DNA of 64,000 bases from Isoetes taiwanensis. Its lineage: Eukaryota; Streptophyta; Lycopodiopsida; Isoetales; Isoetaceae. The position numbers and the translations under genes are program-made. Where the stretch lies: NCBI GenBank assembly GCA_021234155.1, contig JAJEKV010000058.1, positions 7,004,992 through 7,068,991 of the forward strand, in the 5' to 3' direction. Shown one piece after another: positions 1 through 64,000 of the stretch (the first letter of the stretch is position 1; each line of letters begins with the position of its first letter). The notes under the pieces are model-generated. The model saw only the letters and a program-made list of their open reading frames with translations. It ran no database searches and had not been told where the DNA came from.

Positions 1-392
1 AAACTAGCCTCACGCTGCTAAAGATGTCGCCGTAGCTTTCTATGACTTCTACATGAGCAATCGAACCCATTTTGCTGTTGTACTGCTGCCTCAATCTGCT
101 TCAACACTGCATTCAACAAGGATTTTTCAAAAATCTCATACAGAGTTAGGTCAGGTTATAAGGTTCAGAAGTCTGATTGATATTGATTAAATTTGGCCTG
201 AGCTGAGTGGGCCTAATTTTTGAGAGCACTATAAGCAACATAATTATTAGCAAGTAATTATAAGTAAACCTTTCTTGTTATATTATTCTGAAAGCAATTT
301 AAGCAAAACACAATAATTTTAATCTATGAGGCATCGTGAAAAGGTACAATTAGTATAGTGATCAAGACAAGGCTGCTGTAGATTTAGAAGAA
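1..392. other. AT-rich non-coding DNA
   Basis: No convincing coding frame or RNA gene is visible on either strand. The segment runs up to the target-site duplication of the MITE that follows. Confidence 0.5.
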
Positions 393-401
393 ATATTAAT
401 T

Positions 402-1098
402 GGGAAATTTACCAAAATAACCTTAATCGTTGACTTAATTCCCAAAAAGCCCTTTGTATTTTTGAAATTCTCAAAATGCCCTTAATTCTTAAGTATTTTC
501 CCAAATAGCCCCTTGTAATTTAAAAATCACCAAAAAATATGTATTTACAATAGAGGATCATTTTCTAAGAGGAAGTGGTTCTTACGGATGACAATAATTT
601 GGAAAATAAATTTCAAAAATCATTATGACAAAAATTTGCAACAGAAATGTCAAATAGAATTTCTGCAACTGCCTTCACTATGCCTGACATTACCACAACG
701 TGTGCACTTGTACATACGCTTTTGTCAATCTCTGCTTCTGTCCTATCCCGTTTTCTTTTAGAACTACCAGGAGGATGACATGTTGCAGGAGGTAGCTATT
801 ATTGTCAAGAAATTCAATATTTGGAGGATAGATACGGACATCATATAAATTGCAAAATGATGTCTACAAGTGACATGTATGGGTATAAAGCAGCTTCTGC
901 ACAAGAAGCCCACAAATCTTTCCCTTTAATACGATTTTTATAAAAGCATTAGAATGATAAGCTTATCTCTAGCTTTTGGTGATTTTTAAATTACAAGGGG
1001 CTATTTGGGAAAATACTTAAGAATTAAGGGCATTTTGGGAATTTCAGAAATACGTAGGACTTTTTGGGAACAATTAATGTTACTTTGGTAAATTTTCC
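402..1098. mobile_element. Mutator-type MITE with about 130-bp terminal inverted repeats
   Basis: The left end (402 to about 533) and right end (about 974-1098) are inverted copies of each other, mostly identical, with scattered differences near the outer ends. The element is flanked by the identical 9-bp direct repeat ATATTAATT at 393-401 and 1099-1107. A 9-bp duplication with long inverted repeats is characteristic of Mutator-like elements. The interior of about 440 bp has no transposase frame, so the copy is non-autonomous. The inverted repeats contain runs such as GCCCTTAA and GGGCATTTTGGG that resemble the ends of the MULE at 58588-61604. Confidence 0.9.
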
Positions 1099-1299
1099 AT
1101 ATTAATTTTACAGACCCATCTTATTTGCACCTAAAAGCATAGATGTTTCGATGCTTTAGATCTATGCATCTGATGCATCTACACTTAGATGCTTTGCGTT
1201 TGTATTTTTATGCGAGAAATGCATTGCTTTTCTGTGATCAATTGCTTTTACAGCAATGTGATTGTATCTGCTCTGCCAGACCTGCAAGCTTAAATGTAT

Positions 1300-1454
1300 T
1301 TTTCTCAATAGCCACCTGGGTTTGTTTCTAGATCTCTTATGCTGCCCGCTAAGTTGTTGTTCAAAAACAACTTGCTACTAGATTTGAGTGCCAACCATAA
1401 GTCTGCCCAGCCAAATATATTGCGCGTGTTTTAGAATAGACTTGTTAGCCTTGG
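1300..1454. repeat. 155-bp direct repeat, copy 1
   Basis: This segment recurs at 1857-2011 with no length change and about five substitutions. The two copies bracket an A-tailed insert of about 400 bp. The repeat is far too long for an ordinary LINE or SINE target duplication. Confidence 0.9.
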
Positions 1455-1850
1455 TTGTGTCGTTCGTCCTGTGAAATTGGGATGGAGTCTATGAGATCCC
1501 CTTGTTTGCCATGTTGGTCCTAGCCCTAGCTTGCTGATTATGGTTGTAGGAGAAGGTGGGATTCCCTATCTATGTGCATGTCCATGTGATTTGGGGAGGT
1601 AATTGAGGTTGATATGTCTATAGCCTACCGTCTACCGTGTAGTGAAGAGGGCAGCTAACTCTTATAGTACCCTTCATGAAGGGAAGATGTTGAGAAGGCT
1701 ATTGCATCGAATTTACTTCTTGTAAATGTCACTAAAGTCTGAGCAGTTAAGCATGGATCTGAGAAGTGCTTTCCTGCTATGGGCTCTACTGTATGTAAAT
1801 TTTGTCATCAATAGAAAATACAGACTCTTACCTTAAAAAAAAAAAAAAAA
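1455..1850 (+). mobile_element. Short A-tailed retroposon (SINE-like or truncated LINE tail)
   Basis: The insert lies between the two 155-bp direct repeats and ends in a run of 16 A at 1835-1850. The bases before the tail (TGTAAATTTTGTC, then ACTCTTACC) resemble those before another A-run at 10741-10752 (TGTAAACTTTGTT, then ACTCTTACC), so both tails probably come from one retroposon family. No coding frame is present. A 5' boundary at the repeat junction is inferred. Confidence 0.55.
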
Positions 1851-1856
1851 GGAGGG

Positions 1857-2011
1857 TTTTCTCAATAGCCACCTGGGTTTATTTCTAGATCTCTTATGCT
1901 GCCCGCTCAGTTGTTGTTCAAAAACAACTTGTTACTAGATTTGAGTGCCAAACATAAGTCTGCCCAGCCAAATATATTGCGCGTGTTTCAGAATAGACTT
2001 GTTAGCCTTGG
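1857..2011. repeat. 155-bp direct repeat, copy 2
   Basis: Second copy of 1300-1454, offset by 557 bases, beginning a few bases after the A-tail of the insert. Confidence 0.9.
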
Positions 2012-3116
2012 ATTGAATGAGTTCACATTGAAAGGTAGTTTCCAACGGCCACATTAAATGGAGGTTTCTAGCTACAATTTTTAATGACGAGCTTTGCATC
2101 TAACCCACTTGACCTCCTTGACCATTTTCAATCCAAAAAACTATCAGCCTCCTAGATGTGAACACGCAGGATAAAAACACTCACAGATTTGCTTCATAAT
2201 AGTGGAAAATATATGCTAGTAGAACTCCACAGACAATAGGCTTGTTTTCTTAATGCAGCCAGTTTTAAGGGGGCAACCCCTTTCTTCCTGCCATACGCGG
2301 AATCTCGCCCTAAGGAAAAAAAAAAAATCAAATTTTATTGTTGCAGTTCGTTTACGGTTGATTTTTTTTTTTATTTTTGACAACCACAACAATAAAATTT
2401 GAATTTCTTTCATTTGTTGTGGTTGTTTATTGTTGATTGTGGATAATCTACAAAAGTTATTATTATCTTAAATCACAGATCTTGAAGATTATCTAGATCT
2501 GTCCGCTGACAACCATTGTCAGATGTAATGGAATTGGAACACAGAACAAACCGGCATGGAGGATTACTGTGACAAAAAATTTATAACGGCGGCCTTGGCC
2601 GCCGCGAACATTTCTTTAGTTCCAACCCTGTGAAGCTGGACTTTACCATAAGTTCTAGGCCTCATGTGTTACCCCTTTGTAGTAGATTCTTGGAGATTCG
2701 AGATCAAGGATTACAAAAAGTTGATTGGGAAGAGTTGATACGGATGGATAAAGCTTGAAATATCATAAAAGAACCTTCAATTGAATTGCATTTGCTATTT
2801 CTAGTTATAGATATGTGTTTATTTATGAGGCATGAGTTGCAATGTTCTTTATTTGTTTAATTACTGTTTCATCGTACCATTATTCATTATTTTATGCATC
2901 TGACAGTCTCTGGATATGTCATTGACTTCATTTTATTGTATGGCTTATGTATTTTTCCACATCACCAAAAGACAAAGACACTGTCAATATTCAAATACCC
3001 ATAAGTTGGGAATTTTCTATTCCAGCTTTGATTCGGAAAAAGAAGGTAGTGAGCCATCTTTGAGAATTGTAATATAAAAGTATGAAATCAACAGTTTTGA
3101 TCTTGCAGACAGAAAC
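2012..3116. other. Non-coding DNA
   Basis: AT-rich sequence without a supported gene. It includes a small GC palindrome (GGCGGCC TT GGCCGCC) near 2587-2602. Nothing else recognisable. Confidence 0.45.
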
Positions 3117-3618
3117 TTTTTTTTTTTTTTTTTTTTTTTGAGGGATAAAAACGATTTTATTTATTTAGAGAGAATGATACGAAGCCACATGGCAAGGGTG
3201 CACCCATCTACGAATATGAGATGGGGATAGCTACATGGCTCCAGCTTGTACTATTCACTTTTCCAACCTAGAGCAGATTTAAATATCCGCGCCATATTTT
3301 TTCTTTTATTTCTTCTTCACTTTCAAATACTAACCTAAATTGTTTAAGTATTTGTAGTACCATGTGGAGTAGCTAGTTTGATGATATGAATTTTTCATCG
3401 AAGGTTAGGGCGTTCCTCCTTTTCCATATTGATCAAATTGTCCAAGCCCTAGCTATGTGAAAGGATATCTTCTTCATGGGACACCATTCCCAATAGCAAT
3501 TCCTTAGTTCCTAAAGAGTACTCAAAGCTATCTAGACTCCATGCCCATTCTTCTTGCAATGTTCTATGGATTCCTCTTTCTCTTTACGCGAGGGGTAAAG
3601 TGGGCTCACATTATTGTC

Positions 3619-3900
3619 TCATTTGGAGACTAGATGATTAACCCTTGGGACCCTGTGGATCTTTTGCCAAAGAAAGGCATTGATTCGTGGAGGAAGGTAT
3701 TTCAACCAAGCATTTCTCCAGATGTTTCTAAGGTTGTCCTCTGTGAATGCTAGCTCCCACTCGGTAGATACTAGAAGTAACCCCGTAGTCTTCAAACTAT
3801 TGTAACATGAGTTCACAAACTTGTTTTGTTGTATAGAAGGATGCACGACCCATGGGTTATAATATCCTCTACACATTGTGTTTGGGAATACTGTAGCCAC
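3619..3900 (-). pseudogene. LINE ORF2 C-terminal segment (zf-RVT-like)
   Basis: The frame contains WRNAWLKYLPPRINAFLWQ, close to the W-x-K-x-x-P-P-x-x-x-x-F-x-W pattern of the zinc-binding region at the end of plant LINE reverse transcriptases. It lies downstream of the RT domain of the same copy and is separated from it by frame breaks. The intervening pieces at 4270-4521 and 4522-4755 are further fragments of the same protein in shifted frames. Confidence 0.7.
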
Positions 3901-4758
3901 ACATTTTCAAATTATTTTATCTGCCTCCTTTAAACCGAAGCGGACCTGAAAAGCTGCTTGCTCTCTCATATACCATTGAGCACAAGAATGTATACCACAA
4001 TTTTTCCATCTCTTCACAATCCTTGCATCAACCATTATACCTGAAGGGCCCTGTTTATTGTGCATTTCCACTGGTACCCACCATGAGGGGAGGTTTCTGC
4101 TTCAAATTTGCTGATGTCAAGCGTGAATAGCTTCTTTATGGCGTTCCAAACCGAAATAAGTCCCTTCAGGAAGGGGGGCTTCTCTGCTTGGCTTAAGATC
4201 AAAGAAGAGTGACCATGGGAGCGATCCCTTGACGGAGGGCTTACTATGCTTGCCTGAAAATAATAGAGCCTAGATGATGAGATGCATACCTGGAGACTTC
4301 ACCTTTTTCTGCAGGATCGTCCATATGAATTTGGCTATTAATACTTTGCTCTGTAATATTATGTCAAACATATCAATTCCCCCTTCTATTTTGTCCCTCT
4401 TGCACTTCCACCAGGCAATTTTGACCACTGCATCTTCTTCGTTTCCTCCCCTGACGAAGTTGCGAATCAACCCTTCTAATTCTTGCACCTTCTCCCTCGG
4501 AGCAAGTAGAATTGGTGACATCTATACATATGTATTACTTAGCACATGTTTTGCCACAGTAATCCTCCCTACAAGAGATGGCTTTGTTACCTTCCGCCAA
4601 TTTAGGTGTTTATGAAGGCCTAGCAGAATTTCGTCCCATATTTGTGCATTGATGATTTTCATGCCCACTAGGATTCCTAACAAGCTGGAGTGTTCGCCTG
4701 CAGCGATAATTTTCCATGGTAAACTTTCCAAACATGTAGGATGCCTGTTCTCCAAAGG

Positions 4759-5265
4759 TTACTGCACTGAGCATCCTTTCCAATTTATGAGGCAACCTAA
4801 AGCTATTGAGAAGATGGCCAATAATTGGCCTGCACAAGAAAAGTTATTTTCCTCTGCCTCTATAAACAAAAATGAGTCGCCTGCATACTGGTTACAGATT
4901 TGAGAACTGTCCCACATTTCTAGTCCTTGAATGAGACCGTCTGCAGAGGCTTGCAAGAAAATCTGTGAGAGAGCTTCTGCTGCTATATTGAAGAGGAAGG
5001 GGGCCAAGGGACAACCTTGTCTGATGCCCCTCTTAATGTCAAATATTGGAGATGGTTCTCCTTGAAATAAGACTGAGGCTCGAGCAGATCTCAGTAGTTT
5101 CATTACCTCTTCTGTAAAAAATTCCTCACAACCCAGTTTAAGCATCATTCTATGCAAAAAACTCCATCTAACGTTTTCATATGCCTTGGTGAAATCTAGC
5201 TTTAGATAGACTACTTCTTGACCTGTTTTTCTGGCCCGGTGCAACCCTTCGAAAGCTGATGCCAC
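4759..5265 (-). pseudogene. LINE reverse transcriptase fragment with YAGD in place of YADD
   Basis: The fragment shows the RT motifs LKLDFTKAYENVRW (palm, first catalytic Asp), RGIRQGCPLAPFLFNIAAEAL (the RQGCPLSPxLF motif) and QYAGDSFLF at the catalytic site. Active LINE enzymes have (F/Y)ADD there, so the first Asp of the pair is changed to Gly, which should abolish polymerisation. The fragment belongs to the same minus-strand LINE as the endonuclease at 5692-6630. Confidence 0.85.
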
Positions 5266-5691
5266 ATTGCTCAGAATGCTCCTACCTGGAAGGAAGCCAA
5301 ATTAGGCATGTGAGATATCTTCCGCTAAAATTAGTTTGATCTTCTCTGCCATAGCCTTCGCTATGATTTTGTAAAATGTAGATAGAAGTGTGATAGGCCT
5401 CTAGTCATTATTTGTGTCTGGCTCCTTACACTTGGGTACCAAGGCTATGCAATATGTGTTCAATCTTGAATTTAAATTATCAGCTTGCAAGGAATTTATA
5501 TATGTAGAAAAGATATCCTCTTTAATCCGATTCCCAATTGCATTGGTAGAATTCTATGGGAATTCTATCCATACCCGGGCATTTATTTTTAGCCAATAAG
5601 AAGGTGGATTTTTCAAGATCCTCAATAGTGAGAGAGCGGCTTAGAATATCTTTTTGGCTAGAGCTCATTATGGGTGAGATTTTTGAGATCA

Positions 5692-6630
5692 CTAGCTCTT
5701 CATATTATCTTGGAATGGTAAGTTGCGTACCCCAAAGAAAGTGTGGAAATGGTTATGTAGGTACCTTTTTAGATCCCTTGGAGATTTGAGAGTCGAGCTA
5801 TCCTCTAGTGAGATAGTTGATAGTGTAGACGACCTCTTCTTTTCTTTAGCTGACTTGAAGAAAAACTTGGTGCATTTGCTGACTTCCTTTAGCCAGGTTA
5901 ATCCTGCTTTGCACCTATTCTCACTTATCTTGACTTCGTCTAACGCTTTTATTTGTTCGCTTATTCCCTTCTCCTCTATCCCATCATTAGGGCCCAATGC
6001 TCTAAGTGAGTGGAGCTGACTATAAAGGCTATCCTGCTCTGCCCCAACTTTTGGCATAACGCTTATATTGCACAAGGCCATTATCATAGTTTCCATCCCT
6101 AAACCCATTTTAAAAGCGGATTGCCATATGTTTTTGCAAGCCTCCACAAATTCTGAATCATTCAGATATCTGGTATTGAGTTTGAGTGTTGTTTTAAAAG
6201 TTCTAATCTGGCAAATCTGAGTACATGTCACTTGTGGATTGTGATCCGATATAGCATTTTTTAGAAGATTGGATCTATGAAGGTTTGGCAGGATGGAGAG
6301 TGCCTCATCGTTGATGTAGCATTTGTCATGTCTTGCATAGGTCCTTCCCGTACCTACCCATCCGTTACACCATGTATACCCCTTATCTCTGTCTACTTCC
6401 ATCAAGCCTATATCTTCTAATATTTTACAGCATTGGACTTTCTCAGACCCATGCCCGACTTCAGATGATACCCCCTGTCTATCCACAGTTGCCTCCACCA
6501 TGTTGAAATCTCCTACCATAATCCAAGCTACCAGGTTCCCGAAACCTTTTAATTTGTGTGTAAGAGTGGCCCATAGGGCGCCTCTGCCTCTGAGGTTGTT
6601 ATGGGCATAAACATTCACCAAGCTCCACAC
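5692..6630 (-). pseudogene. LINE endonuclease (EEP) domain and linker
   Basis: The frame carries VNVYAHN, MVGDFNMVE (the conserved GDFN of endonuclease/exonuclease/phosphatase LINE nucleases), YTWCNG, a divergent RHDKCYIN where R-L-D-R is usual, and AISDHNPQ (the SDH motif). The linker to the RT then begins, with KFFFKSAKEKKR resembling KFFH..A..RR in other plant LINEs. The same frame continues upstream to about 6745 without a start codon, which fits 5' truncation. The enzyme would nick target DNA for target-primed reverse transcription. Confidence 0.85.
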
Positions 6631-6745
6631 TCTACCTTCGTGCTGCGATAAAATTATAGACCATCTCCCAAATCTATCTACCTGTGAATCACATACTTTT
6701 ACATCTTTTTTCCATGCGATTCTGCCACACCTCTTCTGCTAGAGC

Positions 6746-8529
6746 GCTTCATGTCAAATGTGATGGTCACTTCTGAATCATTTGCCTACAGATATGAGAC
6801 GATTAATAGAAATGATTTCATTCATACCTTGTTCTCTGATGCTATTTTCACCAAAAGTTCTCATCGATTTTCAATGCTTTGCTCTAAGCTATTATGAAGA
6901 CCTACAGCTCAGATTCCATTGAAGAGATTCGGCTGCAAACCAAGAAAGCGGATTTGTTTCAGAAGATTCAGATGTGATGGGATTCCAGCTTCAACTGGAA
7001 ACACCAGCCCCACATGACCTCTTTCTAGGTACCCCCCTCCCCCTTTTTCAAATTTTAGGGGTGGAGGCCCCCCCACTTTAATGCGGAGGTGAGTTTTGGG
7101 TACCCTTTGTTTTGGGCCCCCTCCCGCCCTCTCCTCTTTTTGGATGCCCCCTCCTCTCCCGTATGGGAAACGTATATGGAGGGCGGTATTAAAACCACAC
7201 ATGGGGTCGTGCCTAGTGCCTCCTTACCGGCTTCAACTGGAAACTGGAGCTGCGATACGCCGGTGCAAAGCATTGCGTAAGAACAGATGATGCAGATTGG
7301 AATGGACAGTCGGGATTGGTGCCTTGGTGTCACGAATATTCCAAGTCGTCAACGTAGCACAATTATATCATGATAACCCATCGCAATAATCTCCCGCGCA
7401 TACTGCTCCCCATCCAGATCTAGCCACTCAATCTTCTCGATCTATGATTTAAAGGGATCAACCCTCCCTTCTACTATCTACCTATCTTGTGGGTTTATAC
7501 AGTCCCTTCTACTATCTATGGATTTATACAGATAACCCACTTGGCCTCGTGGGTTCATCCTGCATAACCCACTCCAAGGGAGGGTTAACCCCCTCACGAT
7601 AACCTTCCGTGACAATTTGTTAATGATAGTAGTCAATGATCTTTGGTTGTAAGAGGGGGAGGAGGTGCAATTTGTTAAAGACAATAGTCAGTGATCTTTG
7701 GTTGTAAGAGGGGTGAACACTTCCCACAGGAAGCTGATTAATGGGCAAGTCCGTTACCCCACAACAAGATTTATCAGCAAGATTATCAAAGTTATAACAT
7801 CCTCCAGACCCGATCAGGCGCTAAATTCAAGTGCAATCAGGGGTTTTGCAGGCACAAAATCTTAGTTCTAACCTGTCATGGATCTGCCTTGAACACTCCC
7901 AAAATTCACTGGACTTGCGAGCAAAAACGTGGCAAAGATTGCAGAAAAATAGATGAGCTCTATTATGCATGTGTAAAAAGAATGAATAATGTTAGCAGTT
8001 CTATGAATTTACTCCCTGACCTACAAGAATGCATTTCCCGTCTAACAAGCCCCTCCAAACTCCCTCCTAATTAGGAGAATCACACATCAACGCAATTAAC
8101 AATTCGAAGCACCAATCTAGCAAAACTCCTCTGGCCCATCCCTCCTAATTAGAAAAATCATAGGTTAACACGACTAACAATTCAAACGACCAATCTAGCA
8201 AAACTCCTCTCGCATAGCTTCTAAATTGAACATTGACAAAACCCAACAGAAAAATCTATAAGACTCCACTGCACAACTACAATACAAAAAATGCAGGAAT
8301 GAATTGAGAATGTGGAAGAATAATAAAATCATACAGAATTGCCTTATCATCATGACCAAAACAGTTAATAAGTAAAGGCCAAAAAAGGGCGAGGCAAATT
8401 AGGAAGCACCAACATGCACTATACATACTTATTCGGTACCATGAAGGTACAAAGTGTACCTCAGTCCCAGACTTAAAATGTGCAGCCATGGGTTCTGAAT
8501 GAAAGTTGGGATTGTGTCCCATTGAAAAG
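6746..8529. other. Intergenic DNA with small duplications
   Basis: No supported gene. Visible structure: two copies of a segment containing GATCTTTGGTTGTAAGAGGG at about 7610-7653 and 7668-7710; a 78-bp tandem duplication at about 8063-8218 (two copies of CCTCCTAATTAG...CAAAACTCCTCT); and a GGGGG/CCCCC-rich stretch at 7030-7165 that yields long but unconvincing frames on both strands. The last few hundred bases may include the 3' UTR of the Rieske gene, which reads toward them. Confidence 0.5.
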
Positions 8530-9367
8530 CTAGCCTACTAGGAGCTTGTTTTCCTCCAAAAACTTGTATGTTGGCACTTCAAGGTTCAAAGGTGCAGGCC
8601 CCTTTCGAACCCGTCCAGAGGTGTCGTAATGGGAACCATGACATGGGCAAAACCAACCGTGATAATCACCCGCGTTTGGCAATGGCACACAACCAAGGTG
8701 TGTACAAACACCAATAACCACCAGCCACTCTGGATTTATGACCCTGTCTTTGTCTTCTTGAGGATCACGGAGTTCACTTAAGCTCACACTGTTAGCAAGC
8801 TTAATATCTTCTTCAGTCCGCCTGCGAATAAAGACGGGCTTGCCTCTCCATTTGACCGTAACAGTTGACCCTGGCGCAATGTTTGAAAGGTCAACCTCCA
8901 ATGATGCCATAGCCAGCACGTCTTTGCTGGCAGACATGCTGAGAATCAACCTCAACACAGCTAAACGTATGGCTGACACGTAGACAAACCTTCCACCTGT
9001 CATAACCAAGTAGGTAAATGCTTTCTTATTGGGATCTCCTGGAGGAATACGTTCGTACTTGAAATCATCATAATAGATGTTGGGTGTTGGATTTCTTAGC
9101 GCTGCCACAGTTGCTGGCACTTCATCAGCCACTGTTACTGCTGTTGAGAACCCTGCACCAACAAAAAATGAAATGGTTCTGTCAAGTAATTAACGTTTTC
9201 CCAGATTGATTACCTCGAGTAAATGAGCTTAGTTCTCCTTGGTCATCGATTCTTCGTTCCATGTTCCAAGCACTGTTGGCAGCAGTAGGAGTGAGTTTCT
9301 GTTGACAAAAGGGCCGAGACAGAATTGACATCCGCCGCCCTATATTTCGAATCGCAGTGGACGCCAT
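8530..9367 (-). CDS. UCR1: Mitochondrial cytochrome bc1 complex Rieske iron-sulfur subunit
   Basis: This is the Rieske [2Fe-2S] subunit of complex III, which passes electrons from ubiquinol to cytochrome c1 in the inner mitochondrial membrane. There are two exons: 9214-9367 and 8530-9152. The 61-bp intron (9153-9213) has GT-AG ends and joins the frame exactly (..[10 protein letters not shown]..). The product is 258 residues. The N-terminus is Arg- and Ser-rich and lacks early acidic residues, as in a mitochondrial presequence. One membrane helix lies at about 104-125. The cluster-binding loops are CTHLGC (C201, H203, C206) and CPCHGSHYD (C220, C222, H223), so all four cluster ligands and both disulfide cysteines are present. 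Length and sequence match plant family members, ending ..EENKLLVG. The start was chosen as the first ATG giving a presequence. There is no sign of decay. This is the best-supported gene in the window; its expression cannot be judged here. Confidence 0.96.
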
Positions 9368-10740
9368 TTTCTCAGGAAGCCCCTATGTCAAAAACCACAC
9401 TTCACATATCATCTCATTAAACAGAAAATAATGTTTTTGACAAATTATATGCCCACAAAGGGAACATGCCAAACAATAAGAAGGGAGCATGCCAATAAGA
9501 GGGAGCATGTCAAACAATGAACACATATATCCCATGTCCCACAGGCTTGAGCAGCAGGGAGCATAACATATACATAATATAAATCATATGCATATAAGAG
9601 AGAAAAAATGCATCAAATAGAATACCAAGGCATTAGTGCAAGCACTAGAATCTCTGCCTATTTCTTTCCAATGAGCAATCAATCTTTTGCAGCATATATT
9701 AGCAAACTTGGAAAAGCAACTGAACCAGCTAAACTAATGATCCATATAGAACAATAAAAACCGGCAATTTATTAGGAAGTTTATGGTGTGCCTAGCATTC
9801 CGGAAAGTTCACGAATTTAGTTTGTTGTCAGTGGCTACCTGAGACTCACCTTGAGGACTCCCTAGTAAAAAAAATATCCTACAAAGGTAAACGGGGGGCC
9901 TGTATCCAATGCAGCCATGCTAAACTTTGAATTTCCTTAGCAAACAGCAGCTGTCTGGTAGCCCTAAATACTCATTTCAATAGGCGTAGTTTCTTGGACA
10001 AAGTAGCTGTAATGTCTTGGCATCTGCTAAATTAGCTCAGCACGAAAAGCGCATCCTTAGGGCTGTCAAATTTTTATAAGATAGTAGGTTTCTTTCATAT
10101 CTACTAGATCTGCTAAGAAAAGAACGCGAAACAAGAGCAATGGTTTGCAAAAGAAAAGCGGCGACGAAGCACGATAGATTATTTCAACAGATGCAAAACA
10201 CAGCCAAACTAAACGAAAACTTACTTTCGAGGCGCCAAAAGGCTTCTACTGATCAAGCTCCCGAGGCTTCCAAGCGCCGCCTGTACGCTGAGGGGGATGC
10301 CCTAACGTTAGACGCCCCGTTGTTTTGGTTTTGTTAAATGCTTATGCAACGCAGTTGTTAAAACAATCGTTAGACAAGTTTGGACGTTAAAATTCACCTA
10401 CATATACAAAATCTATACTATAGTCCTATAGACTAAATCTGACTATTATTCTTGGAATATGCCAAGTCATATTTCCAATAGACACCCAAGAGAAATAGTA
10501 TATTGCTTGATCACGAAGTAAGGCGTCCCTTGGAAAACAAGATGGGGTCAAACCCCATTTTCTACATCACACTATGGTTAATGAACCTTATCGTCCTGGG
10601 CCTCGTCATTTAGGCCCAGGATTTAATGTCAACCCTTAGTTGCAAGAGTGTTATATCCAGCAAATTTCCTATCTAGGCCACCATGGGGAGGTCATTGTAA
10701 ACTTTGTTATATTATTAATATCATACATACTCTTACCCTC
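9368..10740. other. Upstream DNA of the Rieske gene and retroposon body
   Basis: The first few hundred bases should contain the Rieske promoter and 5' UTR, but no TATA box can be placed with confidence. GGGA(A/G)CATG(C/T)CAA recurs several times at 9459-9520. Toward the right end the sequence leads into an A-tail at 10741-10752 preceded by TGTAAACTTTGTT and ACTCTTACC, so part of 10.4-10.75 kb is probably a plus-strand retroposon. No coding frame is convincing. Confidence 0.45.
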
Positions 10741-10752
10741 AAAAAAAAAAAA
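10741..10752 (+). repeat. Retroposon A-tail
   Basis: Twelve A preceded by ACTCTTACCCTC. The tail sits exactly where the reading frame of the pogo-like transposase relic begins, so a retroposon insertion (or its junction) marks the loss of the transposase N-terminal half. Confidence 0.6.
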
Positions 10753-12366
10753 GTAGGCAATGGATCACTGCTCTAGTCTGCATAAATGCATCTGGTGGTA
10801 AGATTCCTTGTGTCTATGTTTTCAAGGGTAAGACTATGAAAGATTGGGGCCTTCTTGCTGGCTGTGAGCCAGGTGCTGCCATGGCATTTCAGAAGAGTGC
10901 TTGGGTAACTGATGCCCTCTTTGCCAAGTGGATCGACCACTTCAAGTACAAGGTCCCTGGTGGGGTTAGCCAGACTAGACCACATCTCCTTATTTGTGAT
11001 GGACATGGTTCACATGTCAACTTGAATGTGATTGAACATGCAAGAGAAATTGGCTTGCATATTCTACAATTGCCTCCCCATACTAGCCATGCACTACAAC
11101 CTTTGGACGTGTCTTGTTTTGGTCCATTTAAGAGTATGACATATGAAGTGTGATTGCTGCCACATGTATTCACACTATGTCATGGTTGCTAATTATGCTC
11201 TTGTTGTGGTGTTGCAGAGCAATTTAGGAAGACACGGATGGAGTACATGGACCAGGAGGTTCCCAAGGATCCCAATGGTGACATGGTCGGTATGGTCTCC
11301 AAGACGTTGTCCCTCTCCATTACGGTGATAATATCAAGGTCGGATTTGAGAAGACAGAATCGGGCCTTTCACCTTCATGAAAGTTAAACCCAATCTGAAA
11401 TTGCCAATAGGATGGCTAATGCTACCGACCCTAAAGGTGGCAATGATTCGGGGATGAGGAAGAGGATCTTGTTGAGCAAGAGGCACTTGACCCCCACCCT
11501 ATCCCAATTGCCCCTTAAATTTGAAATGTTGCCACGGACATCCCTATCCCAATTTGTAACATGCAATCCGGCGAGGTATCAAGACCCTCTTGATGATGAG
11601 CAAGCATCAATCAAATGGAACAATCACGCTGCTCATGGTCTGGCAAAGAGTGAAGTTACCCGTGAGGAGGAAGAATTCTAGGGCTTTGGGTTTGACCTTG
11701 CAAACAAATGCTACTTGTGACTAGTGACGATGTCCTTGTCGCTAAGCTAGAGCAAAAGAGAAAGGCGAGGAAGCGAGAAAAACTTAGGCTTGAGTGTATT
11801 CAGCAAAAGAAGAGGTTGCATGCACTTAAAGCTAAGGCAAAGGTCGATGCAATGGCACAAGGTCGAGGCTAAGGCAAAGACAAAGAAGCTCAAAAATTGT
11901 TTGACACTAATTATGAATTTAGTCGGCAACATGGAGGTCCATGTTGTTTACTAATGAGGGAAAGTGCAAGTATTCTAGCCATGACCTCTTCGGCCCTCCT
12001 AAACCATTGTCTCTATCTGTTAGGGAGGCAAGAGCAAAGATTAGAATTAGGCTTTTGAAGCGCAAAGGGTTCATCCCAATTGAGGATGACATTACCATGA
12101 TTGAAGGGAACAAATTTGTTGAAGTGCAAGATCACTTTGAGGAGGATGTTCATGAAGAGGGCAATGTTGAGCTCTCTTGGAATGACCAAAGGAACTCTAT
12201 TCACCCTTCAAGTGAAGGTTTCATAGATAGTCAGCCACATGACATGGATGTGGATAATGTTGCTTGTACTCTCCAAGGGCAAGTGGATGATAGTGATGAG
12301 GAGGAACGTGGGATAAGGAGTAGACCTTTGAATGCCTTCTACAATGAGCCATCAGCATTAGCATGA
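10752..12366 (+). pseudogene. Relic of a pogo-like (DDE_1) transposase
   Basis: The frame from 10752 to 11150 contains LLICDGHGSHVN and LQLPPHTSHALQPLDVSCFGPFK, which match the second and third catalytic-Asp blocks of DDE_1 transposases of the pogo/Tigger (CENP-B-related) group. The block with the first Asp should lie about 30 residues upstream and is absent. An intron with an acceptor near 11216 probably leads into EQFRKTRMEYMDQEVPKDPNGD. Further pieces in shifted frames follow: 11412-11681, a Lys/Arg-rich likely coiled coil near 11722-11868, and an acidic C-terminal part at 11941-12366. The frameshifts and missing N-terminus make it inactive. The assignment of the 11941-12366 part is inferred from position. 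Confidence 0.75.
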
Positions 12367-12417
12367 ACAAGTAGTCACAATGTTGCAGCAGAACTTTGTA
12401 GGTCGAGTTCTATACTT

Positions 12418-12590
12418 CCACTAACTACAATGCATGGAGTTGCATTGAATTTTGTATATGCAGTTCTATATTTCCACTAACTACAATGCATGGATAAGCA
12501 TTGGATTTTGTATATGCAGATTTTGTAATGGCACTAACTACAATGCATGGATGTGCATTGCTTTTTGTACAATATAAATGGTATAATGAG
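12418..12590. repeat. About 57-bp tandem repeat, three copies
   Basis: ACTAACTACAATGCATGGA recurs at about 12420, 12476 and 12533, each followed by a related TTGCATTG..TTTTGTATATGCAG segment. It lies just downstream of the transposase relic and may be part of its 3' UTR. Confidence 0.75.
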
Positions 12591-14071
12591 GATTTTGTTG
12601 TTGCAACATTCCGTCAATGTCTCTGATCTGTGAAACAGCGCCTTGTTCGACAATTCAGAAAGTTGCAAGTTGTTAATTTGGATGATGTAAGTTGCTATTG
12701 TGTTAACTTATCTTGTTTTAATAGACATGTAACTTATATAAACCTCACAGATTTCTGGATGTTGGGATTTTGCACTAATGGGGAGTTGCATTGCATTTGA
12801 GGAGGTAAGTATTTTCATCCTATTTCTATTTGCAACCTTTTTAATTTGGAGGGCAGGATTGTGGAGACTACTTGTCTCTGAATCCTTGCTCTCCCATACT
12901 AATAGTGTGCATGGTTTGCTGCAGGGGGACAATGGAAATGACATGAAAATGTCATGAAGGTTCAATTCCTTTAGTCCCCCCTGATGGATTTCATGGCTTT
13001 TGTAGATGATGCTTGCATGTACATGTGCTATTATGGGCAAACAGTGGTGTATAACCAAGGCCACTTCATTGTGGAAGGTAAACTAAAGTGTTGTCCTCAT
13101 CTCTCCAATCAAAGCTCATTTGTGCACCAACTTGGAGTTCTCTGCAGCACTAACTAAATGGTCCAACTCGTGACCACTATAACCAACAGGGTGCCCTGAC
13201 CCCTTCTACTTTGACACGCTACTACTCTCACTAGGTAAGTCAAATTGTTGCATTAATTATATTGTTAGATAGGTCTAGATCTGGGGCACATGCTCATGTA
13301 TTTTTTATTGGCAGATTAGAACTTTAGATCAGGTTTTTGGATCGAATGCCACAAAGTGAGCCAACACTGGGCACCCCACCTTAGTGCATCTGCCTGTTGG
13401 GCATGCCAAGGACATGATAAATAACTCTTATATATCCAAGAGCTAGTCTCCTGTTTCTGTTTCTGTTTGTATTATTTCTGTTTTTATTAATATAAATAGT
13501 CTTCTACACTATATGGACTTTTCCATGTCCGCCTATCTCTTTCAAATGTATAAATACAAAAAATCAAAGGCGAACACATCCCTATATATAAAGAAACATC
13601 TGGAAAGGAAGAGAAACTGGCCTACTGGAACTGATCAGAAGAGAGGAAGGTGAAGAAAAACAAATTGGAAAGGATGGAGCATCATTCAAGGACCAAATGC
13701 TGGAGAAGAGGCGGTGTTGAAGAACAAAAAAAAGTTTATTTACAGCCAAATATCAGCCCAATGCCGCACTACTGGTCAGATTAGTCTGAAAAATTGGTTA
13801 GAGAAATTACAAAAAGAAAGTAAAACAATCTGGAAGAAGGCCGTAAGGAGATATGACCACGAAATTAACAGATCTATAACTTAATGTGCATGTAGTAGAT
13901 CTTAGCTAAATAATGTAAACATGATCACCATGAAACAGAAATTTCATAGCCACATAGAGCAAGAATCATCCAAAAACTTACAGATCCGCCAATCATTATA
14001 CATTACTTTATGCATGTGAGAGAACTAAGCTAAACTGAAACCATCGATTCCTGCCAAAGAACTGTGGTGAA
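12591..14071. other. Non-coding DNA
   Basis: Moderately AT-rich sequence in which I see no supported gene, repeat family or RNA. Short frames occur on both strands without recognisable motifs. Confidence 0.4.
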
Positions 14072-14191
14072 GGTGAGGAAGAGGCAGAGAGATAACGGCG
14101 AATCGGATCATGGTGAGGAAGAGCCAGAGAGATAACGGCGAATCAGATCATGGTGAGGAAGAGCCAGAGAGATAAAGGCAAATAGGATCAT
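14072..14191. repeat. 40-bp tandem repeat, three copies
   Basis: GGTGAGGAAGAG(G/C)CAGAGAG recurs at 14072, 14112 and 14152 with few substitutions, a clean 40-bp period. Confidence 0.88.
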
Positions 14192-14410
14192 GATGCCAAT
14201 TGCCGGATGAAATCATAGAGCAAGGAGGAACCCAAAGAGCAAGGAAGGAATGTTGTATCAGAGGTAGAATCAAAACAGATTTACGGAAGAACAAGACAGC
14301 GGCGGAGTGAAGCAATGGGCAATGAGAGAATAGAATAGAATATGATTTTATCGTCCACGGAGACCAACTGGCCTATGGGACCCAAGTACAAAGAGAGAGT
14401 AGCAGGCGTA

Positions 14411-14474
14411 TTACTACCAGGATTAAAAAACCCCCGCCCCGAAGGGTTTTCGGGGGGAAAAACCTTAGTAGCAA
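14411..14474 (-). other. GC hairpin in LINE 3' UTR, copy 1
   Basis: On the minus strand the order is an outer arm TTGCTAC, GGTTTTTCC, a GC stem around AACCCTTCGGGG, a T-run, AATCC, and a closing arm GTAGTAA. The arms pair with one G-U. The same layout with different but complementary arms occurs at 20107-20185, which argues for a conserved RNA structure. Confidence 0.6.
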
Positions 14475-14528
14475 TAAGGATGCTGACATACTGCACAGTT
14501 ATATACATAATCACAAGTACAGCTGAGG

Positions 14529-14843
14529 TTAATGTCGGACAGGGGGGCATAACTGAGTCCGCGTATCCATTACCTCCCGGAGGTACGATCCCAACAAGCC
14601 TACAGAGGCCGTGCTCAGTAGCTCATGCAAGGCCTGATGGGGCACAACTAACCGAGCATACCGAGCCCGGATATGCTGGTACGCCGGACAGGCCTGGAGG
14701 GCATGACTTTCATCCTCAATGGCGCCCTGTTGACAGCACTGACAGACTCTGTCCTCACGCGGCTCTCGAATCCATCTCCCTGTCTCAATGCGGAGGTGGT
14801 GTGCACCTGTGCGAATGGAAGCAATCACCCTGCGCTTTTTCAT
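14529..14843 (-). pseudogene. LINE ORF2 C-terminal zinc-binding domain
   Basis: The 104-residue frame contains IRTGAHHLRIETGRW followed by RVCQCCQQGAIEDESHALQACPAY. This is the C-x2-C...H-x4-C type zinc-binding segment found after the RT in many LINEs of plants and animals. It ends shortly after that motif, as expected for the ORF2 C-terminus. Upstream coding sequence is lost or frameshifted. Confidence 0.8.
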
Positions 14844-15068
14844 GGGTAGATGGGTGCGCAGGTAAGTGCTGCTGTGAGAAGATGCTGATAACCGGTCTCA
14901 AATATGGAGTGTACTTATATAATGGCTCGTCCCTGCCCAGAATGGCAATCACAAGACGCCCAAAATTAAACCATTATGATTTTTTTTTAATGGTTTGTTG
15001 GTGAAAACCAAATTCATAAATCAGTACATGTTAGTGGGTTCAAAAGTTTACAAACCATGTCTAGTTAT

Positions 15069-15300
15069 CTAATATAGTTCATCAACATATTTTTCTAAGG
15101 TGATAAGACAACATTGCTTTATGAGATGGTATTGAAATATGGTAATTTTAATTGATCCCTGTAACAACTTAAATTATATGATATTCTAATATGGTTCATC
15201 AATATATTTTCTAAAGTGATAAGACAACATTGTTTTATGACATGGTATTGAAACATGATAGTTTTAATCGGTCTCTGTAACAATTTAAACTATATGATAT
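15069..15300. repeat. 117-bp AT-rich tandem duplication
   Basis: Two similar copies (about 15069-15185 and 15186-15300), both containing GTGATAAGACAACATTG and ATGGTATTGAAA. Confidence 0.75.
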
Positions 15301-17867
15301 ATACTATTAGTTAGTATGTCAAGTTTATTAGACTGGTATTTGATCACATCTATCTTCTTCAATATATTGACATAGTAATTTTAAGCGGATAATCATCATG
15401 ATACTTTACTGTAGTGATTAATCACCAACTCACAACATGGTAAATGTGTGTAGTTTTCTCACACAAACGTGTCCTTTTCGTGAGTGATTTTTAGACAAAA
15501 ACATGTAATTTTTATGTGTGATTTTTCACCGTGGTTTTTTGACAAAATAGACAAAAACAAGATAAATTTTATATGTTTTTCACACATGGTTTTTTTGAGG
15601 TCTGGTGGTCTTCACGCAAAACACCAAACACATTGTTTTAATATGTAAGCTTTTCTTAGATAGTATTTTTTCAATTGTTCACATGTTTGTAGTGCAACAT
15701 GGTGTTGTTTTTCGTACAAGACATGTTTTTTCTATTGTAGTTTTAGAAAAGCCTTCTGGAAATTGAACCCAAACAAATCCATTCAAGTTGTATATGCTCA
15801 TCCAAAAGTGAAAACCAAGCCAATAAACAACCATCATTTAAGGAATTCAATAGGCCCTTGGGTTACCATTAAAGGTACCAAGACAAACAGAGCAAAGGTA
15901 GCTCCAGCAACCAAGCTCACCTGCCAAGTTTACACCATGTCAGTAAAAGTTGGCTGCATTGCAAATGCAAACTAAGACAATGTAGTAAAAGTATTGAAAC
16001 TAAGACAATTAGTAAAAGTGTTGACCTGGACTTTTGCTTTCTCTCGAGGAGGGCCATTTGCTCATATCAAAATGCAGTGGCCTACAGAAGAAATCCATAA
16101 TGGTCTTGCGAGACGCATAACTGCCTTGCCCAGAGGCCCTAATCTGTTATACATATGAGCTTTAAATGCTTGCAATGCAATGCAATGCAATGTCCACTGC
16201 CAGTCTGAAACAAGCATCAAATATAGTAAACATCCATACATGAAGCAAAATAAGAAAGGTAAAATACATTACTTGTTTGTATGAGCATGGTGAACAGTAT
16301 GTTTGATTCTCCATAGTTCAAAGGGGTAGATTTAAGGTGCTATACAACATTATACTTACAGAAATTGGGGCTCAAATTATATGTGCCTCAGCTACAATGT
16401 ATGAAAGTTTGGAGCTTAGAAATGGCAATAAAGCCGGTGAATAGGCTGCACTGTGGTCTCCAACTTTCTGCAATACAGACACAGAATTGGAATGGCTTTT
16501 TACACAATAACAGAAAGAGCTCATTATAGTTCATAGAAGAAAAAAATTACAATTCATAGATGAATAAAGGCAGTGATCATACCTTCAAAACGTAGACACA
16601 TATTACAGCTTGATATGCAGTGTTGGATCTCCTCTGGAGTCAAGACACAAATAATATCGCTCACCTGTAAGCCTGAACTTAGTTCGTGCTTAGCTAAGGC
16701 TACGGAAAAACAATATGATTTAGTCAATAGTATTATAAGAGGAGAAGCATTCATGTTTCACAGACTGCTTACCTCTGCGAAATTGCCATTTGTGGAAGGT
16801 GTGCCAAGTTCCCATGCTCCATCGTTTAACAGCCAGAGTTTTTTTAGGAAGAAATGATAAAAGGATATAATCTTTGACAACGGGCAAAGGGATGGAAAGC
16901 TTATTTGAAGCTCGCAGCCTGTAATGATGATTTGTCGCCATAGCTAAAGCTTCTCCCCTTCAATCGAATCCAGCTTCCCACTCATTGAGCTATGAAATAA
17001 TCAGGCTGGATAAGTTATTAAAGGGAATAAATATCAAATAAAACAACACAAAATTCCGGTATCTTCCATCGCCAGTACTTGTTCTTCTATAGCCATCGCC
17101 ATAGCTGGAGCTTGCAACATCCATCGCTAGAGCTCCATCAATCTAAGAAATCTAAGAAATGGTCGGTTGATTTAACACAGGTTTTTATAAGTAAGCATGC
17201 AAGCTCGAAAATGAATGGTCAAAAAAAAAATGAAAAGACAATTTGTCCATGGCCAAGGCCAGGACAAACAAACATACCTCACCTCAAACATACGTTCAAA
17301 TGCTGGCTAACCCTGTAATCACTCCAGTTTCGATCATTCTTGCAGCAAAGAAGGACTTGCAAAATAATTTTTGGATCCTGGAAGTTCTAGAAAGCCAGAG
17401 TTTTTTGCCGCTTGCTCCCTATTCTATGCTGGTAGTATTTTTTGCCATCTCTGGTGAGAGTCATCGGCACAAGAAAGGGATTTGCTTAGAAAATAGGATG
17501 GATTCGGAATAGAGAAATCATAGATCTATTTTCAGGATAGATATCGGAAAAATAGGGAAAACTTGCTTCATTCACAATCTGGCTTCAATCAGAAGAAAAT
17601 AGCCGCATCCGAGGGTTTTGCCCAAAGATCGAACAGGTATTTTTGGTCGCTGCTTGCTCACGATCCAGTTTTGATGCAAACCCTAACATCTGATTTTTGT
17701 TTTAGGGTTTTAACCACCAACCAAATCCTAAACATTATATTTTCATGATTCTTAGATATTATCTTGTGCAATTGTTGAAATGGGCAGGTATTACTTGAGA
17801 TTATGGATGGTTTTGGGTATAATTATGTCAAAATCGTACAACGCTGGTGTCAATTTTGGTGGTTTGG
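15301..17867. other. AT-rich DNA without a supported gene
   Basis: The stretch 15400-15730 repeats T-runs with ACATGTTTTT and CACACATGGTTTTTT. From 15.75 to 17.8 kb there are several short frames on both strands (for example 16573-16857 plus and 16720-16941 minus) with no recognisable motif. GCAATGCAATGCAATG forms a tiny microsatellite near 16175. Nothing here supports a gene call. Confidence 0.4.
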
Positions 17868-17873
17868 TTAGAG

Positions 17874-18117
17874 TTTTTTTTTTATGAAGGAATGGGCGTG
17901 TGTGGTAGTGGCACTCATGGGCATGAGTGTGAAACGAGTATGAGTATAAACGTTTTTTTTTTTTTTTTTTTTTTTAATAGAAGGAATGGGCGTGTGGCAG
18001 TGGCGCTCATGGGCATGAGTGTGAAACGAGTACGAGTACGAGTACGAGTATGAGTATGAGTGCAAGCGCTCATGGGCATGAGTGTGAAACGAGTACGAGT
18101 ATGAGCATGAGTGCAAC
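17874..18117 (-). mobile_element. Two tandem A-tailed SINE-like copies with ACTCGT repeats
   Basis: On the minus strand the order is a variable run of ACTCGT/ACTCAT hexamers, TTTCACACTCATGCCCATGAG, GCCAC..CCACACGCCCATTCCTTC, and a poly(A). This pattern occurs with one tail at 17953-17975 (23 T on plus) and again with a second tail at 17874-17883. A third partial copy of the hexamer and CATGCCCATGAG core lies at about 18060-18117. The two tails show successive insertions or tandem retroposition. Confidence 0.6.
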
Positions 18118-18819
18118 CTTTTGTAATTTTTAAAAGTTGTAATCATTTGCTAAACCATTGAATTGCCATATATAAATGATGAATACACCAAAATGTGCAA
18201 ATACATGCACAGGTCAGTGGCTCCATGAAGCCAGCCTGAACATGATAAGCTTCGGCGAACGAAGCACGTGCAGCTAAATCGTATGCAGTGGCAGCTACAT
18301 CACATGCATGGCTACAACCCTTCAGAGGTACAAGCAACAACAGAAGTAGATGCACACAAATCTCCAAGGATGAACAGAAATGGAAGAGGAATGAACGATA
18401 AATGGTCGATTCTTTCTGCTCTGACTGCAGACAGTTAGGTTTTGAAGCACAAACAAGGGCACGAAGTAGAGACAACATCTGGCTACACATGCACCGAATA
18501 ATGGGAAGAAAAACAACATTTTTGTAAGCACAGGGAGGGAGGCCGGGGAGCAGAACCACAGAATCCCTCCTATTCAACAAATTTGTTGCCCTCTCTTTTT
18601 ATTGTTGCTCTGCAAGAAAAATAGGTTCTACCACTCGAAACATCTTTATGGAGGCCCGAAACATTTGCATTTGGAAAAATACAAGACTAGTGACACGATT
18701 AGCACAAAAATAAACTGTTCATAAGCATAGTTTATATCCACCATCAAATAACCTTAGCATCTTTGTAAATTTAACATGGTTCTCGAGCTACTAAGAAAAG
18801 TTTGATAGAATACAAGTTG
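18118..18819. other. Non-coding DNA
   Basis: Only short frames without motifs are present (for example 18143-18580 minus, rich in Cys and Leu). I see no support for a gene. Confidence 0.35.
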
Positions 18820-19600
18820 CGGACAACTAGCATCCGAAATTACAATACTAAAAAATATATATAGAAAAACCATTCCATAAATTAATGATGATTTCCAGAG
18901 ACTATCGTAAAATCTAAAATTCATATAATTAAATATAGTAAGAAGCGGCAATGGTTTTGCAAACTCAATATATGTCGACAACTAGCATGCAAAAGCATCA
19001 GAAACTGTGATATTTAAAATTTATATAAAACCATCATTCCATAAAGTAATGATGCTTTCGAGAGACCAACGTAAAATATAGAATTCATATAATAAATATA
19101 TTAAAAAGTAGCAATGGTTTTGCAAAATCTATATATGCATGAAATATATCTTGTAAACTATTGATGATTTCAAAAACTATTGTACGATTCATCTAACTAA
19201 ACATGATATGAACTAGCAAAATGATTTTGCCAAATCAATGTGCATTTAAAAACAATTTTACAAACTAATGATAATTTATAGAAACTAGTGTGAAATTTTG
19301 AATTACTACAAAAAATATGACAGTAACCACTATTGCTTCCGCAAAATCAATATATGCATAAAACACATCTCCTAAACTATTGATGATTTAAAAAAACTAT
19401 AGTACGATTGTAGAATTTATGTAATTAAACATGATATGAACTAGCAATGATTTTGCTAAATCAATGTACACTTAAAAACAATCTCACCAACTAATGATGA
19501 TTTGTAGAAACTAGTATGAACTTTCGAGTTAGTACAAAAAACATAATATGAACCACTATTGATTTTGCATAACCAGGGAAAACACATGGTTTTTTTCTAC
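18820..19600. repeat. Degenerate AT-rich tandem repeats
   Basis: Blocks with CTATTGATGATTT, CATGATATGAACTAGCAA, GATTTTGC(A/C/T)AAATCAAT and ACTAATGATGATTT recur several times at roughly 120-250 bp spacing. The copies are diverged. No coding content. Confidence 0.6.
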
Positions 19601-20106
19601 ATTGTGGATTTTTGTATAAAAAAATCACATACATACTGGTTTTCGTGGTAATTTTTTATACAAGTTCACTTTTGGGGCCTTGTGAATCCAAAGGCTCGGA
19701 TCGATGCTATTATTTGACTGCAAATTATATAGGATGCTGCAAAAAGAATAGGATCTTGTAAAGCAAGATGACAGAGAGGCAGTATCTGACTATTACATAA
19801 AGTTTAATCATTTGGGTCCTTAAGTTCAAAACTTGGGTGAAGATGAGCTCCTGAGGAAGTCTGTGAATGGGTTGCAAGAAGATATATTTTCAGAGTTGGA
19901 TCTTATTCTTGCACTGCGACTCGCATGAAACCAACAAAGCGCCCGATAGATAGGCTTCTCATTCATCTCAGCAGATTTCTACAATGGTGGACAGTGGATA
20001 GCCGCACATATGCGAACTACCCACGAAAAATAAAGGGAAAATCCAATTATAACATTTGGACCCCAAAAACAAATACAATGCTAATAGATGAGTGGCTGAT
20101 GTACCT

Positions 20107-20185
20107 GCCGAAAGCTTATCACCGGGATTAAAAAACCCCGCCCTTTCGGGTTTTCGAGGAAAAACCCTAGTGATAAGCCTTCGGC
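20107..20185 (-). other. GC hairpin in LINE 3' UTR-like sequence, copy 2
   Basis: The outer arms CTTATCAC and GTGATAAG pair perfectly and extend to a GCCG../..CGGC pair. The inner part on the minus strand reads GGTTTTTCCTCGAAAACCC, GAAAGGGCGGGG, TTTTTT, AATCC. The inner part matches the hairpin at 14411-14474, while the outer arm sequence differs. Confidence 0.6.
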
Positions 20186-20424
20186 AAGGGGCTTAGACAA
20201 ACGTAAGGCATAGAATCGCTCCCAAAAACCCGCGCACGGAGAAGTCAAAATGGATGGCGCTCGCCAACCTGTACCTGCACATCACCAACAACAAACGAGA
20301 AACATACCAAAAGAATAGCATCACCCAGTGGGTGGAAAAAAAGCATCACCCACCGGGTGGAAAAACATGATAAACAGAACTTGTACAAAATATAGTAAAC
20401 ACAGAAGGGGGGGGGAGGGTGGGT

Positions 20425-20617
20425 TCAAAGAGAAAAATGTACTGCTGAGAGAAGAGGAAGCGTCGATGAAACGTCGATGAAGAACTCTGCAATAAGTAGC
20501 AAACGCCCAACCTGACGAATGGCCCAAAACGCATGCGATGCATGCATGCGACGCATGCAATGCATGCATGCTCGTCTTGAGCAAGAATGCCGATTCGCTA
20601 CGCGAATCGACGACATT
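20425..20617. repeat. 193-bp direct repeat with GCATGC palindromes, copy 1
   Basis: Repeated at 20799-20991 (offset 374). It contains a dense GCATGC/TGCATGCA cluster (20530-20571) and the palindrome GATTCGCTACGCGAATC. Immediately after it, a segment with CTTGCACTGCGACTCGCATG also recurs at about 19910. Confidence 0.88.
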
Positions 20618-20798
20618 CTTGCACTGCGACTCGCATGAAACCAATAAAGCGCCTGAATACCAAAGGACTTCCTTAACAAACTAGCATCGAGGACGAAGGT
20701 CACATGATGAAGGCTAAAGGCCGAAAAGGACAGCAGGAAAGCAACGCCAAATTGGCCAAACCAGGCAGGAAGAAGCCCCTCCCCTGCCTGGAAATAAA

Positions 20799-20991
20799 TC
20801 AAAGAGAAAAAGGTACTGCTGAGAGAAGATGAAGCGCCGATGAAACGTCGATGAAGAACTCTGCAATAAGTAGCAAACGCCCAACCTGACGAACGGCCCA
20901 AAACGCATGCGATGCATGCATGCGACGCATGCAATGCATGCATGCTCGTCTTGAGCAAGAATGCTGATTCGCTACGCGAATCGACGACATT
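20799..20991. repeat. 193-bp direct repeat with GCATGC palindromes, copy 2
   Basis: Second copy of 20425-20617 with a few substitutions. Its right edge is fused directly to the endonuclease domain of the minus-strand LINE, so LINE codons run into the repeat without a stop. Confidence 0.88.
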
Positions 20992-21663
20992 AAGTGATCT
21001 TGCGGGTGGAGGCCACTGTGCCAGTCCATTACAGATTACCAGATCAAAGATATCACAGAGCAAAAGCAACTCTCTACCGTAGCGCGTGACCTGATTGTCA
21101 TCTGATGTTCGTGGCCAAGCTCCTTCTGCATGACGCAGCGGCAATACTTCATTAGTTAAGGGATCAAATCTCATGGGTTGTTCTACCCCGGTGCGTGCAT
21201 TGAAGTCTCCAAGGAGTATGACACTGCCCAACTGCTTATGCTGTTGTATGTCATCATATAGATCGACATAGGGGTCCAGCCTATCCACATCCGAGTGGGT
21301 GTGATAGAAGTTGCTTTCTGCATGTGGAAAGTAGCAGGTTGCCGCAAAGAGAGGTCTGCTACTGCAGTTTTGCACACACATCCACAGGTACCGGTTGTGC
21401 TTGTCTGTCTTGAACAAGGAGATTGATTGTGCCAAGGCCATTCAAGTAGCAGCAACCCCAACCCCCCCCATGCCCCCGCTTCTGCAGGCAATCATTGAAG
21501 ATTGAGTAGCTACCGCATCCCCGGAAAGCGGGTATCCTATGTCCTGCATGCTCCATGTTTCCATGAGGAAGATGAGATCCATGTCTGCAACAACTGAGTT
21601 GAGACTATCTCCCTTCTGCCATAGGAAGCCCCGACAATTCCAGGAGACCATGCGGAGGCACAA
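20992..21663 (-). pseudogene. LINE ORF2 endonuclease (EEP) domain
   Basis: The start is MVSWNCRGF (near 21650), followed by DLIFLMETW (the LxET motif), then after a frame change FAATCYFPH, ILLGDFNARTG (GDFN motif) and VTRYGRELLLLCDIFDLVICNG. The sequence is good as far as NG, then is replaced by repeat-derived codons. At least one frameshift near 21440 separates the two halves. Confidence 0.85.
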
Positions 21664-22150
21664 TTCCTATTTATTGGCAGGGGCTACAAGTGGGGATTGA
21701 TTGGCGGTACCGGGGAAAGGGGGATGGCGAAGGGGGATGGCGTAAGTGGAAGCGTACCGAGATGTGCGAGCAACCGAAGGTGAGGCAACTTGAGCAGGGC
21801 GTGCGGTTGTAGCAGGCGAAGCAGTGGCATGGTTAGGGGCTGTTGGAGGTTTGCAGGATTCGCAGCAGCATTTGGCGGCCTGAAAATTTGCATCTTGCCC
21901 CGAATCAGTCCTGCAACTCCTCCCTGTCTGCAATGCTTTTAACTTTGGCCAACTCGTGTCTGCGGTCTTCTTGTTGGGTTGGGGTCAGGTCTCAGTCAAC
22001 ATACAGGGCAGTTCCCTTCAGCCGCCTACCCTGGCGCAGGATGGCTGCTTTCACTTGCGCATCTCGTACTGTGAACATGACTACCCGTGGGAGGTCTGGG
22101 CGCTGGATGCCATGGCATCTCGCTCTAATAATGTGTACTGGCATGGGGAA
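21664..22150 (-). pseudogene. LINE ORF1 remnant with RNA-binding-type segment and Cys cluster
   Basis: On the minus strand, about 22100-21920 reads RVVMFTVRDAQVKAAILRQG, GTALYVD, a stop, then DLTPTQQEDRRHELAKVK. This resembles the region of L1 ORF1 proteins with V-x-F....K..IL.......G..IY...DL....R. A Cys-rich segment (CCCESCK) and a Pro/Ala-rich tail follow before the ORF2 start. The assignment rests on motif pattern and position just upstream of the endonuclease. Confidence 0.6.
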
Positions 22151-24080
22151 TGTCATTGGAGGTAAAGATAAAGCTTAATAGTCCAACACCAGATGCTACT
22201 ATGCATTTACATTGATAAGTACAAGGGTTGCTTTCATGCCTATATTTCAGTTGTATTTCATTTGAATGGCTTAACAATGTGCCAAGTTTTGGGCTTATTT
22301 TGAAGCTTTAAGACAAATAATTCATAGACTATATATTTGCACAGAATTCAAGTTGATGTTGTAGCAGATGACTTATTTCTTAAGACTTTAGTGAGTCAAT
22401 AATGATATTCAGATTTACTTAGGCTTTGGGAAAAGAGGCTAGTATAGACTGGCTTGCTCAGTCTAGATAGTAGGATGATAATACTGCCAAGGGATTGACC
22501 GAGACCTAGATGTTGGTCTAGCATATGCTAGTTCAGACCCGCTTTTTTTGACACCTCATTTTACTAGGGATACCTTGTGATGCCTTTCTCCCTTTTCTCC
22601 AAGTAATTTAGAAGATTAAGCACTTGTGGGGACTTTTCTTTGGATAGATGATCTGGCCTTCCTATTTAACCAGAGTGTGGTAATATTTGTGCATGTTGTA
22701 TATGTGGCATTGCCTGATGACACTTTAGTTGTTACTTTGCCCACTCCGATTTATGCAAGGAGCAGAATAAAATGTCAATGCGCATATTATTGTGGCGTAC
22801 AAGTTGCTTATATAAGGTATTTCAATTATGCATAATAATTCATCAAAGACTTTGTATAATGGCCAGGTGCCATTATACACCAACGACAAATGCCATTTTA
22901 TACCAGTTGGCTGAATACATTCCAATGCCACTTGGATAAAATCCTTAATACAAGGATATTGTTTTAATTCTTGTGTATGATGTAAGGGCAATGCCTATGA
23001 CATAAGGGCAATGCCCAATGTTAAATTAGCTGATGCAGAAGGAAGTTCCTACTACAACTACATGTTGCATTAATACAAAGGTATGTAACTTTTACCATAG
23101 CTTTTGGATCTTGCCAAAGTGCTCATTTGCTCTATACGAGGTAAACTGTAAGGTATGTTACTCTATTGCAAATGATCTTTTGATAGTGATAAAAGCCACA
23201 TGCTAGTGGGCTAAATATTGTTTGCAACAGTAAAGTATCAAAGTGGATCATATGAATAGAATAGAAGTAGATAATACACAACAGCAAACCTGATACAGTC
23301 TGGGGCTGGCCTGATCACTTCTAAACTGGCCTGGTCACTTCTAATTCAATGTGATGATCTCATATGATGTGCAACTATTTTATTGTACATGGCAGTGCGA
23401 TATATTTAATTTTGTAATGGCACTTATGATGAAAACATAGGGTGGGTTGATTTATATGATACATATTTTAGTTCAAAAGTTTATAAGCTTTTGTTTAGAA
23501 GTTGTTTCAAAAAATTTTCAGAAATGAGGTGCTAAACGTGTTGAAATTGCATGGACAAAATTTTGATGATGAATTATAAGTGAATTTATTTATGGAGAAT
23601 GAAAGTGAAAATTTTAATGGGTGAATTATAGGTGAATAAATGATGAATTCAGTCTAAAATTCACCATCGATTCTCTAAATTTTCACATTAATTCTCATTC
23701 TCCATACAGGCGACCACATCATGAATAGAAAATAAATTCTCCCGTGATGATTAGAATTAGAATTAGAATTTTTTTAGTGGTCAAGAAGTTTACGAAAAGC
23801 GTTAGGGTCAATTAAAGAGAGTTAATTAAAGAGTTATGAGAGGTGAAACGATGTGTTGCGGCATTAACAGACACACCGAGACAAGTCGAAGTGTGAGCAC
23901 AGATGATGCTGAGTACTGTAGACATACTTGATCCTTACTGCTGCAATTAAATCAGTGCAAATATATCAGAGAACATAGCATTTGCACTCATTTTGTCGTG
24001 CATTTTGTTTGCATATTTCCAATAGGATTTGAAGGGCAGAGCCTTGAAGCATATGCTATGAAGAGAGCATACTTTCTTTG
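22151..24080. other. Intergenic DNA without a supported gene
   Basis: AT-rich, with only short motif-free frames. Small internal repeats occur at 23520-23770 (variants of GATGAATT(A/C) and AAATTTTCA). I see no gene. Confidence 0.4.
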
Positions 24081-24642
24081 GTAATTTTGCAAACAACATA
24101 ACATATTGTTTTACAGAATGGAAAGAAACCTTGTCTAGCATTCATATCACATGAAGATACAAAGACTGTTTTGTGGCATTGCCAGATCTTCATGAGAATG
24201 CATCTGTTTCAAAATCTGAGCAGTCCTTGGCAATCATCCTGTACCAACCCAAGACAAATTATACTGACTTACATTTACAGAACTAGGAAAGCAACTTACA
24301 TTAAAGAAATGTATATTTTTGTGATTGTACCTGGAGTTCCATGATGTCTTGTCTAAGTACCTGGAGAACAGATTTTGTTTGGTAATTTTGCCAACATCAG
24401 ATATTGTTTTACAGAATGGAAAGAAACCTTGTCTAGCATTCATACCACATGAAGATGCAAAACACTGTTTTGTTGTATTGCCAGATCTTCATGAGAATGT
24501 ATCTGTTTCAAAATCTCAGTCCTTAGCAATCATCCCATACCAATCCCAAAACAAATTATACCGACTTACAGTTACAGAACTGGGAAAGCAACTTACATTT
24601 AAAGAAATGCATATTTCTGTGATATTACCTGGAGTTCGATGA
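24081..24642 (+). pseudogene. Duplicated coding-like segment of unknown family
   Basis: Two roughly 270-bp copies (about 24081-24345 and 24381-24642, offset about 300) are about 90% alike. The second is open from 24325 to 24642 and reads like a real protein (LVILPTSDIVLQNGKKPC, LAFIPHEDAKHCFVVLPDLH). The first copy encodes the same peptide with a stop and frameshift. I do not recognise the protein. It could be a duplicated exon of an unknown gene or a repeat with a chance open frame. Confidence 0.35.
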
Positions 24643-25008
24643 TGTTTTGTCTGGATGCGTTTCTAGTAGACCTAAATCTGAATCTGCTGCTCTGCTGAAT
24701 GTTGTTTTTTGTCTTGATGGTGCTAAAACAATAAAAAACTTGCAAGAATCTGTGCGGCTCAACACGAAGCCGCATGGGAAACAAGGGGAGGGAAAGAATT
24801 GCTGAACAAACGGCGCAGTAAGATAGTTAAGCGCAAACTGAAACAGCTGAAATTGCTAAAAAAGGGAAGAAAAGAAGGCGGCCCTACGTGAGAAGATTAA
24901 GCGGAGAGCACCTTGCCAGAATCCGCGTCTTCGATTGATCCTGCGTCTGAATGGAGGGTGTCAAAAATCCATGAACAGGTGTTTCCATTAGACAGTTCTA
25001 GGTGGAGG

Positions 25009-25115
25009 GCATAGGGTATAGGTGGAGGGCACTTTGAAGAGGATAAGGACATAGAGAGGGTATAGAGAGGGTATAGGTGGAGGGCATAGAGAGGGTATAG
25101 GTGGAGGGCAGGGGC
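25009..25115. repeat. Minisatellite of GGTGGAGGGCATAG and AGAGGGTATA
   Basis: The words GGTGGAGGGCA and GAGAGGGTATAG alternate at least seven times. It lies immediately before the GC-rich frame at 25153-25503. Confidence 0.8.
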
Positions 25116-25152
25116 GGTTTAAAGAAGGCGAGGGCAAGGAGAAGGGTCCAAA

Positions 25153-25503
25153 ATGGAGGGGTGGAGGAAGGGGCTGGTGTGCAGCTGGCTGGTAGTGGCG
25201 GTGGCATGGGCGGGGGGAAAAGGTGCGGCTGCGGCGCGGGGCTGCGACGAGGGGGCTGTGGTGGAGCTAGCGGCGCGCTGCAGCGCCGGAATGGTCCGGA
25301 TTTTGCAGCCCATGGCGAGCGGCGTCAACTCCACGTCCGACCTCTTCCCCATTTTCTACCGCATCGGTCGCCAAATGAATGCCTGTTGTAGCCTCTTGCT
25401 CGATTACCCCTTAACTAGTTGCCTTTGCAGCCCTCGCCTCCCCTCTCGCTGTGTTAACGTCCCTGATTGGGTTCGCCTCTGCGATAAGCAATGCCCCCCT
25501 TAG
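25153..25503 (+). CDS. Possible N-terminal exon of a secreted protein, unknown function
   Basis: The 116-residue frame starts with a basic residue followed by a hydrophobic stretch (LVCSWLVVAVAWA) ending in small residues, a typical signal peptide. A Cys-containing segment (GCDEGAVVELAARCSAG) and VNSTSDLFPIFYRIGRQMNAC follow. GC content is much higher than in the flanks, as in a real first exon. The last 40 residues may be intron read-through, since the frame loses character after about residue 75. No family recognised. Without the downstream exons the gene call is tentative. Confidence 0.35.
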   Translation: MEGWRKGLVCSWLVVAVAWAGGKGAAAARGCDEGAVVELAARCSAGMVRILQPMASGVNSTSDLFPIFYRIGRQMNACCSLLLDYPLTSCLCSPRLPSRCVNVPDWVRLCDKQCPP

Positions 25504-27043
25504 CGTCTTTACCATATTTGGTTTGTGCTACCACCCCATGCCCCCCTGCTGCTTCTGGGCAAAAATCGATTTGTGTTTATTCCGGCGACCATAAGACATA
25601 GCCTACTTAATACTTATTCTTAGCTTCCTTATGATGCTTGTTCTTATTTTATTGAGTTGTTCTTTGTTGCAAGTCTGATTCCAGGTGTTTTAGTAAATTT
25701 TGATAGTCGTCTTAACTTGTGTCTTGTTTTATCATAATCTTGTCTATACTTCTTCTACACTGCGTACACACTAGATACATGTTTTGTTGGACGATGTTGT
25801 TCGGTTGAAGCCATATATTAATGTTTAATCTACGCATTTTTGGGTTGTAAGTTTGTATTGAAATGTGTCTTCAACATATCACTTATATCAGGTACAAATC
25901 ATATATTTATACATACGTATATGCACATTAATAACATCCTATGTCCTATCCTATCTTTACTATATTATAATGTTTTAGTGTCGTGGATCCAGCCCTAATT
26001 TGGAGGCTGAGATCCACGAAAAAAAAATCGACGGTTTAAACAAACCAAAACCTTCTCGAGCTAGGGGAAAGTGTTTTTGAAGCTTCGACAGCTTCTTTAG
26101 CCACGAGACTAGCAGAACAAACCTAGCAGAGCTCTGGCAGGATGGCAAGCGGAACAGTTTCAAGAGCCAAATTATGCTTTCATTCTTCTATAACCGACGA
26201 CAGTAGTAGCAGGATGATAGTTTTTGTTCATCACTTCAGCTTCATCCTATAAGACTGATGATTTTGGCTGATCCGAGTAGGTAAGCCTCTACTTCTTTGC
26301 TATACCTATACCCAAGCTGGACAGGTCTGTCCTTAGGTTTGATTTCTCAATTTATTCCTTCAAAGTATGTTTATTGCTTGGTCTCGCTGCTCTGATTTAA
26401 TTCAGGTTGAAAAAACACTGTTGAAATACTGACCGTTTCTTTTTCTTTCAGCAGAACAATCTGGGAAGGATTAGCAGGAGGCAAGCCCTGCTCCTTTCTT
26501 TCCTGCCAATTCTAATGCATACAACACCATTGGCATTCAGGGTATTGCATGGGCAAAAATTAAAATTGGATGGATCGGGTGCTCAAAAGCTTCGGCAAGT
26601 CAGTATCCTGCTGATTTTCTATTTTGCTGGCAGAGGCTATGACACACGATCCCAATCAAGGAACAGGAAGGAAAGGTAATATTTGCATGGTTTTTTTATC
26701 AGATGATCTTCGCCTTTGTTTGGGATCGAAAGGAACTTTGAAGTTTTAATGTGAGCCCAAGGATGGGAACACATCATACCCACAACTCAAGACCAGATAC
26801 AAATGACACAAAGGTCTAGATCCCTATCTAATGATCTAGATAAGCCGCAACGTCAATATGCTATAGAATCAATGCTTCATGGGCATATGTCCTTCCATTC
26901 CATTTCTCCAGTAGAAAATAGGCCTTGTCCTTTATTTTGAGTGTTTTTAAGCCATATTCGTTTTTGTACCACCAAGATGGTTCTTCTAGCACCAATTATG
27001 TTGCAAAATGCATTCACCCCTTTTCAGACAGTAATTCAGTTTC
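25504..27043. other. Intergenic DNA
   Basis: AT-rich. I see no supported gene, only short frames. It could hold introns of the gene whose first exon may lie at 25153, but no exon is recognisable. Confidence 0.4.
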
Positions 27044-28725
27044 TTTTTTTTTTTTTTTTTTTTTTTGAAGGCAAGATATTTTTAGTTTTATTAATAGTAT
27101 GTAAGAAATACATTTATTCAGGCTCCATAATAGCCAAATAGCCTAACCGTGGAAGCACAAAGATTAACCCAAGTGTGAAGATAAGGGAAGGTAACCCTTA
27201 CGACAGTGTACCCCAAGAAGTGATTTGATGCTGCCCTAAAGATGATACCCCTTCAAGCTCCTCCACGAAAATGCAAGCAAGGGTAGAGTGACGGAAGCTT
27301 CATCCCTAGCGTTAACTCGACATAAAAGCTGCCTCCATCTCAGTACTACTAGGAGAATAGAAGCCCCTTTCCAATTCCTTGTACTAAGAGCACTACTCTC
27401 ACTATCTTCTTTCGATGTAAACACTCATGCCTACCCCTTAAGGGGTGGTCCACAAGCCAATCTACTCTCCTGATCACTTGCCTGGGTTCCATCTCCAATT
27501 GCTCACTATCTAGAGATGGCCTCAAGCCCCTGCAGAGCTAAAGTCCTTCAACTAGCAATCAGCTATAAGAACATGTGGTCCTCCCGTACCAATGCCTTCT
27601 AAATCACTTCCTGAACTAGGCTGCTATCAGGATAATCTCCTCTTAAAATCACACCTCCTTCCAGCTGGGATGGAAGAGGGCAACATACAAGACTTGGTCT
27701 CATTTCCAAACAACAGCTGCTACACAATTCAACCGGTCATGCCAAACCTGAGCAAAGGAACCGCAGTCACACATACCCACAACCCACTACAGCAGCACAG
27801 GAACGTTTCAGGCTAAGGCATACCAATCTTGAGAAGTCTTCTTTATACACCTTTAAGTTGCCTCCGGAAGATTTCATACATAAAAACTGCTCAAGAACCA
27901 GTATGCTACATATTCCAAGCTTTCACAACTAGCGGGCAAGCACAATTAAAATAGTACCTAAGCTGCCGGCTAAATAAAACTCAGGCACTCTTCTCACTAT
28001 GCCAACCTGTTAGCAGGATAGAATGCAATACCCCAAACTGTAACTAGTGCAGTAGCAGACTTGAGATGAAAGTCCCGTCCCATTTTCTCTGTTCTAGCCC
28101 CAACCGATCCAACTGCAAAACCCCTGAGCTTTGAAGAGAGATTAAGCCTTCCATGTTAAGAGAATGGAGAACTGCTCTCAAACGGAACTCTATTCCCCAT
28201 TTCTTAGACTGTGGCAAGGACACAAACTAGAACTCATAAGCCTCAAAGAAAAAACCAAATCAGCCTTAGTTAGTATAGAAACACGACCTTACACACCTGC
28301 AGTGAGTGCAGTGTAGAAACCGCAGTGAGTGCGGGCCAAAGTCCAGCAGAAGATCAACCTTTAAAGCTGTAAACTAAGAAATCTGGCCATACCTGGGCAA
28401 AAAGCCGAGTTCATGAACTAACAGTCTGACATTGCAGCTAGGCCTCACGAACTTCAAGAGCCGGATAATGCCTCAGACTGGTGCAAAATCCCCCAAAATC
28501 TCTGAACTGCAGTGGCCACGGTGCACAGAAGATCAAAGGCACACCAGACTTTGGAAGGCATCGCCATGACTCCAGAAAATAAATCATGCAGGTTTTCTAG
28601 CTACAAGTCTGGCCAAGAAGGCCCTTCCAGCATCCTCTCCTGTTGAGTCTTCACGAATCAGGGCCGCCGCCAACGACGGCTACCCTAGCCGCTTCCAAGC
28701 CCTAAACATCTTCGCGTAATTCAGT
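27044..28725 (-). mobile_element. Probable non-coding retroposon with poly(A), minus strand
   Basis: A run of 23 T at 27044-27066 is followed by GAAGGCAAGATATTTTTAG and TTTATT, the same arrangement as at the 3' end of the LINE at 3117 (T-run, GAGGGATAAAAACG, TTTATT). At the far end, the minus strand near 28720-28640 reads GTTTAGGGCTTGGAAGCGGC followed by GC-rich GTCGTTGGCGGCGGC, like a LINE 5' leader. No long frame lies between. Both the extent and the class are inferred. Confidence 0.4.
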
Positions 28726-31700
28726 TTCAGACTCCTCAAGTATGTTATAATTGCGTAAAGTATAGGATTTCATTGAATGGTTGAACTTTTTATGCACAGG
28801 TCAAGTCAAATCCATGGATCTCTCTATTTATGGATATGGAAGTGTGGCTTGGAAAGAAAGATTGAACGATTGGCATTTTTATGGAGGGTATGGAGAAGAT
28901 GGAGCAGAATTTCCCTTATAGGTAGTGATAACATAAGCTCCAAGTTTTTTCTAACCCCCTTTTTTGCCCTATTTAAAAGCCAGAGATCTGATGATTGTCT
29001 ACGTTTGCAGTACTGATGAATCAAGGCAACCAGTGTCAAGAAAAATGCAAATTTTTCGAGCAAAATTAATCCATATAGGCCCTTGTTATCTGATGATTGT
29101 GATATATGACATTTGATATACATTTCCCTGGATTCTCGATTAGTTCCCAAAGTGGTTTTCAATTAACCATGAGACTTCCTTGAATGGATTATCTCTAAGG
29201 TACTTATGATGTTTTAACGTGTGTTTTAGTATAGTAGAAGACAGTAACCATAATATTATTCAGATCTGACAAAGATGGAGAACCATCATAACTTGCTCAT
29301 GTTGATGTCTATGTCAGTACGTCGATCCAATCAAAGAACCTCCCATGGTGATACCACACAGTGTTCTCTCAATCCTATCAGTTGACTACCTTACGGATAA
29401 AGTGTCTTGCTATGTATCTGATGATGGTGCATTCATGGTCACATTTCAGGGGCTTTCCAAAACATCAGAATTTGCACGCAAATGGGTGCCATTTGTTAAG
29501 AAGTATAAAGTTAAGCTATGCATCTGAAATGTATTTCACTCAAAAGGTAAATTATTTTAAGGACAAAGTGCTTCCTTTATTTTTCTTAAAGATTGTCATG
29601 CAATGAAGGTAAGCCAAGAGAGCATATGTTCTTCATGACTTGAGCTTTAATGTTTTCTAACTTCTAATGTTTTGATAAAAAAAGGGAATATGAAGAATTT
29701 AAAGTAAGAGTAAATGGCTTAGTTGCCTATTAAAGTGCCAGAGGAGGGTTGGACAATGGCAAATGAGACACTATCCTGAAAAAATCAAAATGCAAATATA
29801 GAGTACTCACAAATGCAGCTTATATGTTGAATCTAGATTGCGACCATTACATTAACAACACCAAGCTCAAGGCAATGTGCTTTCTGATGTGATCTGATAG
29901 CAGGCACCCATAATTGTTATGTGTAAATTCCTCATAGGTTTGATGGTATAGATCGTACGATTGATATGCAAATCATAATACAAGGTTTTTTGATGTGAGT
30001 AACTAGCAAGACATCATGTTACAACTGCTGTGATTTTTAATCTTACCCCTTAATTTCTTTCTGTACAGATCAACATGAAGGCATGAAGGGTCTAGATGGA
30101 GTTACAGGGACCTGTATATGTGGGCACATGATGGCTTTTCAGAAGAGGGCGCTCTATGCATATGATACCACAACCAAAAACGAAGAAAACCCATCAAAGA
30201 AGACTAGCATTGGCTCATTCTCCTGTTGTCCAAGGAAGAAAAAATCATCAAAATAAAAAACTTTTGACAAATAGAAAACTAAAAATTTGAACCTGCATTT
30301 ACACAAGAGGATGTTGTAAATATCAAATTACACAACATGCCCAACAACTCAGAGGTTTCTACGGTATTATCTCATGTTTTAGCTGACAAGGAACTCTGTG
30401 GTCCTTTATCGTTTTTCAGTTTACTTGGTCTTTGTTTTGTAAGAGAATTAAAGAGATCATTCTTATGCTCATAGAGATTTTTTCCTCCTAGCTAAAGCAA
30501 CTTTATATGTGCTATAGGAATCCATGTGCCATGCTTCATATTGTTTGTTATAAAGATATTTCACTGATCTTATAAGTCCCATCTGCAGGTCCTTGAGTTT
30601 GTTCACTTTGCTTGCACTTCATAAGATATTAACAATTTGGAGCATGGACTGATGCTTAAAAATGGTTAATTTGGAGCATGGACTGCCAGCAATGGACATG
30701 ATCATTGCAGACATCCATTGCATGGGTCATCGTATGAATCATGAGCTATGCTGTCACAAACCCATGGACAGGTACAATGGCAACCCCTCAAAGTTATTTT
30801 AGCTATCTTAGCAAACTGGCAAAGTGTTCTCTATTTATTATTGGCTACTGCTAAGAAGTACATTGGTATAAATGATTTTAACTTTTGCTCTATGATCTAT
30901 AGTCTATAGTCTTTTACATTTCTCTGCAAAAGAGGGCAGCAAAAATAGAAAATGCTATGGTGGTCTGATTCTACGAATTTCCTTCTGTTCCAACTTCAGC
31001 TATTCAATTATTCATGGCTCCTTTGCAGTTAAAGTGGGGCTCTAATTAAAATTGCATGTTTATCTGATTTTCAGCAGTAACTACTTCCACTGTGGAAAGA
31101 CAATTGACCAGCATGATCCCAGGTAAAAGATCCTCTCAATTCAAATATTCTGATGCACATTTTGGCAAAGGTAATAAGTTTGCAAGGGCATTCAAATTAT
31201 CAGCTTAACCTTAGGGATTGATTCGTGAAGTATGCTATCCTTTTAGCAAATTTATTACTGCCCCGCAATTCGAAAGCTTGCAGTTTAGTGTTTTGTAACG
31301 CTTGGTTGTTGTTTTGGACAAGATTTTATTTCATGTCTTTAATATTGGTAAACTAAGGTTGCCTTTTATGTTGAAAATTTAAAAGGTCCAAAGCTCAACG
31401 AATATTTAGCCTCATAATCATATGGTGGAGCTATACATTCTAAGGTAAATGTTCAGGGTGTCCATTTTTCAGATATGAATTATTTGATTTTGATGCAACC
31501 TTTTCTATGTGCATCATTGATGGCCAATGGTCTGCAGTACAAGCTTTTTGTATTTAGGTGTAGAACTGAGCAAAAATTAAGAATATATTATGTATTTTGC
31601 AACTGGAAATAGATTCAAAATTGCTGCAAATGGACTTTCCAAAATTTGTGTTCGTGCACTATCAAGACATACATTATATAATTTAAAGCTCTGTTACAGT

Positions 31701-32945
31701 TGAAATGCCTTCCATCTTTATTTCATCTTGTAGTGTTACATTATTCTAGCTTCTTATTATCTATTTGGACCACATTCATATGCTAAAATAGCTTTCATAT
31801 TGCGAAATCACATTGCAGAAGTGTAGTTATGTAGAATGCTCATGTTTTGGAAATGAGGCTTCAAATGCTAGCCCATGTTTGATCCAAAGTTCTTAACTAT
31901 GCTGGGCTATCACAACAATTTTAGACTTTTGTGCAGGAGATGTTCAATGAATGCATGATAATCAAATGAAAGAATTCCAAATCTATAAAGAATGAACAAT
32001 TGTTGAAGTAAATACTAAATAGAATGAAACTACAAATTTCCCTTATAATTTCCTCACGCTTCTAGGCTGTGATATAAATTGCTTCTTTGGTGTTATTGTT
32101 CCAAATTAACACAAACAACTGATAGGTGTTTAACATTGCTTGCCTATTATTCCCTAGACGTTTCTTGTCTATTAGAAAGTTTCACGTAACATAAGGAGAA
32201 TAACACGAGGATAATGGAAAAATGACTTGAGATAAAAATTCATAATTAGTGGTCAATATATGTGATTAATTCCTCTGGCTTGAACATTGATAACTACCGC
32301 CCTTCATTAGTGCTTAAAGGCATTGACATATGTCCCTACATAAATTAAGAGTCAATGTTGGCACACAAATACGTACACCCCATTTAGAGACTTAAGGGTC
32401 AATATTGGCACACAATCTGCGTATACCGCATCTAGAGACTAACATTTTTATTGTCTTGAACACATACAATTGCTATCCTCTAGACTAACATTCTTACTGT
32501 CTTGAACACATGCAACTGAATACCCTACATCATCATGCCGTATCTTGGAATGACTGAATTTGAAAAAAGGAACCATCCATTTTGCACATTTTGTTTTGCC
32601 AATGCTCAACAACAATAAATAATTTTTATATTATAAAGTTGTACGGTCCAACCAAAGTGTGTTCACCAAAGTGATCCAACGATCAACATTTGAGGCCGCT
32701 ATCCGACGGCCAATATTTCATGCTGTCCAAAAGATTCATAGTTTTAGGTGTGTGCGTGTAGATGATAGTTCCGTCCTCTACAGGCCCAACAATGCTGGAC
32801 ATTATTATGATTGCACGCTTTTCTCATCGCGGCCAAAACATTTATAGGCTCCCAACTTATGCCCAACGCTCCCAACTTATGCCCAGCAACGCTGGGCACC
32901 TTTACTAGTGCATATAGATGATCTCTTGTATCCTTTGTTAATACA
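28726..32945. other. Intergenic DNA, no supported gene
   Basis: This 4.2 kb stretch is AT-rich with no frame above about 110 codons. A plus-strand frame at 29345-29527 ([18 protein letters not shown]) has coding-like composition but no known motif. The neighbouring 30.06-30.25 kb segment with a possible acceptor might be another exon of an unknown gene. I cannot support a call. Near 32322-32460, GACATATGTCC and two variants of AAGAGTCAATGTTGGCACAC / AGGGTCAATATTGGCACAC form short repeats. Confidence 0.4.
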
Positions 32946-33069
32946 TCAAAATATTACTACAAACTTGGCACAATCAATTCATGTTGCGGAAGGGTATTCT
33001 CTACATTAAAATATTACTACAAACTTGGCACAATCAATTCATGTTGCGGAAGAGTATTCTCGCAATGGT
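32946..33069. repeat. 62-bp tandem duplication
   Basis: AAAATATTACTACAAACTTG, continuing through CATGTTGCGGAAG(G/A)GTATTCTC, occurs twice in succession, nearly identical. Confidence 0.9.
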
Positions 33070-33157
33070 TGGAACTATCATTCTTGTATTGTATTGTATT
33101 TAGAATCGTATGTTTGGGGTGGTTTAAGCTGCTTACGTGGTTTAAATGTTATTTTTT

Positions 33158-33292
33158 TATACTCGGGTCTTTTCTGTGGTTTTCGTTGCAATGGGCCCAG
33201 AAGGAAAGGGGACTCTATTTTTTTTATATTCTTGGGTTTTTTTTGTGGTTTTCGTTGCAATGGTCCCAGAAGGAAAGGGGACTCTACGATTT
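33158..33292. repeat. About 66-bp tandem duplication
   Basis: Two copies of a unit containing TGTGGTTTTCGTTGCAATGG and CCCAGAAGGAAAGGGGACTC. It creates an apparent repeated protein in an open frame (33025-33378) that I do not regard as a gene. Confidence 0.85.
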
Positions 33293-33649
33293 TTAGAAAG
33301 CTGGGGAGAACAGACTTGATCGTGCAGATATATTCTCATTTCAAAACAACCGCTCTTCATCTTGTCTTGCAACAGTGAGGCACAGAAGCCTCTTGAGGCC
33401 AAGCAAGTCTGATCCCTTCAGCCCTGCATAAGGGAAAAGCTTAGCGGAAAAAGCCATACAACAATTTCCGGCTCATTTTCCTGTCGGTTTGTGGATCTGG
33501 TAGCATGGGTACAATCGAGGGTTTATACTTGGCCGGAATCCTTTGTAGATGCTGCTGCTAGGAAAACAATTTTGTTCTTTCCTTTGCTACCAAGAACATT
33601 CTTGGCTTCCTTTTTCTCTTCATGTTGGCTTCAATTTTCTTTTGTCTTT

Positions 33650-34095
33650 CACTACAAGGGATAGTCGTCCTTCAACGACGTCGACACGTCGACGAACGAG
33701 GGTCGTCGTCGAAAAACGACGACATCGTCGTTCAACGACGACAACGTCGTTTCGACGTCGTTCAACGACGTTTATCAGGGCTGACGTGTCGGATTTGCCT
33801 GCGTGGCATGGTACTGCTGCAAAGCTGGCAGGCCTGCGTGTTGGAACACGTCAGCTGGACGTCGTTCAACGACGTCTCCGTGAAGGCTGACGCCGCTACC
33901 GGCGTCTGGCGTGGAAATGGGTTGCCAAGCTAGCTGGCGTACCGCGTGTCAAGGCAGCGCCCGCCGCAAAGCCGTCGTTGAACGACGTCGGCGAAAGCGG
34001 CGTTTCATGTTGGCCTCCGTGGCATGGTGCTGGTGCCAAGCTGGCCTGCCTGCGTGCCAGGACACGTCAGCCATGACGTCGTTAAACGACGTCAC
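33650..34095. repeat. Left subterminal palindromic repeats of the CACTA element
   Basis: Copies of GTCGTTNAACGAC in both orientations occur at about 33665-33775, 33857-33877, 33973-33993 and 34077-34097, within a GC-rich region unlike the AT-rich flank. In En/Spm, subterminal repeats are the binding sites of the TNPA protein; that role here is by analogy. Confidence 0.85.
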
Positions 34096-34119
34096 ACAGA
34101 AGTTTTTGCCAAATAAAAA

Positions 34120-34143
34120 CCCTAACCCTAACCCTAACCCTAA
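34120..34143. repeat. Short interstitial telomere-like repeat (CCCTAA)4
   Basis: Four CCCTAA units end in CCCTAAATCC. The unit is the 6-bp vertebrate/Asparagales-type telomere word rather than the common plant 7-bp CCCTAAA. It lies inside the transposon's left end, directly before its first ORF. Confidence 0.75.
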
Positions 34144-34218
34144 ATCCACCTTATAAGTGGATCCATCAGTAGCTGCTGTTATTCTTATCTTTTGAGTGTT
34201 CTTCCCTATCTTGCTATA

Positions 34219-34526
34219 ATGGTCCGGCAGTTGAAGACCACCTTCGCGCGATATGTTCCTTCTAGCAGTAATCCTCCTCCTCCAAGGGAAGACAACTCCA
34301 AAGAACCCCCCGCTTCTCATTTGAGAACCCTCCCTTCACCATCGTGGCAAAGATGAGTGAAAAGGAGCTTCTGATTGCACTAACATCTGGCGTTCCATGC
34401 GGGGAACGACTGGTAGAATGGCTCACCGAGCCAAACAAAGAGAAAACGACATTAATGGTGCAGATAATGATGCAAATGGTTGCATCAAAGCATCACGCCC
34501 TCGGGATGGACATAAGTAATGTATAA
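34219..34526 (+). pseudogene. Small 5' ORF of the CACTA element, unknown function, one frameshift
   Basis: ATG at 34219 opens a basic and then Pro-rich N-terminus (MVRQLKTTFARYVPSSNPPP). The frame is lost near 34318 and continues one base off as FENPPFTIVAKMSEKELLIA to a stop at 34526. The second part looks helical (KELLIALTSGVPCGERLVEW). The joined product would be about 100 residues. I do not recognise it. It sits between two clusters of the palindromic repeat, so it may have its own promoter. Confidence 0.45.
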
Positions 34527-34677
34527 GCTTTTTGTATGAATGGAAACAATAAGTTTTTAACTATTTGTGTTGTCGTTGTATAAGCTTATTTTATGAATGG
34601 GAACAATCGCTTTTTTTTTATTTATTTGTGTTATTTGTATTGTATGTTGTTTCGTTATGTTAAACAATCACGGTTGG

Positions 34678-34850
34678 TCGTTTAACGACGTTATGATCAT
34701 TTGACGCCGTTAAACGGCGTTATGATCATCGGCGTGGCATATGAGGGGCATCGCTGGCGTGGCATGCCGACGCGGGGCATGCCTAGGTGTCGGCGACGCC
34801 GTTAAATGACATCGTTAAACGTCGATAAGACGCCGTTAAACGACGCAATA
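34678..34850. promoter_or_regulatory. Internal palindrome cluster upstream of the transposase gene
   Basis: Copies include GTCGTTTAACGACGTT (34678), GACGCCGTTAAACGGCGTT (34703) and GCCGTTAAACGACGC (about 34830), interleaved with GCGTGGCAT repeats. The leader of the TNP2 gene follows, with a splice donor (CATAAG/GTAAGA) near 34939. By analogy with En/Spm this could be the promoter and TNPA-type binding region. Confidence 0.6.
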
Positions 34851-34938
34851 TGGCGGAACCCGCCGCCGGGTTATTTACCATTTCTTTGTTATTTTCACTC
34901 GTTTGTTTCGGATTTTTTTGCGCTCGTGGGTCTTCATA

Positions 34939-35381
34939 AGGTAAGATCTCTGCTTTAATCTTTGTGGTTTTAGAGTTAAACACCTCCAAATGCTAATAGA
35001 TTAGAAGATTGAATCTTGAAAGTATGTTAAAAACTTGAGGGATGCATGATCAAAGGTAATCGGTCGGCTCCATCCCGAATGGAGAAGACTAGATGTATCG
35101 GGTTTATGCACCTCGTAACAGAAGTTTCAATCTTCATAGATTACAAAAAGATTTGAAAGGTTGCGTGAATATAAGGTAATCGGGTCGACTCCATTTCAAA
35201 TGGAGAGGACTAGATGTATCGGGTTCAGGCACCCTTCAATCAAATGCTTTCTAAATATCATAAACGTTGTATGAATCTGAATCTTAAGAATAAACATTTG
35301 ATAAAATCATGAAAAAAACATGGATATTTATATTTATTATATTATTACATGGTTTTTATTAATATTTTTATTGTTTACTAG
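34939..35381 (+). promoter_or_regulatory. Probable leader intron of the transposase gene with two stem-loop repeats
   Basis: The donor GTAAGA at 34939 and an acceptor (TTGTTTACTAG) at 35381 bound an intron. Within it a unit of about 120 bp occurs twice (core at 35062-35103 and 35183-35226). Each has the core GG(T)CG(G/A)CTCC..GGAGA.GACTAG. The arms around it pair as CTCCAT/ATGGAG in both copies. Related units occur at 53157, 53281 and 53405. Confidence 0.55.
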
Positions 35382-35390
35382 AAAAACAAC

Positions 35391-36719
35391 ATGGACCGAA
35401 CGTCATAAGGAATTTGAACGTAAAAGTGAGACAGTAAAGCTTTGAGAAAGTTACATGGCGACTTGCGCAAGAATGTTACCCCAACAATTGCCACAAATAG
35501 TCCAATTAGACCCGGTGGACCGAAGTCTTCCTAGAGGCTTTGGTGGTGTGCATGAAATGAATGCCCATGTATGTATGTACCATAAACATGTTTGAATGAT
35601 TAGTTAACTTTATATCTTGATGTTACTTTTTTTTTTTGCGGTTGTATTTGACCAGAGCGGTTATATTGCAATTGTTCGATGTGCAAAGGACAAATAAAAC
35701 GGATGAGAAAGACCTCACCGACCATGTTGACAAATATGGTGAATGCCCGACAAATCAAAGGTTTCGGACGCACATGTGGGGTATTCCAACGAGGTATAAT
35801 ACACGAATCTCATGAACTTCGAATCAACTACTCTCATGTACTTGAATCGGCGCCTTAACTTAGTTTGCTTGTATTTTGTTAGGAAGAAATTGAGAATGAA
35901 GTGAGCTCAAGCAAAGATATAGATTTTGGGGTTATGTTGTCATTGGAAGTAGATGATGTTGATACTATGAATGCATTCATAGAAAACCCTACAAAAAGAA
36001 AGCCATCAACTTCCTCAAAGAGTATCCCATTACGTGATAGAACTCGTCGTGCAATGGCCGTTGCCAAGATTGGAGGGAATGACAATGTTCATCAAAATTG
36101 GAATGTACTAGATCATGTAGAAGAAAAATAATCTTCCACCTTCACTAGTCCATTTGGTCCACCCTTTTTACGATAAAGATCGTGAAGAAATTCAATGCAT
36201 GGCCTAGAGGCAAGCCAATTATTTATGGGGAGCAATTTACATATTGGGATAGGCAGTACATGATTAAAAATAGTCGGGTCCCCGGTGCTGGCCTGGGATT
36301 ATATATTATGACGAATACAAAAGTCAAAGATGGTACGACTGTTCCTTTAATGCCATATGTAGGTCCTGAATATAACTCAGACACTTGGCATAAATTGAGT
36401 AAGCATCAGTGGCGCATGCTCATCTATGGCCTAAATTCAAATGCACGAACAATATCCAAGCCCAGTGACTACGCAAGCTTCACATATATTGATGGTCGCC
36501 CTCAGTTGCATGGAAACCTTGCTGCTTTTATTAATAGCTCTATCGAGAATCCTGAAGCTACCAATTGTGAATTTGTCGAGGCAAACAAAGACCAAGAAGA
36601 TTTTTTTAGGCGTAAAATTGACGGGAGATATATCATGGTTTATGCTATAAAAACTTTGTATTGGTGATGAATTGTTCATTGAATATGAATACGGTAGACC
36701 AATACCGGAGGTCCTTTGA
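35391..36719 (+). pseudogene. TNP2-associated N-terminal domain followed by a SET domain
   Basis: The first part (about 35655-35800) encodes YCNCSMCKG and, after a frame change, DLTDHVDKYGECPTNQ, matching the C-x-C-x2-C...HL..YG pattern of the transposase-associated domain at the N-terminus of CACTA TNP2 proteins. An intron ends at about 35882; a linker (35886-36131) follows. From 36149 the frame encodes a SET domain: SRVPGAGLGLY (G-x-G-L), MPYVGPE, YIDGRPQLHGNLAAFINSS (usual R-F-I-N-H-S), TNCEFV, then after a +1 shift near 36650 IGDELFIEYEYGRP (usual G-E-E-L-x-x-D-Y-G), ending at 36719. SET domains are lysine methyltransferases using AdoMet. The usual His of N-H-S is Ser here. Three or more frameshifts make this copy doubtful as a working gene. 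Whether SET is a separate protein or fused to TNP2 is open. Confidence 0.75.
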
Positions 36720-36765
36720 TGATATACTCAAATTACTCATATAATTTTCATCGGAATGCACCCTT

Positions 36766-36866
36766 TTTCTTCTTCTTCTTCTTCTTCTTCTTCTTCTTCT
36801 TCTTCTTCTTCTTCTTCTTCTTCTTCTTCTTCTTCTTCTTCTTCGAATTCTTCGAATTCTTCTTCT
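36766..36866. repeat. (TTC)n microsatellite
   Basis: Nearly uninterrupted TTC repeats, ending with two GAATTC interruptions. It lies between the SET exon and the TNP2 body, and would provide a long pyrimidine tract before the acceptor at 37041. Confidence 0.97.
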
Positions 36867-37041
36867 CTTGGAATGAGATTGCACATATTGAAGATAAATG
36901 TGTATTATATCTTCAATATATGCTTTGATTATGACATAAAATTTTATATTTCGTTCGTTATTAAATGCTTAAAATTTAACAAACACGGGCTCTCAATGCA
37001 TGTATCAATCACGTATATATTTCGTTTAATCTGACGTGCAG

Positions 37042-40000
37042 GGTAGGCAAGTGGATATGAGACCACATCCAAGCGTACTGAATTGGCGACATCAAACGTC
37101 ATTGCGGATAGCAGAATTAGAATACATTGAGCAGTATGGTACAAACATGGGCACAACGCATAATGAAGAGTACAATGATGAAGATGAACAGGAATACGAT
37201 GATGAAGATGACGACAATGCCCCTATGGACGACTTCATGGAAGTTGAGGAACCCATAGCCGACATGTTAGATGCATTTGGCCCAAGATGACGATATAAAT
37301 ACTCCTAACGATGGTCATGAAGATCACGTTTTATTGGAGGAGGCGCATAAAACATTATATCCAGGTGCAAGCATATCTAGATTGACGACATCTTTATTGA
37401 TATTAAACCTTCAAGCCAAATTCAAATGGAGCAATGCCAGTGTTACGGCTTTGTTAGAGTAAGTACAATTGCAATCACTTGACTTATTGAATTTGTAGTT
37501 GAATGTATACGTAAAGGTCTGTTTTATGCAGGTTATTGCAAGAGAAAATACTCCCACAAGGGAACACTATGCCCAAAAGTCGCAATGAAATAAAAAATAT
37601 ATTGGCAGCTACTTGTTTAGGCTACCATAAGATTCACGCTTGTCCAAATGTTTGCATGGTATATTATCCGAATGACATCTACAAGAACACAGAAACATGC
37701 CCTAAATGTGGTGCCTCTAGGTATAGCGCAGATGCCAAGGGAAAGACCGTCCCGATGAAGGTGGTTCGCTACTTTCCATTGATCCCCGCGATAAGGCTAT
37801 TGTTTCGATGTGAATCTCTAGCGGCTCATGGGTTGGTGTGCCGCTAATGCGTCGAGTGACAATGTACTCCACGTAGTTAGTGACTGCAAGCAATGGAAGC
37901 ATATTGATGAAACATGGCCGGAATTTGGAAGAGAGCCACGAAATCTCAGATTAGGGTTGGCAACGGATGGTGTTAATCCTTATGGACGTCAATCGGCCGC
38001 GTGGTCAACTTGGCCAGTAGTGTTGATCAACTATAATTTACCACCGTGGTTACTCATGAAGACTAGCCATTTAATGGTAGTACTATTAGTTCCAGGACCG
38101 AAGAAGCCGGAAAGTCTAGATCCGTATCTGAAAATAGTTATTGATGAGCTTTTGACATTGTGGAGTGAAGGTATTGAAGTTTACGATGTCTCAAGAGAAC
38201 TTCGTGCTGAACGAAGATTTACCTTGAGAGCAATCTTAATGTGGACAACGAGCGATTGGCCTGGTTTGTATGAACTCTCTGGACTCCAAGTGTCTGGATA
38301 TGCGGCATGTCACTTGTGTGGGTTTGAACAGTTGAACTCTCGCCGGTCAACGGCATTGCACAAAAATGTCTATGCAAACTTCAAGAGATATCTGCCAATG
38401 GAAAATCGACTTCGATACGTAGGTCCAAGAGAAAAATATTGCACTGAAGAGCCTCCCAAAAGGTTGACAATGAGAGATTGGGGTAACATGTGGGATGCTG
38501 AAGGAAATAAGGTTAAGGGAATGAAGTGGAAAGCATCCTTCTTCCTTCTACCCTATTGGATTTAATTGAAGATCCATCATCTTCTTGATCCCATGCACAT
38601 CTTTAAAAACGTTTGGCGTCTATTTGGAGGCATGTCACTTGGGACGTAAGGACACAGATCAAAAGACGAGAAGATCTACAAGAAGTCGGATCAAAATCTA
38701 AAGCATGGTTAAATGTCGAAGAAGGAATAAGGCCACAAGTGGATTGGATCGTGCCTAGAAAATGTATGAAACCCGCTCGAGAAGCGATCAAGGCAATAAA
38801 GACTCCAACGGGATATATGCATTCGTTATGTAATTGTTTCTCTAACGAAGGGGAGTTAACTGGGTTGAAATCTCATGATTGGCATAAGATGTTGCAGTTT
38901 GTTATGCCTATTGTTCTGAGGGGTCGTCTCGCCGACGGTCCACTACGTGCAATATGTCTCCTATCAGAGTTTTCCAGGTTCGTACGGATTTAGAAAACAC
39001 TCGATGTTGAACTCTCACTTAACTTTTTTCTTTCTTAAATGATATTTAGATGGATTACAAGGAAGGAGATACCGACAAATGAAATTGCGGACATGCGAAC
39101 TAAGGTCGTTGAGGCATGTTGTATGCTAGAGAAAGAATTCCCAACAAGTTTTCTGGACATACAAACTCACTTACTAGTGCATTTAGTGGACGAAGTAGAG
39201 CTTGCAGGCACAACAAATCCTAGATGGATGTTTTTTATAGAACGCTTTCTGAAGGTCCTCAAGGACTTCGTACGTCAGAAGGCAAGGCCAGAGGGTTGCA
39301 TGGCCGAGGGTTGGTTAGCACGAGAGTCATTATTCTATGTCACCGAGTTCTTGGCCGATCTACACCCCAATGCTCCACGATTATGGACCGATGAAGACAC
39401 TCCAACTATAATTGGAGAAGTTCCAGAAGGAAGACCACGTAAGAAATTGTTCACACTAGAAGAACAGCAAAAGTCAATAAGTTTTCATCTACAACTCCAC
39501 TCCCATGGAGAAATGGATAAAAAAAATACGAGAAGAAAAAATAAAAAGAGATGAGGAGAGAAGACGCTTATCGACAAAAGAATCGCAAACAACCACTTCC
39601 GGATCATCTAGGGTCCCCGCCAAGTGAGATAAACAATAAATGGCTGCTCGAACAACTAGAGATGGCAAGGCAACGTGCTTAACATGTTTCTAGCGAAGAA
39701 TTTGCATATGCTAAAGGCGTGTCACTATTTGTAAGTGCAACTTAATAGCATATAATTCACGAAGTTTCGATTCGTTATTTTGAACATTTGTTCCTTTACT
39801 TTGTAGTATAATTCATATGCATCAATATGGTCTTCGGTGCTCACTTTCGGCGACAAAGTGTGGATCATGGCAAACGCACTTATGATTGTGGTATATCAGC
39901 AAAGTTTAGTACGCTTTGCCGTGATCGGTAAAGTGCACTCCAAACCCAATCGAGGCAATGTTGGAATGGATTGGTACTATAAAGACTATCATGGAGGTTG

Positions 40001-40352
40001 ATGTCGGTAGTGCATTCAAAACAATGTTGTTTGATGCCTAATGGTTTGATCTTGTGTGTGTACTGGTGCTCATGCCACGATACGCAAAGATCTGAGTGGC
40101 CTGTATTCACTAGATTCAACTCGTCGGTATCGTGGTCAAGACACACTCGTGAGGGTTGAGCAATGTGAACAAGTATGTTTACTTGGATGCAATAAAATTT
40201 ATATATGTCATTAACAAAGGAACTAATGTAATAGAGGTTTTGTAGGTCACCTTCGTTCCAGATCCTTTGCAAGATCAGTGGTGGTTCGTAGTTCCATGTA
40301 AGGCTCGCCCCACCAAGATATTTGAAGGTGAAGAAGAGATGGCGGTCGAATA
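37042..40352 (+). pseudogene. TNP2-family CACTA transposase (Tnp2, DUF4218, DUF4216 regions)
   Basis: An acidic segment (37150-37260) precedes LLEEAHKTLYPGASISRLT, LPQGNTMPKSRNEIKNIL, YHKIHACPNVCMVYY and CPKCGASRY. Next come WPEFGREPRNLRLGLATDGV, WSTWPVVLINYNLPPWL, EGIEVYDVSREL, LSGLQVSGYAACHLCG and LDPMHIFKNVW, the core Tnp2 domain. After GLKSHDWHKMLQFVMPIVLRG an intron (38978-39049) is precisely spliced to RWITRKEIPTNE. The DUF4218 region follows (IQTHLLVHLVDEVELAG, FIERFLKVLKDFVRQKARPE). A third intron and a badly broken DUF4216-like C-terminus end with VTFVPDPLQDQWWFVVPC at about 40246-40352. Another intron is 37459-37531. Frameshifts lie near 37288, 37828 and 38610-38650, and in-frame stops at about 38563 and 38650. 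The enzyme would cut at the CACTA ends; this copy looks inactive. Confidence 0.92.
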
Positions 40353-40744
40353 GAGAGGTTGGGGGCTAGACTATTGTCATGATAGAAGACTACCATCGAT
40401 TGAACCTTCATTACTTTATTATGATTATATTTTCTTCCCACATATGAATAAGAAAATACTTTGGCATGCGAATTTGTGTATACTACAAACCATATTAGGC
40501 AACATTAGTATTGCAACTTCGGGTTATCATAGACATTTATGCCAAGTTAATTGGCAGCCTAGTATAGACCTATGGCTTGCAAAGCGATCGAGGGCAGTCC
40601 TACATACAGTTGAGTACACGCTTTATGTTTAATTAATCATAAAATGTGAAGATTCCCTTCAAAATGCAAGATTCATATACAAAAATCATATATGTATTCC
40701 CTTCAAAATACAAAATTCATATAAAAACCCATACACAATTCAAA

Positions 40745-41300
40745 TACACAAAACAAACAAAGTGGATGCGGTGCACACCTAGCGGTATATATCAGCAGAT
40801 CCAAGCAGGATCCACTTTCAAGCAGCTCGGAAGGTGCTCGACGGTGATTTCCTCCACCCCGCCGTAACAAGCCTCGAGAAGCATGGAATCCAAGCCCTCC
40901 GGGCTGTGGTGTACATTTCCCCAAGGAATTCATGTACAAGCACTTCCCCGCGATGCCCCGTTGGTCTGGTGCAACCTTTGAAAGTAGGGCTTTCAAAGCA
41001 AATGTTTCCCTTCCCAAAGGACCCTATCCTCTAGCATACGGGCCAAGCACAACGAGCTCACCATGCATTTCTTCAGGCATTCGAGCCTGTATTGAGGGAA
41101 GGTCCCGGCCTCCCAAGAATGCGAGCGAGGTCTTTCTTGCCCCCTATCACGCAGCTTTGTCATGGCTTGCTTGAACTCTGGCCTTTCTTGGGTTAGGTTC
41201 GCCTCTAGCCACTCGGGATTTGGAGGCGTTCGTGTGCTCAGCGGCCGCTACCGGCCTCAGTGCGGCATCAAGCGGGCATGCATCGGGGAAGCGGCCATGG
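40745..41300 (-). pseudogene. Minus-strand coding-like fragment, possibly captured
   Basis: One minus-strand frame can be followed from an ATG at about 41298 to 40798 with only four in-frame stops. Between the stops it reads naturally (NPEWLEANLTQERPEFKQAM, GTFPQYRLECLKKCM, LDSMLLEACYGGVEEITVEH). It opposes the transposon's own genes. No family recognised. It may be a decayed captured host fragment or an antisense gene of the element. Plus-strand frames here are less protein-like. Confidence 0.35.
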
Positions 41301-41440
41301 CAGATGCAGTGAGGAGCCTTAATTTAAGGAGGAGGAGGAGGAAGCTGGAGAGCGGAGGAGCAGAGGACGGAGGACGGAGGGCGGCGGAGAAGCTGGAGGA
41401 CTAATAGGGCAATATATATGCGAAAACAAAACAAATTTCG

Positions 41441-41514
41441 TACGACGTCGCAAATGCGGTGAACGTCGTTATAGACGTCGTTAAACGACGTTGAAACGTC
41501 GTTAAACGACGTCT
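41441..41514. promoter_or_regulatory. Internal palindrome cluster upstream of the 41.7 kb gene
   Basis: The cluster contains GACGTCGTTAAACGACGTT and, shortly after, ACGTCGTTAAACGACGTC, with two further half-sites. It lies about 210 bp before the ATG at 41724 and matches the terminal repeats of the element. Confidence 0.7.
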
Positions 41515-41723
41515 CTGTTCCTTTAAATGTCAGCCGGCCGGCTTTCATTTTTCCCATTTGTTTTATGATTTGAGTTGATTTGAGTATTGCGCTACTCGCT
41601 TTGAACGATCCTCGGATCCTAGTTTTTCATTGCAGTTATTGTGAGAGTTTTTTCTTTATTGCTTTTGGGATACATGGCCATGGAAGGTATGCTTCGACGC
41701 TTGAACCGGCATTCGGGGAGGAG

Positions 41724-42204
41724 ATGAGGATTCAAGAGCGAGAGAGATATGGAACTGTCTTCACAAGTAAGGCTACACTGTAGTTTATAGACTTTATTGT
41801 ATTTTTCTCTATTTTCTAATCTATAGCTTGGTGTAGGAGCCGTCGAGGGCATGAGAAGGAAGGGAATCCTCCGTGAACCCCCTCCTCCACTCGAAGATGA
41901 GGACTATGAAACAACGATCCATCGGATGAAGGTGTTAAAGAAGTATGTGATTGGTGAGAAGGCACTGACCGAATTGCTAGGAACCAGTGAGCTGCCTAGC
42001 ATGATGAGGGTGCTTCTTGAAAAGATGGTCAGGGTTTGGAAGCACCACAGGAAAAACAACATTAACATGATACTAGCGTCGACATGGCTGCCGCCAGACA
42101 TACTTGACATGGAGCTATGGTTCAAAGGGGATGGACAAGTGGAGGACTTCACGATGGAAACCATAAGCCAAGCTCATGAGGAGTATGCTGAATTATTCAA
42201 GTGA
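41724..42204 (+). CDS. Spliced accessory ORF of the CACTA element, 136 residues, unknown function
   Basis: Exon 1 is 41724-41766 and exon 2 41837-42204. The donor is GTAAGG, the acceptor TGGTGTAG, and the join restores one frame (..TVFT-RAVEGMRRKGIL..). The product has an N-terminal RERERYGTVF, a Pro run (REPPPPLEDED) and a helical remainder (MRVLLEKMVRVWKHHRKN) ending DFTMETISQAHEEYAELFK. No membrane segment or zinc motif is present. The motif RKGILREPPPPLED resembles MRGMLEPPPYLDE in the ORF at 49845-50441, so the two may be paralogues. It is intact, unlike the transposase. The frame is also open upstream to 41580, so an earlier start is possible. Confidence 0.6.
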
Positions 42205-42260
42205 TCTTTGTTCAATAAACCTATGTTTTGTACATTGTTATATTTTCTCTTGGGTACAAT

Positions 42261-42574
42261 CTAGCATTGATTATGCATGAACATGATCTTCTGTTGGATC
42301 CCGCCTTCTTCAGTTTGATTTGCCATTTCGGAGCCTGAGGTTTCTGCGACATTTCGACTTGGACTGGTAGAACCAGCTTCTGAGATTATTTGTGGTTTGG
42401 ACTCTCCTGTAGCTCTTACAAATGGGACACTTCCATGTTCTAAATCTTTCAAATGCACATTCTTAGAAGTTTGTGATGGACAGTCAGCTTGGATTTTTTC
42501 TCCAACCTGACTGATAGAAGCAGCCACTAAATTTATGTTTCTTTGTGGCTTGAAGTCAACTGCATCTTCCAAAT
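42261..42574 (-). pseudogene. Minus-strand coding-like fragment, possibly a captured gene piece
   Basis: An open minus-strand frame of about 105 residues has natural composition (LEDAVDFKPQRNINLVAASI, QTSKNVHLKDLEHGSVPF, SEAGSTSPSRNVAETSGSEM). Its upstream edge merges with the first unit of the tandem array at about 42574, so the true start is lost. Its orientation is opposite to the element's genes. CACTA elements commonly carry host gene fragments; that origin is inferred. No family recognised. Confidence 0.4.
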
Positions 42575-45500
42575 CAGCTCGGTTGCCTCGCAACGGGCTG
42601 CCCCGACGGTTCTAATGCTAACCCTTTGACCTAAACCTTCTCCGAAAATTCCGAAAATTGGGTCGTGTACTGGAGATGAATTAGGGATCCAGCTGGCAAA
42701 AAATCAGAATTTATTTTCGTGCAATGCATTAATTACGAATTTATGAGTGTGTTGCCACTGCAAAAGCGCCCCCTGACTTCTAATTGCCACATCGGGAGGA
42801 GGACAGGTCCAAACTCCGTTCCGTCAGTTCCCTTTGCTATGTGTTCTCGGCCGCAGCTTGTCGGCCACGTTCCAACTGCAACAGACCAGGACTCGGCCCC
42901 CAAAACGTAAACCCTTCTAGAGCCTGGCAACCCACAGGGTTTACGTTTCGGAGGCCCTCTCCTTGTCAGATTCGGCCGGGACCTTGCGACGTGTCTTGAA
43001 GTGGAGTTGGGGTGTTGACGCCAGAGCGCGGACCCTAAAATCCCTCCGGAGGCTGCTTGCCCCAAATTTCCTCTCCCCAAGGCCCTGGGGAAGGACGGGC
43101 AACCTCCCCTCTCCGGAACCACGATTTGGCTCTCCCAATGGACTCAGAACGTTGACATTGCCCTGGGGACCAAGTTCCGTGGCCAGAAGACCAGGACTCG
43201 GCCCCCAAAACGTAAACCCTTCTAGAGCCTGGCAACCCACAGGGTTTACGTTTCGGAGGCCCTCTCCTTGTCAGATTCGGCCGGGACTTTGCGCCATGTC
43301 TTGAAGTGGAGTTGGGGTGTTGACGCCAGAGCGCGGACACTAAAATCCCTCCGGAAGCTGCTTGCCCCGAATTTCCTCTCCCCAAGGCCCTGGGGAAGGA
43401 CGGGCAACCTCCCCTCACCGGAACCGCGATTTGGCTCTGCCAATGGACTCATAACGCCAACATTGCCCTGGGGACCAAGTTCCGTGGCCAGAAGACCAGG
43501 ACTCGGCCCCCAAAACGTAAACCCTTCTAGAGCCTGGCAACCCACAGGGTTTACGTTTCGGAGGCCCTCTCCTTGTCAGCTTCGGCCGGGACCTTGCGCC
43601 ATGTCTTGAAGTGGAGTTGGGGTGTTGACGCCAGAGCGCGGACACTAAAATCCCTCCGGAAGCTGCTTGCCCCAAATTTCCTCTCCCCAAGGCCCTGGGG
43701 ACGGACGGGCGACCTCCCCTCTCCGGAATCGCGATCTGGCTCTGCCAATGGACTCAGAACGTCGACATTGCCCTGGGGACCAAGTTCCGTGGCCAGAAGA
43801 CCACCCGAACTCCAAGAAGCGCCAAAGTAGCTCACTTCCATCACACTCGTAGTCAATTGGCCTAGGATGTGGATGCGGGATACTGTCGTGGAGGGCGTGA
43901 GTGTTTCTTTCTTTTGCAAAACTGACCTTATAACTTGCTCCCTAGGGTAATTTCGCCATTCGGACGATTTGGGGGTCGATTTGCCATTAAGAGCCTCCCG
44001 ATGCCCCGAACGACAAAGCAAAGGCGGTTTCTACAAGGTCGACATCGGGGGCGCCAGCGCGGTTTGACAAGTTCTCGGGACCGATCTGGAATCTTTTGGG
44101 CCTTCCGAAGAGGGCCCATGAACGAGGATCCAACGGCCGGATAGGGGAACCGGCCCGGAGGGTGGTCATTAGCGTGCGACCGGGGGCGCTGCCAGGAAGG
44201 GCTGCCTCGGGAACTTTTTTGGATCCCGCCTCCTGGGGTCCGGACTCTCCCCTCTTGTGAGGGATCCCTGCAAGGTCCTGGCCTCGTTTGACTTGGGGAA
44301 GGGTGCCAGCTCGGTTGCCCTGCAACGGGCTGCCCCGACCGTTCTAATGCTAACCCTTTGACCTAGACCTTCTCCGAAAATTCCGAAAATTGGGCGTGTG
44401 CTGGAGATGAATTAGGGATCCAGCTGGCAAAAAATCGGAATTTATTTTCGTGCAATGCATTAATTGCGAATTTACGAATGTCTTGCCACTGCAAAAGCGC
44501 CCCCCGACTTCTACTTGCCACATCGGGAGGAGGACATGCCCAAACTCCGCTCCGTCAGTTCCCCTTGCTCCGTATTCTCGGCTGCTGCTTCTCGGCCAGG
44601 TCCCAAGTGCAACAGACCAGGACTCGGCCCCCAAAACGGAAACCCTTCTAGAGCCTGGCAACCCACAGGGTTTACGTTTCGGTGGCCCTCTCCTTGTCAG
44701 CTTCGGCCGGGACCTTGCGCCGTGTCTTGAAGTGGAGTTGGAGTGTTGACGCCCGAGCGCGGACACTAAAATCCCTCCAGAAGCTTCTTGCCCCAAATTT
44801 CCTCTCCCCAAGGCCCTGGGGACGGACGGGCGACCTCCCCTCCGGAATCGCGATCGGCTGCCAATGGACTCGAACGTCGACATTGCCCACGGGGACCAAG
44901 TTCCGTGGCCAGAAGACCACCCGAACTCCAACAAGCGCCAAAGTAGCTCACTTCCATCACACTCGTAGTCAATTGGCCTAGGATGTGGATGCGGGATACT
45001 GTCGTGGAGGGCGTGAGTGTTTCTTTCTTTTGCAAAACCGACCTTATAACTTGCTCCCTTCGCCATTCCGGACGATTTGGCAGGGTCGATTTGCCATTCC
45101 GAGCCTCCGCGTGCAACGACAAAAAACAAGGCGGTTTCTACAAGGCCCACATCGGGGGCCAGCGGTTTGACAAGTTCTCGGACCGATCCGGAATCTTTTG
45201 GGCCTTCCCGAAGAGGGGCCCATGAACGGAGGATCCAACGGTCGGATAGGGGAACCGGGCTCCGGGAGGGTGGTCATTAGCGTGCAGCCCCGGGGGGAGC
45301 GCTGCCAGGAAGGGCTGCCTCGGGAACTTTTTGGATCCCCTCACGGGGTCCTGGGACTCTCCCCTCTTGTGAGGGATCCCTGCAAGGTCCTTGGCCTCGT
45401 TTGACTTGGGGAAGGGTGCCAGCTCGGTTGCCCTGCAACGGGCTGCCCCGACCGTTCTAATGCTAACCCTTTGACCTAGACCTTCTCCGAAAATTCTGAA

Positions 45501-48500
45501 AATTGGAGCGTGTGCTGGAGATGAATTAGGGATCCAGCTGGCAAAAAATCGGAATTTATTTTCGTGCAATGCATTAATTGCGAATTTCTTTAATGTCTTG
45601 CCATCGCAAAAGCCCCCGACTTCTACTTGCCACATCGGAGGAGGAGGCGGGGCCCAAACTCCGCTCCGTCCCGGTTTCCCTTGCTCGTATTCTCTTCTTT
45701 GCCGCTTCGCCCAGTCCCAAGTGCAACAGACTAGGACTCGCCCCCAAAACGCAAACCCTTCTAGAGCACGGCAACCCACGGGGTTTACGTTTGGAGGCCC
45801 TCTCCTTGTCGATCGGTAGGGACCTTGCGCCGTGATCTTGAAGTGGAGTTGGGGGCCGAGCGGACCTAAAATCCCTCAGGAAGCCGCTTGCCCCAAATTT
45901 CCTCTCCCCAAGGCCCGGGGCCGGACGGGCGACCTCCCTCTCCGGGACCGCGATCTGGCTCTCGCCAATGGACTCTTGAACGTCCACATTGCCCCAGGGA
46001 TCAAGTTCCAGTGGCCGAAGACCACCCGAACTCCAAGAAGCGCCAAAGTAGCTCACTTCCATCACACTCATAGTCAATTGGCCTAGGATGTGGATGCGGG
46101 GGATACTATGGTGGGCGTGAGTGTTTTTTCTTTTGCAAAACCGACCTTATAACTTGCTCCCTTCGCCATTCCGGACGATTTGGCATGGTCGATTTGCCAT
46201 TCCGGAGCCTCCCCGGTGCCCGAACGACAAAACAGTGCGGTTTCTACAAGGGCGACATCGGGGCCCAGCGGTTTGACAAGTTCTCCGGACCGATCCGGAA
46301 TCTTTTGGGCCTTCGAAGAGGGGCCCATGAGCGGAGGATCCAACCACGGATAGGGGAACCGGGCTCCGGGAGGGTGGTCATTAGCGTGCGGCCCCGGGGG
46401 GAGCGCTGCCAGGAAGGGCTGCCTCGGGAACTTTTTTGGATCCCGCCTCCTGGGGTCCGGACTCTCCCCTCTTGTGAGGGATCCCCGCAAGGTCCTGGCC
46501 TCGTTTGACTTTGGGAAGGGTGCCAGCTTCGGTGTCCCCGCAGCGGGCTGCCCCGACCGTTCTAATGCTAACCCTTTGACCTAGACCTTCTCCCCAAAAT
46601 TTAAAAAATTGGAGCGTGTGCTGGAGATGAATTAGGGATCCGGTGGCAAAAATCGGAATTTATTTTCGTCTGCAATGCATTAATTGCGAATTTACGAATG
46701 TCTTGCCCCGCAAAGCCCCCGGCTTCTACTTGCCACATCGGGGGAGGAGGACATGCCCAAACTCCGCTCCGTCGGTTCCCCTTGCTCGTATTCTCGGTTC
46801 TTTGCTTCTTGGCCAGGTCCCAAGTGCAGCAGACCGGGGACTCGGCCCCCAAAATGCAAACCCTTCTAGAGCACGGCAACCCACGGGGTTTCGTTTGGAG
46901 GCCCTCTCCTTGTCGGTCGGTAGGGACTTTGGCGCGTGTCTTGAAGTGGAGTTGGGGTGTTGGCCTTGAGCCTTGTTCTCGGACCCTAAAATCCCTCGGG
47001 GCCAATGGCTTGCCCCAAATTTCCTCTCCCCAAGGCCACCCTCGGGGCCGGACAGGCGACCTCCCCTCTCGGGAATGCGATGTCTGGCTGGACCTAAAAT
47101 GGACTCGAAACGTCCACATTGCCACAGGGATCAAGACTCAGAACGCCCATTGCCCCGGGCGTCGGGAAGACCACCGAACTCCAAGAAGCGCCAAAGTAGC
47201 TCACTTCCATCACACTCGTAGTCAATTGGCCTAGGATGTGGATGCGGGATCTTGTCGTGGAGCGTGAGTGTTTCTTTCTTTTGCAAAACCGACCTTATAA
47301 CTTGCTCCCTTAAGCCATTCGGACGATTTGGCGGTGGTCGATTTGCCATTCTGGAGCCTCCCCGGTGCGAACGACAAAACAGTCGCGGTTTCTACAAGGC
47401 CGACATCGTGGGGCCCAGCGAGTTTGACAAGTTCTCGGGACCGATCCGGAATCTTTTGGGCCTTCCCTTCAAGAGGGGCCCATGAAGCGGAGGATCCAAC
47501 GGTCGGATAGGGAAGGGCTCCGGAGGGTGGTCATTAGCGTCTGCGGCCCCCGGGGGCGCCGCCAGAAGGGCTGCCTCGGGAACTTTTTGGATCCCTCCGG
47601 GGTCCGGGACTCTCCCCTCTTGTGAGGGATCCCCCGCAAGGTCCCGGCCTCGTTTGACTTGGGGAAGGGTGCCATTTCGGTTGCCCCGCGGGCGGGCTGC
47701 CCCGACCGCTCTAATGCTAACCCTTTGACCTAGACCTTCTCCAAAAATTCCGAAAATTGGGCGTGTCTTTGGAGATGAATTAGGGATCCGGTGGCAAAAA
47801 ATCGGAATTTATTTTCGTGCAATGCATTAATTGCGAATTTACGAATGTCTTGCCACTGCAAAAGCGCCCCTCGACTTCTACTTGCCACATCGGGGAGGAG
47901 GACATGCCCAAACTCCGCTCCGTCGGTTCCCTTGCTTCGTATTTCTGGCTGGCCGCTTCCGGCGGACCAAAGTGCAACAGACCGGGACTCGGCCCCAAAA
48001 CGCATAAACCCTTCTAGAGCACGGCAACCCACGGGGTTTACGTTTGGAGGCCCTCTCCTTGTCGATTCGGTAGGGACTTTCGCCGCGTGTCTTGAAGTGG
48101 AGTTGGGGTGTTGAACGCCCGGCCTTGGACACTAAAATCCCTCCGGAAGCTGCTTGCCCCGAATTTCCTCTCCCCAAGGCCCTGGGGAAGGACGGGCAAC
48201 CTCCCCTCACCGGAACCACGATTTGGCTCTGCCAATGGACTCAGAACGCCAACATTGCCCTGGGGACCAAGTTCCGTGGCGAAGACCGGGACTCCGCCCC
48301 CAAAGCGTAAACCCTTTAGAGCACGGCAACCCACGGGGTTTCGTTTGGGCCCCTCCTTGTCGCCCGGCCCGGGACCTTGCGCCATGTCTTGAAGTGAAGT
48401 TGGGGTGTTGACGCTAGAGAGCGGACACTAAAATCCCTCTCGGAACACCTTTGCCCCAAATTTCCTCTCCCCAAGGCCCCGGGGCCGGACGGGCGACCTC

Positions 48501-49263
48501 CCTCTCAGGAATCGTGATCTGGCTCGCCAATGGACGGAAACGTCGACATTGCCACGGGGACCAAGTTTCCGGGCGAAGACCACCCGAACTCCAAGAAGCG
48601 CCAAAGTAGCTCACTTCCATCACACTCGTAGTCAATTGGCCTAGGATGTGGATGCGGGGGATCTTGTCGTGGAGGGCGTGAGTGTTTCTTTCTTTTGCAA
48701 AACCGAACTTGTAACTTGCTCCCTAGGGTAATTTCGCCATTTAGGACGATTTGGCGTGGTCGATTTGCCATTAGGAGCCTCCCCAGCGCCCCGAACGACA
48801 AAGCGGTGCGGTTTCTACAAGGCCGACATCGGGGGCCCGGGTTTGACAAGTTCTCCCGGACCCGATCTGGAATCTTTTGGGCCTTCAAGAGGGGCCTGAA
48901 CGGAGGATCCAGCGGTCGGATAGGGGAACCGGCAGGAAGGTGGTCATTAGCGTGCGGCCCCGGGGGCGCCGCCAGGAAGGGCTGCCTGGGAACTTTTTGG
49001 ATCCCGCCTCACGGGTCAGGACTCTCCCCTCTTGTGAGGGATCCCCGCAAGGTCCCGGCCTCGTTTGACTTGGGGAAGGGTGCGGCTCGGTGGCCCCCGC
49101 GAAACGGCTTCCCGAACCGTTCTAATGCTAACCCTTTGACCTAGACCTTCTCAGAAAATTCGAAAATTGAGCGTGTCTTTGGAGATGAATTAGGGATCCG
49201 GTGGCAAAAATCGGAATTTATTTTCGCGGCAATGCATTAATTACGAATTTATGAATGTCTTGC
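42575..49263. repeat. Nested tandem (satellite-like) array, 5 full units and a partial
   Basis: The landmark CTGCCCCGACCGTTCTAATG starts units at about 42598, 44330, 45443, 46548, 47698 and 49108. The spacings are about 1732, 1113, 1105, 1150 and 1410 bp. The basic unit is about 1.1 kb. Inside it, a block starting GGACTCGGCCCC is itself tandem at a 304-305-bp period: three copies in unit 1 (42885, 43189, 43494) and two in unit 5 (about 47982 and 48285). These extra copies explain the longer spacings. Units 3-5 carry many one- or two-base deletions. Long frames on both strands are by-products of the GC-rich repeat and do not keep phase between units. Confidence 0.95.
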
Positions 49264-49339
49264 TTCAACATTATTATACTTCAACATTATTGGTATTATA
49301 CTTCAACATTATTGGATTCGTAGCTATAAATTCTTTCAG

Positions 49340-49830
49340 CTTGCTTTCACTTCTCACTTTTCACCTTGCTACTTGATCTCGATCCTTGCTTCTTGCTCCT
49401 TCATCTTCCTTGTTCCTTGATTTTCTTGCTACTTGATCCTCCTTGTTCCTTGATCTTCTTGCTTTTGATCTTCCTTGTTCCTTGATCTTCTTGCTACTTG
49501 ATCTTCCTTGTTCATTGCTTCTTGCTACTTGATCTTGATCCTTGTTCCTTGCTACTTCATTCCAGTGCTCCTTGCTATAATCTTGTTCCTTGCTCTTGAT
49601 CTTGATACTTGATCTTGTTCCTTGCTACTTGATCTTGCTCCTTGATCTTCTTTGCTACTTGATCTTCTTGCTACTTGATCTTCCTTGTTCATTGCTCCTT
49701 GCTACTTGATCTTGATCCTTGTTCCTTGATACTTCATACCTCTGCTCCTTGCTACTTGATCTTGTTCCTTGCTCTTGATCTTGCTACTTGCTCTGCTTGC
49801 TCCGTGTTCCTTGCTCCGTCGGTGATCCTT
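49340..49830. repeat. CTTGCTACTTGATCTTC-type minisatellite
   Basis: About 470 bp of imperfect repeats of CTTGCT(A/C)CTTGATCTT and CTTGTTCCTTGATC. It forms the immediate upstream region of the ORF starting at 49845 and would be its leader or promoter. The palindrome cluster seen before other genes of the element is absent here. Confidence 0.88.
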
Positions 49831-49844
49831 GCTTGCTTTTGCAA

Positions 49845-50441
49845 ATGATTGGACCCAATCCTCCCTGGGCTACTCCAGAAGGCCTGCAAGCATGCCCCAG
49901 AAGTTCTGTGCGGCCTGGAATGTATGAGCTATGGGACCATTTCTTGGAGTGGAGGTTGCGCCACAGTCCCACCAAGGAGCTTACAATGGAGTTGATCAAC
50001 TTCATTCTGGAGCGATTTGATTGTGGTCATGAGCCACTGATGGAAATTAATCCATCTGAATGTTATAGGAGACTCGCAATGAGGGGAATGCTTGAACCCC
50101 CTCCTTATCTGGACGAGATGCTACATCAGTTGAGGCCTCTTCTTCGTGCTGGATATTTAGCACACTCTCTGGATGCATACATATCAGAGTTCATTCATGA
50201 AATTTCTAAGGGACATATGTATGGCCTTATTAGGGTGTACTACAACGTGTACAACGGTTTTGTGGAGTTGGGTCCGCTCTTCTTCCGTGAGTATTATCCT
50301 GTGGAATTACTTTTTCTAATGACTAGGTACCCCATATGGTGGGAAGAATCAGGCTGGGAAGATCGTGAGCTCTTGACTCCTAACCCAGATGCATGGGTTA
50401 CACCTCGCAGGCGAAGGGAAAGGGGAAGGGGAAGGGGTTAG
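49845..50441 (+). CDS. Accessory ORF of the CACTA element, 198 residues, unknown function
   Basis: A single intact exon. The N-terminus is MIGPNPPWATPEGLQACP, followed by a helical region (MYELWDHFLEWRL, TMELINFILERFDCGHEP), ECYRRLAMRGMLEPPPYLDE, a long predicted helical stretch with aromatic residues (LIRVYYNVYNGFVELGPLFF) and a basic tail of Arg-Gly repeats (RRRRERGRGRG). The tail suggests nucleic-acid binding. No family is recognised. The central RGMLEPPPYLDE resembles part of the 41724-42204 product. An in-frame extension to 49788 exists but lies in the simple repeat, so the ATG at 49845 is preferred. Confidence 0.6.
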   Translation: MIGPNPPWATPEGLQACPRSSVRPGMYELWDHFLEWRLRHSPTKELTMELINFILERFDCGHEPLMEINPSECYRRLAMRGMLEPPPYLDEMLHQLRPLLRAGYLAHSLDAYISEFIHEISKGHMYGLIRVYYNVYNGFVELGPLFFREYYPVELLFLMTRYPIWWEESGWEDRELLTPNPDAWVTPRRRRERGRGRG

Positions 50442-50580
50442 GAACCTGGGGGAAGGTTACTAGGGACATACATAGTTCATACTTTGGTCTCTATTGTGTT
50501 TGGAAGTTGGTATATGATACCGTGGTATTATGTTCTCTAAATATTCATGTATGTATGATACACGGGTACTGCTCGTGTAT

Positions 50581-50721
50581 ACAACCCCTGCATAAGGTCT
50601 ATGATACAGGGTACTGTACACGTGTATACAACCCCTGCATAAGGTCTATGATACAGGGTACTATAAACGTGTATACAACCCCTGCATAAGGTCTATATAA
50701 CCCCCATAATAAAAAATTCCA
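50581..50721. repeat. 47-bp tandem repeat, three copies
   Basis: ACAACCCCTGCATAAGGTCT begins at 50581, 50628 and 50675 with a 47-bp period. It lies about 140 bp after the stop of the 49845-50441 ORF, probably in its 3' UTR. Confidence 0.9.
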
Positions 50722-51361
50722 GTTTACTAAAAATTTTCGCATTATAATGAAATTGTGCTTGTATGGACTCATTATGGAGTGTACGAAATTGAATATCTCG
50801 AACTTGAAATTCAAGGCTTCAAACATCAAATCATAACACAGTTACATTCCACAGTGCAGAAACAAAGAATATAAGTAGTAGTCTGGCGCATAATTGCTTC
50901 TAGAACTTTCATCAATCAAAAGCACAGTGCATCGAACAATTCAAACCTTGAAATTGGCGAGGCACAGTCACGCTCAGTCGAAGCCAGCTTGATAAAACAA
51001 CGACATATGCTTGGAACATCATCAAAACACGAAACATTATTACCAAGGGATTCCCGAAATTGCACGATTCCCGAAATTGTGGCTCCTTTTAATAACATCA
51101 TCAAAAGACGAAACATCATCAAAAGACAAAACGTCATCAAAAGACGAAACATTATTACCAAGTCATGACTGAAGTGGCTGGCAAGCTTGATTTAGTATGA
51201 AAGTATGCAAGTGAAGCTCAATGGTGCACAAGTCTGGTTTATTAAAGTGGATAGATAAACAAGGATGGAGAGAAATCTAAGTGGATAGATAAACAAGGAT
51301 AGATAAAATACATAAGTAATGAAACAAATCTAAGTTGCTAATAATGTTAACTTAAAAAAAA

Positions 51362-52295
51362 GGACACGTCGTTTGGAACCGAAACATCGTTATAAACGTC
51401 GTTCAACGAAAATTACAGACGTCGTATAAAAAAAAGATTGCTAATAATAATAACTTAATTAAAAAAAAAAAGACACGTCGTTATAAACCAAAACGTCGTC
51501 AAATGAAAGCATAGGGCGGGCTCTAGAATAGGTATAACTTAACTGTCCAAATCCGGTACTGACAACAAATTAATTGCCGTGGCGGTCACATTCGTATGGA
51601 CTCATTATGGAGTGTAATGTAAATTGAATATCTCGAACTCGAAATTCAAGGTGAGTAGGATATGTTATATTAAGGTGATTTATTTCTTTGAAGGGTCTAT
51701 CTTGTGCCACCACAATATAGATAAAAAACATAAGTAATAAAAAAAATAGATCTAAGTTGGTAACTTAATTAAAAAAAAAAAACACGTCGGTATACAGATT
51801 GGCGTCGTTATAGAGATCGTTTAACGACTGTTACAGACGTCGTATAAAAAAAAGATTGCTAATAATAATAACTTAATTAAAAAAAAGGACACGTCGTTAT
51901 AAACTAAAACGTCGTCAAATGAAAGCATAGGGCGGGCTCTAGAATAGGTATAACTTAACTGTCCAAATCCGGTACTGACAACAAATTAATTGCCGTGGCG
52001 GTCACATTCGTATGGACTCATTATGGAGGTCTGTAAAATTGAATATCTCGAACTCGAAATTCAAGGTGAGTAGGATATGTTATATTAAAGTGATTTATTT
52101 CTTTGAAGGATCTATCTTGTGCCACCACAATATAGATAAAAAACATAAGTAATAAAACAAATAGATCTAAGTTGGTAACTTAATAAAAAAAAAGAAGGAC
52201 ACGTCGGTATACAGATTGGCGTCATTATAGACGTCGTTTAACGACTATTACAGACGTCGTTTAACGACGTCACGACGTCGTTTAACGACGTCTGT
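51362..52295. repeat. 419-bp duplication with palindrome clusters
   Basis: A segment with AAAAAAAAGATTGCTAATAAT, GGGCGGGCTCTAGAATAGG and GGTGAGTAGGATATG occurs at about 51421-51839 and again at 51840-52258. Each copy begins and ends with CACGTCG/ACGTCGT half-sites. At 52229-52293 three near-perfect GACGTCGTTTAACGAC sites lie side by side, the strongest internal cluster. It precedes the presumed leader of the 3' genes. Confidence 0.85.
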
Positions 52296-53130
52296 AACTT
52301 TTTATCAGAAACAGAGCCGGCTTTTTCGCCGCCTATTTTTTTTTGTTCTAAGCGGCTGGAGGAGCGTTTTTCGTGGCGATTTTTGGCGCGGATCATCCTT
52401 GCGGTCCTTTCCAAGCTTCAAGCAAGCATCCAAAGGTATTTCAATGGATCAATCAACTCTATTTTTGAATTAGGCTTGTTGTTTGATAGATTTAGGGCTT
52501 CTTGTTTTTTCTTGTTTGTTTTCAATCCATCCCATTTCTATCCTCCTCTTCTTTCCATCCTTGTTTTTCTTCAATCCATTTCGCCAAATAAATTGGTATG
52601 AATCGAATCCTCCTCCTTCTTCTTCCAATCTTCTTCCAATCATTGGTTTTTTCCTTCTAATCTTCCGTTCTTCCAATCTTCTATTCATTTTCTTCTTCTT
52701 CTTCTTCATCACTTTCTCATTCTATTCAATCTTTCTTTCCTATCTCCCCTTTCTTCTTCTTCTTCTATTTCTTCTTCTTCTATTTCTTCTTCTTCTTCCT
52801 CTTCTATTTTTTTTCCATGGAAGAAGAGGGGATGTCGTTGAAAGACGAGGCCCATTCTTCCTCTATTTTTTATTACAAGAAGGGGACGTCGTTGAAAGAC
52901 GAGGCCCCTTCTTTTTATGTTCTTCCTTTTTTTTATTTTTTTGTTTTTATATGTCAATATATAGTTCTTTTTAATGAACAACGTAAATAGTTTTAATGTC
53001 AATGATCTTTTTAACGTGAATGGTCTTTTTGTTTTTGTTTTTTTATTTCTTTATTTATGTAAGTTTTCTAATTATTGAATGCCTTTATTTTTTTGCATGT
53101 ACACTAATAACAAAATGCGTCTAAAAAAAA
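52296..53130. other. Leader region with pyrimidine-rich tract
   Basis: After the palindromes, a donor-like AAAG/GTATTT occurs near 52436. A 300-bp TTC/CCTCTT-rich stretch (52540-52830) follows, then a repeated pair of GATGTCGTTGAAAGACGAG (about 52833) and GACGTCGTTGAAAGACGAG (about 52887), half-palindromes of the element's motif. It probably belongs to the leader or intron of the gene at 53775. Confidence 0.5.
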
Positions 53131-53480
53131 ACTTGGGGAGACTTGGACAAGGGCATGGTCGGCTCCGCCTTGAGTGGAGAAGACTAGGTGTTCCGGGTCC
53201 AAGCTCACCGTTTACTCTTGTAATTTTATTGATTAATGTATTTAGATTAGAAAAAATTGGGGAGACTTGGACAAGGGCATGGTCGGCTCCGCCTTGAGTG
53301 GAGAAGACTAGGTGTTTCGGGTCCAAGCCCACCGTTTACTCTTGTAATTTTATTGATTAATGTATTTAGTTTAGAAAAAATTGGGGAGACTTAGACAAGG
53401 GCATGGTCGGCTCCGCCTTGAGTGGAGAAGACTAGGTGTTCCGGGTCCAAGCTCACCGCCTACTCTTGTTTATTTTTTTA
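53131..53480. repeat. 124-bp tandem repeat, three copies, with stem-loop core
   Basis: The core GGTCGGCTCC starts at 53157, 53281 and 53405. Each copy reads CTCCGC-CTTGA-GTGGAG, a 6-bp stem with a 5-base loop, followed by AAGACTAGGTGTT(C/T)CGGGTCC. The same core with a compensated stem occurs in the presumed leader intron of the transposase gene (35062, 35183). It lies between the donor-like site near 52436 and the acceptor at 53772. Confidence 0.85.
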
Positions 53481-53774
53481 TTAATATATCAATAAATAGA
53501 AATCTTTACGGGATTGGACAAGGGCAGGGTTTTTGAAAAAAATTGCATTATTGATTTTCGAGTTTCTAGTTAAGAATGTTGTTTTTTAAAAATGTTAGGG
53601 ATGTCAAAGAAACACTAATGTGGAGTGGTTAAGAGCAAGAAAAAATTTCAATAGTTGGTTTTTAAAAAAAAATTAAAAGGGAAACTAACTCTTAAGAAAG
53701 TAGGTAAAGATTCATAATGAAGGTTTGAAAAAAGTCACAAAGCAAGATTAATGAATCTAAATTGGTTTGTAGGT

Positions 53775-54345
53775 ATGGCCCCGAGTGTGAAGACACAAAT
53801 GATTAGTGAGATTAGACGCGTGGTCATAAATGAGATATGTGCTAACGAAAAGTCCCCCGGGAGATGCAAACCGGGTCAACGTGTCGACACCATTTTGTCG
53901 ACATGTGAAAAGGAAGTGCCAATTTGAGTTAGCACAAAAATGGCCAGGTCAAGAAGAAATGTTGACTTCTCTCCTTGACACACATGTAAAGCCAATGATT
54001 GGAAACCCCATGGATTTGAAGCATTCAGTGCAGCTTAAAAGTCCCAATGCCGAGGCTCGTGTCAAGGAATGGGTAGCTTCATGGAATTGCTCAAAGAAGC
54101 GACGTGCAGATCACAAGAACATCATTGCGGATCTCAATGCACGTCAGTTGGAGGTAATTAAAAATGCTTTGCATCAGGGGGGAAGCTCTAGTGGAGCAGG
54201 GCCTAGCAAGGCCCACTTTTCTTTGGAGAATCACATGAACACATCAATCTTTGTTGATCCTATACCCGTAGAGGCCGTGGATGTGATACGCCTTATTGAG
54301 GAGAAGCCTTACAAAGTGTTGGAATATCTTCTACCATGGTTGTGA
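53775..54345 (+). pseudogene. CACTA-encoded ORF of about 190 residues with one frameshift
   Basis: ATG at 53775 directly follows an acceptor-like TTTGTAGGT. The first frame (MAPSVKTQMISEIRRVVINE) runs to about 53925. It continues one base off as CQFELAQKWPGQEEMLTSLL and ends at 54345. The product is basic and helical in the middle (ARVKEWVASWNCSKKRRADH, IADLNARQLEVIKNALHQGG) and ends VIRLIEEKPYKVLEYLLPWL. No family recognised. Its place near the right end, under a strong palindrome cluster, makes a TNPA-like or regulatory role possible but unproven. Confidence 0.5.
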
Positions 54346-54613
54346 GACAAAGACGACACATGAAGTGCATGGATGCCTTGGAGATGTCAAAATTGTTGTT
54401 GTCACAACTCAAAGAATGAATACAATATTGTATATCTTGCCATGTTTAAGAGTATTAAATTTTTTTAATTGTCTAATAACCAAATATATAAAGACACTTT
54501 TAATTATTCAAATCCCAATGTTTTGTAATGAACTTCCCATGTTGCTAACATTTGTTGCTTTCCTACTATGTTATTCATCGCACTCCATATAAATAACTTG
54601 CAAGTTTTTGCAC

Positions 54614-56377
54614 ATGTCCAGCAACCATGGGATGCGGCACGATGGCATATCTATTGTTCACAACTTTACTTTCAAGCGTGGCTTGGTAGCCTTCATCGAC
54701 AGCCCTCTAAACCCCGCAAAGGCCTTTAAGAGGCGAAGTTGGTCGTTCGGGTTTAGCTCGCCACCACCGCCACCTCCACCATTGTGCGGATTTGGTATGG
54801 ATTTTTTTCTAGGATAAAATGTAAGTTAACCATTTATTTTTAACGTTCTAATGTTTTTAAATGTAGCGTGTAAATGCGGTTGCGTCCTTCTTTTCCTATG
54901 CATAATGTTCGTCGTCGTGGTTCTGGGCGGATCTTCTTCTCATCAAAGACGAAGAGTCGGAGGAAAAGGACCTCGATTCGAGGAGGAAGACGAAGAGCAG
55001 GGAACTCCGAGATATCAACGAGGCGATAACCCTGAAAATAGGTGGAATGCCTTGCAACTTGGGATGTCGCCCGCAGAAATGGAGATTGCGCGCCGGGCTG
55101 TTGAACAAAGTAGGCGGAGGTCTGGCGGCTGTGACCTTCCACGTCATAGCTCATACACTCCTTCAGAATTCAATCTTGGGCCCCTTCCTGAGGACGAGGG
55201 GATCCAACCCGCACGACAGAGCACCGACCGTCGTTCACGTCGGAGTGGACACAATTCCTCTTCAAGCTCTATTAAAGATCGTGCACCACCTGCACCACCT
55301 CCACGAAGGCATGTCTTTGAATATGAGTGAGTTCATCTTCCCTTTTTTGTTCACGAACGCATATTCATATGTTAGTCGTATGTTGAGTGTAGTAACAAGA
55401 AGCTGCCGCGCCACAGAAATGCAGATGGCGACAATTTTTGGAGAATGGCTAATAGTGTCACAAATAGCGTTTGCCATAACGTCCACAAGGGTGAATGGAA
55501 CTCGGGAGCCTATGATGAGGAAAAAGAGAGGATCAAGGAGCTTTTAGAAGCAGAATATCCCGAGCTCAAGTCAGGAGAGATCTCATGGAGGGAGGTTTGT
55601 TCAAAGCGGTGGTAAACATGTTAAAGCCACCGTGTATTAGGCTCTTTTCGTTCTTCATTATAACCTCATTGTACTCATATTTTATTTATATTTTGCAGAG
55701 GTAATCAAGAAGCGGTGAAAGCTCTTGCCAAAGCTCTGAGGAGTCTCGATAGAGGAAGTGGCAACCCTATCCGGGTTGACTGATGAGGCATTTCAAGTAC
55801 ATCATCTCTCCCATGAGTCGTATAATTAGATGACGCCATGTGGACTAAGTCCTTGTATTGCATTGTAGTCGGGAGAGTCGTATAATTAGATGACGCCATG
55901 TGGACTAAGTCCTTGTATTGCATTGTAGTGTTTGAAGGCCAACATATTATCAAAGAAAGGGGAAGCTAGAACAAAGGCAGCGCTGGACGCGAGGTACGAC
56001 GAAGCAAGTGGCAGCCATAGTGCCAATAAGACTGGGTCTGGCGGTTATGGCTTTCTGGATAAGCTATTTGTAAGTATAAATTTGGTTTATAATGTAGGTT
56101 CTCGAGTTGAACACTAACATTAGTTTTGGTGCTCATTCTCAATAGAAGTCATTTGTCGGTCGCCCCGCTGCTAAAGATGAACGCGAAAGGGCCTTCAAAA
56201 AAGGCAGTCATGCGGCCATCCAGTACGCCGCTGCGCGTGAACGGGGGGAAGTGTGTATCATTCATTAGATAATTATTTGTGACTACAATGAACTAATTGT
56301 TGCGATACAATATAATGCAGGTAAATGAAGACGAAGCCAATGAAGAAGAAGAAGAAGAATTAGAGAGCAACAACTAA
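54614..56377 (+). CDS. Seven-exon CACTA gene of about 411 residues (TNPA position), unknown function
   Basis: The exons I assign are 54614-54794, 54867-55326, 55393-55608, 55699-55774, 55929-56069, 56146-56250 and 56321-56377. All introns are GT-AG, and the phases join into one frame of 412 codons including the stop. The protein has a Pro run early, an unusual hydrophobic stretch (CVLLFLCIMFVVVVLGG), a charged middle (RFEEEDEEQG, MSPAEMEIARRAVEQSRRRS), then NKKLPRHRNADGDNFWRMAN, ERIKELLEAEYPELKSGEIS, ALAKALRSLDRGSGNPIR, GYGFLDKLFKSFVGRPAAKD and an acidic end. Exon 1 and the start of exon 2 are the least certain; translation could begin at the Met within the hydrophobic stretch. In En/Spm the second product (TNPA) binds subterminal repeats and comes from this side of the element. 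That analogy is positional only. No frameshift is visible. Confidence 0.65.
55815..55928. repeat. 60-bp tandem duplication spanning a splice acceptor
   Basis: GAGTCGTATAATTAGATGAC through CTTGTATTGCATTGTAG occurs at 55815-55868 and, identically, at 55875-55928. Each copy ends in a usable acceptor CATTGTAG. Only the second leads into the open exon at 55929, because the first would meet a stop within seven codons. Confidence 0.92.
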
Positions 56378-56795
56378 AGACTCAATATATTTTGTAATGT
56401 GCAAATTACATTGTGAAATATATTAATTGAATTCAATCTAAATTTTTTATGCTTTGTTCTTATTATTTGTGATTTTTTTTTGTTATGTTAATTTTATGCT
56501 CGATTCTATTTTTTTATTCTTAGATTTATTAAACATTTAATTACATATTAAATAATAATGCTTATCTACTATGATACTGAATACTAATATAATTTAATCA
56601 ATATTTGTTTCTATTTTTCGAATTTTTAAATATTTATTCTCGATTTATTTTGTTCATATTTAATATTTATTAATACTATTAATATTATTGATAATATTAA
56701 TATTATTTAATATTAATAAATATTACTAAATATTCTATTTATATTAAATATATATTGAATAATATTAAATAAATATTTTTTTTTTCAAAATTCCT
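56378..56795. other. AT-rich 3' flank of the last CACTA gene
   Basis: Almost only A and T, with many ATTAATATT palindromes. It probably holds the 3' UTR and spacer before the right terminal repeats. No coding content. Confidence 0.5.
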
Positions 56796-57337
56796 TAATC
56801 GTCGTTGAACGACGTTGATGGCGTGGCCGCCACGTCAGCAACGTCGTTGAACGACGCTTCCGCGGTGGCGGGGTGCCGCCAGACGGCGACAAACACGCAG
56901 CGCCAGACAGACTTATCGCCGCCAACGCGCCGTTGAGCGGCGTTTCACACGCGGCAAGCCCGCCCGGCCTTCTGGCGTTAACAACGCAACGTAGACCGGA
57001 CATGATAGCATGATGACTTTTTAACCGTCGTTGAGCGGCGTTGAACATCGCCACGCCCGTCATCCGCCACGCCACCCGGCCGCTACCGGGGCTTGGTCAC
57101 TGGCGGCGGTCCGCGTGGCTGACCCACGCGGTAATGCGAACGACGCGTTGAACGACGTCAGGTCGTCGCTTAAAGACGCCGCGGTTGCGACGCGTATAGC
57201 GACGCATAAATGTCGTTTATCGACGCTGAAACGTCGAAATAGACGTCGTTTAGCGACCTTTTGACGTCGATAAACGACGTGCAAACGACATCTGGACGTC
57301 GTAATAGACGTCGTAACAGGGCTTTAATCTTGTAGTG
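56796..57337. repeat. Right subterminal palindromic repeats of the CACTA element
   Basis: GC-rich sequence with GTCGTTGAACGACGTT (56801), ACGTCGTTGAACGACGC (56839), CGTCGTTGAGCGGCGTT (57027) and a dense run at 57138-57316 (GACGTCGTTTAGCGAC, GACGTCGATAAACGACGT, GACGTCGTAATAGACGTCGT). It ends in ATCTTGTAGTG. It mirrors the left end. Confidence 0.85.
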
Positions 57338-57737
57338 TTTGATTTTTTCCAGTGGTGTATATAAATCATGCATATACCATTGAGTTTTTAATTGTGCACT
57401 TTTATACCGTTGAAACTTGCAATCCCCTTTTTGTCGTGGCCATTGATCTGGCACAATAGAGGAAATATTCTGTAGATTAATGGCGAGAAACAAGAGATGC
57501 AAATAAATCCATAACAATGCTAGTATAGAGAAGCAATAGAGTGATATAAGCATTTGGGGTCTATCCCATTTTCCTATCATCTTGTTCTACTAATTTATAT
57601 TTTTGCAGCATATTCTTTAGAGGAATTCTAAGGAACATATAGATCTATTTGGTAGTAAAGAACTTAAATGGACATTAAATAGTAGCGGGAATAAACTCCC
57701 TGAACAATTGATCAAGATGGAAAGTGTGTATTAGGAA

Positions 57738-57943
57738 GGAGAAATTTCACTCACCTTGAAATTTCAGAAGGAAATTTCGAGCTGATCTGGCGGGCCACGA
57801 GCGGCGGAGGCCCGCCAGGTCAGCTCAAAATTTCCTTGCTGCTCGTGGCCCGCCAGGTCAGCTCAAAATTTCCTTGCCGCTCGTGGCCCGCCAGGTCAGC
57901 TCGAAATTTCCTTCTGAAATTTTAACGGTGAGTGAAATTCTCC
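57738..57943. mobile_element. Fold-back (hairpin) element with internal 57-bp repeats
   Basis: The arms 57738-57805 and 57880-57943 are inverted copies containing GAAATTTCACTCACC/GGTGAGTGAAATTC and GGCGGGCCACGAGCGGC/GCCGCTCGTGGCCCGCC. Between them the right-arm motif CTCGTGGCCCGCCAGGTCAG recurs in tandem. No coding capacity. It lies 400 bp outside the right end of the CACTA element. Confidence 0.75.
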
Positions 57944-57944
57944 G

Positions 57945-58545
57945 ACGAAATTTTATCTACCTTAAAATTTAGCCCGTTCTTGAGCTCTGATGCAGCCAGA
58001 TTTAGAGTTGGATCAGCCAAATTTCTGATAAAATCTCTGTCTATGGCCGCCAGAATAAGCCCTAGTTTTGTCTATGGCAGCCAGTAGAAGCCCTGGTTCT
58101 GGTATAGCTAAGCACTACTTATGGAGTATGGCCAGATCGGAAGCAATGCCTATGGAGTATGGAGTATGCATACCTTAAAACCGAAGCAAAGATTGAGTTG
58201 CATACCTTAAAACCGAAGCAGGTATTGCTTACAGAGTGGTTTGTTTCCGGCGTTTGCATCCTGGCTTCTATCCCTAGATTGCATGAAACAGAGATGAAGA
58301 CGCAAAAACAGAGTAAAAGGCGGCAGAAACAGAGTAAAAGGCGGCAATCCCTGGCTTGCATGAAACAGAGATGAAGACGCATGAAACAGATGAAGACGCA
58401 GAAACAGAGTAAAAGGCGGCGAAGCAGGGATTGTGCAAAACACTAGAAGGCGGCGCCGCCCAAAAACGCCGCCGCAGTTCAAGAGAAAATTTCGTTTGAT
58501 AAAATCCTGTCGAAATAGGGCGAAATTTTAAGGTAGTTAAAATTT
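57945..58545. repeat. Inverted repeat pair with short tandem repeats between
   Basis: ACGAAATTTTATCTACCTTA at 57945 and its inverted relative near 58508-58540 bracket short tandem repeats: GCATACCTTAAAACCGAAGC twice (58168, 58199) and CAGAAACAGAGTAAAAGGCG and variants several times (58299-58420). It is probably a non-autonomous element; the ends are not resolved. Confidence 0.5.
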
Positions 58546-59329
58546 CGTATCAGAGTTTACTCAGTGTTCATAATCAGGTTTTTTTTAGGGAAAAACTACC
58601 AAATGCCCTTAAGTTTTCGACTATTTTACAAGATGCCCTTAAGTTTTCATCATTTCATGAAATGCCCCTTTGGAGCGTATATGGTTAGGTAGAATTATGA
58701 AATTGTTGATATACCCTTTTTACTTTTTGTATTTTCTGAAATGCCCTTGCTGCCAACGGATTGTTTTGGCGGGCCGATTCTTCAGAGCGGCAAGTTCTTC
58801 ACAGCGGCCGATTCTTCAGACCGGCAGATTCCAGGCAATCGACCATCCACGAAATTGTACCAGGCGAAATTCTTCTGTTCCAATTCTTCTGGTTCCATCT
58901 CTTATCTGAACTCAGCCGTTGTGCAATGAAGAATGCTCAGCCGATCTTGTGCAATGGAGAACAGTAAGCAGACATGTAATCCTGTAAGCAGTCTCTGGCG
59001 TTTTTGTGGCAAACAATTTGCACTGCCAAAAACATGCAGTTGGAAAAACTGTCTTTTTGGATTTCGGTCTGCATGTGATCAGATCATGTAAGTTTTCTTT
59101 CCTTTACTTTACGGTTTTTTTGCATTGCCCTTGCATTCTAGACTTTTTTGCATTGCCAGCCTTCCTTTTCCTTTGTCTACATGCAAAACTTCTAGATGCA
59201 TCTGTACATTGTTCATTGTTAAATGTTCATTGTTAAATCTTAAATGTTCATTGTTCAAGAAATCTAATTGCTTGTTCTATGTAATTATATTGAATCATTT
59301 TCCTTCAATAGCGGTGTCTATGCTAAAAA

Positions 59330-61108
59330 ATGGAGTTGCAACTGGGTTCCATGTGGTCCTCATTGGCTGAGTTGAAGCTTGTTGTAAAGAATCATGCAAT
59401 CTCACATCATGTGGAGCTTAAAGTGCTGAAGGCTGATAAAACAAGGTGAGTTTTCGTTGTGCATAGTGTTTACATTCCACTAAGAACTGAAATTTATTAA
59501 TTGTTAGTGTATTTGGTGAATGTACATGGATTGTGGATGCAGGTACACAGTGATTTGTGCAACTGAAAATTGTACTTGGCGTCTGCATGCCTCTATAAGA
59601 GATGGTGGTCCTCAATGTGCTGTGAAAAAATTTCACGATGTTCATACTTGTACTGGTGCTGCTCGTCTTGGAAATAAAGAAGTTAGCACAACTTGGCTTG
59701 CAAACTATACCATTGACAGGTTCAGAGATCAACCGTGTTTAAGACCCAAGGATCTCATTGGAGATATTAGAAGAGAGAAGGATGTGACTATTTCATATGG
59801 GCTTGCTTGGAAAGCAAAAGAGGCTGCACATGCTAACATTCATGGTGACCATACTGAAGCCTACAAGAAACTTGAAGGGTATTGTAATGAAATTCTTGAA
59901 AGCAACCCTGGAAGTGTGGCTTTTGTCCAGAAAACAACAGAAGACCGTTTCTTTCGTATTTTTATAGCTTTTGATGCTAGTTTGAAGGGTTTTCGCTACT
60001 GCAGACCAGTATTGGGCCTAGATGGTACTCACCTCAAAGGAAGATACCTTGGCATTCTCTTGTCAGCGACAGCTATTGATGGTAATGATGGTTTATTTCC
60101 CGTTGCATTTGCAGTTGTACTTGCAGAGAATGATGATAACTGGGTGTGGTTTATACAAAACTTGAAGAATTACTTGCATCATCATGAACAGATAACTTTC
60201 ATATCTGACAGACAGAAGGGATTGGTCGAAGGTGTTCAGGTTGTGTTTGGAAATGTGCCACATGCTTATTGCATGCGCCATTTAGCTGAGAATTTTAGGA
60301 GGGTTTTTAAGAGTACACAGCTTGCTCACATGCTATGCGGCACGGGCAAACAGTATTGAGGAATATGACGCAGTCATCACAGAAATGCGTGCAACCAATG
60401 CAGAGGCCACCACATGGATTCTTGCTGGTGCTGATCCTATCCATTGGGCCAACTCAAAATTCACAGGAAGGAGGTATGGACATCTAACTTCTAATATCGC
60501 AGAGTCTTTGAATTCTTGGTTGCGTGAGCCTAGAGAGTTGCCTATTCTAGCTATGTTGGAATTGATACGCCATAAGATGATGGCATGGTTTTTTGATCGT
60601 AGAAAAGATGCTTTGTCTTGGCTAGAAAATGCAGGAGAGTATGCCTTGACCCCTCATGTTGAGCTTGATGTGAAGAAATCATGCGAAAAGAGTCGTTCAT
60701 ACCGTGTGATTGCAGCTTCTGATGTTGAATTTGAAGTCCTGTCATCTAAACCAAGGATTGTGAACTTGGGTTTGAAGACATGTTCATGCAACAAGTGGCA
60801 AAGAAGACGAATTCCATGTGGCCATGCAAAGATGCGCAATACTTTATAGAAATGAACGTGTACAGAACTATGCTCATATGGCCTTCTTTGCAGTTTCATA
60901 TCTTCACACCTACAAGGAGATTATGCATCCAGTTTTAATTCCTAGTCCTAGTGACACAGGAAGTATGTTGCCTCCAATGACAAGAAGACCACCAGGTCGT
61001 CCACGGACCAAGAGAATTCGCACTGAGGAAGAGGTGAAAGAAGTGCATCATTGCACTAGATGTAAGGGCACAGGACATAATTCACGAACATGTAAGGCTC
61101 CTATCTGA
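59330..61108 (+). pseudogene. MULE transposase (MuDR family) with two frameshifts
   Basis: Exon 1 (59330-59445) and exon 2 (59543-61108) join as KADKTR-YTVICATENCTWRLHAS, the N-terminal MuDR Cys/His region. The DDE catalytic domain follows: VLGLDGTHLKGRYLG (first Asp), VWFIQNL, ITFISDRQKGLVEGV (second Asp) and YCMRHLAENFRR. A frame change near 60335 leads to YAARANSIEEYDAV, HLTSNIAESLNSWL and the SWIM zinc finger CSCNKWQRRRIPCGH. A second change near 60828 leads to the end with a CCHC knuckle (CTRCKGTGHNSRTC) and a stop at 61106-61108. Apart from two one-base shifts, about 560 codons are preserved. The product would cut the element's ends. As written it is inactive, unless the shifts are sequence errors. 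Confidence 0.92.
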
Positions 61109-61350
61109 TGGACATGTTTATTTGTTTAGAAGTTTCGTTCTTTTGATTTGTTTTGTATCAACATTATTCAAATTCAAATTCAGGTGCAAATTTTACAATG
61201 TTATATGAATATCTTTGCATTTTCAGATTCAAATTCTACAGGAGAGATTACAGGGGAGATTAAAGGGGATTTCGTAGTTCAGAAAGGGCATGTCATAAGC
61301 TCTGGTTTAGGTTTACGGTTTTCTGGTTTACAGGTTTACGTTTACATGGA

Positions 61351-61500
61351 AAGGGCATTTCATAAATTCTCATAAAACTTAAGGGCATTTCATAAATTTT
61401 GATAAAACTTAAGGGCATTTCATAAATTTTGATAAAACTTAAGGGCATTTTATAAATTCTGATAAAACATAAGGGCATCCTGTTGAAGATGAAAAACAAT
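61351..61500. repeat. 30-bp tandem array inside the MULE, near the right inverted repeat
   Basis: AAGGGCATTT starts at 61351, 61381, 61411 and 61441, followed by a variant (AAGGGCATCC) at 61471. Each unit continues as CATAAATT(T/C)T(G/C)ATAAAACTT. The word AAGGGCAT occurs twice more in the adjoining terminal repeat. Confidence 0.92.
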
Positions 61501-61613
61501 CCTAGATACGTATACGCCCCTTAGGGGCATTTCATGAAATAATGAAAACTTAAGGGCATCTTGCAAAATAGTCGAAAACTTAAGGGCATTTGGTAGTTTT
61601 TCCCTTTTTTTTA

Positions 61614-61946
61614 ATAATTGAAGATACACTATCTTATCATGTTCCACGTGTTCTCCATCCTCATATTATTGAAATTTATGCAATGTGTTGAGAGCACCTT
61701 TCAAGTGAGTATCAAACTTAGATATGCGAAGCCATAAAGTTTTAGCATCAAATGCTTACCTCGATAAATTTTGGAGACTCCACTGGTTCAAACCATAAGA
61801 GCAAATGTCAACAAAGAAATGACAGCATGCCCTACTGCAATTGCAATTCAATGGCACGATACTTGCAATTGCCTTAAGAAATGCCTAAACACATAACTTG
61901 GCTGCATCAACAGATAATTGTCGAAGCGCAAGTACTTCATTCTCCT
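61614..61946. other. Non-coding flank of the MULE
   Basis: Nothing recognisable between the MULE target duplication and the next tandem repeat. Confidence 0.4.
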
Positions 61947-62088
61947 ACATTGGAAAACATCAAATATCTTAGCATTAATATTCATCACTCATATATAATT
62001 CAGTCTCCTTTTCTCTTACATTGGAAAACATCAAATATCTTAGCATTAATATTCATCACTCATATATAATTCAGTCTCCTTTTCTCTT
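61947..62088. repeat. 71-bp tandem duplication
   Basis: ACATTGGAAAACATCAAATA through CAGTCTCCTTTTCTCTT occurs at 61947-62017 and again at 62018-62088, identical. Confidence 0.93.
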
Positions 62089-63475
62089 TTCTCATTGACA
62101 CTATTTTTTTTGAAGCGAATTTGTTTGAAGCATCCTAGACCTAGTTAGTTCTGACATGCAAACAAGCTTTGGATGTTTTGAACTCCATCTATATTATATT
62201 AGGTCTGCTGCATTTATGCCATGCACTTATCGTGCATTTATAACGGCTAGAAGAATATAATACAAAATTTGTGCACACCTTTTCCCCTGTTTCGTTCGTG
62301 CTTTGCCCCTGCTCTGCTCTGGCTATGGCAGATCCAACTTCGGGTGCGGCTAGAGGTCTCAGATATGGCTGGGCCGGGCAAATTTGATGAGAAAACGGGA
62401 GATTTAGTACCCGTTTTGCAGAAAACGAGGGACTTTGATTTGGATTTTGTCGCCGCTGCAGCACGGCTATGGTTGGGAACAAAATACGTCCCGTTGTCAA
62501 AATTTTTGCAGCGAAAGATTGTTTTGCACAGAACCCATCTCGTCCTCTTCATCGCCATAGCCACGAGCCATGGTTTCGGCAAGCTAGATCGCTGGGGGGA
62601 TGCCAGTGCTAGATTCCTCATCGTCGGAGCTAAGCAAAGCTTCTAGATCCTCTGTATTTTCTTGCATAAAACTGCTGCTCCCTTTTTCCTCTTAGCTGTA
62701 ACCATTTTCCAAGCTCTGGCTATGGCTTTTCCCTCTTCTCAAGCTCCTGCTTCTTCCGGCGGAATTTTCGTTACCCATCGTTGTTTCCTCCTTGCCCATC
62801 TTCCCAATCCCTGCCATAGCCATTTGTTCTCCACCGAATCCCGCCATAGCCATTTTTTACCAGAGGACCCATTTCGCAGACGGATTGAATCCAGCTCCGG
62901 CAGATTGAGGAAGCAAATTTTGATTCATAGGGAAGTTGTTTTTCATATCCCATGGATGAAAAAATACCCTGCTCTCATTCCATGTTTGATTGAATATTAT
63001 AAACTGTCTCGCTGAATATTGCTGCAGACTGCCAATACAAATGGCCCCAAAGATTTATCATCTGAGACAACAGATTTTCGACCTGATTTGCCATGTGCTA
63101 GATCAGTTTACTCTTGCAAAAGACCCATCGATTTTTCTGATTTTTTTGCCCTTCTGATTCAAACCCAAATTGTAGAAACAATAGGGGCTCAGAATTTCTC
63201 CAGTAATCCGGATCGCTTATGCAGACTAAGGCATTTGCATGATCTATCACCAGATCAGAGACAAAAATGCACGATTCTGCAAATGCACGATTCTGATTTT
63301 TTGTCTAATTAGGGGGAAAAAAAACTTACAAAGATCAAGAGCTATGGCGGACTTTGTCGAGAGAAATATGATACTTGCATGCAGATGAAGTGTCGTCCTC
63401 TGAGACAGCTTGATCCAGTATTGGCACATACCCTCCCATCATAAATCGATGCCCTATTTTGGAACATGGTGTAGA
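62089..63475. other. Intergenic DNA, no supported gene
   Basis: Several medium frames occur on both strands (62269-62646 plus, 62247-62621 minus, 62662-63015 plus), but none has a recognisable motif or a partner exon. CCATAGCCA recurs at 62555, 62814 and 62844. A host gene cannot be excluded. Confidence 0.35.
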
Positions 63476-63589
63476 TAACGTCCTGGCCCAAGGACGTTAC
63501 CGGAAAAAAAAATTGATGCGCGCACGCCCTCGGCATTTTCACTGGCCCGAAAATTTTTTCTCCGGTAACGTCCGAGGGCCAGGACGTTA
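63476..63589. repeat. 114-bp inverted repeat (fold-back)
   Basis: TAACGTCCTGGCCC and GGACGTTACCGG on the left pair with CCGGTAACGTCC and GGGCCAGGACGTTA on the right, around a 55-bp loop. It may be a short hairpin transposon; no target duplication is clear. Confidence 0.75.
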
Positions 63590-63960
63590 ACGCCCTGGTT
63601 CGAGGGTTTGCTCGAGGGCAGAGGTGCCGGAATAGAAGCAGGAAGGAAGCAGAGGGCCGGAATAGAAGCAGGAAGGTCGGATCTTATTAGCTTTTCTTTC
63701 TAATCCTTTGCTTTGTGGCTCGGATTTGGCCGGAATAGAGTGATATTAGAAGCCCTGGTTCGAGGGTTTGCTCCAGGGCAGAGCTGCCGGAAGCAGAGGT
63801 TCGAGGGTTTGCTGCCGGAAGAGGGATCTTAGGGATCTTAGGGTTCAAGGGCAGAGCTGCCGGAAGCAGAGGGATCTTAGGAGCAGAGGGATCTTAGGGC
63901 CGGATCTTAGGCCGGAAGCAAACTTCTGCTCTGTTTCTTAGGATCTTAGGGCAGCTTCTG
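63590..63960. repeat. GGATCTTAGG / GCCGGAAGCAGAGG-rich short repeats
   Basis: CCGGAATAGAAGCAGGAAGG occurs twice (63629, 63658). CCCTGGTTCGAGGGTTTGCTC occurs at about 63593 and 63754. GCCGGAAGCAGAGG and GGATCTTAGG recur several times. A purine-rich patchwork without coding content. Confidence 0.8.
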
Positions 63961-64000
63961 CTCTGTTTCTAACTTAGAAACTTCGGATTTTTAGCAAACT

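Follow-up and report, generated by a model that had tools for sequence, protein, structure and literature searches.

A SET (lysine methyltransferase-like) domain is, at the level of the DNA, present as a complete exon, terminated by a stop codon of its own, within the transposase gene of a CACTA transposon family of Isoetes taiwanensis, where it is predicted to lie between a transposase-associated (TA) exon and the TNP2 exon. When subfamilies and lineages are compared, purifying selection appears to act on this SET exon and to have preserved it across old branches. The reading favored here, to which a probability of roughly one half is assigned, is that of a cassette exon kept by selection, with splicing generating two proteins, one of which (TA-SET) would be a putative lysine methyltransferase acting for the element. 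Transposons have mostly been studied as targets of histone methylation; the plant element described in the current work seems to bring its own histone-methyltransferase-like enzyme, kept under selection.

The element of the window and its SET copy

The stretch of DNA analyzed (“the window”, 64,000 nucleotides in length) contains a CACTA element of 23,688 bases (23.7 kb) with a TTT target site duplication (TSD) on both sides (Table 1). The 9-mer CACTACAAG is found at 33650 (+ strand) and at 57329-57337 (- strand), and is abutted by TTT in each case. Three matches to this 9-mer are present in the window (the remaining one at 31727) versus 0.42 expected, a number which is reached in 2 of 100 shuffles; the 9-mer alone is weak evidence of element ends. 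TNP2 and DUF4218 are located downstream of SET and on the same strand. The location of a SET domain within a CACTA element and beside TNP2, as claimed in a preliminary description of this DNA, is thus borne out by the CACTACAAG ends with TTT and by the match to PF02992.

Table 1 Features of the CACTA element (positions are those of the window).
Feature	Position	Strand	Remarks
CACTA element	33650..57337	+	CACTACAAG...CTTGTAGTG; TTT at 33647-33649 and 57338-57340; the same ends pair with TSDs elsewhere
5' subterminal region, palindromic ACGACGTC-type repeats	33650..34100 (approximate)		repeat families D12, D20
Exon 1, decayed remains	35388..35568 (approximate)	+	compared with L010 and L016
Exon 2 = TA exon (PF13963-like), decayed	35642..35793	+	donor GT 35794; TA identity from relatives
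SET exon with own stop	35883..36719	+	acceptor AG 35881-35882; at least 2 frame breaks; unbroken relatives exist
(TTC)n microsatellite	36767..36845		between SET stop and TNP2 acceptor
First TNP2 exon	37042..37457 (right limit approximate)	+	acceptor AG 37040-37041; homologues in L013, L014, L016
TNP2 transposase core (PF02992)	37822..38565	+	Pfam E 2.7e-60
DUF4218 region of transposase	39039..39554	+	Pfam E 6.5e-28
3' subterminal region	56780..57337 (approximate)		repeat type as at the 5' subterminal region

The preliminary description had also listed peptides in the order of a SET domain, and these were retrieved: SRVPGAGLGLY, MPYVGPE, DGRPQLHGNLAAFINSS and TNCEFV are contained in the frame 36149-36667 (172 codons, stop at 36665-36667), followed by IGDELFIEYEYGRPIPEVL, which reads in a different frame (stop at 36717-36719), the frameshift noted near the end of the domain being real. 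The first and last parts of the SET exon (from 35883) share one frame, whereas 36149-36667 reads in another; this copy therefore contains at least two frame breaks and represents a decayed copy within a large family. The frame 36149-36667 alone reaches 18.2 bits (E 0.0035) against Pfam SET (PF00856), below the cut-off of 22.4, and a pLDDT of 34 in a single-sequence AlphaFold2 prediction. A profile search against SET families had been proposed as a check of the domain, and this check is passed by all three unbroken relatives tested (29.5, 24.4 and 32.6 bits); therefore, the Pfam SET match of the family is not due to chance.

Other parts of the element show features of their own. The (TTC)n stretch located after the SET stop and ahead of the TNP2 acceptor varies in length among sibling copies, and the segment 42575-49260 consists of approximately six imperfect tandem copies of a unit of ~1.1 kb (repeat families D4-D8). 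In lineage A (defined below), open frames are present 3’ of the transposase (L016:7410-7784 and 8279-9046, with a related frame at 41827-42204 of the window); the two L016 frames match no Pfam family above its cut-off.

Exon anatomy of the transposase gene

The SET exons examined include those of lineage A (window, L003, L006, L015, L047 and also L016), lineage B (L013, L017, L057) and lineage C (L014, L022, L035), the residue identity of SET being 61% between B and C, and ~47% between A and either B or C. The gene predicted from the DNA of L013 comprises exon 1 (38 codons, starting with ATG), exon 2 (45 codons), the SET exon (274 codons, ending with a stop) and the TNP2 exon, all borders being in phase 0; its exon 2 contains a C-x-C-x2-C...H arrangement and is Transpos_assoc-like (TA). 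The same exon plan, again in phase 0, is predicted for L014, in which the exon 1-2 border was chosen by hand, and for L016, in which exon 1 is, however, interrupted.

Splice sites were scanned in 30 loci, and a call was obtained in 26. The donor after the TA exon is GT in 24 of these 26, the SET acceptor is AG in all 23 scored, and the TNP2 acceptor is AG in only 17 of 25 scored; the misses at L056 and L066 arose because the fuzzy match was out of register, the AG being visible by eye. TNP2 is recognized with high significance in L013 (PF02992, E 9.6e-76). Scores against the TA profile are below its cut-off of 27.7 in L014 (26.8 bits), L056 (22.1 bits) and L016 (15.3 bits), as are those against the DUF4216 profile (14.4-24.1 bits versus a cut-off of 30.6), and for both profiles the positions and alignments fit. 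The suggestion that SET is a module carried by CACTA elements is upheld as regards carriage and recurrence; rather than being an added gene, however, SET forms, at the level of the DNA, one of the exons of the transposase gene.

SET-bearing transposons are already known elsewhere, and the SET exon anatomy inside a CACTA transposase gene is a new result. SETMAR resembles the present family in combining SET with a transposase, and differs in being an immobile fusion gene of a primate host with a mariner-derived transposase. In the literature searched, no report of SET in CACTA was found among the matches listed; this search was thin on subscription journals and Repbase Reports, so that absence is not proven. 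As outlined in the part of PMC8978399 available, plant CACTA (EnSpm) elements of the four-domain architecture have in common with the Isoetes family their ends, 3-bp TSD, TNP2, DUF4218 and subterminal repeats, and probably also the TA exon and a DUF4216-like region, the Isoetes family having in addition the SET exon between TA and TNP2. The extra domains named there for plant CACTA are Transposase_24, Peptidase_C48, Orbi_VP1, SANT and ribosomal_S8e; SET is not among them, variants being only partly surveyed in that source (PMC8978399). Likewise, SET is not mentioned in the available portion of an account of CACTA exon structure (PMC4158355). The HarbingerS and MuDR families of Phytophthora carry SET (Kojima and Jurka 2014, as cited in the part of PMC12730594 available), and are similar in being DNA transposons with a SET methyltransferase gene, yet they belong to other transposase superfamilies and to an oomycete host (PMC12730594). 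The transposase of the Isoetes family is TNP2, and no Harbinger family is present among its Pfam matches. Fungal transposons with TET/JBP, including EnSpm elements, parallel the Isoetes family as CACTA-type elements combining an epigenetic enzyme with a transposase, the enzyme in this case being a DNA-acting dioxygenase rather than SET, and the hosts being fungi (excerpts of PMC12730594).

Recurrence, mobility and selection of the SET exon

A genome search (1.66 Gb, G000) performed with the window SET returned 1682 candidates, 150 of which were scored, and the best 150 of 156 matches were listed. Their identity to the window, self aside, ranges from 98% down to 49%, transposon copies come up first, and many uninterrupted SET exons of 270-279 codons were encountered upon reading loci L002-L052. 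For at least 54 of the 150 SET matches listed, TNP2 follows 1.4-2.3 kb downstream in the same orientation, whereas uniform placement would give ~0.01 such cases; the 50% lineages, for which 32 SET matches are listed, contribute nine of the linked pairs. The linkage of SET to TNP2 is maintained in A, B and C. For the 54 pairs among the matches listed, the identities of SET and TNP2 to the window are correlated (Spearman 0.54). Recurrence and linkage rule out a later, separate insertion of SET into a single copy. A search of viral contigs gave 64 pattern matches and no relatives of the SET family among them.

The TNP2 matches listed without a listed SET amount to 96, and for 14 of these the upstream 2.8 kb were read: SET or its remains are present in ten, L056 and L066 have a TA exon without SET, and L059 and L061 have neither. 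That SET is always upstream of this TNP2 clade is ruled out by the SET-less sublineage, B0, described below. The preliminary description had named two outcomes that would contradict it, namely no significant SET match, or a separate insertion missing from sibling CACTA copies; neither applies to the family overall, with the qualification that the sibling sublineage B0 lacks SET.

With up to 3 mismatches allowed, the 5’ terminus of the element in the window is matched at 274 places in the genome and its 3’ terminus at 194, the backward control giving 0. From the 100 of 274 (5’) and 100 of 194 (3’) matches listed, ten convergent pairs, all of lineage A, were picked by eye, and all ten are flanked by perfect 3-bp TSDs (GCC, AAT, TCT, GAT, ATG, GCA, TTT, GAT, TTG and ACC). 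Six of these pairs enclose SET, including the elements in C941 (10.0 kb) and C1044 (8.8 kb), and the remaining four enclose none of the SET matches listed. SET therefore resides in elements that moved. Among the 44 of 100 listed 5’ ends having at most 1 mismatch, 16 have a listed SET match 2.5-5 kb inside, the SET list for this test being a shortened one with most 50%-identity lineages left out.

CACTA terminal inverted repeats are present at both ends in lineage A. For L013 and L014, the 5’ termini were identified by reading conserved sequence: lineage B has a CACTA terminus at the 5’ end, CACTACTAG (5’ side only), and in L013 the terminus CACTACTAGAGAATGGGC stands 0.83 kb ahead of the SET exon. 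A regular-expression search across 10-kb locus pieces recognized no element ends, and the 3’ ends of B and C were not located. The 5’ end of L014 (lineage C, about 942-959), placed by alignment with L013, reads CACAACAAG, which is not CACTA.

Selection was assessed by the Nei-Gojobori method on 17 pairs chosen by hand from 23 full-length open SET frames; the prior choice of open frames excludes stops, which does not in itself lower dN/dS. For SET, three pairs of A subfamilies (dS 0.2-0.4) have ratios of 0.23-0.30, and the comparison of B with C (dS 1.4) gives 0.20-0.22; between A and either B or C dS is saturated with dN at 0.46-0.50. Seven pairs were subjected to 1000 codon bootstraps; for the five whose dS could be measured, no bootstrap attained a ratio of 1, the other two having saturated dS and being uninformative on this point. 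When TNP2 and SET are compared in the same pair, dN/dS is 0.245 for both in L016-L015, and 0.09 (TNP2) versus 0.20 (SET) in L013-L014; constraint on SET thus equals that on TNP2 in the former pair and is weaker in the latter. Very recent SET pairs (dS < 0.08) give ratios of 0.25-1.33, so many single copies decay, as expected for copies that are dead after insertion. Of the support named in the preliminary description, recurrence of SET with TNP2 in many copies and purifying selection on SET were in this manner found, both within the source genome.

These data bear on the proposal that SET is a hitch-hiking fragment of a host gene acquired by chance capture (transduplication). Capture of gene fragments by CACTA elements is known (PMC8978399, in the part available), the window copy is broken and B0 spread without SET; however, the open frames, the dN/dS of 0.20-0.30 between subfamilies and lineages, the conserved splice phase and the retention of SET in three lineages all speak against such an origin, which is already disfavored and considered very improbable.

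SET-less relatives, splicing and catalysis

Comparison of L056 with L013 reveals flanks that align on both sides of a segment missing from L056 (L013 2018-3011, corresponding to the SET exon and one intron). The TA-TNP2 intron of L056 is 70 bases long with phase-0, in-frame borders, and its exon 1 is related to that of L013; the same SET gap is present in L066, which is 95.5% identical to L056 over the region and has damage of its own in the TNP2 exon. The SET-less B0 junction was found in at least 16 places (at least 200 of 221 bases aligned; 53 candidates, 40 scored). Nine B0 junctions match the L056 query at 98-100% identity (C942, C1056, C1031, C753, C1045, C1040, C397, C1051 and C1002), which points to recent activity of this sublineage. 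Since B0 amplified without SET, SET is not required in cis, and so it may be either dispensable or acting in trans. In another CACTA family of this genome, family O (L067-L074, eight loci chosen by hand), SET is absent from the ~3 kb upstream of TNP2 in 8/8 loci; a CPCxKCNG TA-like exon adjoins TNP2 in six of the eight, with L068 passing the TA cut-off (30.2 versus 27.7).

We infer alternative splicing from the borders being in phase 0, from the stop that closes the SET exon, from the conserved TNP2 residues that precede the first Met of this exon in L013, and from the existence of a natural SET-less sibling. One precursor RNA would, with the SET exon included, yield exon 1-TA-SET-stop (357 codons in L013) and, with the SET exon skipped, exon 1-TA-TNP2, i.e. 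the transposase. The production of two proteins, TA-SET or TA-TNP2, from one precursor RNA is, on the basis of exon structure, the most likely arrangement. In maize Spm/En, too, the transcripts of a single element are alternatively spliced to give two proteins, tnpA and tnpD, the differences being that the second product is tnpA and not a SET protein, and that splicing in the Isoetes family is a prediction (sections of PMC2613891 and PMC8195511).

It is unlikely that, instead of being splicing alternatives, SET and TNP2 form separate genes or a single fused polyprotein. Separate genes would be compatible with the stop which the SET exon possesses, and the Met at codon 6 of the L016 TNP2 exon makes a separate TNP2 start possible in lineage A. 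However, the distance from SET stop to TNP2 acceptor is only ~145 bases in L013 and L014, and TA adjoins TNP2 without SET in L056, L066 and family O. Furthermore, the TNP2 exon of L013 and L056 has an in-frame stop ahead and its first Met at codon 21, behind residues that are common to both loci and partly to lineages A and C; an upstream exon is therefore needed for TNP2, at least in lineage B. As regards a fused polyprotein, inspection by eye revealed no in-phase donor common to the loci where the SET exon ends, and a SET-TNP2 fusion was rejected on this visual basis.

For the cassette reading, TA-SET would represent a protein lysine methyltransferase with the N-terminus of the transposase, by means of which the same DNA or partners could be reached, and it would alter chromatin or the transposase to the benefit of the element. 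That TA-SET acts as a protein lysine methyltransferase at the element is the most likely function, put forward from its motifs with less confidence than the splicing. The N-H-S motif of PF00856 is N-S-S in 51 of 52 readable motifs and I-S-S in one (64 loci scanned, 12 without a readable motif), the Asn being kept and the His replaced by Ser. The preliminary description had considered activity of the window copy uncertain in view of N-S-S and of the frameshift; as N-S-S occurs family-wide and is fixed across lineages, its interpretation as a sign of decay is ruled out. PRDM enzymes are active in spite of lacking the N-H-S His, and not every SET family has this residue, a parallel which counts against a non-catalytic reading. 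The GxG, Asn (N) and C-terminal catalytic Tyr (Y) positions are invariant in 12/12 rows chosen by hand, which speaks for a methyltransferase. Counting against it are the Ser in place of His and the profile searches against PDB, which gave nothing significant (KMT2A/2B at E 0.86-2.3, and no SET protein among the matches listed in a second search). No pre-SET/post-SET cysteine cluster is present in the three exons examined (2, 6 and 8 Cys), and NCBIfam returned weak matches only.

In a doubtful alternative, TA-SET would be a non-catalytic isoform that lost methyl transfer through the His to Ser change, and would function as a binding module or as a transposition repressor competing with TA-TNP2. 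N-S-S in 51/52 readable motifs, the low Pfam SET scores (24-33 bits) and the fact that SET-bearing L013 and SET-less L056 have exon 1 and TA in common agree with it, whereas the invariance of GxG, Asn and Tyr in the 12 chosen rows would be unneeded by a mere scaffold. A fuller version of the cassette reading, proposed only tentatively, is that of a working chromatin-writing cassette: when included, the exon would provide an anti-silencing TA-SET methyltransferase guided by the TA module common to both proteins, and when it is skipped the transposase would be made, with B0 using the enzyme in trans. Because both sibling types coexist in one genome, help from SET in escaping or exploiting silencing is directly testable by comparing B with B0.

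In a TNP2 tree (25 rows, midpoint-drawn), a 100/100 branch separates A, B, C and B0 from family O. As judged from this tree and the shared position, SET was probably gained once, before the A/B/C split, in the TA-TNP2 intron, and the simplest history would involve a single gain of SET and one or more losses. B0 falls beside B with moderate support (88/89, branch not starred); the case for loss of SET in B0 is built on this placement together with the agreement of L056 with L013 on both sides of the gap. In the same tree, L061 falls with B0, and L059 is placed in C.
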